NCBI GenBank assembly: GCA_009746045.1
Contig: RPFO01001338.1
Span: forward strand, 36,001-100,000
DNA: 64,000 nucleotides
Direction of reading: 5' to 3'
Source of the DNA: Mesostigma viride
Taxonomy: Eukaryota > Streptophyta > Mesostigmatophyceae > Mesostigmatales > Mesostigmataceae
Part shown: positions 1 to 64,000 of the stretch, one piece after another
Layout of the letters: every line of letters begins with the position of its first letter
How positions within the stretch are numbered: position 1 is the first letter of the stretch
Position numbers and translations under genes: made by a program
The notes under the pieces: model-generated
Told to the model about the DNA's origin: nothing
The model's database searches: none
The model's input: the letters and a program-made list of their open reading frames with translations, nothing else

Positions 1-638
1 TACATTATATAAACTAAGACAATTGACCCATTAACGCAATGAGACAACATCAATGAGACAACATATGCCAATTGAAGGCTGCCCGCAACTTTATTCCAAG
101 TTCATTATTATATGATTCCAAGACCATAACTCTTCCAAGACCGTACATCTTCAAGATATAGCACTACAGACACCCACGCGGCTTCCGCGGTCATCACGCT
201 CCTCCTCCAAGACAACTCAACCTTACAGGACGTTGGGCCATCATACGTCCGGAATAATTGTGTCACTTATTACATAACCAAACTTTTTGAGGGATCGCCA
301 TGGTTGCATGGTTTCAACACATGCGCCCTGCACTCATGTGCATCAAAGGTGTTGCGTAGTGCCAACTCAGTGTCAAAGAACTGATTCAATAATATTTCCC
401 GTATGGCCATGAAGGCCCACATGAGTTAAACATGGCCGAGAGTGATTGCATCATCCTTCTTGGCGACATCGGTCTTGACGACGTCGATGGGGAAGACGGC
501 AGCACCTGCATGTGAACAAAAGAATCCATGAACTGTGGCATCCAAAGGCAACAACATATTAGCATCCCATTGAACACGAAGCCACGCTGACCCGGCCATC
601 CAGCCGCCCACGCAGCCACAGAGCCAGCCAGCCACGCA
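1..638. other. gene-free flank
   Basis: I see no convincing coding exon, RNA gene or transposon end here. The base composition is moderate and the only long reading frames entering it come from the neighbouring minisatellite. Confidence 0.5.
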
Positions 639-639
639 G

Positions 640-1600
640 TGACGCACCCACCCAGCCACACATCCACGCATCCACGCACCCGGCACCCCCCCCCCCCCCA
701 GCCAGCCACGCAGCCACGCAGCCACGCAGCCACGCAGCAGCGCAGCCACGCAGCCACACAGCCACGCACCCTCCTTTCCAGCCACGCAGCCACGCAGCCA
801 CGCAGCCACGCAGCCACGCAGCCACGCAGCCACGCAGCAGCGCAGCTACACGCAGCCACACAGCCACGCACCCTCCTTTCCAGCCAAGCAGCCACGCAGC
901 CACGCAGCCACGCAGCCACGCAGCAGCGCAGCCACGCAGCCACACAGCCACGCACCCTCCTTTCCAGCCACGCAGCCACGCAGCCACGCAGCAGCGCAGC
1001 CACGCAGCCACACAGCCACGCACCCTCCTTTCCAGCCAAGCAGCCACGCAGCCACGCAGCCACGCAGCAGCGCAGCCACGCAGCCACACAGCCACGCAGC
1101 CACGCAGCCACGCAGCCACGCAGCAGCGCAGCCACGCAGCCACGCAGCCACGCAGCAGCGCAGCCACGCAGCCACACAGCCACGCACCCTCCTTTCCAGC
1201 CACGCAGCCACGCAGCCACGCAGCCACGCAGCCACGCAGCCACGCAGCCACGCAGCCACGCAGCCACGCAGCAGCGCAGCCACGCAGCCACACAGCCACG
1301 CACCCTCCTTTCCAGCCAAGCAGCCACGCAGCCACGCAGCAGCGCAGCCACGCAGCCACACAGCCACGCACCCTCCTTTCCAGCCACGCAGCCACGCAGC
1401 AGCGCAGCCACGCAGCCACGCAGCAGCGCAGCCACGCAGCCACACAGCCACGCAGCCACGCAGCCACGCAGCAGCGCAGCCACGCAGCCACGCAGCCACG
1501 CAGCCACGCAGCCACGCAGCAGCGCAGCCACGCAGCCACACAGCCACGCACCCTCCTTTCCAGCCAAGCAGCCACGCAGTCACACAGTCAAACCCCCCTA
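640..1600. repeat. 8-bp CAGCCACG minisatellite
   Basis: About 1 kb of CAGCCACG units with variants CAGCAGCG and CAGCCACA, punctuated by a CACCCTCCTTTCCAG spacer about every 60-130 bp. All frames stay open because the unit has no stop, which creates long artefactual Cys/Trp/Ala-rich or Ser/His/Ala-rich ORFs on both strands. I treat those as non-coding. Confidence 0.9.
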
Positions 1601-1655
1601 CACCCCCCCCCCACACACACCCCCCACCCCACCCACTCAACACTACACGAATGAC

Positions 1656-1791
1656 TCACAAAGAACTGCTGCACCACCGATGATCCCTGCGGGAACTGCT
1701 CTGCTGCCGACGGTCCCTGCGAAAACTGCTGCAGTGCCGACAATGCCTGTGGAAACTGCGACATTGCCGACGCTGCCTGCGGGAACTGAAG

Positions 1792-1872
<81 letters not shown>

Positions 1873-1909
1873 AGTTGTTGCTGCAGTTGCTGCTGCAGTT
1901 GCTGCTGCA

Positions 1910-1948
<39 letters not shown>

Positions 1949-2296
1949 GCTGGACCACTTGTTTCTGCACCTCTTGACGCAGCTGCAAACCAAGCTCTTC
2001 AACCTTCTTGCTTTGGTTCTCCATAGCTCGTTGCATCTCTCTCATCGTCTGTTCCACGCCCACCAGTACGGGGGTCGGCGGCGGCAGCGGCTGGGTACGC
2101 TCTGGCTGGGTGCGCTCTGGCTGCCGTGCAGGACCTTGCCACATCGGCCGGCGCATTGGTGGTTTGCACCGGCCAAAAAATCTACTTTCATGGCACCAGA
2201 TTTCTTTCCTAGCACCCATTTTCTACAATCGTCCCCGGCATAACACAAATCAATCAATTCGTCCATGTCATCGCTTCGGCTATCAGCATCGGGCAT
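1656..2296 (-). CDS. poly-Gln coiled-coil protein, frame-broken candidate
   Basis: Not recognised. From an ATG at 2296 a reading frame gives a plausible acidic start (MPDADSRSDDMDELIDL, then CYAGDDCRKWVLGKK). Near 2130-2180 the plausible coding frame changes to one reading a Pro-rich linker, then EQTMREMQRAMENQSKKVEEL, a likely coiled coil, then a long Gln tract coded by the CAG array at 1797-1945. The frame change is either a short intron or an indel. The tail after the Gln tract is Arg/Ser-rich in this frame, but another frame gives Val/Ala/Gly-rich repeats, so the 3' end is uncertain. Poly-Gln proteins are common in green algae, but that does not assign a function. Confidence 0.35.
1797..1945. 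repeat. CTG/CAG triplet microsatellite
   Basis: A near-pure CTG run of about 75 bases is followed by four CAGTTG-interrupted units and a second CTG run. On the minus strand it reads as poly-Gln with Leu interruptions, in phase with the coiled-coil candidate. Confidence 0.95.
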
Positions 2297-2379
2297 AGTT
2301 CCCGTGGCTAGTGCCCATCATTCTTTCCACCTTGAGCGGGGCGAAGTCACGAATTCAAGCGCGAAGTGCATTTGAATCA

Positions 2380-3540
2380 AGCGGGAACTGGGTGACACTG
2401 CTTGAAGACGTGCAGCTCCAAGGCATGCAAATGATGCAATGTATGAAAGATACGATACGCAAAGTTCAGGTGTTCAGGTGAAGCCGTGAAGACGTGGTGA
2501 AGACAGGTGAAGACGCGGTGAAGACGTGAAGACGTGAAGACGTGAAGACGTGAAGACACGATACGGCAAGTTCAGGTGAAGTTCAGGTGTTCAGGTGAAG
2601 CCGTGAAGACGTGAAGCCGTGAAGCCGTGAAGACGTGGTGAAGACAGGTGAAGACGCGGTGAAGACGTGAAGACGTGAAGACGTGAAGACGTGAAGACGT
2701 GAAGACACGATACGGCAAGTTCAGGTGAAGTTCAGGTGTTCAGGTGAAGCCGTGAAGACGTGAAGCCGTGAAGCCGTGAAGACGTGGTGAAGACAGGTGA
2801 AGACGCGGTGAAGACGTGAAGACGTGAAGACGTGAAGACGTGAAGACGTGAAGACACGATACGGCAAGTTCAGGTGAAGTTCAGGTGTTCAGGTGAAGCC
2901 GTGAAGACGTGAAGCCGTGAAGCCGTGAAGACGTGGTGAAGACAGGTGAAGACGCGGTGAAGACGTGAAGACGTGAAGACGTGAAGACGTGAAGACACGA
3001 TACGGCAAGTTCAGGTGAAGTTCAGGTGTTCAGGTGAAGCCGTGAAGACGTGAAGACGCGAAGACGTGAAGACGTGGTGAAGACAGGTGAAGACGCGGTG
3101 AAGACGTGAAGACGTGAAGACGTGAAGACGTGAAGACGTGAAGACACGATACGGCAAGTTCAGGTGAAGTTCAGGTGTTCAGGTGAAGCCGTGAAGACGT
3201 GAAGCCGTGAAGCCGTGAAGACGTGGTGAAGACAGGTGAAGACGCGGTGAAGACGTGAAGACGTGAAGACGTGAAGACGTGAAGACACGATACGGCAAGT
3301 TCAGGTGAAGTTCAGGTGTTCAGGTGAAGCCGTGAAGACGTGAAGACGCGAAGACGTGAAGACGTGGTGAAGACAGGTGAAGACGCGGTGAAGACGTGAA
3401 GACGTGAAGACGTGCATGCAAGGTATCAAAGATACGATACGCCGCAAGTTCAGGTGAAGTCGTGAAGACGTGAAGACGTGAAGACGTGAAGACGTGAAGA
3501 CGTGAAGACGTGAAGACGTGAAGACCAGGACTGACACGTG
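2380..3540. repeat. AAGACGTG minisatellite with 140-150 bp higher-order unit
   Basis: Basic unit AAGACGTG. A marker sequence CGATACGGCAAGTTCAGG recurs near 2559, 2708, 2858, 2998, 3148 and 3288, so higher-order units alternate between about 140 and 150 bp. Minus-strand ORFs reading VFTSSRLH are repeat artefacts. Confidence 0.9.
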
Positions 3541-3624
3541 AAGACTGGGACGTGAAGGCAAGTTGCAGCACTCGGCCGCTGCAGTCGCACGCAGGTAGAA
3601 ACGAGTATTGCTGCTTGAATCTGT

Positions 3625-3930
3625 CAAGACCCCATCGAATGTAAAACAGGTTTTTCGTAAAGAAATCCGATTTGTGGGCGGGCTTTACATATTGCTTCTG
3701 TCCAAGCACTACCGGATGTAAAACAGTATACTTCTTGAAGAAATAAGTTGGGGCTTTGTTGGGCGTCACATTTGACCGGTGGGCGGAGTTTCCTGCTTCT
3801 GTGAAGGCGCCATCGAATGTAGATCAGTAGATTTTCTAAAGAAATCTGAGTTGTGGGCGGGGCCTTTATTGCTTGTGTCCATCCACCACCGGATGTAGAA
3901 CAGTAGACTTATTGAAGGTGAATCACGATA
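3625..3930. repeat. imperfect tandem repeat with GTGGGCGG motif
   Basis: About four diverged units carry the order ATCGAATGTA(A/G)A-CAG, a T-rich stretch, AAGAAATC and GTGGGCGG. No coding signal is seen. Confidence 0.55.
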
Positions 3931-4058
3931 CAACAGCTGTAGTTGACAACATCATGACCGGCACATCTTTCCCCCACCGCTGCTCAACCCGGTCCCCCCC
4001 AAACTCCTCCACACTTGCCCACCTTTCCACCCTCCTCCACGGCCCGTTGTGTTTGCAG

Positions 4059-4834
4059 GCGTCGGCACAAAGGGAGGAGGCCGTGCGAGCCGGGAAACTC
4101 ACGGTATGGTTTGATTTCTAGTTTTGTATTAGGACCCTAGGGTAGCTATGTTATATAGGCATGTCTGACAGCATAGCTCACCATTTCATTACCATGGGAT
4201 GCTGAGCATACCATTTCCAGAGAGGTAAGTCAGTCACTCTTCGCAGTTGACAAGTCAGAGAAAGCAATCAAGTGCAGCGTTCACAACTCTTGCCGCTCGT
4301 AACCTTTTGTCTGCCCTGTTTGGCAGCTCCCTGTCTTTGCTTTCTCTCGTATTTCTTTCTTTTGTCTCTTTTCTACATCTTTCTTTGCTAATTCTTGAAT
4401 ATATGATGCTATTGTAGCATCCTTCTAGCGCGGATCGCTCTTAATATCCTTCTCGCGCACGTTTCCTCGCTTTTTCTCATGTAAGAGCGTCTTCCCTGCC
4501 CATGCAGCGTGTACCTGGTGTGTGTGGCTCTGCCTTGCCAATCACAACTGACCGACATGCTGGTCAGGCACTGCAGGTCGTTGCCCTTGCGTGTGTGAAC
4601 CTGCTGTTTTGGCTGTTCCCATGGCCGCTGCGTGTGTCCGTGAATGATACCATGGGAGGGAGACTTCTCCCATGGGTCCCCTTCGCTGACACTCGTGATG
4701 TAGGTTCGCGTCGACTTGTTTCTCTCACTGTGCCCATATTGGCCTCGCACGGCTTTGTCTCTCATTCCTTGTTTGCATGCGGCGGCGTGTAGACCATCAT
4801 CTTCATCCGAGACCGCAACAGCAAGGGCCAGGAG
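4059..4834 (+). CDS. CFAP299: CFAP299-like cilia/flagella protein, two internal exons
   Basis: Two short exons with consensus splice sites join in phase. The first is 4059-4103 (acceptor TTTGCAG, donor GTATGG) and reads ASAQREEAVRAGKLT. The second is 4793-4834 (acceptor GTGTAG, donor GTGAGT) and reads TIIFIRDRNSKGQE. From memory of the family, REEA-x-RAGK-x-T followed by TIIFIRDRN-x-GQE is a characteristic conserved stretch of CFAP299 (formerly C4orf22), a protein of ciliated eukaryotes linked to the axoneme. The 689-bp intron between them is GT-AG. I could not find the exons expected upstream or the following YIDYAHRL-type exon downstream, so the gene is partial here. It may continue through large repeat-filled introns, extend beyond the window, or be a relic. 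Neither exon is disrupted. Confidence 0.7.
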
Positions 4835-5009
4835 GTGAGTAATTGCTGAGGGCATGGCTCCTATCCCTTGATGAGTCTAGCGCCATGTACCACCCTCTAT
4901 GCCTGCATATAGGTGACGCATTGAAAATGCAAGCATCTTACTAGAAGTAGCACGGGCCTCCGAGGTGAGATTCTGCGCAGGCCTCATGATCCCAATGGAC
5001 CTGCGAAGC

Positions 5010-6000
5010 GCATGGCGCGCATGGGCGGCCGGCCGGCGCAGCTGGCATGCGGCGGGGCGGGGCTGTCGACGGGCGGCGGGGCAGGGCCGTCGGCGCGCGG
5101 GGGGCCAGCGGCGCTGCCGGTGCGCGCGGGCGGCGGGCCGGCGCACCTGGCATGCGGCGGGGCAGGGCTGTCGACGGGCGGCGGGGCGGGGCAGTCGACG
5201 GGCGGCGGGGCAGGGCCAGCGGCGCTGCCGGCGCGCGTGGGCAGCGGGCCGGCGCAGCTGGCATGCGGCGGGGCGGGGCTGTCGACGGGCGTCGGGGCAG
5301 GGCTGTTGACGGGCGGCGGGGCAGGGCCGTCGGCGCGCGGGGGGCCAGCGGCGCTGCCGGCGCGCGCGGGCGGCGGGCCGGCGCACCTGGCATGCGGTGG
5401 GTCGGGGCTGTCGACGGGCGGCGGGGCGGGGCAGTCGACGGGCGGCGGGGCAGGGCCGTCAGCGCGCGGGGGGCCAGCGGCGCTGCCGGCGCGCGTGGGC
5501 GGCGGGCCGGCGCAGCTGGCATGCGGCGGGGCGGGGCAGTCGACAGGCGGCGGGGCGGGGCAGCCGGTGCGCGGCGGGGCGGCGCCGTCGGCGGGCGGCG
5601 AGGTGGCGCAGCCAGCGCGCAGCGAGGTGGCAGCGGCGGCGCAGCCTGCATGCGGCGGGGCAGGGCTGTCGACGGGCGGCGGGGCGGGGCAGTCGACGGG
5701 CGGCGGGGCAGGGCCGTCGGCGCGCGGGGGCCAGCGGCGCTGCCGGCGCGCATGGGCGGCGGGCCGGCGCAGCTGGCATGCGGCGGGGCGGGGCTGTCAA
5801 CGGGCGGCGGGGCAGGGCCGTCGGCGCGCGGGGGGCCAACGGCGCTGCCGGCGCGCGTGGGCGGCGGGCCGGCGCAGCTGGCATGCGGCGGGGCGGGGCA
5901 GCCTGTCGACGGGCTACGGGGCGGGGCAGCCGGCGCGCGGCGGGCCGGCGGCGCAGCCGGCGGGCGGCGGAGCGGCGGAGCGGCGGAGCGGCACAGCCGG
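5010..6000. repeat. GC-rich satellite (GGCGGGGCAGGGCTGTCGAC type)
   Basis: About 1 kb of nearly pure GC sequence in blocks of 100-190 bp, each with GTCGACGGGCGGCGGGGC, GGCGCTGCCGGCGCGC and CAGCTGGCATGCGGCG. All six frames stay open, so Ala/Gly/Arg-rich ORFs on both strands are artefacts. G-runs give quadruplex potential. Confidence 0.9.
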
Positions 6001-6052
6001 TGCCTGAAAAACGCGGTCGCTCAATGAAGGTGCACCACGCCGTCTTCTTCCA

Positions 6053-7553
6053 GGTACAGGGCAACACAGAGACCTGGTTGTCCTACCGGACCACGGAGTC
6101 CCAAAAGACGCCGTGGCAGCCCGCGGGGACTCGACAGGAAGGCGCGCCACGGTGCGGGAAGGCGATGACACAGCCATACAGGTTTGATGCGGAGGGGCGG
6201 CCGCTGTTTGGCGTCCGACTTGTGGATCCAGACCGCATTCCGATGTTGCAGGACACCCCAGCCTTCGCACCATTGAACATGGAGTTTCTGGGGAAGGAGC
6301 TGGAGTCGATCAAAACAAGGGTCGAGAAGTTGCCCCATGGCATCTGGCAGTGGTACTTTCCGCCCGACACCATCAAGCCAAACAAGGCCTTTTTTCGCAA
6401 GTCAAGTCCCACATGCCCCTGAGGAGGTGCCTGAGGAGTGGCGCCCTTTGCCGTGGCCATCTCGCGCGGACATCTCCGCCCTGCGTGAGCACGATGCAGC
6501 GCCTGAACCACCACCGACGCAAGAAGAGCACTTCATGGCGTTGGTCGACGCAGAGGCGGTGCGCGTCACCCCGCTGGTAGACCGAGTTCGTCATGATGGC
6601 CACACACAGCAGGAATGGGCGGCAGAAGACAGGGCCATGGCAGCCAAGGTCGCTTACTTGAAGCGCATGCAAGGCGTTGAGAAAGGCTCCGCTGTTCTAT
6701 ACTGGCACCCTTCAGCTGGTATTCTCTGCAACTCGAAGCTCACGTGGACTCCAGTCCTCGTTGGCATCATCAAGGAGGTGGTTGCGAAGGAGGATGGCGG
6801 CCAACCTTCTATTGAGCTCTTTGTATACCGCGCTAAGCATTTGCATGACACGTGGCACCCGTGGAATACAGACATTGCGCAATGGCCCCATCCGCCAACC
6901 ACTGCGGCGCACACGGTGATCATCACCGCCTCAGACCTCGTCTTGACACAAGTGGTGGGCAAGCGAGGTCAGCCGCCCCATGGAGTCTCCTTGGGTGCGA
7001 ACGAAAAGCTCACCAAGGAGTGCCTAAAGGCGCTGAAGGAGGTGCCCTATGACGCGGAACACCCGGTCGTGAAGTGGCAAGATGCTGAATGCTCGAAGGG
7101 CATCGTCGGCATGGCGAAGGCATGCTGGGAAGGCGTAACGCTGCAGGTCAAGAGTGGCAGCCGCAACCTCGTAGGGCAAGTCGTGTGTCATTGGGCGTCG
7201 GAGCGTGTGACATCCGCGGACGGTCGCACCGAAAGCCGGGACGGCAGGTACCATGGTCGTGTCGCTGTTGTCGACACGCAAAACGACATGGTAGCCATGT
7301 ACTGGGGTGCCCGTTGGGAGGAGGACGCGGTTTCTTGCGTGCCTCTCCACGAGCTGGAGGCACAGATCTGCGGGTGCCCCGGTGTGGTCGTCCCTGCGTT
7401 GCAAGCGCCGGATATCACCCTGGCCGAGGCTCGATTGCGCGAGATGGTTCCACCCAGCGACGTTGTGGCGGAGAACAACAACGCAGGCGCCTCCCGGCGT
7501 CGGAAGCGAGCGCTCATCCTTGCCGATGACGATGACGACGACGACGACTGCTG
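6053..7553 (+). CDS. unrecognised ~500-aa protein with acidic tail, one frame break
   Basis: Not recognised. A likely exon starts at 6053, right after a good acceptor (TCTTCTTCCAG), and reads VQGNTETWLSY..., including YRFDAEGRPLFGVRLVDPDR and GIWQWYFPPD. This frame runs to a stop near 6420. An overlapping +1 frame continues from about 6390 (PEEVPEEWRPLPWP) for a further ~385 codons to 7553. The two parts look like one protein broken near the T6 run at 6390-6395 (CCTTTTTTCGC), by an indel or a tiny intron. The C-terminus has a basic cluster (SRRRKRA) followed by eight Asp and a Cys, suggesting a nuclear protein. The sequence is non-repetitive, balanced in composition and rich in Trp, so it is more gene-like than its surroundings. 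It could be host or transposon-derived; no catalytic motif is obvious. Confidence 0.5.
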
Positions 7554-7559
7554 AAGCGC

Positions 7560-7980
7560 AAGCAGCGTTGTTGTCATTGAGCTGCTCATGTGCTGCTGCT
7601 GCTGCTGTGCTGCCATGCTATTGCTGCTGCATTGCTGCCGTACTGCTGCTGTGCTATTGTGCTGATGTGTTGCTGCATTGCTGCCGTGCCGCTGATGTAT
7701 TGCTGTCGTGCTGCTGTGTTGATGCACTGCTGCATTGCTGCCGTGCTGCTGAGCTAGTACTGCCTATTAGTGAATTTCCTATCAATGGACTATAGTCCAC
7801 TGATAGGAAATTCAGGAATCGGCATACTAAGTTGCTGCTGCGCTGACTTGTGCTCCTGCTATGCGGCCGTGTTGATGTGCTACAGTTGTGCTGCTGCTGT
7901 GCTACGGTCATGCTGCTGCTGTGTTGCTGGGCTGATGTGTTGTTGCATTGATGTAGTGGCTATTGTTCCGCTACTACAAT
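7560..7980. repeat. degenerate TGC triplet repeat
   Basis: TGCTGC-rich sequence with many TGCCGTGCTG and TGTTGATG variants, starting just after the stop of the unknown protein. It is interrupted by a palindrome at 7771-7814. Confidence 0.8.
7771..7814. repeat. 44-bp palindrome inside the triplet repeat
   Basis: TGAATTTCCTATCA, a central TGGACTATAGTCCA, then TGATAGGAAATTCA form a near-perfect palindrome with one mismatch pair. Related sequence continues outward (GTACTGCCTATT on the left, AATCGGCATAC on the right), giving about 70 bp of inverted structure that breaks the TGC array like a small inserted foldback element. Confidence 0.75.
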
Positions 7981-9228
7981 TTGCTACTGATGCCGCTGCT
8001 GGTGCTTTTTTGCATGTCAGTGCCCGCTATGTTCACACCACTGTTGCCGCGGTTGGTATCGCGTGATTTCCACCGGTTGTGCGTTGACATGTGTTACTCA
8101 TGCATTTGCCCCTATATTTGGTAGCACGCGGTTTCGCGTTAGTTAGGTGCAGACAGCTGCATGTAGACAAACATCTTGTTTAAGTCGGTCAATTAACTGT
8201 TCTTGACGCATCATGGTCCAAGTCGACCGACCTGTAGGGACCAGTAGAGCAATTGTCTAGGAGAAAGAGCGTGATCGCTGCAGAAGCCGCGTGGCAGCCG
8301 TGGCTGTACCTGTAGTACGACCTGCATATATATGGATACTGTATTTGGATACTGGGTTGTTTATCAATTCTGGTTTTAATTTATTTAGTGTACCTGGTGT
8401 TGGCATGCCAACTCAGTGCTAAACTACTTTATGCACAATGATGCAACTTGATGCTATAGTGACGTGCCACGATGTAACTTTATTAACTTCACCATTAGTC
8501 ATGGGGTCAATAGGATTGCTCATTATGCCATGTTAACATGAACCATGGGTTACGTAATAGTGAAAACAGTAATCATGATGCTCCACTTGAAGTCTCCAAC
8601 ATGGTCATGTTTGGAATTTTATTGATCATATTCACAATATATGAAAAGAGACAACAAACGTGGAAGCATGGCACGCCGAGGCCGATAATATATGTGTGAA
8701 ATATGAAAAGAGACAACATCTTTGGCAAGCATGATCATATTATGCTTGCCAAACATATTAATGATATCGACCATGTCCAGAAACCATGTTTGCCAATGGT
8801 GCATTTAGGATACATTTGAAGCCGTGCAAATGTATCCTAATCCGGTAAAACCACCCTCGGTAATCATGACCAATGAGCCAATTCTAAGGTCGGTTCTTAT
8901 GCAAACTTGGACGCAACAATGGTTCAATTCAAATGTTTGTCGGGGCGGGACATGGGGCGCCGCGCCAGTCATCAGCCATTATGCTGCAACTCCAGGTCCA
9001 CGCGGCCGTGTCGCCGTCGGCGGCGTCGGATTCGCGTCGGGAACTCGAGGCCGCGAAACGGCGTCGCGACGCGTCGGAAACGCAGGAGGGTGCCGTGACG
9101 TTAACAACCGGGTGACCGTTGTCAGGTAGGGATGGATAACGGCATGTGGATGTCTGTAACGTATATTTGTGGGTGGGGCGGGTATGGAACAGGCAGGGGG
9201 TGTGCGGCGTGGGATACAATTACTGTTG
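7981..9228. other. gene-free stretch
   Basis: AT-richer sequence with no supported exon. A GC-rich patch at 8935-9115 opens short frames on both strands without a family signature. Confidence 0.45.
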
Positions 9229-9321
9229 ACTGACTGACTGACTGACTGACTGACTGACTGACTGACTGACTGACTGACTGACTAAATGACTGACTGACTG
9301 ACTGACTGACTGACTGATTGA
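9229..9321. repeat. (ACTG)n tetranucleotide microsatellite
   Basis: About 90 bp of tandem ACTG/TGAC with one AAATG interruption. Confidence 0.95.
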
Positions 9322-9392
9322 CGGTGTGTCGGATACTTTCGATTTCGGGTCCTTGCAGGGTCCTTGATTATTTCATGATGCTGATATTTACA

Positions 9393-12300
9393 CAAGCTTT
9401 AAGGGGGGGGGGATGCTTCGCATCCCCCCCAAAAGAAGGCGCAAAGCCGACCGTAACTCTAGTAGTCGAGTTTCGATCCGTCCGCCGACACATGGCAACT
9501 CGATTCAAGTCAACTGAAGCTTATGAAGGGGGCTGAAAAAAGGAAAAGGTCGGGAGACAAATAACGACACCCTGTGTGGGCCTGTAACACCGCAGTCCGT
9601 CCGCCCTTCCCAGTTTCCACCCACCCGGAGGCCATTTGCCGCCTCAGTGAGACGCCCCGCCCCAGGCGAGGTCGCAACCCCCCCCCCCTCAGCAAGCCGA
9701 TGGTCTTTACATGTATTGAGGTCGCAATGAGGCCCCCCACCCTCCTGAGCGAGACGACGCCAGAGTCTGCGGGATCCCCCCCACTCACCCACCCGGAGGT
9801 TCCCCCCCCCTCCCCCCTCAGCCATGATACGCCCCCCGCCGACCGGCCCAGGAAAAGTACGAAGATCCGCCACAGGATGCCTCCCCGCTTGAGTGAGACG
9901 GCGAGGTCGCAAGGCCCCCCGCCCTCCTCAGCGAAACGCCAGAGTCTGCGGGATCCCCCGCCCCCTCGCCCCCCCACCCACCCGGAGGTCGGTACCCCCC
10001 CCCCCCCCGCTCTCCCCCTCAGCCGGCCGGCATGATGCGCCCCCCGCCCCCCCCGAAAAGGCGTGGCGCGAAGGATAGGCGTCGACCACGAGGACCCCTG
10101 AAAAAGACCGGAAAAGTATGAAGATCCGCCACAGGATGCCTCCCCGCCTGAGTGAGACGGCGAGGTCGCAAGGCCCCCGCGCCCCCCACCCGCCACCCGG
10201 AGGTTCCCCCGCCTCCCCCCCCGAGGACATTAAGACGGTCCGCCCCGGCCGGGCGAGGTCGCAGGGCTCCCCGCCCTCCTGAGTGAGCAAGACGCCAGAG
10301 TCTGCGGGATCCCCCGCCCCCCCGCTCCCCACCCACCCGGAGTTCCTCCCCCCCCCCCCCGCCCCCCCGCGCCCCCTTCCCCCCCCGCCCCCCGCCCCCA
10401 CCCACCCGGAGTTCCTCCCCCCCCCCGCCGCCCCCCCCTCCCCTTCCCCCCCCCCTGCCCCCCCGCCCACCCACCCGGAGTTCCTCCCCCCGCCCCCCCA
10501 CCCACCCGGAGCTCCTCCCCCCCCCCCCCCCGCCCCCCGCGCCCCCTTCCCCACCCCGCCCCCCCCCCCCCACCCACCGGAGTTCCTCCCCCCCCCCCCC
10601 GCCCCCCCCTCCCCTTCCCCCAACCCCCTGCCCCCCCCGCCCCACCCACCCGGAGTTCCTCCCCCCCGCCCCCCCGCCCCTCCCGCCCCCCCGCGGTTTT
10701 CGCAAGCTCGCTCGAGGCGCTAACGTCAACAATAATGTCGCGAGACGACTTGAAAGCCATTTAAAGATGCGAGCGAGTGAACGCGGCGCGAACTGAGGAC
10801 AGGGGTCGACGACGAGGAGCGAAAAGTACGGAGATCCGCCACCTATATATAGCCTTGCCGAATGCTATTGGAGATACGGCGTCTTCTAGTTGATAACCAG
10901 TACAGTGTAGTTAATCCCTGCTATACAACAGCGTCTCACTGAACAAATGCCTTTCGTCCTCCGCTCAAGATACGCCGTCTTCGATCCAGCCACGCACGGA
11001 AGCCCGGCTGTACGATCTCCAAATTCCGACGACTTGTGCCCAACGGTAAAAGGCGAAAAGGACACCCGTCGATCACGAGTTATCCACTGAAATGTACGGA
11101 AAGTTACGGCATACGGGCCACAGGGTGCCCGATGGTCTTTAGTACATGCAGGGCTTGACGGCTTTCGTCCGTCCAGCCGACCGTCAGGCTTGACGGCTTT
11201 CGTCCGTCAAGCTGACCGTCACGCTAGTAGGCGACCTATTTTCGGTAAGCCGACAGGTGGCAAGCGAAAAGACGAAAGCCGTCAAGCCGACCGTCACTCT
11301 AGTAGGCGACCCAGTTTCGGTCAGCCGACAGGTGGCAAGTCTCAAGAGTTCGACCGAGTACCCGCCAGTCAAGCTCGATCGAGTCGCTAACGTCAAAATG
11401 TCGCGAGACGACTTTAAAGCCATTAAAGATGCGAGCGAGTGAACGCCACTGAGAACAAAGTCGCTCCGTCCGCCGCCCGAGATACGGCGTCTTCGGCCCA
11501 ACCACATACGGAAGCCTCCACGATCTCCAAAGTCCGTCTACTTGCGCCCAACGGGAAACGGCGCCAAGGACACACGTCGACCACGAGGAGCTCCTGAAAA
11601 GTACGACAATTCTACGGAGATCCGCCACAGGATGCCCGATGGTTTTAAATATAGTTGGATATGCCCGATGGTTTTTAATATAGTTGGATACAGTCGGTTG
11701 CAAAATCCCAATTAGCAACTTTCGACGACTTAGAAACTTCGGTTAGTTTCAAACCTAACGTCTATTGGTCCCTTTTAAGCACCTGCATGGATCCAAGACG
11801 GAAAATTTTAACAGCAACAAAAGTTTAAGTATCTTCGCCCGTCAGTCTTTGGAGTTTGGACCGTCACTTCAGTAGACGACGCAGTTTGGATGTACCAACC
11901 TACGACGATCGTCGTAGGTTGGTATATGGGCAGCCGCCACGTGCAGGGGAATTACTTCAGGCGAACCTGTCCGGCCGCTAACGCAGTTTCGTCATTCCGA
12001 CAGGTAGAAAGTCGAAAAAGGTGGAAAGTCGAACACGGCGAGAGCAACGGCGAAAAGACGAAAGCCGTCAAGCCGACCGTCACTCTAGTAGGCGACCCAG
12101 TTTCGATGAGTCGACAGGTGGCAAGTCGCAAAAGTTCGACCAACTACGCGCCAGTCAAGCTCGATCGACTCGCTAACGTCAAAATGTCGCGAGACGACTT
12201 TAAAGCCATTAAAGATGCGAGCGAGTGAACGCCAATAGCGTCTCACTGAACAAACGCCTTTCGTCCTCCGCTCAAGATACGCCGTCTTCGATCCAGCCAC

Positions 12301-12446
12301 GCACGGAAGCCTGTACGATCTCAAAATTCCGACGACTTGTGCCCAACGGTAAAAGGCGAAAAGGACACCCGTCGATCACGAGTTATCCACTGAAATGTAC
12401 GGAAAGTTACGGCGTACGGACCACAGGATGCCCGATGGTTTTTAAT
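9393..12446 (+). repeat. ~3.05-kb long inverted repeat, left copy
   Basis: Starts near ACAAGCTTTAAGG plus a G10 run followed by ATGCTTCGCAT, and ends at GATGGTTTTTAAT. The whole block recurs in reverse orientation at 51906-54961. The first third is C-rich tandem sequence (CACCCACCCGGAG units, 9580-10700). The rest is three diverged modules built from the same pieces: GTCACTCTAGTAGGCGACCC, GACAGGTGGCAAGT, AATGTCGCGAGACGAC with AAAGATGCGAGCGAGTGAACG, TACGG-GTCTTCG, and GATCCGCCACAGGATGCCCG. No stable ORF with a protein signature was found, so it is probably a non-autonomous or terminal part of a mobile element. The two copies differ mainly in homopolymer lengths and small indels, suggesting recent spread. 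Confidence 0.8.
11893..11924. repeat. 32-bp perfect palindrome
   Basis: TACCAACCTACGACGA followed immediately by its exact reverse complement. The same palindrome occurs at 52428-52459 in the inverted partner. Confidence 0.9.
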
Positions 12447-12448
12447 CT

Positions 12449-12641
12449 GGCGGAGCCAATTTTCGGAAGAACCGTTAGGTTCGCCAGAATTGGCGAAGCT
12501 TATAAGGCCGTACACGTGAGAAAACATAGGAATAGGGGATGAAAATCCGTCAATCCATCCATCCATACATACATACATCCACCGAATTTGTCCCGAATTT
12601 GCAAGCATAAGGGTGAGGTTCTTCCGAAAATTGGCTCCGCC
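12449..12641. mobile_element. 193-bp foldback/MITE-like element
   Basis: Perfect 25-bp terminal inverted repeats start GGCGGAGCCAATTTTCGG (12449-12473) and end at 12617-12641. The inside carries a second small palindrome (TTCGCCAGAATTGGCGAA) and CATC/CATA microsatellite. It abuts the end of the left 3-kb repeat; in the other copy TTTTTAAT continues directly as ATAGTTGATA, a sequence found here only at about 12683. No clear target duplication was found. Confidence 0.65.
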
Positions 12642-13546
12642 GTAGAGTTTCAACGGGCAAGTTGCAAACACGCACGTTACTTGATATAGTTGATATCGGT
12701 TCCCCCCCTCATGCTGATGCAAGGCTGAAAATCTCCGAAAATCTCTGATCGCGATCTGATCCTCGATTCCTGTCCCCGTGATCGCCATCCGGAACTGGGA
12801 GATGAGATGATGAACTGCAGGCGTAATCTAGGGTGGCACACACCGAGAGAAAGTGCAGATGAGCTGCAGCATGCATATCCGTGACTCTTTCCTGACGTCC
12901 TACAGTACGGTACTGTCTGTATGACTCCTGTCGGCTGCTCATCAGTCCTGACAAAATGCCCAGGGTGGCGCGGCGTGACCTAGGCCCTTATTGATTCGCC
13001 GATACTGCAGAAAAGACCGGCGTGGGGATTACGCTGAACTGGACTTGAACCCCTTGGTTGAAAATCTTCCTCGCTGATGACCTGTCGCCCCTTCTCGCTG
13101 TACAGCATCATATCGCTGAATCCGGCCAGATAGATTGATAGCGAGGCTGGCCAACTCAACTAACATTTATTATTGTTCCGCTTTTTCCATGGACCTGAGA
13201 ACATGTAAGGACACCTGTCACGACATGCGCTTTCGTTTGGAAAAACAGAATTGTCTGGCCGTCATGATGTGTTGACTGCGTCAGGATAACAGCAATATCT
13301 CACCGGAAAGTGGCGACAACTGTGGCGGGATCTGCTCAATGAATCTTTGATCAGACCGGCAGTCACCGCTGCGTGAATACCTCGCGTCAAGCTAGCCCAG
13401 TTGTCGCGACTGGAATGCGGAACTGACAAAGAGCCCAATCAGTCAGTGGTGAAAAGCTCGTCCAAGCGTCCATGGCACTACAATTTACAAATCAGCAACA
13501 TGAACTGCAAGATGAGATGAATTGAGGAGAAAAGAGCTGCTGGCAT
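12642..13546. other. upstream region of the GT32 gene
   Basis: No exon is supported. The promoter and 5' leader of the glycosyltransferase presumably lie at its right end, but I see no diagnostic core element. Confidence 0.4.
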
Positions 13547-16134
13547 ATGCGTGCCACTGCAACAACCAACTGCATGCACTCGGGCAGCTTGAATTCAGTC
13601 GGCACTCTGCAAGCTGCCCTTCTCACAAGGGTATTCGTCGTACTTAGTATTTGCAGCTCGTTTTGTTGCCTGCAGCTTCTACCAGTGGTAGCGATCAGGC
13701 CACTGGCGCCGACACTCGTCGTCGACGCCGCCGGACGTGACTCGGAAACCAGCTTGTTGTTCTCGCCTCTGTTTCAGCGGGCCGGGAGTTTGCTACAAAA
13801 GGTCGGCTTGGAAGAATGGACGGCGGTCCAGAACGCTGCTGATGTTCATCGACGTGAGCTTAGCAGAAAATTAGATAATGTACTATACGCGATCGCGAGC
13901 CTTCTTATCCCCACGTGCACGTCTGCAGCTGGCATGCGCAGCTCGACGCCGCGGTCTACTAACGTTCTAGGCGCCAGGACGCCATATTCACCCTGCATAA
14001 CTCCTTCAAGTGCAGAAGACAATAAACGAGCCTCGCACAATCTTCGCATGCGCAGGCGTCGCCGTCTGCGAGAATTGCTGGCTACCAGGAAACAAACCTG
14101 CACGTGTACGTGTGAGTGCGAAGACGGCGTTCCGACGTCTCAGGAAGCTCACCACCAAGCTGCAGTAGATGCGGCGCCGGTCGCGAACGTCCCGCACGTC
14201 GACGTGGACGTCGCGGATAATGATATTAATGGGAATATTGACGCCGACGTCATTTCGGATTACTCGAACTATACGGCACGCCGTGACGAACATTGGAAGG
14301 AGAACGGGACCAATGGAATGATTCCGCACGTACTTCATAGAGTATTCACGAGCCGGCGAGTCACCCAGCGCTTCCGCGAGGTGCTGGACAAAGCGGGTCA
14401 AGTCGACCCTTCTTTGGAGTTCACGTTTGCGGATTTCCCGACCGCGGAGGCCTACATTAGCGCGAGATGTGGGCCCCGTATCGCGTGGGCGTTTCGCATG
14501 CTACTTCCGGGTGCTTACAAAGCAGATCTGTACAGGTACGGATACCACTGCTGCCGGTCATGCATCATTAGCAAACTTAGATGGTCTGATGTGATAAAAA
14601 TGAAAATGTGTCAATTCTGTCTTTCGACATACGCTTTAGCACGAACTATAATAGTGGTTCTGGCCGCCCCGCGCAGTGGCTTTTCCGAGCCCAAAATGCC
14701 CGCCCACCTGCGCCCGGTACAGCCCGACGCGTGGTTAATGAACTGAAGTGAATGGAACAGGCTTCCCTGGTGGATTTTATGCATATTATTTAAATCCAGG
14801 CTTTCCCTAGGTGTCCCCGGCCTGCAATGAGACCTCATGCGTTGTGGCCGGCCGATAGGTTGGACCGTCAAGTAATCTGCGGGGGACCTGATCACTAGTT
14901 GACTGGGTACATATGTCTTTGATATACCATGCAAATAACAATCCGTAGCAGCACGTGCAATTAATCATTGGCCGAGTTGAGCTTTGTTGACTTGCTTACA
15001 TGCTGACCTGGCATCGGTCTGCATCCATGCATGCACGTACGCTCGGTACGCCGGGCATGGGACGTGCAACGAGTGATTAATCCTGCACGCTGCCACCCGG
15101 CACGTTGCGCTAGAACTGTCTCGATGGTACTGATTAACACAATGCTCTCAATCTCAGTGGGTGGTGCTGCACTGATGGTCTTCTTGGTACCCACGTATCC
15201 CGCACGTCGATCGCTAAAAAAAAAATCCCTAAAGCTTACTGCAATAACAGGTTCGACTTAAGTCTCAGAGCATTGATCGCATGCAATGGCCACATCAGTT
15301 GTCAATGCCATGATGCTGATTCGTGCGCTGCGGCCTGCGTCATATGATGGTCATGCATGCTTAATATATATTCATTGAGAATGATAAATTACGGAGGATA
15401 TATATATCCGCCTAGTTGCCTCACTACGTCTGCTCCCTTGCCCCACACGTACTTGGCGTGCTCCCTTGCCTCACATAACTCGGCGCGGCAGGTGCTGCGT
15501 GCTGTACGCCGAGGGCGGATACTACGCCGACATCGGCATGCAGCTCATGGCGCCTGTGGCCTCCTTTGTCAACGACAACGCCACCTTTGTCGTCGCCGTG
15601 GACCCGGGACTGCCTGGCCGTGGCCTCCTGAACGGGTTCCTCGGCAGCGTGCGCGGCCACCCGGTGATGCGTGAGATGATGGTCCAGATCGTGCGCCACG
15701 TGGAGGCGTGCTGGTACACGGACGACCAAACGGTCATCGGCGCGCTGGCGGTGTCCGGACCGGAGCTCTTGGGCCGTGTCGTCCGCGAGATTTACGGCGA
15801 CATTGTGTTTTCGCCGGGGTTCAACGATACCAGCGGTATTCAGTTGCTCCCCGCGGACAAGGACACGCCGGCGGCGGGGCTCACGATCCACGTGAGGGAC
15901 CCTGTGGACTATTCAAAGGAGATTGTGAGGGATAAGTTCCCGGGCCAGACGGACGAATTCCGCCGCATGGGGTACATGGTGCGTGGCGCCGAGCACTACA
16001 GCATCCTGTGGGCCGAGCGGAAGGTGTACAGCGCATTGCACAATTGCCCACGGCCGAACGAGCCTGAGTCCTCATACTTCCACCAGATATCAATAGTGCC
16101 TGTCGACATGCCGGTCCGGCCTGGCCATGCATGA
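13547..16134 (+). CDS. GT32-type Golgi glycosyltransferase, two exons
   Basis: Exon 1 is 13547-14535 and exon 2 is 15492-16134. The intron 14536-15491 (956 bp) has donor AG/GTACGG and acceptor GCGGCAG, joining within an Arg codon to give KADLYR plus CCVLYAEGGYYADIG, 543 aa in all. The N-terminus has a hydrophobic stretch at about residues 24-50, as in a type II Golgi anchor or signal peptide. A low-complexity stem follows (Cys/Thr-rich near 190, Asp-rich near 220-245). The catalytic part has IPHVLHRVF, FRMLLPGAYKADLYR and GGYYADIG, matching the DXD-containing sugar-transferase (GT32/OCH1-like) pattern. Enzymes of this family move a sugar from a nucleotide-sugar to a glycan in the Golgi. The second acidic residue of the usual DXD is Gly here (ADIG). 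Exon 1 read through the intron would stop at 14746, so splicing is required. Confidence 0.85.
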
Positions 16135-16207
16135 TAATAAGCGTACCGAACTGTTTCGGAAACTATTAGTATTATTAATTCTGGCACATTGATATCCACC
16201 GCGATCT

Positions 16208-16515
16208 CTGCATATATATTAATAATATAATTACTTACAGCAGAGTGAAATCACTCAAACCAAAGCAAACGCCCAGCTATAAACCTCTATACAGAGCCAT
16301 GTCAAATCTCTATACTACGATAAGACCAATGGAAACTCCTAACGGGAGGAACCTCATAGCCCTGCTGCACCGCAAAATCAGCCCGCGTACGGCGGAGCAT
16401 GATGTCAGCCATGGCCCGAGTCAGCGCCACCGACAAGCGCTGACGCCAATATGACGTCCAGGTCCGCGCCGACCATGAGGCCCACTGGCCCTCCAGGTCC
16501 AGCCTGCATATATAT
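16208..16515 (-). mobile_element. 3'-end fragment of the RING/RT/RLE retrotransposon
   Basis: 16220-16503 matches the 3' terminus of the element at 25224-29254 (end of the RLE domain plus 3' UTR) in reverse orientation. It is flanked by a 12-bp target duplication CTGCATATATAT at 16208-16219 and 16504-16515. Severe 5' truncation with a TA-rich duplication is the expected product of target-primed reverse transcription. Confidence 0.85.
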
Positions 16516-17935
16516 ATCCCTTGTTAGCGTTGGCTTTGTTTATTTTTACGTGGGCGCCTTAACTGACGCCGGCCTGGCAGCTAGCTGACCATGGAAGTTG
16601 GATGGCGCTGATCGAGTCCCGCTGATGGTGTCGTTGATTGGCCCCCGAGCAGCCAGCTAGCTCCAAAATCCTTAGCTGGCTGCTGGATGCCGGCTCACCA
16701 GTGCGTCAGTCATGCACTTCAGCGCCACCGGCCAGTTCCATTAATGTGTCTGCAATTAACACATATAGGATGCATATGCCCGCACACACACATTTGATGC
16801 GATGGGCAACCAGAATTAGTGACAAGATCGAGTCCCTGAAGTGCATTATGGAGCCAGGTGCATAATTACAGAAAATGGGGGAGATTATTATGGGATCGAG
16901 ATTATGGGATCCAGTCTGGACATTACAGTAGAGGACAGCTCGGATGAGGATTACATCCCCATCTAGTGCTTAACGGTTGGGGGATGATGCAGACGATATT
17001 TGTGTAATTATAGTTTCTAATGAGATTAGCATAGTACTCCGTGGCATGCCTTTGCGCATGACACGCAAGTACTTACTTACTTTACTGGACATTGAAATGC
17101 ACGTTGGCGCGCGGGGCGCGCCGCGGCAGTGGGCGGCACAATATAATTCATGCAGTGCATGATCTTGCCCTGTGGGGGCCAGCAGAAGTTTGCAGAGCTC
17201 GCGACAAGCTCCTTCATCATTCCAATTAGGGAGGCAGGGTCGACTTCCGTGGCATGCAGCTTACTTTGGTAGGAGGCCTACAGGAGCTGCATGTAGGACT
17301 TCGGAGCTGCATATGCACGTTGTTTTGTCTCAGTGCCAGCTCCAGCCCCCCTAAACCATTAATAAATTAAATTAAATTGGAACATATCTCCGTTGGGAGT
17401 ACATATAGCACATATCCCCGAGGAACAAGATGATGGAGAAGCCAAGTGGGCTCAGGTCATAGCTACATAGAGGACAAAGCCCCCTAGCTCCGGCCGTGGG
17501 GAAGCGCCCGCGTGTTTGTAAACGATCGAGGGAAGCATACTAGACAACCCCTGGCCGGGGGGTACGGGAAAATGGGATTTGAGACATACATCATGCAATA
17601 TGGACCACTTATACAAATCAGAAGGCCCTGGAATTTCAAAGGCAGTTACTTTATATCACAGGCATGCCATCAATGCATTCACAACATGACATGCCGCCAC
17701 AGAGCTGCACAAGCCAGCTAGCAAAAAGTCCAAAGTAGCTCAGTCCGTTTAATAGGATCGACTGAGTTTTTTTGGGGGGGGGGCTAGCACAACCGTTTTG
17801 GTTTCCTATCCCAATGTGGCATAAAACATCATAGCTGGCCACACATGCATCCTCCACCAACACATTTCCAGCATATAAAACAGCAGCTCATGCTATATAA
17901 TGCTGTAAATCTCATGCCATTGGGCATAAAGCACT
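16516..17935. other. gene-free stretch with dispersed-repeat debris
   Basis: No exon supported. The stretch 16915-17060 (GTAGAGGACAGCTC..., GAGATTAGCAT-GTAGTACTCC-like) is similar to parts of 60665-61290, indicating a shared dispersed repeat. Confidence 0.45.
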
Positions 17936-18676
17936 ACTAAAAAGAAGGATTCAGCCGTGTTCAGCCCGTCTCACGGTGCGAGACTGAACAAGTCTCGCGT
18001 GCAGACACGTGTGTAGTACTCCTACACACAGATCTCGAGTGATTTATCTAGTACCAAATCCGAAAGGCTTGCATCACTCCCCGGACAGGAGAACTTTTGC
18101 GGATGTAAGTTGGCGATGCCATGGTAACCGGAGACGTCCGTCCTATAGTCAGCAAAATTGGTGCGAGAGGTCCCCAGTTCGATTCCGGTCGGATTCATTT
18201 GCAGATCGCGTTTTCCGCGTTTTCCGCGGCCTGGCACTGAACGCAAAGGTTTTCACCTTTGCGGAGTGTCTGATCAGAATATACGCTTGGCTGATTTCGA
18301 TAGTACCGGCTACGCCCCCTTCTACTAAAAAGAAGGATTCAGCCGTGTTCAGCCCGTCTCACGGTGCGAGACTGAACAAGTCTCGCGTGCAGACACGTGT
18401 GTAGTACTCCTACACACAGATCTCGAGTGATTTATCTAGTACCAAATCCGAAAGGCTTGCATCACTCCCCGGACAGGAGAACTTTTGCGGATGACTGTAG
18501 GTGTAAGTTGGCGATGCCATGGTAACCGGAGACGTCCGTCCTATAGTCAGCAAAATTGGTGCGAGAGGTCCCCAGTTCGATTCCGGTCGGATTCATTTGC
18601 AGATCGCGTTTTCCGCGTTTTCCGCGGCCTGGCACTGAACGCAAAGGTTTTCACCTTTGCGGAGTGTCTGATCAAA
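17936..18676 (+). repeat. dimer of a ~390-bp dispersed repeat (SINE- or MITE-like)
   Basis: Two head-to-tail units, each beginning CTACTAAAAAGAAGGATTC and containing a hairpin (GTCTCACGGTGCGAGAC), CGTGCAGACACGTGTGTAG and a core ending GCGGAGTGTCTGATCA. The core holds a tRNA-like box: TATAGTCAGCAAAATTGG resembles an A box and CAGTTCGATTCC resembles a B box, flanked by TCCGTCC and GGTCGGA. The spacing is too short for a complete tRNA. The second unit has a 10-bp difference (GACTGTAGGT). The same dimer with the same linker is at 39723-40305. Confidence 0.65.
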
Positions 18677-18809
18677 ATAAAGCACATGTAGAAGGCACAT
18701 GCAAGGACTCAGCTTATTACCAACGTACCCTATACGCTACAAACAACTTCAAAAATACAAGGAAAAAGGAAAGAAACAAAATTAACAACTTGCTGATGCT
18801 TCAATGCAA

Positions 18810-19120
18810 GCAGATCCCAGCGTGCAGACACGTGTGTAGTACTCCTACACACAGATCTCGAGTGATTTATCTAGTACCAAATCCGACAGGCTTGCATCAC
18901 TCCCCGGACAGGAGAACTTTTGCGGATGACTGTAGGTGTAAGTTGGCGATGCCATGGTAACCGGAGACGTCCGTCCTATAGTCAGCAAAATTGGTGCGAG
19001 AGGTCCCCAGTTCGATTCCGGTCGGATTCATTTGCAGATCGCGTTTTCCGCGTTTTCCGCGGCCTGGCACTGAACGCAAAGGTTTTCACCTTTGCGGAGT
19101 GTCTGATCAGAAGATCCCAG
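18810..19120 (+). mobile_element. single copy of the same ~0.3-kb repeat with target duplication
   Basis: The body 18819-19111 starts CGTGCAGACACGTGTG and ends GTGTCTGATCAGA. It is flanked by AGATCCCAG at 18810-18818 and 19112-19120, a 9-bp duplication that fixes the mobile unit at about 293 bp. CAGACAC near the start and GTGTCTG near the end are a short inverted repeat, so it could be a MITE rather than a SINE, despite the tRNA-like box inside. Confidence 0.7.
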
Positions 19121-19514
19121 GCATCTCTATGTCTCTAACACACAGCAAACACACGAAAAGAAGGCGGACTTGGCCAGCATGCATGCCTAGAACTAGTGCG
19201 GGGCAGAAAAACATTCGCCCTGAGGTGTTAAAGCAACGGAAAGCATCGTATCATCACAACAAACATTATTACAAACGATATCTGTCGTTGTACCAGCATT
19301 CATGTTGCAGCATACGCTGAAAGCAGTCAAAACTCGTCCAAAATCTGGCCGAGGTAACAATACTACCCAGCCATCACAAGCCTATCCACAGAAGCAATAA
19401 AGCAACAAAAAGACACTCATAAAAAGCCTCGATTATAGCCCCGAGACTTGTATAGAAACAATACATGACACATGCGCGGTCACTGAGACATGATAAAAGG
19501 CTAATTTAACGTAC

Positions 19515-19784
19515 CTGGTCGAAACCGCATATTACCTTGTTTGCGGGAGCTAGCACGCCCACCCGGCCCACGAGCGTAGCCTCAATAATGTCCTGGCCGC
19601 CGTTGATGATCAACTGTGCTAGAGACAACGTAACTAACTCATCCATGCGCAAAAATCCGAACTTTTCCTGCCGAGCAACAAGTAGTTCTACTAGGGCTTG
19701 CACTGTCATCGCCTGGCCGCTCACGCGATTTGCTGCGCCGCCACATAACCTCGGAACATGTCTAGGCATTTGTAAATGATGCAC
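19515..19784 (-). CDS. hypothetical exon
   Basis: Not recognised. The minus strand reads an amphipathic, balanced sequence including MTVQALVELLVARQEKFGF and LAQLIINGGQDIIEATLVGR, ending at a consensus donor (CCAG/GTACGT). An alternative donor AAG/GTAATA lies slightly upstream. The 5' limit is unclear; an ATG is available at 19784. No partner exons were found nearby, so it may be a fragment. Confidence 0.35.
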
Positions 19785-22700
19785 GGCTACGCAAATAGCA
19801 TTTGTAAGACCTAGGGATGATGCCTACAAAGTTTCAGTCGAATACGTCAAGCCATGCTCGCGCCCCAGTCAGTTGTTTGTGCCACCATAGCCGCGGACGT
19901 GAATAATTTTCAGTATTCACGTCGTCCTCGTTTGGCCATGGTACCCCCCGGCCCCACTTTCCTTGACCATAGGTCCCTGTCCAGGTGTTCAAAAGTAGTA
20001 AACCAGGGGTGCATGAGAATCTACAAATCTAGATCTCACACAACACCTAAAATCGGTCCGTCCGGTTACATGAGATCCTGGGAATTTTGGCGCGAACGCG
20101 TCGCGTTGAGGACGACGGGACCAGAAAAATTCCACCTCGCATGGCTGTCGACCCTATGTCCGCCGGAATATCAGTCAAAAGTCAATTATGCATGTTAAGT
20201 CGCTGCGATGGATGCAAACGACGCGTAAACTCTCCTGCTTTGCGATGATGCATGGTAGATATTATTCGCGTATGTTCATGCGTCAAAATAATTCGCAAAC
20301 TGAGACGCTGATTTTTTGTGTCGGCCAGATCTGGAATTGGCAGCGAAAATGCATGTTTATTAATTGTGGGGGAAACTTTTTTGTTGGAAGCTCACAATTC
20401 CCAAAAGGTGGAATCCGAATGGGCTTCAAGTCTACTTTCACGAGCGCTAATCAGTTTTTCGAGAAACGAATCACATTTTCCAGGCTGTCGCATTACCTGC
20501 CGGCAGGTCAGATTTTGCTGTTTTCAGTGACGTTTACGACCGTCCTTGCTTGATGCGTTTCTTCCTTTTTTTCGGCTCACGGCATGGCGGGGCTTGTTCC
20601 AACATGCCTGCGGAGGTGTAAGCTGTGTAGCCATGATTTAAAAGTCACATATTGCTCTCGCGCCACCATCTGTTACTGCTCGACACTGCAAGAAACACTG
20701 GTTGCCTGCTCGCAACGCAAGCACAAGCACGACAACGGTGCCCTAATCCACATCCAGGCGTGTATTTCCGAGAAAAACTTCAGGCTTTTGTCGCGGCATA
20801 CCTTCGGTGTTCCAAGCCGTTCACCGCTCCCCGAAATAGTCTTATGACTCGCTTTTATAGCATTGTGGGTTCGCGTCCGCCATCTCCGCCGGGTGCTGAC
20901 ACGAGATGTTCGCGCTGAACCTGGACTGCAAGGTCGCCCGCTACCGGTTAGCTGTACGTATTTAGCAAGCTCTGGATGATATTGTCATGGTTTTGGTGCA
21001 GGAAGGTGCTGTGGGGGGGTCTATCTCACCTCTTTACCTAGCTTTCCTCCTCCTAGCTTGACAGCTAAGTTTGCATCAGGAAGTCATGCTTGTTGACAAA
21101 GCTCGATGGATATAAACCTTGGGATGTGCTGTGAAGGTGTTAGCATGCTTGCTTGAAGAATTGAATGCGTATTTGTGCAAGCCATGGACATTTTTTATTA
21201 AGGGCAGTAGGTAGCAGCCACGTTCTTATTCAATTGTGTCAGGACGTCTATGTTGCCTTTACTGCACTCTGTCCTAGAGGAGTTTGATGCCACTGTAGAT
21301 GACTATGACCAGTGGGGTGGTGAGGATGGGCCGGTGTGCTGGGGTGAGCCTGAAGGGCACCTTGGATCACGTGACCCTTAGGCAATCATGCCAGGCTGTG
21401 CAGTTTATGGCTTGTGATGTATGGATGCAGCGGGTGAGGCAGGTTGTCGTTGCCGTGGCCTGTGTTAGTGAACTCTATCATCTTTTAACTTACCCAAAGC
21501 CCCCCTAGACCTAAACTGCCTCGCCTTCTTTGAGGGGTTGCCTTCTTTGAGGAGTGCCATGTCTTGAAAGGTTTGTTGGGGCCCTGGCATTTCAGAGTAG
21601 GTTGAGGTGGAGAGGGGTGGCACACTGCTAGGTGATGGCAGGGCCATCCATGTGATGCACCTTACGTTGGGATGGGGACCATGCATTTGTTCTTGTTGCT
21701 AGCATGGGCAGGGTGAGCGGCTGGGAGTAAGGTGTAAGTGCTACTTGCGCCACTGTCCGAAAGGGGAGCTCCATGCGGTGGGCAAACAGCGTTGCAAGCG
21801 TACACTTAACACAAATGTGGTCTGATGCACTCAGCTGACCTGCCATTTCTCTTGATGCACCAAACCACACTAAAGGCTTGATATAGCCGGTAGGAAATGC
21901 ATGTGCATGCAGTGTCAAAAGCAGAGAGGGACATTGTTAGCACATGAGTGTGATTGTAAACCGATGAGTGTGAGCCTCCCCGTGCCATCCCATGCATTTT
22001 ACACCTATTTTTGGCAATCCCCCATCATGCCGCAGTTATGCACCGCCTATGCAAGGGGGATGAATAGACAGTTCTAGGTGTGTTGAGGGATGAGATAAGG
22101 GTAAACATGAGGAGCCATGCAGGCTAAAACGGAAGGGCGATGTCAACAGTGTGTTTGCCCAGATTTTGATGTCAGGAGGGGCTGAAAGATCAGTGGCCAC
22201 GATAAACCTAGGTGGATTACATGAGAGATGACACGACCATGAGAGGGTGGTAGATGAGTTCAACTGAGAAGAGCTAGCATTACATGCACAGATTCTTAAT
22301 GACCTATGGACTGTCCAAGGGTTGGAGTTCAGTGCACGTTCCAAAGACTATGATGAGCATGACGATGATGGCAAGGGGGCGGGGGGGCGCAATTAGGACA
22401 GGCACTGATGCAGAATTATGTTGTACAGCAGCTAGGTGCTGAGCTCAATTGAATAGCAGCCCAAGCCACTGCTGTCCTTGATTGCGCTTTGTATTTCCAT
22501 GTAGCAGAGAGGCACCTGGCAGATATATATTTGGATTAGCTGCTATAAGACACGCACAGCAGGGGTGCCCAGCAGAGTGGGCCAAGTACTGCAAAGGAGA
22601 TTGTGTGTGCTGCCGAGCGGGGCCCGTTTAGAAAAGAGACTGGTCAGCCGACAGGCACGACTGGTCAGCCAAGCTCCCCTTCTTGAGGCTTGTAGGCACT

Positions 22701-24387
22701 ATGGTGCTTGTTCCGAATGCCAGCATCTACTGTGATTGATGGTGATTTTGTCCCTTGATGATGATCGCTTTTTTAGTCTGTGTTGGCTAATGTATCCAGC
22801 CCCAGTGGCATGTATATGAATCCCATGACAGCCATGACGATAATTGAGTGAAGAATGCAAAGTTTTCCAAGACAATGGCGCAGAATATGGAGTATTTTTG
22901 CAAAAATCGCTCTATTTCTGCTTGCATCCGTCACTTTTAGTGGGCCGGCAGTGGTCCTAATATGTCCAACTTGTGTTCTAGTGTAAATTCAAGTATTGTG
23001 CTATTAATGTGACGAATTCTGGCATGATTGGGCCGCATATGTGCTGGCAGGGGCTTCATAAGTTTGAAAATAATGCACTAAAACGGTGTTTTGGCTCATG
23101 TATGCCAGAATTATAGCACATAGTTTGGTCCTACATTGCATACTTAAGGGCGGGTTTTGTCTTTGGATATAAATTAATAAGCATGACCATTTCCAGCTGA
23201 ATTGGACTACATTTACTACTTGTGTGAGGCTGCTATGCCTCCTTATGCCTGGAAAACATCGTTTTTTGCACTTTTCCACGTCACGGTTTGATGCTAAAAA
23301 TAGGTCAGTTGGCTCCCCAATTTATGTGATGTGAACAGGGTCCTAGGGGGACCTTAAGTCCAGAATGGCACCCCGATCTGACTATATGTGTGGGAGATAT
23401 GACCCCATGTAACAAAAAAGGCCGTTTTTAGGTGATGTGACAGCTGGTCCAGACAGAATCTCAAAAAGTTTGCTAGAATCTGAGCTAGTTCTGCCACAAA
23501 CTCGGTCCGTTTTATAGGACTGAGAAAAACTCAGTCCTTCAAAACGGACCGAGTGAGTACCATTTAACCCCTAAATGGGCGGAAATGCTGCCGATAAATC
23601 GGCAGTAACTCACCTATTTTGTAAACCAGCCCCTGTACAACCTAGCAATATCCAATGGCTGTCCTTGGGGGGCAAGCGTGTCCATGAGTTGCCCTAAGCC
23701 GTGATATATCACAACCTCACATATATTCATCGTAGGCCATGTATAACTGCCGTCAAAGTCAGGGGGGTCAAGACGAGCGTTTTCATTTTTGGTAGAATGT
23801 GCATTTTGAATTATGTTGTAAGAGCTAGGCACCTACCACTTCAGGGATGATAAACAATTAGTTGCTGAACAGTTTGAGCCATTTGGGTCATCATTTGGGT
23901 GGGTATACCAGCAGTTACACCCAGTACAGGCCATAGGAGTACCGTTGGTAAAAAGCAACCAAGGGGGTAGGAGTGGGCATACTACCTACTAATACCTACT
24001 AATATGGCCCCCAACCATGCCACACAATACATTTCCCTTCCACAATGATGGGGAAACATAACTGCATCATCACACTGCCCTTACATGGCACCTATGTGCA
24101 GGTGCCACCTTGTCCATGCACGTAGGTAACGTGGTACGGATACCCTACGCAAGGCATGCATTCTAGGAGGCAGCCACCAACAAACTAGTGATTTTAAGCC
24201 TATTTCAGTTTGCCCTAGCAAGGATAAACTAGGCCTAAGCTGCTATAGCTTGCCAGGTGATGGCCAGCACACCTGGTGGCACATGCTGACAATGGGAAGC
24301 TTCTACTCACCGGTTACATGCTTGATGATGCCACAGAGACCAGCCAACTGCCTCACACTCATGCAATATGTGTGTGGGAAATGTATA
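19785..24387. other. long gene-free stretch
   Basis: About 4.6 kb with no supported exon. It holds AT-rich unique-looking DNA, a short hairpin at 23501-23553 and no clear transposon ends. Confidence 0.4.
23501..23553. repeat. 53-nt hairpin, 24-nt arms
   Basis: The arms CTCGGTCCGTTTT-AT-AGGACTGAG and CTCAGTCCT-TC-AAAACGGACCGAG pair at 22 of 24 positions around an AAAAA loop. It could be a tiny foldback element or a small-RNA precursor. A related half-motif occurs near 17740. Confidence 0.6.
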
Positions 24388-25210
24388 ACAAACATATATT
24401 AAAAATATAATTACTTACAGCAGAGTGAAATCACTCAAACCAAAGCAAACGCCCAGCTATAAACCTATATACAGAGCCATGTCAAAGCTCTATACTACGA
24501 AGTACGATAAGACCAATGGAAACGCCTAACGGGAGGAACCTAATAGCCCTGCTGCACCGCAAAATCAGCCCGCGTACGGCGGAGCATGATGTCCGCCATG
24601 GCCCGAGTCAGCGCCACCGACAAGCGCTGACGCCAATATGACGTCCAGGTCCGCGCCGACCATGGGGCCCGCTGGCCCTCCAGGTCCAGCCGGTCCTCCC
24701 GGAGCCGGCAACACTCCTTGAAGAAGGCGGAGGTCAGGGGCCCCATGGCCCCAAACTCCTCCAGGACAAAGGGCACCACACGATGGTGCCCGACGTCGCC
24801 GTAGGCCAGGAGCTTGGCCCGCTCCGCCCGGTCCGCCGTGTAACCTGCCGTGAGGGAGGCCCCAGCCACGTGGCTAAGAGCCAAGGGCCGCGCCACCGAA
24901 ACGTCAATAAGCAGATGCCGGCCACCCCCCTCAAAGTCCAGCACCACGATGTCAGGCCGGTGGTTGGGGGAATAGAAGGCAGCGCCATCCGCATCCTCGG
25001 ACCGGATGTTCGCGTGGGGGAAAACCGACCGAATCATGGCGAGCACCACCGTCAGGAGGACAGTGTGCAAATACAAATACCAATTCTGATTCTGTTGGCC
25101 CCCCATGCAGGCAAGGTAGTGAGTCCCCGTGGGATCCAGCGGCTGCCCACAGCTACCACAAGGCCGCCCGGCCGGAACAAGAGGCTGCGGGGCAAATAGC
25201 TGGTGCCGGA
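24388..25210 (-). mobile_element. 5'-truncated RING/RT/RLE retrotransposon, tandem copy
   Basis: 24400-25210 repeats the last ~0.8 kb of the neighbouring full element in the same orientation (CCHC finger, RLE domain, 3' UTR) with few differences. It is bounded by ACAAACATATAT on the left (24388-24399) and the same sequence at 25212-25223 on the right, which is also the left duplication of the next copy. It has lost all RT and N-terminal sequence. Confidence 0.85.
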
Positions 25211-25358
25211 GACAAACATATATTTTAAAAATATAATTACTTACAGCAGAGTGAAATCACTCAAACCAAAGCAAACGCCCAGCTATAAACCTATATACAG
25301 AGCCATGTCAAAGCTCTATACTACGATAAGACCAATGGAAACGCCTAACGGGAGGAAC

Positions 25359-27569
25359 CTAATAGCCCTGCTGCACCGCAAAATCAGCCCGCGTACGGCG
25401 GAGCATGATGTCAGCCATGGCCCGAGTCAGCGCCACCGACAGGCGCTGACGCCAATATGACGTCCAGGTCCGCGCCGACCATGGGGCCCGCTGGCCCTCC
25501 AGGTCCAGCCGGTCCTCCCGGAGCCGGCAACACTCCTTGAAGAAGGCGGAGGTCAGGGGCCCCATGGCCCCAAACTCCTCCAGGACAAAGGGCACCACAC
25601 GATGGTGCCCGACGTCGCCGTAGGCCAGGAGCTTGGCCCGCTCCGCCCGGTCCGCCGTGTAACCTGCCGTGAGGGAGGCCCCAGCCACGTGGCTAAGAGC
25701 CAAGGGCCGCGCCACCGAAACGTCAATAAGCAGATGCCGGCCACCCCCCTCAAAGTCCAGCACCACGATGTCAGGCCGGTGGTTGGGGGAATAGAAGGCA
25801 GCGCCATCCGCATCCTCGGACCGGATGTTCGCGTGGGGGAAAACCGACCGAATCATGGCGAGCACCACCGTCAGGAGGACAGTGTGCAAATACAAATACC
25901 AATTCTGATTCTGTTGGCCCCCCATGCAGGCAAGGTAGTGAGTCCCCGTGGGATCCAGCGGCTGCCCACAGCTACCACAAGGCCGCCCGGCCGGAACAAG
26001 AGGCTGCGGGGCAAATAGCTGGTGCCGGAGCGCCACCGAGTAGTGGCTGGGAGCCAAGGCGAATGGGGGGGCCATGGGAAGAGCACGAAGGTACGCCGAG
26101 CCCACACTCCGCAAGGAAAGCGAGAACAGCCACGCACGTCCCTGGGCGTTGAGGTCCGCGAAAAGAGCAATCCAATCAGCCGTGTGCAGAATACCCGCGT
26201 AGGTTTTCTGGTGTTTATCGATGACGCGAGCAGGGAATGCGGCGGGAGATTGAACGGAGGCGACCGAGGGAGTGCCGCGAGGGAGGTGGCGCTGTACCGC
26301 CTGAGCGGCACGGACGGGAGAACAGGCCTGCTGGATCTCAGCATAGGCCTCCTGGATGGCGGTGACGAAGGGCAAAGGGCTGCTGGGGTCCAGGAGGTCA
26401 GGCGCTGCCGTTGCCAAAAGGGGCAGGAGCCGGCAGCTTTCCGCCCACGACTGAGCGACGGAGCCCAAAAAGGCTGCTGGGGCCAGCCGGGCGGCACGAG
26501 TCAGACCGCAGCCACCCATCCGTGCAGGCAGGGAGGCAATGCGAATAGCATGTGGCGGGAGGTCGGGGCCCGGGACCAGCTGCGCCAAGGCCGACTGGAT
26601 GCGTTCGTCGTGGCCCTCGGCGGCCAGCCGGACCTGAGACGGAAGAGCGCCCCGGAGCCAGTGAACGACGCGAGGGTGAGCGCAAAACCACAGAAGCAGA
26701 CCCTTGGTCTGCGAATCATGAAGGCGCGCAATCAAGGGCAGTACCTCAGTGCGTGCCTCGAGGGCGGCCCGCAGAGCATCGATGACAAACGCGGGGTCGC
26801 CAACCGGAACGCCGAGGACATCCAACCCATGGAGGCGCTCGTCCCGGCCCAAGAGCTGGGGCGGAAAGCCGGAGCAATCACCTTGGGGCGAGTACACCGC
26901 GCACTTGGCAAGGGTCAACTGGAGGTTGATGTCGGCCACCGCGGTCTGCAGTGCCAGCAGAGCCGCGGTGGTGTCCGGCACAGGGCCCAGAAGGTAGATA
27001 TCATCCAAGTAGGCCTGAATAGCGACCGCCGGGTGGGCAGCATGGACCGCTTGGAGGCAACCCTGGAGGGGGGCGGCAAAGTACAGGGGTCCCAGGGGGT
27101 CCCCTTGCTGGGTGCCCGACCGCGACAGCAGGCCGCCGCGAGTGCCGTCCTCCATGATGTGAACCAGTTGGCCGGGCTGGCCGTAGCACACGGCTGTCCA
27201 AGCGTACAAGTCCTCGAAGGACTCCATGACGGCCGCAAACATGCTGGCGCGGGACAGACTGTTGAACGCGTTGTGGCAGTCGACCTTGACGACAGCGTGG
27301 GTGGGGTGGGCCTCGAGGTAGGCCTGCACCGAATGGATGAGGATATCCGCCCCGCCTGGAGTCGTCACCCCCAGCTGGGCCGCCACCGAGGTCTCACCCG
27401 CTGCGAGGGGCGGGCAGAAAAAGGCACGGAGCTCGGGCGCCTTTTGGCGGCAGATCACTTTGCCCACGAGCTTGCGGAGCACCTCACCGCAGGCGATCGG
27501 GCGCACCTTGCCCTCGGGGGGGGCAAGACACCCTTGAGCAGAGCGAGGAGGCGAGCGCCCGCTAACCAC
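25359..27569 (-). CDS. retrotransposon reverse transcriptase and RLE endonuclease
   Basis: 736 codons from the first ATG, overlapping the upstream frame by 115 bp; meaningful homology starts at PPEGKVRPIACGEVLRKL. RT motif A is KVDCHNAFNSL (D97), motif B is SGTQQGDPLGPLYFA (about 151-165) and motif C is YLDD (187-190; the X of YXDD is Leu). A CCHC knuckle follows (CGSCGQPLDPTGTHYLAC), then the RLE core RPDIVVLDF...LLIDVSV, a PD-(D/E)XK-like fold. The product would nick the target and copy the RNA in place. A -1 shift on the upstream C8 run would fuse it to the RING protein. The frame is otherwise uninterrupted, unlike the other copies. Confidence 0.85.
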   Translation of the reverse strand: MVSGRSPPRSAQGCLAPPEGKVRPIACGEVLRKLVGKVICRQKAPELRAFFCPPLAAGETSVAAQLGVTTPGGADILIHSVQAYLEAHPTHAVVKVDCHNAFNSLSRASMFAAVMESFEDLYAWTAVCYGQPGQLVHIMEDGTRGGLLSRSGTQQGDPLGPLYFAAPLQGCLQAVHAAHPAVAIQAYLDDIYLLGPVPDTTAALLALQTAVADINLQLTLAKCAVYSPQGDCSGFPPQLLGRDERLHGLDVLGVPVGDPAFVIDALRAALEARTEVLPLIARLHDSQTKGLLLWFCAHPRVVHWLRGALPSQVRLAAEGHDERIQSALAQLVPGPDLPPHAIRIASLPARMGGCGLTRAARLAPAAFLGSVAQSWAESCRLLPLLATAAPDLLDPSSPLPFVTAIQEAYAEIQQACSPVRAAQAVQRHLPRGTPSVASVQSPAAFPARVIDKHQKTYAGILHTADWIALFADLNAQGRAWLFSLSLRSVGSAYLRALPMAPPFALAPSHYSVALRHQLFAPQPLVPAGRPCGSCGQPLDPTGTHYLACMGGQQNQNWYLYLHTVLLTVVLAMIRSVFPHANIRSEDADGAAFYSPNHRPDIVVLDFEGGGRHLLIDVSVARPLALSHVAGASLTAGYTADRAERAKLLAYGDVGHHRVVPFVLEEFGAMGPLTSAFFKECCRLREDRLDLEGQRAPWSARTWTSYWRQRLSVALTRAMADIMLRRTRADFAVQQGY

Positions 27570-29263
27570 TCGCGCGCAGCGGGAGGAACGCGACCAGCCG
27601 CCAGGTCAATGAGGGTGTCAAAGAGAATGTCCTCGCCCCCATGCCCCACCAGGACCTCCAAGTGCTCGTAGCGCCAGCCCGACGGCCCGGTAGAGGAAGC
27701 CCGCGGGACCGCACGCATCACCTCCAGGAAGCAGTCGCGGTCCAGCCGGAGGGGGGCCGGCAGGGGGTCCGGCACGGGCAGCTGGAATCCGGGCTCCGCA
27801 GGGTGAAGAGCCTCCAAGGCCGCCAGGGTAGCCGCATTGGCGGGGGCGAGCTTGGCCATTTCCAAGCGGGTCATGGCCCGGCTGAGCTGCCCCTCGCGGA
27901 CGAGGCGGATGACGTCGGCGGCCACCCGCTCGAAGTTGACCTCCCCCGACAGCCGGGCCGTGCGCGGGGGCGGCACGCCAAACAGCCCCTCCCAGTCCCC
28001 CTGCAGAAAGCGTCGGCAACGGGCAATAACCGCACCCTGGAGGCCGCGCACACCACGCCCGAGAGGGGTGAGGAGCAGGCGGGGGGTCACCATGTGCAGT
28101 TTAAAGCCCAGCGGGTCGTCCGGAGCGGCGTGCATGCGCCGGAGAGAAACGATTGCACATTGCGCGAAAAGGCTACGCGCGCGGTGGGGGAGGTCGGTCA
28201 GGGTAGACGTCGGGTTGATGGCGCATGCATCCCAGGGAACCGTGTCAAGCCAACGCCAACTGGCCGAGTAGTCGGGCGGCGGGGGCTGGGAGCCGGTGGG
28301 AGCCGAGGCGGGAGGGGGGGAGGGGGCCGGGACTGCTGGCCGGTTGAGGGGCCGTTGAGCAACACAGGCGCGCGCGTGCTGAGCGCGCCCGTGAATGGAG
28401 TACACCCGCTGGCAGTGAGCTTCCGGGCACCGGTAACAGCTCATGGCCTGCAGATCCGCCGCGCCGAGATCGGGGTGCACAGCGCGAAGGTGCTGGCAGA
28501 GGAGGTTACGGTTGTGGAACACACCCGCACACGGGGACCCCGTGGGAAGCAGCACGGCACACCGGTGAAGGCCGTCGGCGGGCGCTGAGTGGCGGGGAGC
28601 GGCGCCAGCAAAGGCAGGACGTGGGGCCTGCGGCGTCTCCCCAGCCGGGCCGGCAGGCGCGCGCACCACGACCCGACCAGCGCCCGGCAGGCCCGCCGGG
28701 GCCACGGAGGAGGCAGTGCCCACCGGGGAGACCCCCAGCGGAGGGGGATCGAGAACGCCGGCGCCCCTCCCAGGGGGACTCGCCAGCGCGCCCGCGACCA
28801 CCCCAGGCCCCGGCAACGAGGCCGGGGGCGGAGGCCGAGGGGTCGGGGAGGCAGCTGGCCCCGGGGCCCGGTGGGGACCCGGCAGGGGACCCAGCGAGAC
28901 CGGGGGCGGGCCGAGAGGAAGCGCAGTCCCAGGGGGCGGCACAACAGCCCGGCACAACGGGCAGCGCGGCACGGAGTGGAGCAAGCTGCGCGCGATGCAC
29001 GCTTGATGGAATGTGTGGCCGCACGCGGGCAGGCGACACAAGCCATCCCCCGGCCGGAAGGGCTCAAGGCAGATGGCACAGGAGCCCGACTCGGGGTCGT
29101 CCCCCTCCAGAAGGGACCGGACATGAGGGGGGGGCGGGTCCCAGCCGGCCTCCCAGCAACCCGGGAGAGCGGCAATCTGGGCGCGCGAGAGGATGCCGAC
29201 CGGTTGGTCAGCCGCGGGGTGCCATTCGTGCGGGATGCCTGCCAACTCCAGGATGACAAACAT
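27455..29263 (-). CDS. retrotransposon N-terminal protein: RING-H2, zinc fingers, RT fingers
   Basis: 602 codons. A textbook RING-H2 has C62, C65, C81, H83, H86, C89, C101 and C104; such fingers usually recruit E2 ubiquitin enzymes. A Pro/Ala/Gly-rich linker follows (~106-230). Next come a C2H2 finger (C235, C245, H258, H263) and a C2HC finger (C279, C284, H296, C300), of the sort used for target DNA binding in R2-like proteins. Residues after ~330 lead into the RT fingers, including SSTGPSGWRYEHLEVL and LAGARLLALLKGV. The ATG at 29263 lies inside the target duplication, so the element itself may not supply a start. The frame leaves the RT frame at a C8 run (27516-27523) and ends at an out-of-frame stop at 27455. 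Confidence 0.8.
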   Translation of the reverse strand: MFVILELAGIPHEWHPAADQPVGILSRAQIAALPGCWEAGWDPPPPHVRSLLEGDDPESGSCAICLEPFRPGDGLCRLPACGHTFHQACIARSLLHSVPRCPLCRAVVPPPGTALPLGPPPVSLGPLPGPHRAPGPAASPTPRPPPPASLPGPGVVAGALASPPGRGAGVLDPPPLGVSPVGTASSVAPAGLPGAGRVVVRAPAGPAGETPQAPRPAFAGAAPRHSAPADGLHRCAVLLPTGSPCAGVFHNRNLLCQHLRAVHPDLGAADLQAMSCYRCPEAHCQRVYSIHGRAQHARACVAQRPLNRPAVPAPSPPPASAPTGSQPPPPDYSASWRWLDTVPWDACAINPTSTLTDLPHRARSLFAQCAIVSLRRMHAAPDDPLGFKLHMVTPRLLLTPLGRGVRGLQGAVIARCRRFLQGDWEGLFGVPPPRTARLSGEVNFERVAADVIRLVREGQLSRAMTRLEMAKLAPANAATLAALEALHPAEPGFQLPVPDPLPAPLRLDRDCFLEVMRAVPRASSTGPSGWRYEHLEVLVGHGGEDILFDTLIDLAAGRVPPAAREWLAGARLLALLKGVLPPPRARCARSPAVRCSASSWAK

Positions 29264-29267
29264 ATAT

Positions 29268-30149
29268 GGAGGTATTCAAACCCATACAGCCTCTAAAACT
29301 TATCACCATCACCCTGTGGCAGGTCAACTGACTGAGGGAAGCATCTAAGAAGGGTGTTTTAGAAAGGGGCCAGGCCAGGGTCAAGAAAGAGCATGAATAA
29401 TGCAAAAAGAATGTGCTACACAAGCTAGAACGTATATATAAACGTCAAAAATCGATAGGAAAACGATGCTTAAGCTTTACCAGGCATGGATGGCGTTACC
29501 TTGGCCCAGGCGGTGGCCGCAAAATGGCGCATTTCGGCACACCAAAGTTGTGCAGCATGGTCGCTGGATTCGGCGATTTCTGGCCACCCTTGCACGTTTA
29601 CGACTACAAACCATCATAAAAAGTACAAAGAAACCAATATGTCCTTTAAAATACGCCGGAAAGGTATTGCTGTCAACGTTTCTATCGTCCGGCCTGATCG
29701 CAGTTTTTTCCAGCAAGAACGCTGCCGACACCTATCAAATGGCATTCCCGCGAACCAAAAATTGGCCTGTATGATCTTTAGAACGTATAAAATCAATATC
29801 CTAAGTTTGGCCAGAAAATTCTAACTCAAACGTAAATGCCATGCGTGGGCGCAAGCCGCCATGGCCAGGTCGTCGTTTTCCGAAATGCACGTTGTACGTG
29901 AAAAAGTACCCTGACCCCTTGTACTTTGACCGGCCAGAACACCTCTATAACTTTGTCAAAATATAACAAACCATAGTATCATGTTCTGGAGAAACTTATA
30001 AACTTTCATTCTTCTCAGCTAAACGTTTCCTAATTCCCAATGGTATTCTCGCAAACTGGTCCCCCGAGTAGGTGCCGACAAATCGGCTGTAAGTCACTTT
30101 TTGGCGGAAAATCGGCAGCAAGACCATTTAGGGGTTAAGGGTTAATCCC
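29268..30149. other. gene-free stretch
   Basis: AT-rich spacer without supported exons or transposon ends. Confidence 0.45.
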
Positions 30150-31751
30150 TAGCTGCATGTGCACAACAGGAAGAAAGGGCAGAGACCCCCTTTCTCCTTC
30201 ATGCCAGAGGCATGCCACAGCGGCAATCGGACACGTCCTGGCTCTACACTTATGACGAACCACGCCAACGCCTGTTTATCTTGACCATGCAGCTACTACC
30301 AGCGCAGCCTCGGCGACATCAGCAAAGCGTTCAGCGCCCCAGCCCCCGCAAAGCCGGCAGCCCCCTCCTCTCCCTCCCTCTGCAAGGATGACATCCGCGC
30401 AGTGCTGGAGGAGCACGTGACCTGGCCGCTGGCCGAGAAGATGACATTGCTGAACACCAGTTACACCACGCTCAACACGGTGGACGGAGGCCCGGGTCTC
30501 CAATGTGGAAACCCGGGTCGTCCACAAGCTACAAACCCAGTTCACGGCGCTACACACCGCGGCGCTCAGACTTCGGAAACGCACCTGCACTTGTCTCTCG
30601 CCTTAACCAGGTGGAGGGCAAGTGCGGCCCGTGCTCATGAAGAAGCTTGAAGCCATCACCGCCCACACGGAGGCCCTGGCCTCACAGGTCCCAAAGATAT
30701 AGCGGAGCAGACGGCCACCATCGCATCCCAGCCACCCCGGCAGGATATGCTGGCGACCCGTCCCGCCGCTCTCCTATACGCGGACCTGCTGCGATCAGCG
30801 ACCGCCTCCACCACTGACGCCATCGCCAGCTCGATCCATGCAGGAGCTGGAGGACCACCGCCAGGCCCAGCAACGGGAGGTCACCGACCGCGCTCGCCGC
30901 GAGTGCCGAGTGGTGCTACGTCGCTTCCTCCAGAAGCCAGGTGGTGAGACGTCAACCTCCCTTGCTGACGAGCTCAAGAACCAGCATCCTACCCTCATGG
31001 GCCTGGTACCTACCTAGGTGCATGAGGTAGAACTGCGAGGGTGCCGCCGTCTTCCCCACTCAAGGGACAAGGCGGCTCCCCCACCAATGCTCACCTTCCC
31101 CTCCCCTGAGGATAAGCAGCGGTTCCTCTCTCGTCACAAGAGGTTGCACGACCTCACCTGGACGCTGGACGACGACCTCACCCCCGCTCAGCAACAACAG
31201 CGACGCGAACTGTGGCCGGAATACCTCCGCCATAAGCAGGACCCCCAGACGGAAGCCCAAGGTGTACTGTAGGGGCGGGGACCTGATGATCAACCACAAG
31301 ATGTGGACGCCCAGCGGGCTAGAATAATAGCCCTAGCTTGTATCCATCATTGGTCAGTCACTGCCGCTCTGGCAGCCATGCTTAGAATAGTTGCCTAGCT
31401 GAGCCTGAACATACCTAGTCATGCACGTGTCGCTAATTAACGCACGGTATTGAACCAGCCATAGCCTTAGCCTAGCTAGTCCTAGTACAGCCATGCTACG
31501 TCCTGGCTATGATCAGATAACTTGTTGCCCACGCTCCTTGTTATGCCATGCTCACATGGGTCTTATTGCACCCACAGATTGCCGGATCGTTAGCGTGTCC
31601 GTTAATTAATAGCCAGCGTGCCCGAATGCAGCTCAGCAGCTGTGGCATGCCTTAGGCATGAAGGAGACTGGGGGTCTCTGCCCTTTCTCCTGTTGTGCAC
31701 ACACAACAGGGCACTTCTGTGCTCCGTGACTCCCCAACGGGAGCACGTGTT
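30150..31751 (+). mobile_element. ORF1-like non-LTR retroelement remnant, plus strand
   Basis: Coding remnants (30290-31272) are followed by ~480 bp of 3' sequence that recurs in reverse at 60770-61170, then a tail of TTAATTAATTAA. A fragment of the same 3' sequence in the opposite orientation lies at 30150-30240. No RT was found with it. Confidence 0.6.
30290..31272 (+). pseudogene. L1 ORF1p-like protein, frame-shifted
   Basis: The protein must be read across several frames. An early part near 30385-30600 gives KDDIRAVLEEHVTWPLAEKM and a coiled-coil-like stretch. The last part, ending at 31272, reads KQRFLSRHKRLHDLTWTLDD and DLTPAQQQQRRELWPEYL. This matches the C-terminal pattern of L1 ORF1-type RNA-binding proteins (aromatic-DDDLTP-x-RRELWP), as I know that family. 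Such proteins coat the element RNA and act as nucleic-acid chaperones. Frame changes mark it as decayed. Confidence 0.55.
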
Positions 31752-33830
31752 TAATTAATTAATTAATTAATCGGACACGCCATAGACGATCCGGCAAGTG
31801 CTGTGGGTGCAATAAGACCCATGTGAGCATATCATCAGTAAGATAGTATACCTATTATAGGTCGGCCAATATAGCTCCCGTCGCTGTTGTTGCTGCACCA
31901 GGGTCAAGTCGTCGTCCAAGGTGTAGTGAGTTCTCTCGAGCCGCTTGCGGCGTCTGATGGACGAAATATCTTGCCTGCCGGGTTCTCCTCAAAGATGAGC
32001 AGCAGCGGAGGCGGTCCCGCCTTACCCCGCGAGCGGGGAAGGCGGTGGGCCTCCAGCTTGCATGATCTGGCTTATGCGGCCATGCAATGATTAATTAATC
32101 GTTCTCAAACGCCTGTGCTTAAGCTTCACAGAGATCTCCGACCTTCCACCAGGTCGAAAACTTTCTTGACGATGATTGCGCTTGTCAAGCTCGGCCTCCA
32201 TATCCTCGCGGAGGTCGAGCGTTTGTTGCTTATATACTGTAAGCTAGCTGTGCCGCGATGGTGGAATCATCGAGGCGGTGGAGGTCACTGGTGCATGGTG
32301 GCTTCAGCATGTCCGCCCAGGTCTGGTGGGGAGGCCGAGCATGCATCGCCTGCTGGGCCAGTTAACGTTTTTAAGTGCAATGTATAAGGATATGGTTGCC
32401 ATTAATGCAGCAATTATGCGAATGTGCATGGTTGGAACGGAGCTTTGTTAAAATTGGATAAGCTTACAGCACTCAGGCACTTGAGGCTTAGACACGAGCT
32501 TAATTGCCAAGTCAAGGCAACACACGTGAGGCGGGCTCGCAAGATGACCAGTTGGCACTGGTCCTATTCTTTGTATACTTGTTCACTGTGCTTTGCTAGG
32601 CCTGAGCAGCCTTGTAGGACCTGCTTAGTATTAACACCCCGGTACAGTATTAACAACCTGTATGTACAGCGTCCAGATCCTATACAGTAGGTCTGCCATA
32701 CAGGCACAGTGACCACAGAGTACAGTCTACACAGTAACTATTGCGTCTGCACCCAATAGTCCAGGACTAGGCCTGCGGTACCAACAGACCACAGGTTAAG
32801 GTTCCTATTTCCTGCGTACGACGTACTAATCCAATAACGTCGTAGGTTCAGCACCTAATTCCTGTCAGCCCAGGAATTACTGTCGACCCAGTATGTCGTC
32901 GGCACATATTCACGCACGACTTAGAAGAACAGCCGGCTCGCGCTCGCGCGCGACCGGGAAGTCGGAACGCCATAACTTTCTTGATACTTGTCGGAATGAA
33001 CTCGTTCCGGTGCCGCTGGAATCGTAGAGATATGCCAAATCAGGAACACGCCAATGCGCTTGGCGTTAACTGGGCCAGCAGGGGCTCGGGCTTGGCGGCA
33101 ATGTCCTTCACCGCCTGGGCGGTGAGGCCTGAGGTGTTTTGCAGGCACTCGCTCGATGGCGATGGCCGGTTATCCTGGACTCTGACAGGCGCTTGTAGAT
33201 GTCATGGAGCTGGCCGGGCGGTAATAATGGCGTCGGCGGTGCATGGCGGTGGGGGTGGGGGTCACTGGTGGAGGATCGAGGCGAGGAGGATGTCCAGCCG
33301 GAGGTGGCGGTGGAGATGGAGGGGAGCTAGCTCGGCAGCCAGCGTGCGGCCGGCCACGGTTGCCACATCTGCAGCGCGGGGGGGCACGTGCTGCATGCGC
33401 GATGGCTTCCGACGGCTGAAGGTGGAGGAGGAAGGTGGATTCGGTCAAGGGGGAGTGGACCCAGAGGTCGTCGGCAGAGTGCTGAACGGGATGGAAAAGA
33501 GAGCAGCGATCGAGCTGAAGGCGAGGACGGGACCAGCCATGCAGGTGGTCAGGTCCGCGGTGGGAAAACCAGCCGTCAACTCCGTCACGGAGGCGTGAGT
33601 TGGCTGCAAGCTGCTGGCACAGGCAGGGCCAGGAGCGAGGCGTGTGGCCCATTAAACACATACGAGCTCCAGTATCTTGATTGGGGGCTGTTGAAAATAG
33701 CCGGGCCTGTCGACGTCAAAGGTGGAAAAGAACCTGTCGATGTCAAAGTCACGCTCGGACCAGCTAGGTTCGCCAGGGCGGCTGCCCTAGTAAACCATAT
33801 CATAGAATAACATGCAGGGCTGGCCTTGGG
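31752..33830 (-). mobile_element. ORF1-like retroelement remnant, minus strand, tail to tail with its neighbour
   Basis: Reverse-strand sequence from 33830 to ~31860 aligns by eye with the plus-strand copy at 62220-63360: AATCAAGATACTGGAGCTCG, CCAGGCGGTGAAGGACATTG and the DDLTLVQQQ-type end. Its 3' side meets the plus-strand copy at the shared TTAATTAA tail (31740-31770). It is interrupted by a 708-bp insertion (32362-33069) and has lost its frame. Confidence 0.6.
32353..33078. mobile_element. 708-bp insertion with 9-bp target duplication
   Basis: 32362-33069 is flanked by CTGGGCCAG at 32353-32361 and 33070-33078. It starts TTAACG and ends CGTTAA, a 6-bp terminal inverted repeat. The uninterrupted homologue near 62900 joins the flanks directly. 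A 9-bp duplication is typical of Mutator-like elements. It holds no ORF of note, so it would be non-autonomous. Confidence 0.7.
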
Positions 33831-34106
33831 ATACCTGGGCAACAGATTAAATTTTGGCATGCAAATGGGATATATTTGGATGCATCCCACCACTGGTTGA
33901 GAGTGGTATACACAATTATGCACCGGTATCGTGCTGACAACACAAAAAGACTCTATTCATGACACATTTCGGCCTAGGAAAACGGGGGCATCATTTTGCA
34001 TGTTATTATTCCCATTTAGTCCCCTGACCGAGTTTGCAATTTTTCCAGCTAATAAGCTGGCAACCCAAAATAATCATTATTCTAGTAGTAAGTAATCCCC
34101 CCCCCA
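33831..34106. other. short spacer
   Basis: No gene seen; contains a C8 run and AT-rich sequence. Confidence 0.4.
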
Positions 34107-36049
34107 CAAAAAGGGTTCATACACCCGTTTGCTCACCATAGTCACCAGCATCTTTGTTAAAACAATAAGTAGATGCATACAGACAGGTAGCGGTTACAGA
34201 ACCGCTATTAAGAATAAAGACCACAACAATGTCACTACGCCGCCAAAGTAGTCAAACTGCCCTAGCACGGGGCTGACATCAGCAACCGAGCTTAACTTAA
34301 CACGCCAACCTGAGAATGTAGCGACACCTACCGTACCACAAAAACAACAACCAATCAAATACCCTTTCCGAAAGGTTCTAATTATCATTCAACAAACCGG
34401 TTCAACAAACCCGGCCCTGTCAAACTTTAAGCATAAGATTGTTTCGAGATTGTAGCACAATAGGGCCACTGCCCCTACTACTAACAATTCCAGGTCGCCA
34501 GCCATTAGCCAAATCCGGTTACATCTGCCAAACCCGCCCGGTTCAGCCGACCATCCAGGCGGCTCCCGTGAGCGGCCTTATTCCCCGCCTCACTTCGAGA
34601 AACTCTTTTCAAAGAAATCCGATTCATACACCCGTTTGCTCACCATAGTCACCAGCATCTTTGTTAAAACAATAAGTAGATGCATACAGACAGGTAGCGG
34701 TTACAGAACCGCTATTAAGAACTCCTTAGGCATGGCTCGCGATTACCCAACCTCCCCTTCCTGGCCCTCCGGTCCGCTAAAGAAGCACCATTTCCTTTCC
34801 CGTCAAAAGCTGTCCTGTCGCGATGGGCGCTCTCCGTTGCCAGAAAACATATTTAATTCCCAGCGACTGTGAATGCACAAAAATTCATGCACTGTCGATC
34901 GACACAGCTCGCATTTTTGACCCCACTAGCTCGGGGGCCCCCGCTGACCTCGTTGCCGACCTCTTCTCTGATCCGCTAAGGGGTGCTGTCGCGGAACACA
35001 AAGTCAAAGCAAAAGCTGCTGACTGGCGCCGCTGATTCCAGCCGACGCCCAGTTTACAACTTTTTTGAAGAGCAACCAACCTAGTGCCGAGCACATAAAC
35101 ACTCCTTCCGTACAAAAAAGTGGAAATACCACTGAATACGAAATCAAGTTGGTTTTCAGCCCTTGCCTCCTGCGCCGAGGCTCCGTGTCCCACCACGGTG
35201 ACTTAAATTTTTTACCCCCCCGAGCCGCGGCGGCCCTCAAGCCAAGCCCAACCCGGAATGCAAGCATTTCCAGGTACGAGACAACTTAAAGGCAGGCCAG
35301 CCTGCCGACAGCCCAACCCGAGGCGCAAGCATCCCCAGGTACGGAACCATCAAGCAAGCTAGCCCTTGCCCAACCCGGCCAGCTGGCCGTTTCTTTCAAA
35401 CAAACCAGCCATTAAATAATGCATCAGCCCCCGCTTCGCATTTAAACCCCGATCACCCGGACATTAATTCCGGGCCAGTGGCAGCCATGAATCCCAACCG
35501 CCTTAAGCAGCCAGGGATCATGGATGCCGGAAATTTGGTTAACAAATTTTAGCCCCGCACCCATGCTGAGCGCAAGGCTGGTGAGGCACTTCTTGTACCG
35601 CCATAGCCTCAGCCGTCGGCGCTCAGCCAACGTTTACAAGAAAAAAGACCACAACAATGTCACTACGCCGCCAAAGTAGTCAAACTGCCCTAGCACGGGG
35701 CTGACATCAGCAACCGAGCTTAACTTAACACGCCAACCTGAGAATGTAGCGACACCTACCGTACCACAAAAACAACAACCAATCAAATACCCTTTCCGAA
35801 AGGTTCTAATTATCATTCAACAAACCGGTTCAACAAACCCGGCCCTGTCAAACTTTAAGCATAAGATTGTTTCGAGATTGTAGCACAATAGGGCCACTGC
35901 CCCTACTACTAACAATTCCAGGTCGCCAGCCATTAGCCAAATCCGGTTACATCTGCCAAACCCGCCCGGTTCAGCCGACCATCCAGGCGGCTCCCGTGAG
36001 CGGCCTTATTCCCCGCCTCACTTCGAGAAACTCTTTTCAAAGAAATCCG
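34107..36049. repeat. 515-bp tandem duplication, second unit interrupted
   Basis: Unit 1 is 34107-34621. Unit 2 is 34622-34721 plus 35643-36049. The halves of unit 2 are separated by a 916-bp insertion (34722-35637). The units are nearly identical. No protein family is recognised. Confidence 0.8.
34717..35642. mobile_element. 916-bp insertion with AAGAA flanks
   Basis: 34722-35637 is flanked by AAGAA at 34717-34721 and 35638-35642; the undamaged unit shows AAGAA once at this place. The ends (CTCCTTAGG and CGTTTAC) are neither inverted repeats nor TG/CA, so the class is open. A frame at 34870-35033 reads ECTKIHALSIDTARIFDPTS and looks coding-like, but I do not recognise it. Confidence 0.55.
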
Positions 36050-38694
36050 ATACTTTTCGGGGCTCTGTGAAAAATACAACAAATCAATACAGTAACACAT
36101 CATTTGCATGGCCCTGCATGGGTAATATCTCGAGATATTAAGTGAGACAACTATGAACAAATATAGCTAGTAGACATAGGCAAACATATATATATATAAT
36201 CCCGCGCAGCTTGCTCCACTCCGTGCATCGCGCGCAGCTTGCTCCACTCCGTGCCGCGCTGCCCGTTGTGCCGGGCTGTTGTGCCGCCCCCTGGGACTGC
36301 GCTTCCTCTCGGCCCGCCCCCGGTCTCGCTGGGTCCCCTGCCGGGTGCCCACCGGGCCCCGGGGCCAGCTGCCTCCCCGACCCCTCGGCCGCCGCCCCCG
36401 GCCTCGTTGCCGGGGCCTGGGGTGGTCGCGGGCGCGCTGGCGAGTCCCCCTGGGCGGGGCGCCGGCGTTCTCGATCCCCCTCCGCTGGGGGTCTCCCCGG
36501 TGGGCACTGCCTCCTCCGTGGCCCCGGCGGGCATGCCGGGCGCTGGTCGGGTCGTGGTGCGCGCGCCTGCCGGCCCGGCTGGGGAGACGCCGCAGGCCCC
36601 ACGTCCTGCCTTTGCTGGCGCCGCTCCCCGCCACTCAGCGCCCGCCGACGGCCTTCACCGGTGTGCCGTGCTGCTTCCCACGGGGTCCCCGTGTGCTGGT
36701 GTGTTCCACAACCGTAACCTCCTCTGCCAGCACCTTCGCGCTGTGCACCCCGATCTCGGCGCGGCGGATCTGCAGGCCATGAGCTGTTACCGGTGCCCGG
36801 AAGCTCACTGCCAGCGGGTGTACTCCATTCACGGGCGCGCTCAGCACGCGCGCGCCTGTGTTGCTCCACGGCCCCTCAACCGGCCAGCAGTCCCGGCCCC
36901 CTCCCCCCTCCCGCCTCGGCTCCCACCGGCTCCCAGCCCCCGCCGCCCGACTACTCGGCCAGTTGGCGTTGGCTTGACACGGTTCCCTGGGATGCATGCG
37001 CCATCAACCCGACGTCTACCCTGACCGACCTCCCCCACCGCGCGCGTAGCCTTTTCGCGCAATGTGCATGCAATCGTTTCTCTCCGGCGCATGCACGCCG
37101 CTCCGGACGACCCGCTGGGCTTTAAACTGCACATGGTGACCCCCCGCCTGCTCCTCACCCCTCTCGGGCGTGGTGTGCGCGGCCTCCAGGGTGCGGTTAT
37201 TGCCCGTTGCCGACGCTTTCTGCAGGGGGACTGGGAGGGGCTGTTTGGCGTGCCGCCCCCGCGCACGGCCCGGCTGTCGGGGGAGGTCAACTTCGAGCGG
37301 GTGGCCGCCGACGTCATCCGCCTCGTCCGCGAGGGGCAGCTCAGCCGGGCCATGACCCGCTTGGAAATGGCCAAGCTGGCCCCCGCCAATGCGGCTACCC
37401 TGGCGGCCTTGGAGGCTCTTCACCCTGCGGAGCCCGGATTCCAGCTGCCCGTGCCGGACCCCCTGCCGGCCCCCCTCCGGCTGGACCGCGACTGCTTCCT
37501 GGAGGTGATGCGTGCGGTCCCGCGGGCTTCCTCTACCGGGCCGTCGGGCTGGCGCTACGAGCACTTGGAGGTCCTGGTGGGGCATGGGGGCGAGGACATT
37601 CTCTTTGACACCCTCATTGACCTGGCGGCTGGTCGCGTTCCTCCCGCTGCGCGCGAGTGGTTAGCGGGCGCTCGCCTCCTCGCTCTGCTCAAGGGTGTCT
37701 TGCCCCCCCCGAGGGCAAGGTGCGCCCGATCGCCTGCGGTGAGGTGCTCCGCAAGCTCGTGGGCAAAGTGATCTGCCGCCAAAAGGCGCCCGAGCTCCGT
37801 GCCTTTTTCTGCCCGCCCCTCGCAGCGGGTGAGACCTCGGTGGCGGCCCAGCTGGGGGTGACGACTCCAGGCGGGGCGGATAATCCTCATCCATTCGGTG
37901 CAGGCCTACCTCGAGGCCCACCCCACCCACGCTGTCGTCAAGGTCGACTGCCACAACGCGTTCAACAGTCTGTCCCGCGCCAGCATGTTTGCGGCCGTCA
38001 TGGAGTCCTTCGAGGACTTGTACGCTTGGACAGCCGTGTGCTACGGCCAGCCCGGCCAACTGGTTCACATCATGGAGGACGGCACTCGCGGCGGCCTGCT
38101 GTCGCGGTCGGGCACCCAGCAAGGGGACCCCCTGGGACCCCTGTACTTTGCCGCCCCCCTCCAGGGTTGCCTCCAAGCGGTCCATGCTGCCCACCCGGCG
38201 GTCGCTATTCAGGCCTACTTGGATGATATCTACCTTCTGGGCCCTGTGCCGGACACCACCGCGGCTCTGCTGGCACTGCAGACCGCGGTGGCCGACATCA
38301 ACCTCCAGTTGACCCTGGCCAAGTGCGCGGTGTACTCGCCCCAAGGTGATTGCTCCGGCTTTCCGCCCCAGCTCTTGGGCCGGGACGAGCGCCTCCATGG
38401 GTTGGATGTCCTCGGCGTTCCGGTTGGCGACCCCGCGTTTGTCATCGATGCTCTGCGGGCCGCCCTCGAGGCACGCACTGAGGTACTGCCCTTGATTGCG
38501 CGCCTTCATGATTCGCAGACCAAGGGTCTGCTTCTGTGGTTTTGCGCTCACCCTCGCGTCGTTCACTGGCTCCGGGGCGCTCTTCCGGCTCAGGTCCGGC
38601 TGGCCGCCGAGGGCCACGACGAACGCATCCAGTCGGCCTTGGCGCAGCTGGTCCCGGGCCCCGACCTCCCGCCACATGCTACAGGGGCAGCTCA

Positions 38695-38940
38695 CGTAGG
38701 TGGGACGCGAGTGGAACACTTTTCACCTAGGAGAGACACCAGGTTCAGGTACGTGGAACAGCCATGTTTCAGGTATTCATGTAAGTGGGACAGGGTAGCT
38801 TTCAAAATTCAGTGTGGTGGGACAGTTACATGTTCAAAATTCAGGTCGGTGGGACAGGCAAATTTTCAATTACATGTAGGTGGGACACATGTTCATACAC
38901 ATACAAAACACAGGTTGGTGGGACATGTCCCACCGAGTTG
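38695..38940. repeat. left subterminal GTGGGACA motif array
   Basis: At least six GTGGGACA or GTGGAACA copies, spaced about 25-45 bp and mostly preceded by TTCAGGT or TGTAGG. Likely transposase-binding sites by analogy with other DNA transposons. Confidence 0.7.
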
Positions 38941-39655
38941 TGTGGCATGGATGTGTAACACCTATAATGCGCTAGTTTCAGCTATACTGTCTGCACTCGT
39001 TTCAGTGCTATATAAACTGTGTCGGAAAGGTCACGGCAAGCCCTACCTAGCCTATTCAAGGTGTGCCAGAAATACGGCAGGCGGGTGCGATTATTAATGA
39101 CGCAACCGGCAACCCTAATACCTCCGTTTACAACATGATGGCCAGATATTAAAAACATGAAGGGCAGTTGGGCCCACAGGGAAAAGTCTACATCGCAACA
39201 AGGCACCATGCGACTCCGTAGTCAGCGATCACAAACGTTTGCTTCACCCTTTCCGTGCGCTTCTGCTCATGCTGTTTAGGGTACCTGCACATAAGAAACG
39301 TGCCAAGACACACAACCACACACCATAATAATGCATTACAAATGCGAAGTACAATGTTGTTGTTGTTGGTGGTGGTTGTTGTTGTGGTGGTGGTGGTGGT
39401 GGCGGCGGCGGCGGTACATGGTGGTGGTGGGGGGTGGGGGTTGGGGTGGGGGTGGGGGTGTGGGCCCGGTGTGGGGGTGTGGGGGGGTGCGTCCCTGTGT
39501 TGTGGTGCGTGTGCGTGTGACAGTGCATATGTACGCGTGATGTGTGATGGGTGATGTGTGATGTGCGATGTGTGATGGGTGATGTGTGATCGATGTGTGA
39601 TGTGTGATGTGTGTGTGCTCATACGCCTACTTATATGTTGGCCCATTTGATCATG
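38941..39655. other. inner left part of the 19-kb transposon
   Basis: No recognisable gene. Contains GTT/GGTGGT-rich low-complexity sequence (39350-39490) and GTGATGTGTGAT repeats (39535-39615), ending at the CACTA insertion point. Confidence 0.5.
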
Positions 39656-39722
39656 CACTATACTATAAACTTACGGCCCGTACACGTATACGGGCCCCGT
39701 ATACGGCCCGTAAACGTATACG

Positions 39723-40305
39723 GGATGACTGTAGGTGTAAGTTGGCGATGCCATGGTAACCGGAGACGTCCGTCCTATAGTCAGCAAAATTGGTGCGAGA
39801 GGTCCCCAGTTCGATTCCGGTCGGATTCATTTGCAGATCGCGTTTTCCACGTTTTCCGCGGCCCGGCACTGAACGCAAAGGTTTTCACCTTTGCGGAGTG
39901 CCTGATCAGAATATACGCTTGGCTGATTTCGTTAGTACCGGCTACGCCCCCTTCTAAAAAAGAAGGATTCAGCCGTGTTCAGCCCGTCTCACGGTGCGAG
40001 ACTGAACAAGTCTCGCGTGCAGACATGTGTGTAGTACTCCTACACACAGATCTCGAGTGATTTATCTAGTACCAAATCCGAAAGGCTTGCATCACTCCCC
40101 GGACAGGAGAACTTTTGCGGATGACTGTAGGTGTAAGTTGGCGATGCCATGGTAACCGGAGACGTCCGTCCTATAGTCAGCAAAATTGGTGCGAGAGGTC
40201 CCCAGTTCGATTCCGGTCGGATTCATTTGCAGATCGCGTTTTCCACGTTTTCCGCGGCCCGGCACTGAACGCAAAGGTTTTCACCTTTGCGGAGTGCCTG
40301 ATCAG
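39723..40305 (+). repeat. repeat dimer inside the CACTA end
   Basis: One 5'-shortened unit and one full unit of the ~390-bp repeat seen at 17936-18676, with the same linker. They lie between GTATACGGG and AGTATACGGG of the CACTA subterminal repeats. Confidence 0.8.
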
Positions 40306-40690
40306 AGTATACGGGCTCCGTATACGTTACGTAAACTTTACTTCAATATACGACAAAAAGTATACGGGCCGTAAAGTTTACGGCCCGTATACTTTTTGTC
40401 GTATACTTTAGTAAACTTTACGGCCCGTATACTTTTTGTCGTATACTTTAGTAAAGTTTACTTTAGTATACGAAAAAAAGTATACGGGCCGTAAAAATTA
40501 CTACCGTATACTTTTTGTCGTATACTTTAGTAAATTTTACTTTAGTATACGACAAAAAGTATACGGGCCGTAAACTTTACGGCCCGTATACTTTGTGTCG
40601 TATGCTGCAGTAAATTTACTACCGTAAACGACACAAAGTATACGGGCCGTAAAATTTACGGCAAGTATACTTTGTGTCGTATGCCTTACA
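40306..40690. repeat. left CACTA subterminal palindromic repeats
   Basis: Repeated GTATACGGGCCGTAAA and TTTACGGCCCGTATAC in both orientations, with CTTTTTGTCGTATAC spacers. Extensive cruciform potential. Confidence 0.85.
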
Positions 40691-40799
40691 GGCCATTTTT
40701 TACGTCCACTTGGCGTCCACTAGAATTAATGTCACGCTACGTACACGCCGCGTACACCGAACCGAGCCTAGTACGGGGCCGTAACCGAAACAGTCCCCG

Positions 40800-41995
40800 G
40801 TTAGGGTCTTGTTGTTGTTGTTGTTGTTGTTGTGTCCCACGCCGCACATGGGCAGCAGAGAATCTATACTGGCCGATACGGTCTTGTACTCGTCCCGTTC
40901 TAGGTACGGCACAGAGCGGTTGCGTGTTGTTCTTGTTCTTGTTCTTGTTCTTGTTCTTGTTGTTGGTTCCCACGGAAGTTGTTGTTGTTGTTGTTGTGTC
41001 CCACGCCGCGGAAGTGCAGCAGAGATTCTATATTTGCCGAGGGCCGGATAGAACGGTTGCGTGTACGGGACTGGTTTCAGGAACGCCCCCGTACCTGTGC
41101 TAGTCGAGTTTGCAGGTGGGGAGTTGTGAACCGCCGCGCCGGGCGAGAACGATTTTTCGAATTTATCAACGATCACAAGCGTCTGCCCTTGCAACGCTTG
41201 CCTCATAATTAGCCGGCCATGCCGATTTGCAGTCGCCAGCCGGTCAGTAGTGGTGAAAGAATATTTGGACTAAAAAAGAATCGCGGGCTTATTGCGCCTG
41301 AAGAAGAAGAAAGCCAAAGGCGCACTAGGACAAGCCTTTGGAGCCGCAGTTTAGCATGATTGAGTTATCATTTTTCCAGCCATCTACAGCGCTCTCTCCG
41401 ATACAGCTAGCCTACCATGGCGTAGTCCTTAGCCAGCTACATCAATTTGTTCGTCTTTGTTCCTAAAGGAAATTTAAATTTCGTGACATCGTGCGCATGC
41501 GGCATTTCACGAAGCTACTGCAATCGCATTACGCTAAACAAAGTAAGCCAATGTTCCTAATCAGCGCCCGCATATGCATGCCACGTTTAGTCGCAAGGAG
41601 TCGCATCGGCTATCTGTCTCACACTTTGTTAATCATCGCTCATTTGCTTACTGCTCCATGAGGGGAGCTGTGTACTACTGATTCTCTATCTTTTATGTAT
41701 GGCAGTCGACTTAATGTCTTTTGCCATTCTTCAGGTTTCCACTCGTTCCCGTCGCTTGACAGGCTACTAAAGATGCCTTTGAGTTACACGACATTTTCGG
41801 CCTCGTTTACTCTACACCCGGCACATCTGGGCTACTCATTATGTGCCGATGTCCACCGTAAGTTATTCAAGTTTTTTGCCTTGCATGGTTGTCAGTTTTG
41901 CTGGGCAATTTCTCCCCACCGAGATCTCTTTTTTCGCTTTGGCAACGCCATGCTATTGTATGGTATGCCTTCGTGCCATGCTAGTGGGTAGGTAG
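40800..41995. other. CACTA interior, no gene assigned
   Basis: (TTG)n at 40810-40830 and 40975-40998 and (TTCTTG)n at 40930-40960 open artefactual Leu- or Asn-rich frames. The rest is unassigned. Confidence 0.5.
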
Positions 41996-41999
41996 GTTC

Positions 42000-43325
42000 A
42001 CGTGCTTGTTCGTTGTCAAGAGAGGAATGCGTGTGGGTGGGTGGGTGAACGCACTTTTTCCCTGTCAAGGGAGGGATGCATGTGGGGTGGGTGAGTGCAA
42101 GTGCTTTTTCCTGTCAAAGGAGGGATGCATGTGGGGTGGGTGAGTGCACGTGCTTGTTCCTTGTCAAGGGAGGGATGCACGTGGGGTGGGTGGTTGCACG
42201 TGCTTTTTCCTTGTCAAAGGAGGGATGCATGTGGGGTGGGTGAGTGCACGCGCTTGTTCCTTGTCGAGGGATGCATGTGGGGTGGGTGGGTGCACGCGCT
42301 TGTTCCTTGTCAAGGGAGGGGTGCATGTGCAGTAGGTGGGTGCACGTGCTTGTTTCTTGTAAAGGGAGGACTGCATGTGGGGTGGGTGGCTGCATGCGCT
42401 TGTTCCTTGTCAAGGGAGGGATGCATGTGGGGTGGGTGGGTGCATGCGCTTGTTCCTTGTCGAGGGAGGGATGCATGTGGGGTGGGTGGGTGCACGTGCT
42501 TGTTCCTTATCAAGGGAGGGATGCTTGTGCATTAGGTGGGTTCACGTGCTTGTTTCTTGTAAAGGGATGGATGCATGTGGGGTGGGTGGGTACACATGCT
42601 TGTTCCTTGTCAAGGGAGGGATGCATGCGCGGTGGGTAGGTGCATGCTCTTGTTCCTTGTCAAGGTAGAGATGCATGTGGGTGGGTGGGTGCATGAAATT
42701 GTTCCTTGTCAAGGGAGGGACGCAGGTGGGGTGGGTGGGTGCACATGCTTCTTCCTTGTCAAGGGAGGGATGCATGCACGGTGGGTGGGTGCATGTGTGT
42801 GTTCTTTATCAAGGGAGGGATGCATTGCAGTAGGTGGGCCCACATGCTTGTTTCTTGTAAAGGGAGGGGTGCATGTGGGGTGGGTGGGTGCACGTGCTTG
42901 TTCCTTATCAAGGGAGGGATGCTTGTGCATGAGGTGGGTTCACGTGCTTGTTTCTTGTAAAGGGAGGGATGCATGTGGGGTGGGTGGGTACACATGCTTG
43001 TTCCTTGTCAAGGGAGGGATGCATGCCCGGTGGGTAGGTGCATGCTCTTGTTCCTTGTCAAGGTAGAGATGCATGTGGGTGGGTGGGTGCATGAAATTGT
43101 TCCTTGTCAAGGGAGGGACGCAGGTGGGGTGGGTGCACATGCTTCTTCCTTGTCAAGGGAGGGATGCATGCGCGGTGGGTGGGTGCATGTGTGTGTTCTT
43201 TATCAAGGGAGGGATGCATTGCAGTAGGTGGGCCCACATGCTTGTTTCTTGTAAAGGGAGGGGTGCATGTGGGGTGGGTGGGTGCATGCGCTTGTTCCTT
43301 GTCGAGGGAGAGATGCATGTGGGCC
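42000..43325. repeat. ~50-bp minisatellite
   Basis: About 25 units of GTCAAGGGAGGGATGCATGT, GGGGTGGGTGGGTGCA and CGTGCTTGTTCCTT. Cys/Val/Gly-rich ORFs on the plus strand are artefacts. Confidence 0.9.
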
Positions 43326-45010
43326 GCTAGCTTCCCTCCCCTCCCCTCCCTTCTTAGCTTCCCTCCTTCCTTGCATTACTTAAGTTCCTATGGCTTCCTT
43401 CCCCTCCCCTCCCATATCCCATAGCTTAATGCCCTTCCCTTTCCTCCCTCTCCCTTTGTAGCTTTCCTCCCCTCCCTTGCTTAGCTTCCCTCCCTCGTTG
43501 CATTACCTAAGTTCCTTTAGCTTCCTTCCTCTCCCCTCCCATCCCTGAGCTTCCCTCCCCTTTCGTCCCTCTCCCTTCTAAGTAGCTTTCCTCCCCTTCC
43601 CTTTGTTAGCTTACCTCCTTCCTTGCATTACCTAAGTTCCTTTAGCTTCCTTCCCCTCCCCTCCCATGTCCCATAGCTTAATGCCCTCCCCTTTCGTCCC
43701 TCTCCCTTAGTAGCTTTCCTCCCCTTCCCTTTCTTAGCTTCCCTCCTTCCTTGCAGCACCTAAGATCCTTTAGCTTCCTTCCCCTCCCCTCCCATCCCTG
43801 AGCTTCCCTCCCCTTTCGTCCCTCTCCCTTAGTAGCTTTCCTCCCCTTCCCTTTCTTAGTTTCCCTCCTTCCTTGCATTACCTAAGTTCCTTTAGCTTCC
43901 TTCCTCTCCCCTCCCATCCCTTAGCTTCCCTCCCCTTTCCTCCCTCTCCCTTCTAAGTAGCTTTCCTCCCCTTCCCTTTCTTAGCTTGGGGGCTTCCTTG
44001 CATTACCGAAGTTCCTTTAGCTTCCTTCCCCTCCCCTCCCATCTTAGCTTCCCTCCCCTTTCCTCCCTCTCCCTTAGTAACTTTCCTCCCCTTCCCTTTC
44101 TTAGCTTCCCTCCTTCCTTGCATTACCTAAGTTCCTTTAGCTTCCTTCCCCTCCCCTCCCATATCCCATAGCTTAATGCCCTTCCCTTTCGTCCCTCTCC
44201 CTTAGTAGCTTTCCTCCCCTTCCCTTTCTTAGTTTCCCTCCTTCCTTGCATTACCTAAGTTCCTTTAGCTTCCTTCCTCTCCCCTCCCATCCCTTAGCTT
44301 CCCTCCCCTTTCCTCCCTCTCCCTTCTAAGTAGCTTTCCTCCCCTTCCCTTTCTTAGCTTGGGGGCTTCCTTGCATTACCGAAGTTCCTTTAGCTTCCTT
44401 CCCCTTCCCTCCCATATCCCATAGCTTAATGCCCTTCCCTTTCCTCCCTCTCCCTTAGTAGCTTTCCTCCCCTTCCCTTTCTTAGTTTCCCTCCTTCCTT
44501 GCATTACCTAAGTTCCTTTAGCTTCCTTCCTCTCCCCTCCCATCCCTTAGCTTCCCTCCCTTTCCTCCCTCTCCCTTCTAAGTAGCTTTCCTCCCCTTCC
44601 CTTTCTTAGCTTGGGGGCTTCCTTGCATTACCGAAGTTCCTTTAGCTTCCTTCCCCTCCCCTCCCATCTTAGCTTCCCTCCCCTTTCCTCCCTCTCCCTT
44701 AGTAACTTTCCTCCCCTTCCCTTTCTTAGCTTCCCTCCTTCCTTGCATTACCTAAGTTCCTTTAGCTTCCTTCCCCTCCCCTCCCATATCCCATAGCTTA
44801 ATGCCCTTCCCTTTCCTCCCTCTCCCTTAGTAGCTTTCCTCCCCTCACTTTCTTAGCTTCCCTCCTTCCTTGCATTACCTAAGTTCCTTTAGCTTCCTTC
44901 CCCTCCCCTTTCATATCCCATAGCTTAATGCCCGTAGCTTTCCTCCCTCTCCCTTAGTAGCTTTCCTCCCCTCCCTTGCTTAGCTTCCCTCCCTCGTTGC
45001 ATTACCTAAG
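43326..45010. repeat. 1.7-kb polypyrimidine minisatellite
   Basis: Long units made of CTTCCTCCCCTTCCC, TAGCTTCCCTCC and TTGCATTACCTAAGTTCC. The plus strand is overwhelmingly C/T, so it could form triplex DNA. Confidence 0.9.
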
Positions 45011-45600
45011 TTCCTTTGGCTACTTGGGAGCGGCGGGAGCGATGCCGACGAAAGGGCTGGCTGCGGCAAGAACGTCGTCCAGCGACCGGGTTTCTGGGGC
45101 GGCAGGTGTTGTTGGGGCCTCCATAGCTACGGGGAAGATGTCGAATGCTGGGGCGGGGGGCGCAGGCGTGCTATTCACGAAGGGAATGCCGCCATATCGA
45201 GTCGAAAATAGCGATATCTGCTGGGCAGGCCGAGGTCGAGAACGTACGAAATCGGGGACGATAGCTGCCGGAAATTATACCAGCGTGTTTGTCATCAGAA
45301 GACGAGTCGAATGCAACAAACCCGACTAAATTTCATGGCCTGAGTCGAAAGTTATGAGCATTCTCGGCAGCCATAGCTCGGCATATTTTCGCGTACGTCG
45401 TGGAGCTGATGCTCTGGGAAATTTGAATGATTGATAAGGGTTAATTCAACTAGTGTGTTTCTTAGTAGTATAATGTGTTTCTTCATTAATTTGAATGATT
45501 GATAATTGATTAATTAATTTGAATTATTGCCACATGATGTTTCCATGAAGTCAAATGACAACGCAAATCACAATACACTAGGTTGGACAAATCACAAGGT
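45011..45600. other. CACTA interior, possible short coding fragment
   Basis: A GC-rich open stretch at 45011-45329 reads Gly/Ala-rich residues then VENSDICWAGRGRERTK. I do not recognise it, and its start lies in the satellite. Confidence 0.25.
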
Positions 45601-45958
45601 TACGGCCCGTATACTTGTCCAGTATACTGGCCGTAAACTTTTACTACCGTATACTTTTTCTAGTATACTTGCTGTAAAATTTACTACCGTATACTTTTTC
45701 TAGTATACTGGCCGTAAAATTTACTACCGTAAATTTTTTCTCGTATACTGGCCGTAAAATTTACTACCGTAAATTTTTTCTCGTATACTGGCCGTAAAAT
45801 TTACTACCGTAAACTTTACTGCCGTATACGAGAAAAAGTATACGGTAGTAAATTTTACGGCCAGTATACGAGTGGTAAGTATATGCGTACGAACGCAAAA
45901 TTTACGGCCCGTAAAAATTTCCGTATACGTGTACGGGCCGTAAATTTATAGTATAGTG
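45601..45958. repeat. right CACTA subterminal palindromic repeats
   Basis: TACTACCGTATAC, TTTTTCTAGTATAC and TGGCCGTAAAATTTACTACC units mirror the left end and finish at the inverted terminus. Confidence 0.85.
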
Positions 45959-47190
45959 TGCCGACGTGACCTGTCGCATGTGTGCGGTAGACATATGTAC
46001 TGCATGCTACCTAGTCACACATGGCATGGGTTTGCAGAGTTACATACAGAGTGTACATTCTTGTCACATAAATGGTCCAGTATATCTTGGAGCCAAATGC
46101 ATGCAACCCATGCAACGATACTTACTTGACCACCATGCGCCAGTGGTTGTCATACTTCTTTGCATACGGGTCCTGTGGGTCAGGGTTTCCGTAGTACGTC
46201 AGGCCGTCACCATACAAGGTGAAAACCTGGTATTTGGCCCAGTCCGCCGTTGTCAGCACCTCGGCATGCTTTGCCACAGTGCGCTGTGGCGGAAGCTCGA
46301 GAGGAGGGAGAGAAGGCTTGGACTTTTTCTTGGCTGGGCGGGTGGCCTGATCCGTTGGTGGTGGTGCTCCCGCGGCTGGGTTGCCGACCCCTGCTGCCCC
46401 CACCTGGTCGGCTGCCCCCCCCTTCCCACCACGTCAGCTGCCTCACATCCGGCCTTGTCCCAGGTTGCCTTCACTGCTCCAGCCTTCTTGCATCATGAGC
46501 AATATCTTTCAAATAAAGGGGGGGCAGCTGGGATATCGCCAAGAAATGAGCAAGACTGCTAGTTTCCAACCCTTACATAATTCATGATCACCCGTTGCTG
46601 GGTGGTTACGCTGCATCATTTGGCTGCATGCAACGAAGAAGACCATTACATACTTTCGGCTCTTCCACGTCAAATTCTCACGGGGCCGGGCTGCATGCAT
46701 ACTCATGAAACAATCGAAACTCAGCAAACTAGTGCGACATGTACAAAATGCAGCAGGAAAAATACAGACAATTATGATGGAAATAAACTTACGCGCACAA
46801 GCGCGCGGTTGACCATGTACCCCTTGCTCCGATACTCGCGAATCTCAGTGGCCACCTCTTTCTCCACCAAGGGAAACTTGGCCGCACTCTGGGCTCCAAC
46901 ACAGCTAAAAAGCGGTGAAAAAGGGGTGAATTTTTCACCCCTTTTTCACCCCCGCTAAAAAGGGGTGAAAATTTTTTCACCCCTTTTTCACCCCTTTTTA
47001 GCGGTTAATTTTGCGGCTAATCACCGGCAAATTTTTGGGGGTGAATTTTTCACCCCTTTTTCACCCCTTTTTCACCGGTGAAAAAGGGGTAAAAAAAAGG
47101 GGTGAAAAAGGGGTGAATTTTTCACCCCTTTTTCACCGGTTTTTCACCCCTTTTTCACCGGTGAAAAAGGGGTGAAAAAATATTCACCCC

Positions 47191-47850
47191 CTGTTCACAG
47201 ATTTTATATATGAATTGATTAATTGTATATATGAATTAATTACAATCATGTTGATGATCATCATGATCATGGCCTAGCGTAGGTTAGTGTAGGTTAGATA
47301 GACCGTAGGGGTTTACCATTCCACTTGGGGTTTATGCTACGTGATGGCCCACACATGGCCGGACTGATGTTTTCTCTTTCCTAGGGAAATTTCCAGCACG
47401 TTAATTTAATTTAATTTAATTTTAATCATGATCATCATGATCATCATGAACTTGTTCATGCAATGCCAATTTCATTAAAAGTGACCATAAAGATCAACGA
47501 ATACGATGCAAGAATCACACACTTGCTAGCTAGACTTAAAAAATGCATTGCAGATAGTGAAGGAAATCAAGCTCATCATGGTATAACCGATGCGCGGTGG
47601 GCGTCATCATGATGTAGAATAAGTAACTAACTCTATCTAGGTAGAATGGTCTCCAAGCTTTTTCTATGTGTCCTGCCCGATGCTTGATGGCTCATAAGCT
47701 TCTTGCAAAAGATCACTTCTTCAGTGCATCTGCAACCGCCATTCAACGGATGACACATCCACATCGCAACAAGCAAGCTTCAAATTAGTACACCATTTAA
47801 GTGACACAACAGGTAAGGGAACCCATGGATTAATTAAGCGAGCAAGTCAA
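47191..47850. other. interior of the 3.4-kb element
   Basis: AT-rich with ATGATCATCATGATCATG palindromic runs (47240-47460). No gene seen. Confidence 0.5.
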
Positions 47851-47854
47851 TCAC

Positions 47855-48460
47855 GGCTCATTAAATTCACGAGCAAGCATGCAAGGAAGCAAGGCCGGAC
47901 TAACCGAGGAAGCAAGGGACAAATGGAATGCAGCAAGCAACCACGCGAGGCAGCAAGGACTAATCAACAAGTTAGTTGTCTCACTTAACAGGGGTCTGTT
48001 TCAATTCATGAAGTTCTCTAGCATGCAGGGAAGCAACGGCCTAACCAAGTAGGCAAGGTCGTATCAAAGGAAGCAAGGGAGTAATTATATTCAGCAACTG
48101 CAAGTGTGCAAGGAAGAGTGGCTTACAAAGGAAGCAAGGGCCTAAAAAAGGAAGCAAGGGACTAATTAGATTCAGCAAGCAAGCAATTGCAAGCATGCAA
48201 GGAAGAGTGGCTAACAAAGGAAGCAAGGGCCTAACAAAGGAAGCAAGGTTCAACAAGCAAGTATAATTGCAAGCATTCAAGGAAGAGAGAGGCTAACAAA
48301 GGAAGCAAGGGCCTAGCAAAGGAAGCAAGGACCTAGCAAAGGAAGCAAGGGCCTAACAAAGGAAGCAAGCGCCTAAGAAAGGAAGCAAGGGACTGAATTA
48401 AATTCAGCAAGCAAGTAATGGCAAGCATTCAAGGAAGAGAGTGGCTAACAAAGGGTAATT
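47855..48460. repeat. GGAAGCAAGG tandem repeat
   Basis: Irregular units built from AAAGGAAGCAAGGGCCTAAC and AAGCAAGCAATTGCAAGC. Confidence 0.8.
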
Positions 48461-48890
48461 ATTAACATGCGACAGTTGCTATGTTGCAGGTAACAGTTAC
48501 TACGTGACAGTTACTACAAGGCAGTTGCATTGTGACAGTTGTAATATGGCAATCGCATTGTTACATTTGCTATGTGAGCATTACTACGTCGCACTTGCAT
48601 TGTGACAGTTGCTATATTGCATGTGACAGTGGTAACGTGACAGTCGCATCGTGACAGTTGCTACGTGACAGTTGGGTAGTAGAACGTTGCCTTGTGACAG
48701 TTGCTATGTTGCGAGAAACAGTTGCTACGTGACAGTTACTACAAGGCAGTTGCATTGTGACAGGTGTAATATGGCAGTCGCATTGTGACAGTTGCTATGT
48801 GAGTATTACTACCTGACACTTGCATTGTGACAGTTGCTGTATTGCACGTGACAGGTGTAATGTCACAGTCCCTACGTGGTTGGTGATGGT
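48461..48890. repeat. GTGACAGTTGC tandem repeat
   Basis: Irregular units of about 17-20 bp, GTGACAGTTGCTATGT and variants. Confidence 0.8.
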
Positions 48891-49944
48891 GGCCATGTTA
48901 CAGTGGGTCAACTGTGAAATCCATTGACAGGAGATCATTACAAACGGACGCGCCTGCCGAAAATGTCCAGTGGCCCCAAAAGCAGAAACGCAAAATAGCG
49001 GCAAAAGTGCCGCCAAACAGAAGTCCAGGCTTTTGCCGCTTCAGTGGAAGATAAAGGCACTCACGTCGACACCGACGCGGCAAACAGTTGTTGCTGCCTG
49101 CCTGCCCTCCAACTCTGCTCCGCTCGCTTGCCTGGCCAACGGGGACGAAACGCAAGCTCGGGAAACGTCCAGGGCGAAACAGCGTAAAGGCCAAGGCGTC
49201 AAACACCTCACAGCCACATAGCAAACGATACACAGTTAACCGTCAACAGTTAGCCGTAGCTGCAAAAAGCGAGGAAAGTTGGGAAGAGCTGCTCGTTTGA
49301 AAAGAAGCGTGTCGGTCCCGTAAACCCCCAAGCCATCGGTTTGCAGGTTGCGACCATATCAACACGGCGGAAGAGATTATCGCCTCGCCGCTTCTTTGAG
49401 GCGCCTTTTTACCTTGCCTGGAAGACGTGGGTGAAAGGCAGGCACAGCAAAAGCAAGACGGGTATAACACATGGCGAAAACGAAAGGCAGGCGCAACACT
49501 GACACATTCGTCCGTTGCTGCCCGTGAAAAGGAAAAAAAGGCATTCGCGACTTCAGGCACCATACTTAGGGAATAACTGGGATGTTCGCAGCTTTACATA
49601 ACACTGAAAACCCATGCTTGCAAAACAGGCGCCCCGTTATCCCCTTCATAGCTGGAAAGGGTAAGTCCGAGCGCAGGCAACGGTAAGATACAGGATTTTG
49701 AATTCCCGCAGCCGGTTAGTGAAAGCACTGGGCGTCGTCGGCCCGCCAGCGTCCCCGGCCCCGGTGCCTAACCCCGTTACCCGTTGTAGGCAACTAGGCA
49801 TCTAGCGTCTCCCCAACCTCGCGCCGAATTCAGCACACTGGGTAGTTCACGCCATTCCGAGGCCGCCACGCGCCTCTTCCGGCCAGACCGCAAAATGCCC
49901 CACCCCCGCTCCAGTGTCTACTTGCATTCGAGCAAGCTCGCAAA
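48891..49944. other. interior of the 3.4-kb element, no gene assigned
   Basis: GC-richer sequence with short frames on both strands (for example plus 49088-49300, with KRKLGKRPGRNSVKAK, a basic stretch). Nothing is recognisable as a transposase. Confidence 0.35.
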
Positions 49945-50883
49945 AACACCGGGGGTGAAAAACAGGGTAAAAAATAATTCACCTGATACCCCCCAAGAAA
50001 AAAAAATTACCCTATGGGGGTGAATATTTTTTCATCCCTTTTTCACCGGTGAAAAAGGGGTGAATTTTTCACCCCTTTTTCACCCCCTTTTCACCCCTTT
50101 TTATCCGGGGGGCTAAAAATTTTACCCCATGGTGAAAAAGGGGTGAAAAATTCACCCCCCGAGAAAAAAAATTCACCCCTTTTTCACCCCTTTTTAACCA
50201 GGGGGCTAAAAATTCACCGCTTTTTCTCGTTTTTCACCCCTTTTTCACCGCTTTTTAGCTGTGTTGGACGGAGCCCAGAGTGCCGTAGTCGGGTTTCTGA
50301 CACGACTTGGGCACTTCTTCCCCGCTAGCTTGGGGTTGTCTGCTGCAGCCTTGATGGCCGCCTCCTCTGTGAGCATGCGGTTGAAGGTTGAAATCGGGAT
50401 GGGGGGGTCGCTAGTTTTGCAGAATTGGCGCTGCGACAATCCGCTCTCGTGAAAGGCGTCCAGAATCTTCCGCTTGGTGCGCATATCCCTGAACATGTAA
50501 TTTCATCTCGCGGCGCACGGCTTACTTTTTCGCCCTTGTCAGCTGGTTTGTCGGAGTTAACCAGCCCCGCTTCTGATGCCGTGGTTAGCCCTGCCTGTCG
50601 TAGTTGCTTTTCCCTCGTCCTCGGTGACATGCGGCACAAGAAAGCTTGCAGGTCCAGACCTGCGGGGGCCGGGCATCACGCGAGCCGCCGACAGCTGGCC
50701 CTGCGGATGATGGACTGCACTCCGGCTCGCCTGACCCGCTCGCCATAGCGGCTCACCGTATATAGTTAGAGACCTCAGACCACGGATGCAGTCACGTGTT
50801 CAATAATTAGTTAATTGATCATTAACTGATGCAGCTGACTAGCACTCTCTAACAAAAGTCACGTGCCAACGTACTGTACGTAG

Positions 50884-51873
50884 CCAGCGTGCAGTGTTTT
50901 TTTTAAGGTTTTCGTTACTAGTGGCGCTAGGCCACTTGTGGCGTTTCGAACTATGAAAACTTCAGTTTACTCGGCCAATGTGTGGCTTTAAGCCAATTAA
51001 AATTGGGCTTGGCACGGCCACGTGTGGCGGGCTGGCTTTTTGGTGCAGCAAATGACCCTACCGGCAGCGGGGTCAGCGCGGCGCGGCGCCGTACTGGCAT
51101 TCCAAGTTCAAAGTAGTTCAGAACAGTATGTTTAATTATCTTAAGTTCAAACTAGTAGAATTTATTAGAATCATTCACGCCTTAAGTTGGGTTCACGCCT
51201 GAAGTTGGGTTGACCAAAAACCTCGAACCCAACTTAAGGCGTGAATGCCTGTACACAAGGCGGGCGAGCGTCTCCGTCTCAGGCATCGGCGCCGGGCGTA
51301 CTTGGTAAATTAACAACAACGATTACCACTACAGCCACTGCTTAACAAAACGATTACTGAAGTGCCGAAAGTCGAAACACATAGTCAATGCAATGCAGTA
51401 CAGTACTGTATGGCTGGCGAGTGACTGGAACTGAGGCGCCAGCCGCCAGGCCGCCAGCCAGCTGAAGCCAGAAAATGCACACAAGCTGCAGTCTGCACAG
51501 TGCACTCTGGTCTCTGGCAGCGGGCCACTTGCCACTTGGCACTTGGCCGGGCTCTACGTACATGCACTATGCAGTCAGTAAGTCAGTCAGTCATAGTAAT
51601 ACTCATAGTAGTTCTAGTACTAGGGAGGCTTGTGGCGGAACGCCGGCCGGAAGACCGGCTGACACCGCCAATTGTGGCGTAGCCTGTACTAGAGTGAACT
51701 TCAGGCACGGCCACCCTGTGGCGAAACGAAACTACAAAGTAGAACAGCACGGCCAAATTGTGGCTTCTTGGGTGCCCTGTCCAAGTGGGTGGCACCGCCA
51801 CATTTTGCCAAAAAAAGTGCCACACCGCCACATTTGGCGGTGTATCGCCACTAAAAAAAACACTGCCAGCGTG
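50884..51873. mobile_element. non-autonomous hAT transposon
   Basis: The body is 50892-51865 (974 bp). The ends are CAGTGTTTTTTTTA and its exact inverse, 14 bp. They are flanked by an 8-bp duplication CCAGCGTG at 50884-50891 and 51866-51873. An 8-bp duplication with CAGTG ends is diagnostic of hAT. GTGGCG/CGCCAC motifs cluster near both ends. No transposase ORF. Confidence 0.9.
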
Positions 51874-51905
51874 TGCCTCTCTCACCTCCTTACAGTATCA
51901 ACTAT

Positions 51906-54900
51906 ATTAAAAACCATCGGGCATCCTGTGGTCCGTACGCCGTAACTTTCCGTACATTTCAGTGGATAACTCGTGATCGACGGGTGTCCTTTTCGCCTTT
52001 TACCGTTGGGCACAAGTCGTCGGAATTTTGAGATCGTACAGGCTTCCGTGCGTGGCTGGATCGAAGACGGCGTATCTTGAGCGGAGGACGAAAGGCGTTT
52101 GTTCAGTGAGACGCTATTGGCGTTCACTCGCTCGCATCTTTAATGGCTTTAAAGTCGTCTCGCGACATTTTGACGTTAGCGAGTCGATCGAGCTTGACTG
52201 GCGCGTAGTTGGTCGAACTTTTGCGACTTGCCACCTGTCGACTCATCGAAACTGGGTCGCCTACTAGAGTGACGGTCGGCTTGACGGCTTTCGTCTTTTC
52301 GCCGTTGCTCTCGCCGTGTTCGACTTTCCACCTTTTTCGACTTTCTACCTGTCGGAATGACGAAACTGCGTTAGCGGCCGGACAGGTTCGCCTGAAGTAA
52401 TTCCCCTGCACGTGGCGGCTGCCCATATACCAACCTACGACGATCGTCGTAGGTTGGTACATCCAAACTGCGTCGTCTACTGAAGTGACGGTCCAAACTC
52501 CAAAGACTGACGGGCGAAGATACTTAAACTTTTGTTGCTGTTAAAATTTTCCGTCTTGGATCCATGCAGGTGCTTAAAAGGGACCAATAGACGTTAGGTT
52601 TGAAACTGACCGAAGTTTCTAAGTCGTCGAAAGTTGCTAATTGGGATTTTGCAACCGACTGTATCCAACTATATTAAAAACCATCGGGCATATCCAACTA
52701 TATTTAAAACCATCGGGCATCCTGTGGCGGATCTCCGTAGAATTGTCGTACTTTTCAGGAGCTCCTCGTGGTCGACGTGTGTCCTTGGCGCCGTTTCCCG
52801 TTGGGCGCAAGTAGACGGACTTTGGAGATCGTGGAGGCTTCCGTATGTGGTTGGGCCGAAGACGCCGTATCTCGGGCGGCGGACGGAGCGACTTTGTTCT
52901 CAGTGGCGTTCACTCGCTCGCATCTTTAATGGCTTTAAAGTCGTCTCGCGACATTTTGACGTTAGCGACTCGATCGAGCTTGACTGGCGGGTACTCGGTC
53001 GAACTCTTGAGACTTGCCACCTGTCGGCTGACCGAAACTGGGTCGCCTACTAGAGTGACGGTCGGCTTGACGGCTTTCGTCTTTTCGCTTGCCACCTGTC
53101 GGCTTACCGAAAATAGGTCGCCTACTAGCGTGACGGTCAGCTTGACGGACGAAAGCCGTCAAGCCTGACGGTCGGCTGGACGGACGAAAGCCGTCAAGCC
53201 CTGCATGTACTAAAGACCATCGGGCACCCTGTGGCCCGTATGCCGTAACTTTCCGTACATTTCAGTGGATAACTCGTGATCGACGGGTGTCCTTTTCGCC
53301 TTTTACCGTTGGGCACAAGTCGTCGGAATTTGGAGATCGTACAGGCTTCCGTGCGTGGCTGGATCGAAGACGGCGTATCTTGAGCGGAGGACGAAAGGCG
53401 TTTGTTCAGTGAGACGCTGTTGTATAGCAGGGATTAACTACACTGTACTGGTTATCAACTAGAAGACGCCGTATCTCCAATAGCATTCGGCAAGGCTATA
53501 TATAGGTGGCGGATCTCCGTACTTTTCGCTCCTCGTCGTCGACCCCTGTCCTCAGTTCGCGCCGCGTTCACTCGCTCGCATCTTTAAATGGCTTTCAAGT
53601 CGTCTCGCGACATTATTGTTGACGTTAGCGCCTCGAGCGAGCTTGCGAAAACCGCGGGGGGCGGGAGGGGCGGGGGGGCGGGGGGAGGAACTCCGGGTGG
53701 GTGGGGCGGGGGGCAGGGGGTTGGGGGAAGGGGGGGGGGGCGGCGGGGGGGGGAGGAACTCCGGGTGGGTGGGGGGCGGGGGGGGGGGGGGGGAAGGGGC
53801 GCGGGGGGGGGCGGGGGGGGGGGGGGCGAGGAGCTCCGGGTGGGTGGGGGGGGGGGGGGAGGAACTCCGGGTGGGTGGGGCGGGGGGGCAGGGGGGGGGG
53901 AAGGGGAGGGGGGGGGCGGCGGGGGGGGGGAGGAACTCCGGGTGGGTGGGGGGCGGGGGGGCGGGGTGGGGAAGGGGGCGCGGGGGCGGGGGGGGGGGGG
54001 GGAGGAACTCCGGGTGGGTGGGGGAGCGGGGGGGCGGGGGATCCCGCAGACTCTGGCGTCTTGCTCACTCAGGAGGGCGGGGAGCCCTGCGACCTCGCCC
54101 GGCCGGGGCGGACCGTCTTAATGTCCTCGGGGGGGGAGGCGGGGGAACCTCCGGGTGGCGGGTGGGGGGCGCGGGGGCCTTGCGACCTCGCCGTCTCACT
54201 CAGGCGGGGAGGCATCCTGTGGCGGATCTTCATACTTTTCCGGTCTTTTTCAGGGGTCCTCGTGGTCGACGCCTATCCTTCGCGCCACGCCTTTTCGGGG
54301 GGGGCGGGGGGCGCATCATGCCGGCCGGCTGAGGGGGGAGAGCGGGGGGGGGGGGGTACCGACCTCCGGGTGGGTGGGGGGGCGAGTGAGGGGGCGGGGG
54401 ATCCCGCAGACTCTGGCGTTTCGCTGAGGAGGGCGGGGGCCTTGCGACCTCGCCGTCTCACTCAAGCGGGGAGGCATCCTGTGGCGGATCTTCGTACTTT
54501 TCCTGGGCCGGTCGGCGGGGGGCGTATCATGGCTGAGGGGGGAGGGGGGGGGAACCTCCGGGTGGGTGAGTGGGGGGATCCCGCAGACTCTGGCGTCGTC
54601 TCGCTCAGGAGGGTGGGGGGCCTCATTGCGACCTCAATACATGTAAAGACCATCGGCTTGCTGAGGGGGGGGGGGGTTGCGACCTCGCCTGGGGCGGGGC
54701 GTCTCACTGAGGCGGCAAATGGCCTCCGGGTGGGTGGAAACTGGGAAGGGCGGACGGACTGCGGTGTTACAGGCCCACACAGGGTGTCGTTATTTGTCTC
54801 CCGACCTTTTCCTTTTTTCAGCCCCCTTCATAAGCTTCAGTTGACTTGAATCGAGTTGCCATGTGTCGGCGGACGGATCGAAACTCGACTACTAGAGTTA

Positions 54901-54961
54901 CGGTCGGCTTTGCGCCTTCTTTTGGGGGGGATGCGAAGCATCCCCCCCCCCTTAAGCTTGT
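51906..54961 (-). repeat. ~3.05-kb long inverted repeat, right copy
   Basis: Reverse complement of 9393-12446, with the G-rich third at 53640-54720. Near-identical apart from G-run lengths and a few indels (for example ACTC near 54395). At its AT-rich end the sequence continues AATATAGTTGATA, where the left copy is cut by the 193-bp foldback element. It lies inside the 19-kb transposon, so it arrived there after that element. Confidence 0.85.
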
Positions 54962-55059
54962 ACCATGTTAATTACGCCGGCAGAAGGGGAATTCATAAGG
55001 TGGGGCGCCTACAGTGCCACGTGTACTGATGTACGGTTATTGTGGATGCGACAGCCCAC

Positions 55060-55500
55060 CGACCAACACAGCAAGGTGGGCCACCTGTTCCACGTACTCA
55101 GATTTTGGAAGCTGAGTCAGTCCCACCAACGCAGCAACTCAACGCAGCAAGGTGGGGCACCTGTTCCACGTACTCAGATTTTGGATGGGACTGTTCCACC
55201 TACGCAGCAAGGTGGGGCACCTGTTCCTCGTACTCAGATTTTGGATGGGACTGTTCCACATACGCAGCAAGGTGGGCCACATGTTCCACGTACTCGGATT
55301 TTGGATGGGACTGTCCCACCTACGCGGCAAGGTGGGGCACCTGTTCCACGTACTCAGATTGTGGTTGAGACCGTCCCACAGGCGCATACAGCCCACTTCC
55401 ACGGCTACGTGGTACGCGAACCGTCCCACTTTCACGGCTAAGTGGTACGCGAACCGTCCCACTTTCACGGCTACGTAGTACGCAAACGTCCCACTTCCAC
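55060..55500. repeat. ~60-bp tandem repeat with GTTCCAC motif
   Basis: About five units of CAAGGTGGGGCACCTGTTCC, ACGTACTCAGATTTTGGATG and GGACTGTTCCACCTACGCAG. They carry the same GTGGGAC/GTTCCAC core as the subterminal arrays of the 19-kb transposon. Confidence 0.8.
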
Positions 55501-55719
55501 GTGGTGTGGGAACAGCCCAAGTACCCGTGAGGCGGTGTACTGTACTGTGTACATATACACACAAGTGGTCACATATCACTACCAAGACCTATATTTCACT
55601 ACACCGCACATACGTATTGTATATAATTCGACGTGGCTTTATTATCAGTATCGTTAACTGCATAAATACTTGCACTACGTGAGCAGCTAGCGGTACAATA
55701 TAGCTTGTTTTTCTTCTTG

Positions 55720-56247
55720 AAACAATGGATTAAAGCGCTTCATCATGGTTCAGAGGCAGATTCGGAGGCTGCTTATGAGGCAGCTTCCGGGGCCTCTACA
55801 CCGGTGAAGGTCCAGCCCAGCGTTGATGTTGATGATGAGTTGAACTCCACCCCAGACCTAGCGTCCTCTACAAATGATGAGGACATAAGTACCAAGGCAT
55901 CGCCTTCAGGTCTTACAGTGATCCAGGAAGAACAACCAGCTTCTGCATCCTTGGCTTCTGAGACTCACAACCGGCAAGGGAATGAAGCGGAGGCCGTTTT
56001 GGCAAGAACAGATTCCGGGGGGTCTTCAGATTCCGGGGATTCGGAGAAGTTTTGGAAGCTGGTGCGCACCCAGAAAGGCATTCTCTTACCGACCAAGAAG
56101 CCGGGGCAGTTTCTACACGTCGCAGCTGGTTCAAGCTCTGAGCCCAGCGATTCAAGTTCTGAGGATAATGAAGGGAATTCCAGTGACGAAGAGTGGTCCG
56201 TGGACGTCAGCTCTGGTCAACCCGATGTCGGTTCTTTGCAAATATGA
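55720..56247 (+). CDS. acidic Ser/Glu/Asp-rich exon, unrecognised
   Basis: An open frame from about 55705 to the TGA at 56245 has no Met, so it would be a terminal exon. A possible acceptor is TGGTTCAG at about 55752. It reads Ser/Asp/Glu-rich disordered sequence such as SSTNDEDISTKASPS and GSSDSGDSEKFWKLVRTQKG, ending DEEWSVDVSSGQPDVG. It belongs to the right arm of the 19-kb transposon and could be an accessory protein of it. No family recognised. Confidence 0.35.
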   Translation, partial: KQWIKALHHGSEADSEAAYEAASGASTPVKVQPSVDVDDELNSTPDLASSTNDEDISTKASPSGLTVIQEEQPASASLASETHNRQGNEAEAVLARTDSGGSSDSGDSEKFWKLVRTQKGILLPTKKPGQFLHVAAGSSSEPSDSSSEDNEGNSSDEEWSVDVSSGQPDVGSLQI

Positions 56248-57080
56248 CTGAACACAGGTGCGTGATTCAGAATCCTTCCAATCACGAATCCCGTTGCTGG
56301 GTTCCCCATGATGGCCATTGTGCTGATGCTTAAAGGGTTTTCGCATGAGTAAATGTGAGGCCATGTGCATTATAACCGCGTTGTTCAGTTTGGGGTAATT
56401 CCAAGTGTGGGCACAAAGTTTGCGCATTCATTCATTGTGTTCATGTAGTTCTGTTTTGTGCAACCATGCACTACATGCAGGCTGCAGGCTAGGCGTATTG
56501 TGTTGATGGACAGTTTTTTGCAAGCACGATCGAATGCGAGGCCTTGTGAATTTTAATACCTGCGTGGACGTCATAGGCAATCATGCATACATGGGCGTGT
56601 GCATAATAAAAATGCTGTCAATTTTCACAACCATACACGTGCAGGCACACACATGGCCGTGTGGATGATGTGAAATTTTTTGCCACCATGTATATGCATG
56701 GCCATGAGGTGCGGCATGGTTATTCATGATTCCTTACTTGAAAATCTGGCACCCTTTTTACACCATTACAACAACCATGGATGCATTCTCTTGCCCACAT
56801 CTTGCTAGCACGGTAATTGTTTGAGTCAATCTTTTATGATCCTAATCCAAAGCTTCCGAGTTATGACGTGGTTGTACATGTGCATCACTTGGATTATGGC
56901 GATTGCAGACCCAGTCATCAAGTTTCGCACGTACGAGCGCTTGGCTGACCTGGAGCCTGTTGTCTTGTACATGATTGCCCGAATTCTCCCGATTTCTGGC
57001 CTGCGCAGGTTGTCTCCTTGATGATGGCGGTGGCGACTGCACCACGATGTCATTTCTTATCGTGGTGTTGTTATGTTGTT
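56248..57080. other. right arm of the 19-kb transposon, possible coding fragment
   Basis: Around 56826-56920 one frame reads SIFYDPNPKLPSYDVVVHV then HHLDYGDCRPS before a stop, possibly a decayed exon. Otherwise no signal. Confidence 0.25.
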
Positions 57081-57084
57081 GTTA

Positions 57085-57352
57085 TATGGTGGGGGTGGGG
57101 GTGGGGGTGGGGTGGGGTGGGGGTGGGGGTGGGGTGGGGGTGGGGGTGGGGGTGGGGGTGGGGTGGGGGTGGGGGTGGGGTGGGGTGGGGTGGGGTGGGG
57201 GTGGGGGTGGGGTGGGGGTGGGGTGGGGGTGGGGGTGGGGTGGGTGGGGGTGGGGTGGGGGTGGGAAGTGGGGTGAAGTGGGGTGAAGTGGGGTGAAGTG
57301 GGGTGAAGTGGGGTGAAGTGGGGTGAAGTGGGGTGAAGTGGGGGGGGGGGGG
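57085..57352. repeat. GGGGTGGGGGTGG tract
   Basis: Almost pure G/T repeat, then GGGGTGAAGT x8 and a G-run. Strong quadruplex potential; all derived ORFs are artefacts. Confidence 0.95.
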
Positions 57353-57594
57353 GTTCTAACCCCACCCCCATGCATCATATAACAATAACAATGTTGTCAT
57401 ACAAATCTGCAAGAACTACCATATTTGCACTTGATTGATTTAATTTCCAGCGTATTATCGGTTGCACACAGATCAAGTGTCCCTACGCCATGAGCAAACG
57501 TGCAGAATAGGTAGCATGCCCCATAGGAGTAATAGGGACATGTATGTATAACATATGTAGGAGTATGACACATAGAGCCCATATGTGCGTAGCC

Positions 57595-57820
57595 ACTACA
57601 TTCAGGAAGGTGGGACACATAGAAACATACAGTTAGGTGGGACACAGCTTCAAGTTCGGGTAGGTGAGACAGACCTGTATCACAAATGCCGGTAGGTGGG
57701 ACACCATGTTTTTCCAAATTCAACAAGGTGGGACATAATTTCAGTTAGGTGGGACACCTGAACATGTCCCGCTTTGCTGAATTTGTCCCACCTACCGGAG
57801 TTGGAACACTGTCCCACCTA
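57595..57820. repeat. right subterminal GTGGGACA motif array
   Basis: At least six GGTGGGACA or GTCCCACC copies leading into the right terminus, mirroring 38695-38940. Confidence 0.75.
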
Positions 57821-59170
57821 CGTGAGCTGCCCCTGTATTCGCATTGCCTCCCTGCCTGCACGGATGGGTGGCTGCGGTCTGACTCGTGCCGCCCGGCTGG
57901 CCCCAGCAGCATTTTTGGGCTCCGTCGCTCAGTCGTGGGCGGAAAGCTGCCGGCTCCTGCCCCTTTTGGCTACGGCAGCGCCTGACCTCCTGGACCCCAG
58001 CAGCCCTTTGCCCTTCGTCACCGCCATCCAGGAGGCCTATGCTGAGATCCAGCAGGCCTGTTCTCCCGTCCGTGCCGCTCAGGCGGTACAGCGCCACCTC
58101 CCTCGCGGCACTCCCTCGGTCGCCTCCGTTCAATCTCCCGCCGCATTCCCTGCTCGCGTCATCGATAAACACCAGAAAACCTACGCGGGTATTCTGCACA
58201 CGGCTGATTGGATTGCTCTTTTCGCGGACCTCAACGCCCAGGGACGTGCGTGGCTGTTCTCGCTTTCCTTGCGGAGTGTGGGCTCGGCGTACCTTCGTGC
58301 TCTTCCCATGGCCCCCCCATTCGCCTTGGCTCCCAGCCACTACTCGGTGGCGCTCCGGCACCAGCTATTTGCCCCGCAGCCTCTTGTTCCGGCCGGGCGG
58401 CCTTGTGGTAGCTGTGGGCAGCCGCTGGATCCCACGGGGACTCACTACCTTGCCTGCATGGGGGCCAACAGAATCAGAATTGGTATTTGTATTTGCACAC
58501 TGTCCTCCTGACGGTGGTGCTCGCCATGATTCGGTCGGTTTTCCCCCACGCGAACATCCGGTCCGAGGATGCGGATGGCGCTGCCTTCTATTCCCCCAAC
58601 CACCGGCCTGACATCGTGGTGCTGGACTTTGAGGGGGGTGGCCGGCATCTGCTTATCGACGTTTCCGTGGCGCGGCCCTTGGCTCTTAGCCACGTGGCTG
58701 GGGCCTCCCTCACGGCAGGTTACACGGCGGACCGGGCGGAGCGGGCCAAGCTCCTGGCCTACGGCGACGTCGGGCACCATCGTGTGGTGCCCTTTGTCCT
58801 GGAGGAGTTTGGGGCCATGGGGCCCCTGACCTCCGCCTTCTTCAAGGAGTGTTGCCGGCTCCGGGAGGACCGGCTGGACCTGGAGGGCCAGCGGGCCCCA
58901 TGGTCGGCGCGGACCTGGACGTCATATTGGCGTCAGCGCTTGTCGGTGGCGCTGACTCGGGCCATGGCTGACATCATGCTCCGCCGTACGCGGGCTGATT
59001 TTGCGGTGCAGCAGGGCTATTAGGTTCCTCCCGTTAGGAGTTTCCATTGGTCTTATCGTAGTATAGAGATTTGACATGGCTCTGTATAGAGGTTTATAGC
59101 TGGGCGTTTGCTTTGGTTTGAGTGATTTCACTCTGCTGTAAGTAATTATATTTTTAATATATATAATCCC

Positions 59171-60769
59171 ACAATTAAGTTTGATCTCATTCTGACTACA
59201 AAGCTTAGAGGCGCGGAAGAAATAACGTTGGGCAGTTGGCCACCTGCGCAGACGCTAAGGAAGGCAATAGTGAGTATTAAGCACACCGACACTTTCTATG
59301 CCATGAGCCATCCAATTAAATGGCTCAATCCAGACCATGCCCAATGCGAGCACAACGAACAAGGAGGTGCACTACAATACGGTCCATAGGAGACGCGAAA
59401 TGAGTGAGAATGTTACCCGAGCTGTACCAAGGATTCGCACCGTTGATTCAACAATTGTTGGTTCGTTTTGCGCCATTTGGCGAGCATCGACTGGAGCCTG
59501 AACCTAGCGGGGGGAATCATGCGGGGGAATCTTGCGGGAGAATCTTGCGGGGGAAAATTCCGAACGTGACTTTAGCGAAGTCCTACTCCATTTTGATTGG
59601 TTACACGGTACTACATTTTCGTCACTGAAAATTTTCTCTAGTTGCGTTTGTGGATCGTGCGTTCCGCTGAAATTTTCGTGTTCAGTGACCAGATCAAAAT
59701 TTGATCCGGGCGCCAAATGATTGGCTGTACGGTACGAACCAAAAACGAAATTTTAGTATCTAAGTTCCGCAGCGCTTGCTGAATTTGCCCCGGAAGCCCG
59801 GGGGCACTTTCCCCGCTGAAAAAGGTGTCCGCGGAAGCGTATTGTAGTGTGCATGGCTGGGCACCTCATGCATGTCATGTGCCCTAGTGCCTTACCTTGG
59901 CACGTACGGGCAACCCCGGCCATGGGTGTGTGCACAGCAACAAGGCAGGTAGCTCTACATACATGTCTAGCCAACGCTTCTGAAGCATATTCATAGGTTT
60001 ATTATGTTGTGAGCATCATACAAAAACCAAGGTGTCCAATGCAAATAGACCCTAGAAAGCCATATTATCCACTGATTGCCCAACCATTGAGGGGGAACAC
60101 TGCTACATGCAAGAGCGCCGCACCCGGCGGGCTGAGCGATCTACTGAGAGGCCCCCTCTCAGTTCTCACCCATACCATCCAATGACCGCCTGGAGCCTCT
60201 TTGCCGGCCATCTTGCCCGCACAGCTAGATCGACCAGCTAGGTGAATACCGCTGTGGGCCCTGCGGGCGGGCTTAGGACTGGCCAACCAGGTAGACAACT
60301 CCTCCCGTATGGCAGGATCCCCTTGTCCCGTCGCAACCGCGGGCCACTGGCAAACTTGTGCGCGCCCGGCCGGCCTGCACCGATGCCGGGTGACCCGGAC
60401 CTATGTGACACAATTGCTTGAGGATGCAGGGCTTATACTTCTGGGATTATCGTACTCCACGTCCGCATGATAGACAAGGAGAAATGGGCTGCCGTCCGAC
60501 GATCGATAAGCACCTTCGTGCGGGGCATGCTCCTGTTTTCTCCCCACGGGCCCTGCGACCCAGCCCGGCATAATTCGTAGAATGCAGGGTAGAAGTCCGG
60601 CGCGCACCTGAGGAGGTCATTGCCCGGCTGAGGACCTGTAGCCGCTACACTACCGTCTCGTCTGCCATGCATTACAGTATCAGTAGAGGACAGCTCAGAT
60701 GAGCTAGGATTATATCCCCCTCTAGCTAGTGACTATATTAAGTGAGACAACAGTAGTAATTAATATTAA
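59171..60769. other. gene-free stretch
   Basis: No supported exon. Short frames at 59404-59720 and 60065-60670 lack family signatures. 60665-60735 resembles 16915-16975. Confidence 0.45.
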
Positions 60770-61170
60770 TTAATTAATTAATTAAACTCGTGCTCCCGTT
60801 GGGGAGTCACGGAGCACCGAAGTGCTTTTAATCCCTGTGTGTGCACTACAGGAGAAAGGGCAGAGACCCCCAGTCTCCTTCATGCCAAAGGCATGCCACA
60901 GCTGCAATCGGGCGCGGCTAGCTAAAAGGACAGGCTAACGATCCGGCAAACTGTGGGTGCAATAAGACCCATGTGAGCATGTCATAGCAAGGAGCGTGGG
61001 CAAGTAATCTGAACATAGCCAGGGCGTAGCATGGCTGTACTAGAACTAGGCTAAGGCTATGGCTGGTTGTGTACCGTGCGTTGGCGGCACGTGACTAGGT
61101 TTGTTGGCACAGCTAGGCAAACATTCTAGGCATGGCTGCCTTAGCGACAGTGACTCCAATGGTTACAAGT
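60770..61170 (-). mobile_element. 3' end of the ORF1-like retroelement, minus strand
   Basis: From the TTAATTAATTAA tail through ACTCGTGCTCCCGTTGGGGA, GGAGAAAGGGCAGAGACCCC and GTGCAATAAGACCCATGTGA, this is the reverse complement of 31350-31751. 5'-truncated, no coding part. Confidence 0.7.
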
Positions 61171-61289
61171 AATTAATATGGTTGGGGCATGATGACCGAC
61201 ATGCATGCGCAGACGATCGATATTTGTAAGTTACTTCCGTGTAATTATTTTTTCTACATTTGAGATTAGCATGTGTAGTACTCCTTGGC

Positions 61290-61350
61290 ATTAATAATTA
61301 ATTAATTAATTATTAAACTCGTGCTCCCGTTGGGGAATCACAGAGCATTA
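61290..61350 (-). mobile_element. very short 3' end of the same retroelement
   Basis: Only the TTAATTAATTAA tail and ACTCGTGCTCCCGTTGGGGA remain, about 50 bp: an extreme 5' truncation. Confidence 0.6.
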
Positions 61351-61949
61351 ACCCCTTACCCCTATGGATGGATGGATGCACTTGCCATGTGTCAGCAAAC
61401 TTGGCCCAGACACTGTAGTGTTGCCTGCATGACCAATATGTGTTGGACTCAGCTGATCCTCTGGCCTCGGTCAAATTTGTGTATCATGACCAGCCCAAGT
61501 CACCTACATGGATCGACCCGGAGTACATGTCCAATTAAAAGGGCCATTGTCACACCAAAGAATATGGAAGGTGCGCAGCTGACCCGTACTGCCATAATTC
61601 CAGTTGTTTCCCCCGGCCCCGGCATGCCAGTGGTGCTTCAAAGGTTTTCAAAAGTGTAGATCGGGTCTCTGACAATCAGGCGCATTATCCTGTAGAATTC
61701 CTTATAACACTGGGGACATGTCGACGGGGATGCCAACCCACGAATTCAATGCCTGTGCAGTTCATATTTCCCCAGTCGATCAATCTTGCTTAGGAACCTC
61801 TCGTTAATTGCAGGATCCCGCATGCGCAAACCACGTGTGTAACGACTAAATTAAGAAGATATTCCCGGCCACGAACCACGAGGTAGCCATGGCTGACGGC
61901 GGAGCTCATAACTTTCACATTTGAGCACCGAATTCAGCTGTGAATATCA
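61351..61949. other. gene-free spacer
   Basis: No supported feature. Confidence 0.4.
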
Positions 61950-63935
61950 CAATCGCTTCGCCTTTCGAGGACACACATGCTGATATAATTTTCCGAAGCT
62001 ATTACGCAATATATGACGAGCAAACGCTCCTCGACGCAACGCAGCCTGGCCGCTGCGCTCGGCAATGAAAATTTGAAAATACGTCTGCAGCTCCGGCTGC
62101 AGCTTCGCCATCAGGTCCGGCAGGCAGTGGTGCCCTAGTCGCGCACTGGTGGCCGATCCGGCCCAGATACCCCCCGGGCTTTCCTCGCCCTCTGCATCGC
62201 CTGACCCAAAGCGCAGTCGCCCAGCCAGGCGAACCATGGCTGGTCTTAGGGCGATTTTGACGTCGACAGGCTCTTTACCACCTAAGTTCGACGTCAACAG
62301 GCCTGGCCTTTTCGACATGCCACCCATCAAGATACTGGAGCTCGTGTTTTACGGGTCACACGCCTCACTGCTGGCCCTGGCCCCTGTGCCAGCAACTCCA
62401 TATTATCCAAACCATTTTCCGCAACAGAGCTGATGGCCGGTCAGACTTCCCACGCGTATCTGACATCCCTTCTACGACCAACCTGGCCGGCTGGTCTCGC
62501 CCCCGCCTTCAGCTCGCAGCTCTCTTAATTTCCATCCTTACATGTAAGCGCTCTGCCGAGGACCTCCTGCACCCCGCTCTCATGACCGAATCCACCTTCC
62601 TCCACCACCAGCTCCACGACGCCCTCTCACAGCACGTGACGCCCCTTCAATGCTGCAGATGTGGCAGCGGTGGGTCGCACGCTGGCTGCTGAGCTCCCCA
62701 CCATCCCCACCGCCACCGCCACCCTCCTCGCCTCCACCCCCGCCCCCCCCCCCCCTCCGCCTCCACCGACTCCATCACCGCCCAGCTCCGCGACATCGAC
62801 CAGCGCCTTAAGGACAATGCTATCGCCATCGAGGTCCTGCAAAACACCGCAGGCCTCACCGCCCAGGCGGTGAAGGACATTGCCGCCAAGCCAGCCCCGG
62901 CTGGCCTGGCCGGCGATGCATGCTCCTCCCATCACGACCTGGGCGGACATGCTTAAGCAGCACGGCACCACCTCCACCACCTCCGCCGTCGCAGCCCAGC
63001 TCCAGCGGCAGACGCTTGACCTCCGCGAGGAGGCCGAGCTTGCCAAGCGCAGCCTCAGCGTCATCGTCAGGAACTTCGACATGGAGGAAGGTGAGAATTC
63101 CGAGAAGCTTACGCGTGCGTTTGAGAGCAACTGAATCCTTGGTCGCATGGGCCTTAATGGTGAGATCGAGCTGGTCGCCCACCGCCTTTCCCGCGCGCGG
63201 GGTAAGGCAGGGGCGCCCCAGCTCCTTCTCACCTTTCAGAACCCGGCGGACAAGATTTCTTTCCTCAGACGCCGCCAGCGGCTCGAGAAGGGCTCCGACT
63301 TCACCTTGGACGACGGCTTGACCCTGGCGCAGCAACAACGGCGACGGGAGCTATGGCCGACCTACCTCCAGCTCCGGCAGACCAAGGCGGGGCAGCCGGT
63401 GTACTGGAAGGGGGCGGCCATCTACGTCGGCCACAAGCCCTGGCATGCGACCCCCGCGGCCCCAGCGACTCCCGACACCCGGCCCAGCTTAGGGGAATAC
63501 AGCAGTAGTAGTGTAGAATAGATAGACCGTGGCCATGTGCATGTACGCCTTCTACAGGCACTATACCAGCTGATTCACGAGCATTATTTAGCCATGTACA
63601 TTGTGCATATGATGTGCCACACCCCAGATGATGCCTAGCTTTATTTAGTTATGCTGTGCCCATGCAGAGAGCTGCTCTCTGCTGAGATGCCACGCTCTAG
63701 CTTTTGTATAGCTATGATGATCTTCTCCCCCATGACAGGCTCCCCCTTAGCTGGGCATAGCTTGATAGATCATGGGGATGCAGGTGCCCTGGTGCACCTA
63801 GAGCAAGTGTCGTTTACATTCCCACCCTTAAAGGAAGTAGCTTAGAATGTATTATAGGCCATATGCCCCTTCTCAAGGGCTATGTGCTACATATAGCTCC
63901 CAACGGAGTTATGTTCCTAATTAATTAATTAATTA
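61950..63935 (+). mobile_element. ORF1-like retroelement, best preserved plus-strand copy
   Basis: Coding remnants at 62149-63521 are followed by a ~410-bp 3' region ending CTCCCAACGGAGTTATGTTCC and an AATTAATTAATTAATTA tail. The end resembles, but is not identical to, the tail of the other family (CTCCCCAACGGGAGCAC). No RT was found in the window for this family. Confidence 0.6.
62149..63521 (+). pseudogene. L1 ORF1p-like protein in three frames
   Basis: Three segments. 62149-62433 is the N-terminal Pro/Ser-rich part with FDVNRPGLFDMPPIKILELV. A frame near 62766-62910 reads ITAQLRDIDQRLKDNAIAIE then VLQNTAGLTAQAVKDIAAKP, continuing at 62880-63134 with LREEAELAKRSLSVIVRNFD then MEEGENSEKL: a coiled coil entering an RRM-like region. 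63147-63521 reads GAPQLLLTFQNPADKISFLR, FTLDDGLTLAQQQRRRELWP and GQPVYWKGAAIYVG, the C-terminal domain. The order coiled coil, RRM-like, C-terminal domain is that of L1 ORF1p-type RNA chaperones. Stops and frame changes between segments make it inactive as it stands. Confidence 0.6.
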
Positions 63936-63936
63936 G

Positions 63937-64000
63937 TTGCAGGATTAATTAATTAATTAATTAAACTCGTGCTCCCGTTGGGGAGTCACGGAGCACCGGA
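63937..64000 (-). mobile_element. 3' end of another ORF1-like retroelement, cut by the window edge
   Basis: ATTAATTAATTAATTAAACT and CGTGCTCCCGTTGGGGAGTC repeat the terminus at 60775. It is placed tail to tail with the plus-strand element ending at 63935. Confidence 0.7.

Follow-up and report, generated by a model that had tools for sequence, protein, structure and literature searches.

In both Ac/Ds and P/KP, a single internal deletion removes the catalytic part of the transposon while its ends are kept, and the shortened copies are presumably amplified in trans; KP is a truncated repressor form of the P element. The En-Spm/CACTA elements combine subterminal motif arrays that also occur near the promoter, two products, and many deletion derivatives, and TNPA of En/Spm regulates the element's own promoters and brings its ends together. 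The element that we describe here from Mesostigma viride resembles the first group in its internal deletion and the second in its layout and many deletion derivatives, but it differs from Ac/Ds and P/KP in superfamily and from En-Spm/CACTA in its termini, its target-site duplication, and its transposase domain. Judged by its domains, catalytic triad, and TA duplication, the 9.6-kb element represents a new family within the pogo superfamily (IS630-Tc1-mariner) and not a CACTA element, which agrees with the suggestion in the preliminary description of this DNA that it may be a new family.

In the sections of PMC7386202 drawn on here, the pogo elements surveyed are 1.20-5.20 kb long, DD35D is the mark of the Passer and Fot/Fot-like groups, and Fot-like elements are listed in one green algal species; the corresponding part of a second survey reports no Tc1/mariner elements in Chlorophyta green algae and calls for work on pogo elements in early plant taxa (PMC7325037). 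The Mesostigma element shares with these DD35D groups the DDE_1 domain, a probable HTH_Tnp_Tc5-type domain, the triad itself, terminal inverted repeats of no more than 40 bp, and the TA duplication (same sections of PMC7386202 and PMC7325037), but departs from them in its length of 9.6 kb, its dense motif arrays, and its host, an early-branching streptophyte. It also carries an acidic frame on the opposite strand, whereas the one or two ORFs of the surveyed elements are described in those sections as encoding transposases. The Tec/TBE elements of ciliates likewise belong to the Tc1/mariner group and have several ORFs, one of them on the opposite strand, but their transposase is of the DD34E type and ciliate-specific, and Tec has a site-specific recombinase (PMC7325037, in the part drawn on here). 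No title on pogo elements of Mesostigma turned up in the literature searched, which is a statement about that search and not about everything in print.

The window, that is, the whole 64,000-nucleotide stretch of contig RPFO01001338.1 that was analysed, holds a copy that is a non-autonomous, internally deleted member of the pogo superfamily, split by four later insertions. Its features, in window positions, are the following:

25218..28722, minus strand: paralogous retrotransposon copy in which the site is empty (one TA, near 26546), from alignment
38680..38681: left TA target-site duplication, from the sequence and the empty-site comparison
38682..38706, plus strand: left 25-bp terminal inverted repeat, exact match to CAGGGGCAGCTCACGTAGGTGGGAC
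38785..38933, plus strand: left subterminal GTGGGACA array, from motif search
39191..39283, minus strand: modelled final transposase exon, coding for the C-terminal tail
39656..45958: nested insertion A, CACTA-like, with CACTATAC termini, a 38-bp terminal inverted repeat (97%), and the 2-bp duplication TG
46125..46486, minus strand: C-terminal transposase exon just past the deletion junction, from comparison with full and short copies
46793..46888, minus strand: 3' part of the transposase HTH exon, which is split by nested element B
46885..50282: nested insertion B, CACTA-like, with CACTCTGGGCTC termini and the 3-bp duplication CCG
50281..50493, minus strand: 5' part of the transposase HTH exon
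50892..51865: nested insertion C1, hAT-like, with CAGTGTTTTTTTTAA termini and the 8-bp duplication CCAGCGTG
51898..54960: nested insertion C2, Helitron-like, sitting between A and T, with a 3' hairpin and no duplication
55060..55500: array of GTGGGAC/GTGGAAC repeats lying between the two divergent genes, with the motif distribution taken from the 9.6-kb copy
55732..56244, plus strand: putative second gene for an acidic protein, open over residues 3-173; in 14 of 20 sister short copies the start codon is out of frame
57610..57817, plus strand: right subterminal GTGGGACA array (final two sites on the minus strand), from motif search
57811..57835, minus strand: right 25-bp terminal inverted repeat, exact match to CAGGGGCAGCTCACGTAGGTGGGAC
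57836..57837: right TA target-site duplication, from the sequence and the empty-site comparison

The boundaries of this copy are exact to the base, as had been claimed for a TA-duplicating transposon. The two 25-bp termini match without a mismatch, no third terminus was found in the window with up to three mismatches allowed (100 shuffles also gave 0), TA stands on both sides, and the joined flanks align across the junction with positions 28722-25218 at 99.4% over 3510 bases, where the empty site is one TA. By our reading of its frames, the flanking DNA appears to be a retrotransposon with a reverse-transcriptase-like frame. The 19-kb element of the preliminary description is instead an internal-deletion derivative of about 5.4 kb with four nested insertions, and the size of about 5.4 kb that it gave without later insertions is confirmed by arithmetic (5420 from the first boundaries, about 5403 with the refined boundaries and the duplicated target bases). 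The motif GTGGGACA occurs 17 times in the window against 2.56 expected and a shuffle maximum of 8. The exon of the HTH gene is there as had been stated, yet it is interrupted by a nested element; taken alone, the HTH piece had no Pfam relative and no significant match in the PDB (best E 0.93). No match to the catalytic (DDE) exons was found in the window, and a whole-frame Pfam scan of 45000-57900 in two of the six frames returned no match, the window copy being without these exons.

A genome search for inverted pairs of the terminus, which had been proposed as a check, shows that the window copy has relatives with the same ends. For the initial 20 bases of the terminus there are 64 + 63 exact matches (66 + 67 at up to three mismatches), while the reversed control gave 0, and at least 42 convergent pairs lie no more than 40 kb apart among the 100 of 127 places listed. 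From these pairs, 22 were retrieved whole, picked by terminus spacing or transposase matches (20 short and 2 full copies), and the window pair is one more. All 22 are flanked by TA on both sides, as is the window pair, and CAGGGG starts both termini in every one of them and in the window copy. The 20-bp ends are the same throughout the 22, so that neither a different duplication length nor different termini were seen; in the full copies, one base may vary at positions 21-25, and the left terminus of one of them (L039) has a single-base difference to the 25-bp repeat.

The short form is uniform. Twenty of the at least 42 listed pairs span 5.2-5.8 kb, and all 20, retrieved with flanks, have different surroundings, lengths of 5.26-5.74 kb, and 97.4-100% identity over aligned bases. 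An identical 30-bp internal-deletion junction is present in all 20 and missing from both full copies; the deletion, with a 3-bp GCA microhomology, runs from the intron after the HTH exon to the C-terminal exon and takes the catalytic exons with it. The window copy is this same short form. MITE-sized relatives were absent among the at least 42 pairs (100 of 127 places listed), the shortest spanning 5263 bp. The near-identity of the copies suggests that the long form has recently moved the short one.

The full copies were located through the related gene model P0004, a C-terminal piece of which had matches inside longer terminus pairs. The two copies, 9618 and 9614 bp long, TA-flanked, and 99.46% identical, comprise the short form and some 4.2 kb more, and they lie outside the 1.2-5.2 kb range of one survey, a range that is not definitional (PMC7386202, in the section cited above). 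Both encode an identical 748-aa transposase segment in six modelled exons (positions 3075-8005), separated by four GT-AG introns and one GC-AG intron; we trimmed exon 6 before the frame turns uncertain. Further C-terminal exons, common to the short form, follow exon 6; in L039, with its runs of G, they do not make one open frame, which leaves the C-terminus uncertain. EukProt proteins (jgi/Mesvir1) have long stretches 93-100% identical to exons of the element, and the gene models P0003/P0004 agree with two of the modelled exon joins, while P0001 has a different join for the HTH exon. DDE exon 2 (query residues 1-185) was found at ≥96% identity at 13 places among 57 matches; 11 places were tested, and a terminus pair encloses exon 2 at 7 of them, the other 4 pairs enclosing a partial or eroded exon 2.

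The domains of this transposase place the element. Pfam recognises DDE_1 (29.4 bits, cutoff 22), HTH_Tnp_Tc5 just under its cutoff (19.6 bits, cutoff 22.2), and a sub-threshold DDE_3, and no CACTA domain. The triad D282, D404, and D440 (L039/L040) has 35 residues separating its last two members, which makes it DD35D and not the DD34D/DD34E of mariner/Tc1 proper, and the three aspartates are invariant across four aligned sequences: this family, two other Mesostigma families, and one metagenome protein. The pogo affinity proposed at the outset is therefore upheld by DDE_1 above its cutoff, by DD35D, and by the TA duplication. A 519-aa piece of the transposase had no significant match in the PDB (best E 0.9), and the sole non-Mesostigma protein found was a metagenome sequence (P0005; identity 32%, query coverage 55%).

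The two other families provide a comparison within the genome. Family C (L043, L044, L045) is 54-55% identical in DDE exon 2 and up to 71% in another exon, with DDE_1 at 26.0 bits and HTH_Tnp_Tc5 at 23.4, both over the Pfam cutoffs; it also has a GTGGGAC array between divergent genes. Its two-copy homology starts on the left with CAGGGGCAGC in L044 (no TA before it) and with TA-CAAGGGC in L043. In family B (L041, L042) the left end reads TA-CAGGGTCAGCTCAC, an exon gives DDE_1 at 28.5 bits, the triad is DD35D, and the end motif is a different one.

We consider it highly probable (about 0.92) that this family is of pogo type and consists of full copies and a shared deletion derivative; the full transposase would act in trans, and the arrays may serve as binding sites. 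In terms of movement, the sequences make cut-and-paste by the pogo transposase of the full copies, in trans on the short ones, the most likely course. This transposase would recognise the ends common to the long and short forms and would cut and paste both into TA, and a recent amplification of the deletion derivative would have followed, in the manner of Ds with Ac. The AGGTAGGTGGGACA-like motif, found at both ends and between the divergent genes, may be where the transposase or the acidic product binds, and such binding would join the ends and give the element control of its promoters, by analogy with TNPA of En/Spm. On the full copy, 28 of 29 GTGG[GA]AC sites are clustered (7 at the left end, 9 at the right end, 12 between the genes), compared with a mean of 3.9 and a maximum of 10 in 200 first-order Markov sequences. 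The CACTA-like arrays of the preliminary description are thus real as architecture, but they do not carry CACTA affinity, as the transposase is of pogo type.

The second gene is putative. The opposite strand of the full copies holds an ATG-started acidic frame of 173 aa (pI 4.2), and family C has one of 170 aa (pI 4.7) in the same position and orientation. This might be a chance or decaying frame, in which case the element would be a single-gene pogo transposon with long regulatory repeats, an explanation that we regard as rather unlikely. It would fit the lack of any Pfam match for the second protein and the fact that no second frame was recognised in family B among frames of ≥70 aa. Homology between the second proteins of the 9.6-kb family and family C is unsupported, since their local score of 32 was equalled in 670 of 1000 shuffles; pairwise BLASTP gave a match over LPxxxPGQF at E 0.04. 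We also dropped a claim of purifying selection, because the two family C copies differ at 5/510 positions of the frame, not significantly fewer than the 15/651 of the noncoding DNA beside it (Fisher p 0.11), and the dN/dS of 0.46 comes from 5 changes only. However, a chance frame accords poorly with two ATG acidic frames of such similar length and placement in families only 54-55% identical in exon 2, and with seven places that match residues 1-173 at 100% identity (one place being longer by three bases) and whose contigs bear DDE exons as well. Moreover, both full copies have an unbroken ATG frame, but its length is kept in none of the 20 short copies, where 14 shift immediately, 1 has no ATG, and 5 shift later; residues 3-173 are still open in many of these when the ATG is disregarded.

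A different role for the short copies can also be imagined, in which the kept HTH and C-terminal exons would give rise to a shortened repressor protein, as in KP. Of the 20 short copies, 18 have an open HTH sub-frame starting at MRTKRK, and P0001 joins the HTH to C-terminal exons, but the full exon 1 frame has in-frame stops in all 20, and near-identity means recency, which makes an open frame weak evidence; we therefore think it improbable that these copies are regulators. True descent from a CACTA (En/Spm-type) element, to which arrays at both ends and between two divergent genes and the presence of a second open frame might point, is hardly credible, because the termini begin with CAGGGG and not CACTA/CACTG, the duplication is exclusively TA (22/22 copies), the transposase has its Pfam matches to DDE_1 and, just under the cutoff in this family, to HTH_Tnp_Tc5, with no CACTA domain, and two CACTA-like insertions, A and B, which have CACT ends and duplications of 2-3 bp, are nested inside.

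Returning to pogo transposition in trans, the sequences indicate that this Mesostigma family is young and probably active, with full and deleted forms both present. We put forward only tentatively, as a possibility on the unlikely side, that a pogo lineage has convergently built a CACTA-like machine, in which a transposase and a dedicated acidic partner, encoded by a divergent gene, are under the control of the one motif array that also marks the ends, with a single protein coupling synapsis to self-regulation. At 9.6 kb, the full element is nearly twice the upper size given in the surveyed section of PMC7386202. The two forms are a natural Ac/Ds-like pair for testing whether arrays and a second protein evolve outside CACTA, and the pogo pair could serve as a mutagenesis tool in Mesostigma.

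Insertions nested in the pogo copy and repeats elsewhere in the window are as follows:

39656-45958, nested CACTA-like element A, 6.3 kb, CACTATAC ends, 38-bp TIR
41986-43323, minisatellite 1 in element A, 50-bp unit
43340-45021, minisatellite 2 in element A, 128-bp unit
46885-50282, nested element B, CACTCTGGG ends, CCG duplication
51898-54960 and 9392-12446, two copies of a Helitron-like element, 98.7% identity between copies
24388-25211 and 25212-26030, segment of roughly 820 bp in tandem duplication, 98.7% identity between units
34210-34623 and 35638-36051, pair of direct repeats, 414 bp each, 99.8% identity, spacing 1.0 kb

Element A contains GTATACGGCCC repeats besides its two minisatellites, both of which are large, and element B carries densely packed subterminal inverted repeats (TTTTTCACCCC). 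The Helitron-like element was integrated between A and T without duplication and has the 3' hairpin GGGGGGATGC-GAA-GCATCCCCCC; the 5' ends of its two copies are unlike each other. The tandem duplication sits within the retrotransposon copy that bears the empty site, and the direct repeats resemble the LTRs of a very short element.

The metagenome relative of the transposase, P0005, is a DDE_1 protein of 450 aa, in which the last two aspartates are, by count, separated by 36 residues and a C-terminal extension ends near HNHWVLV, resembling YDNHWRMVV in the pogo element. At G000:C335:4460540-4462014, a genomic place with transposase matches, two partial transposase copies lie in opposed orientations, possibly a palindromic rearrangement. 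The second Mesostigma pogo family (L041/L042) has a similar TIR start and a different subterminal motif, ACTAACGAAGCGAATTC; perhaps the subterminal motif and the DNA-binding domain coevolve family by family in these pogo elements.
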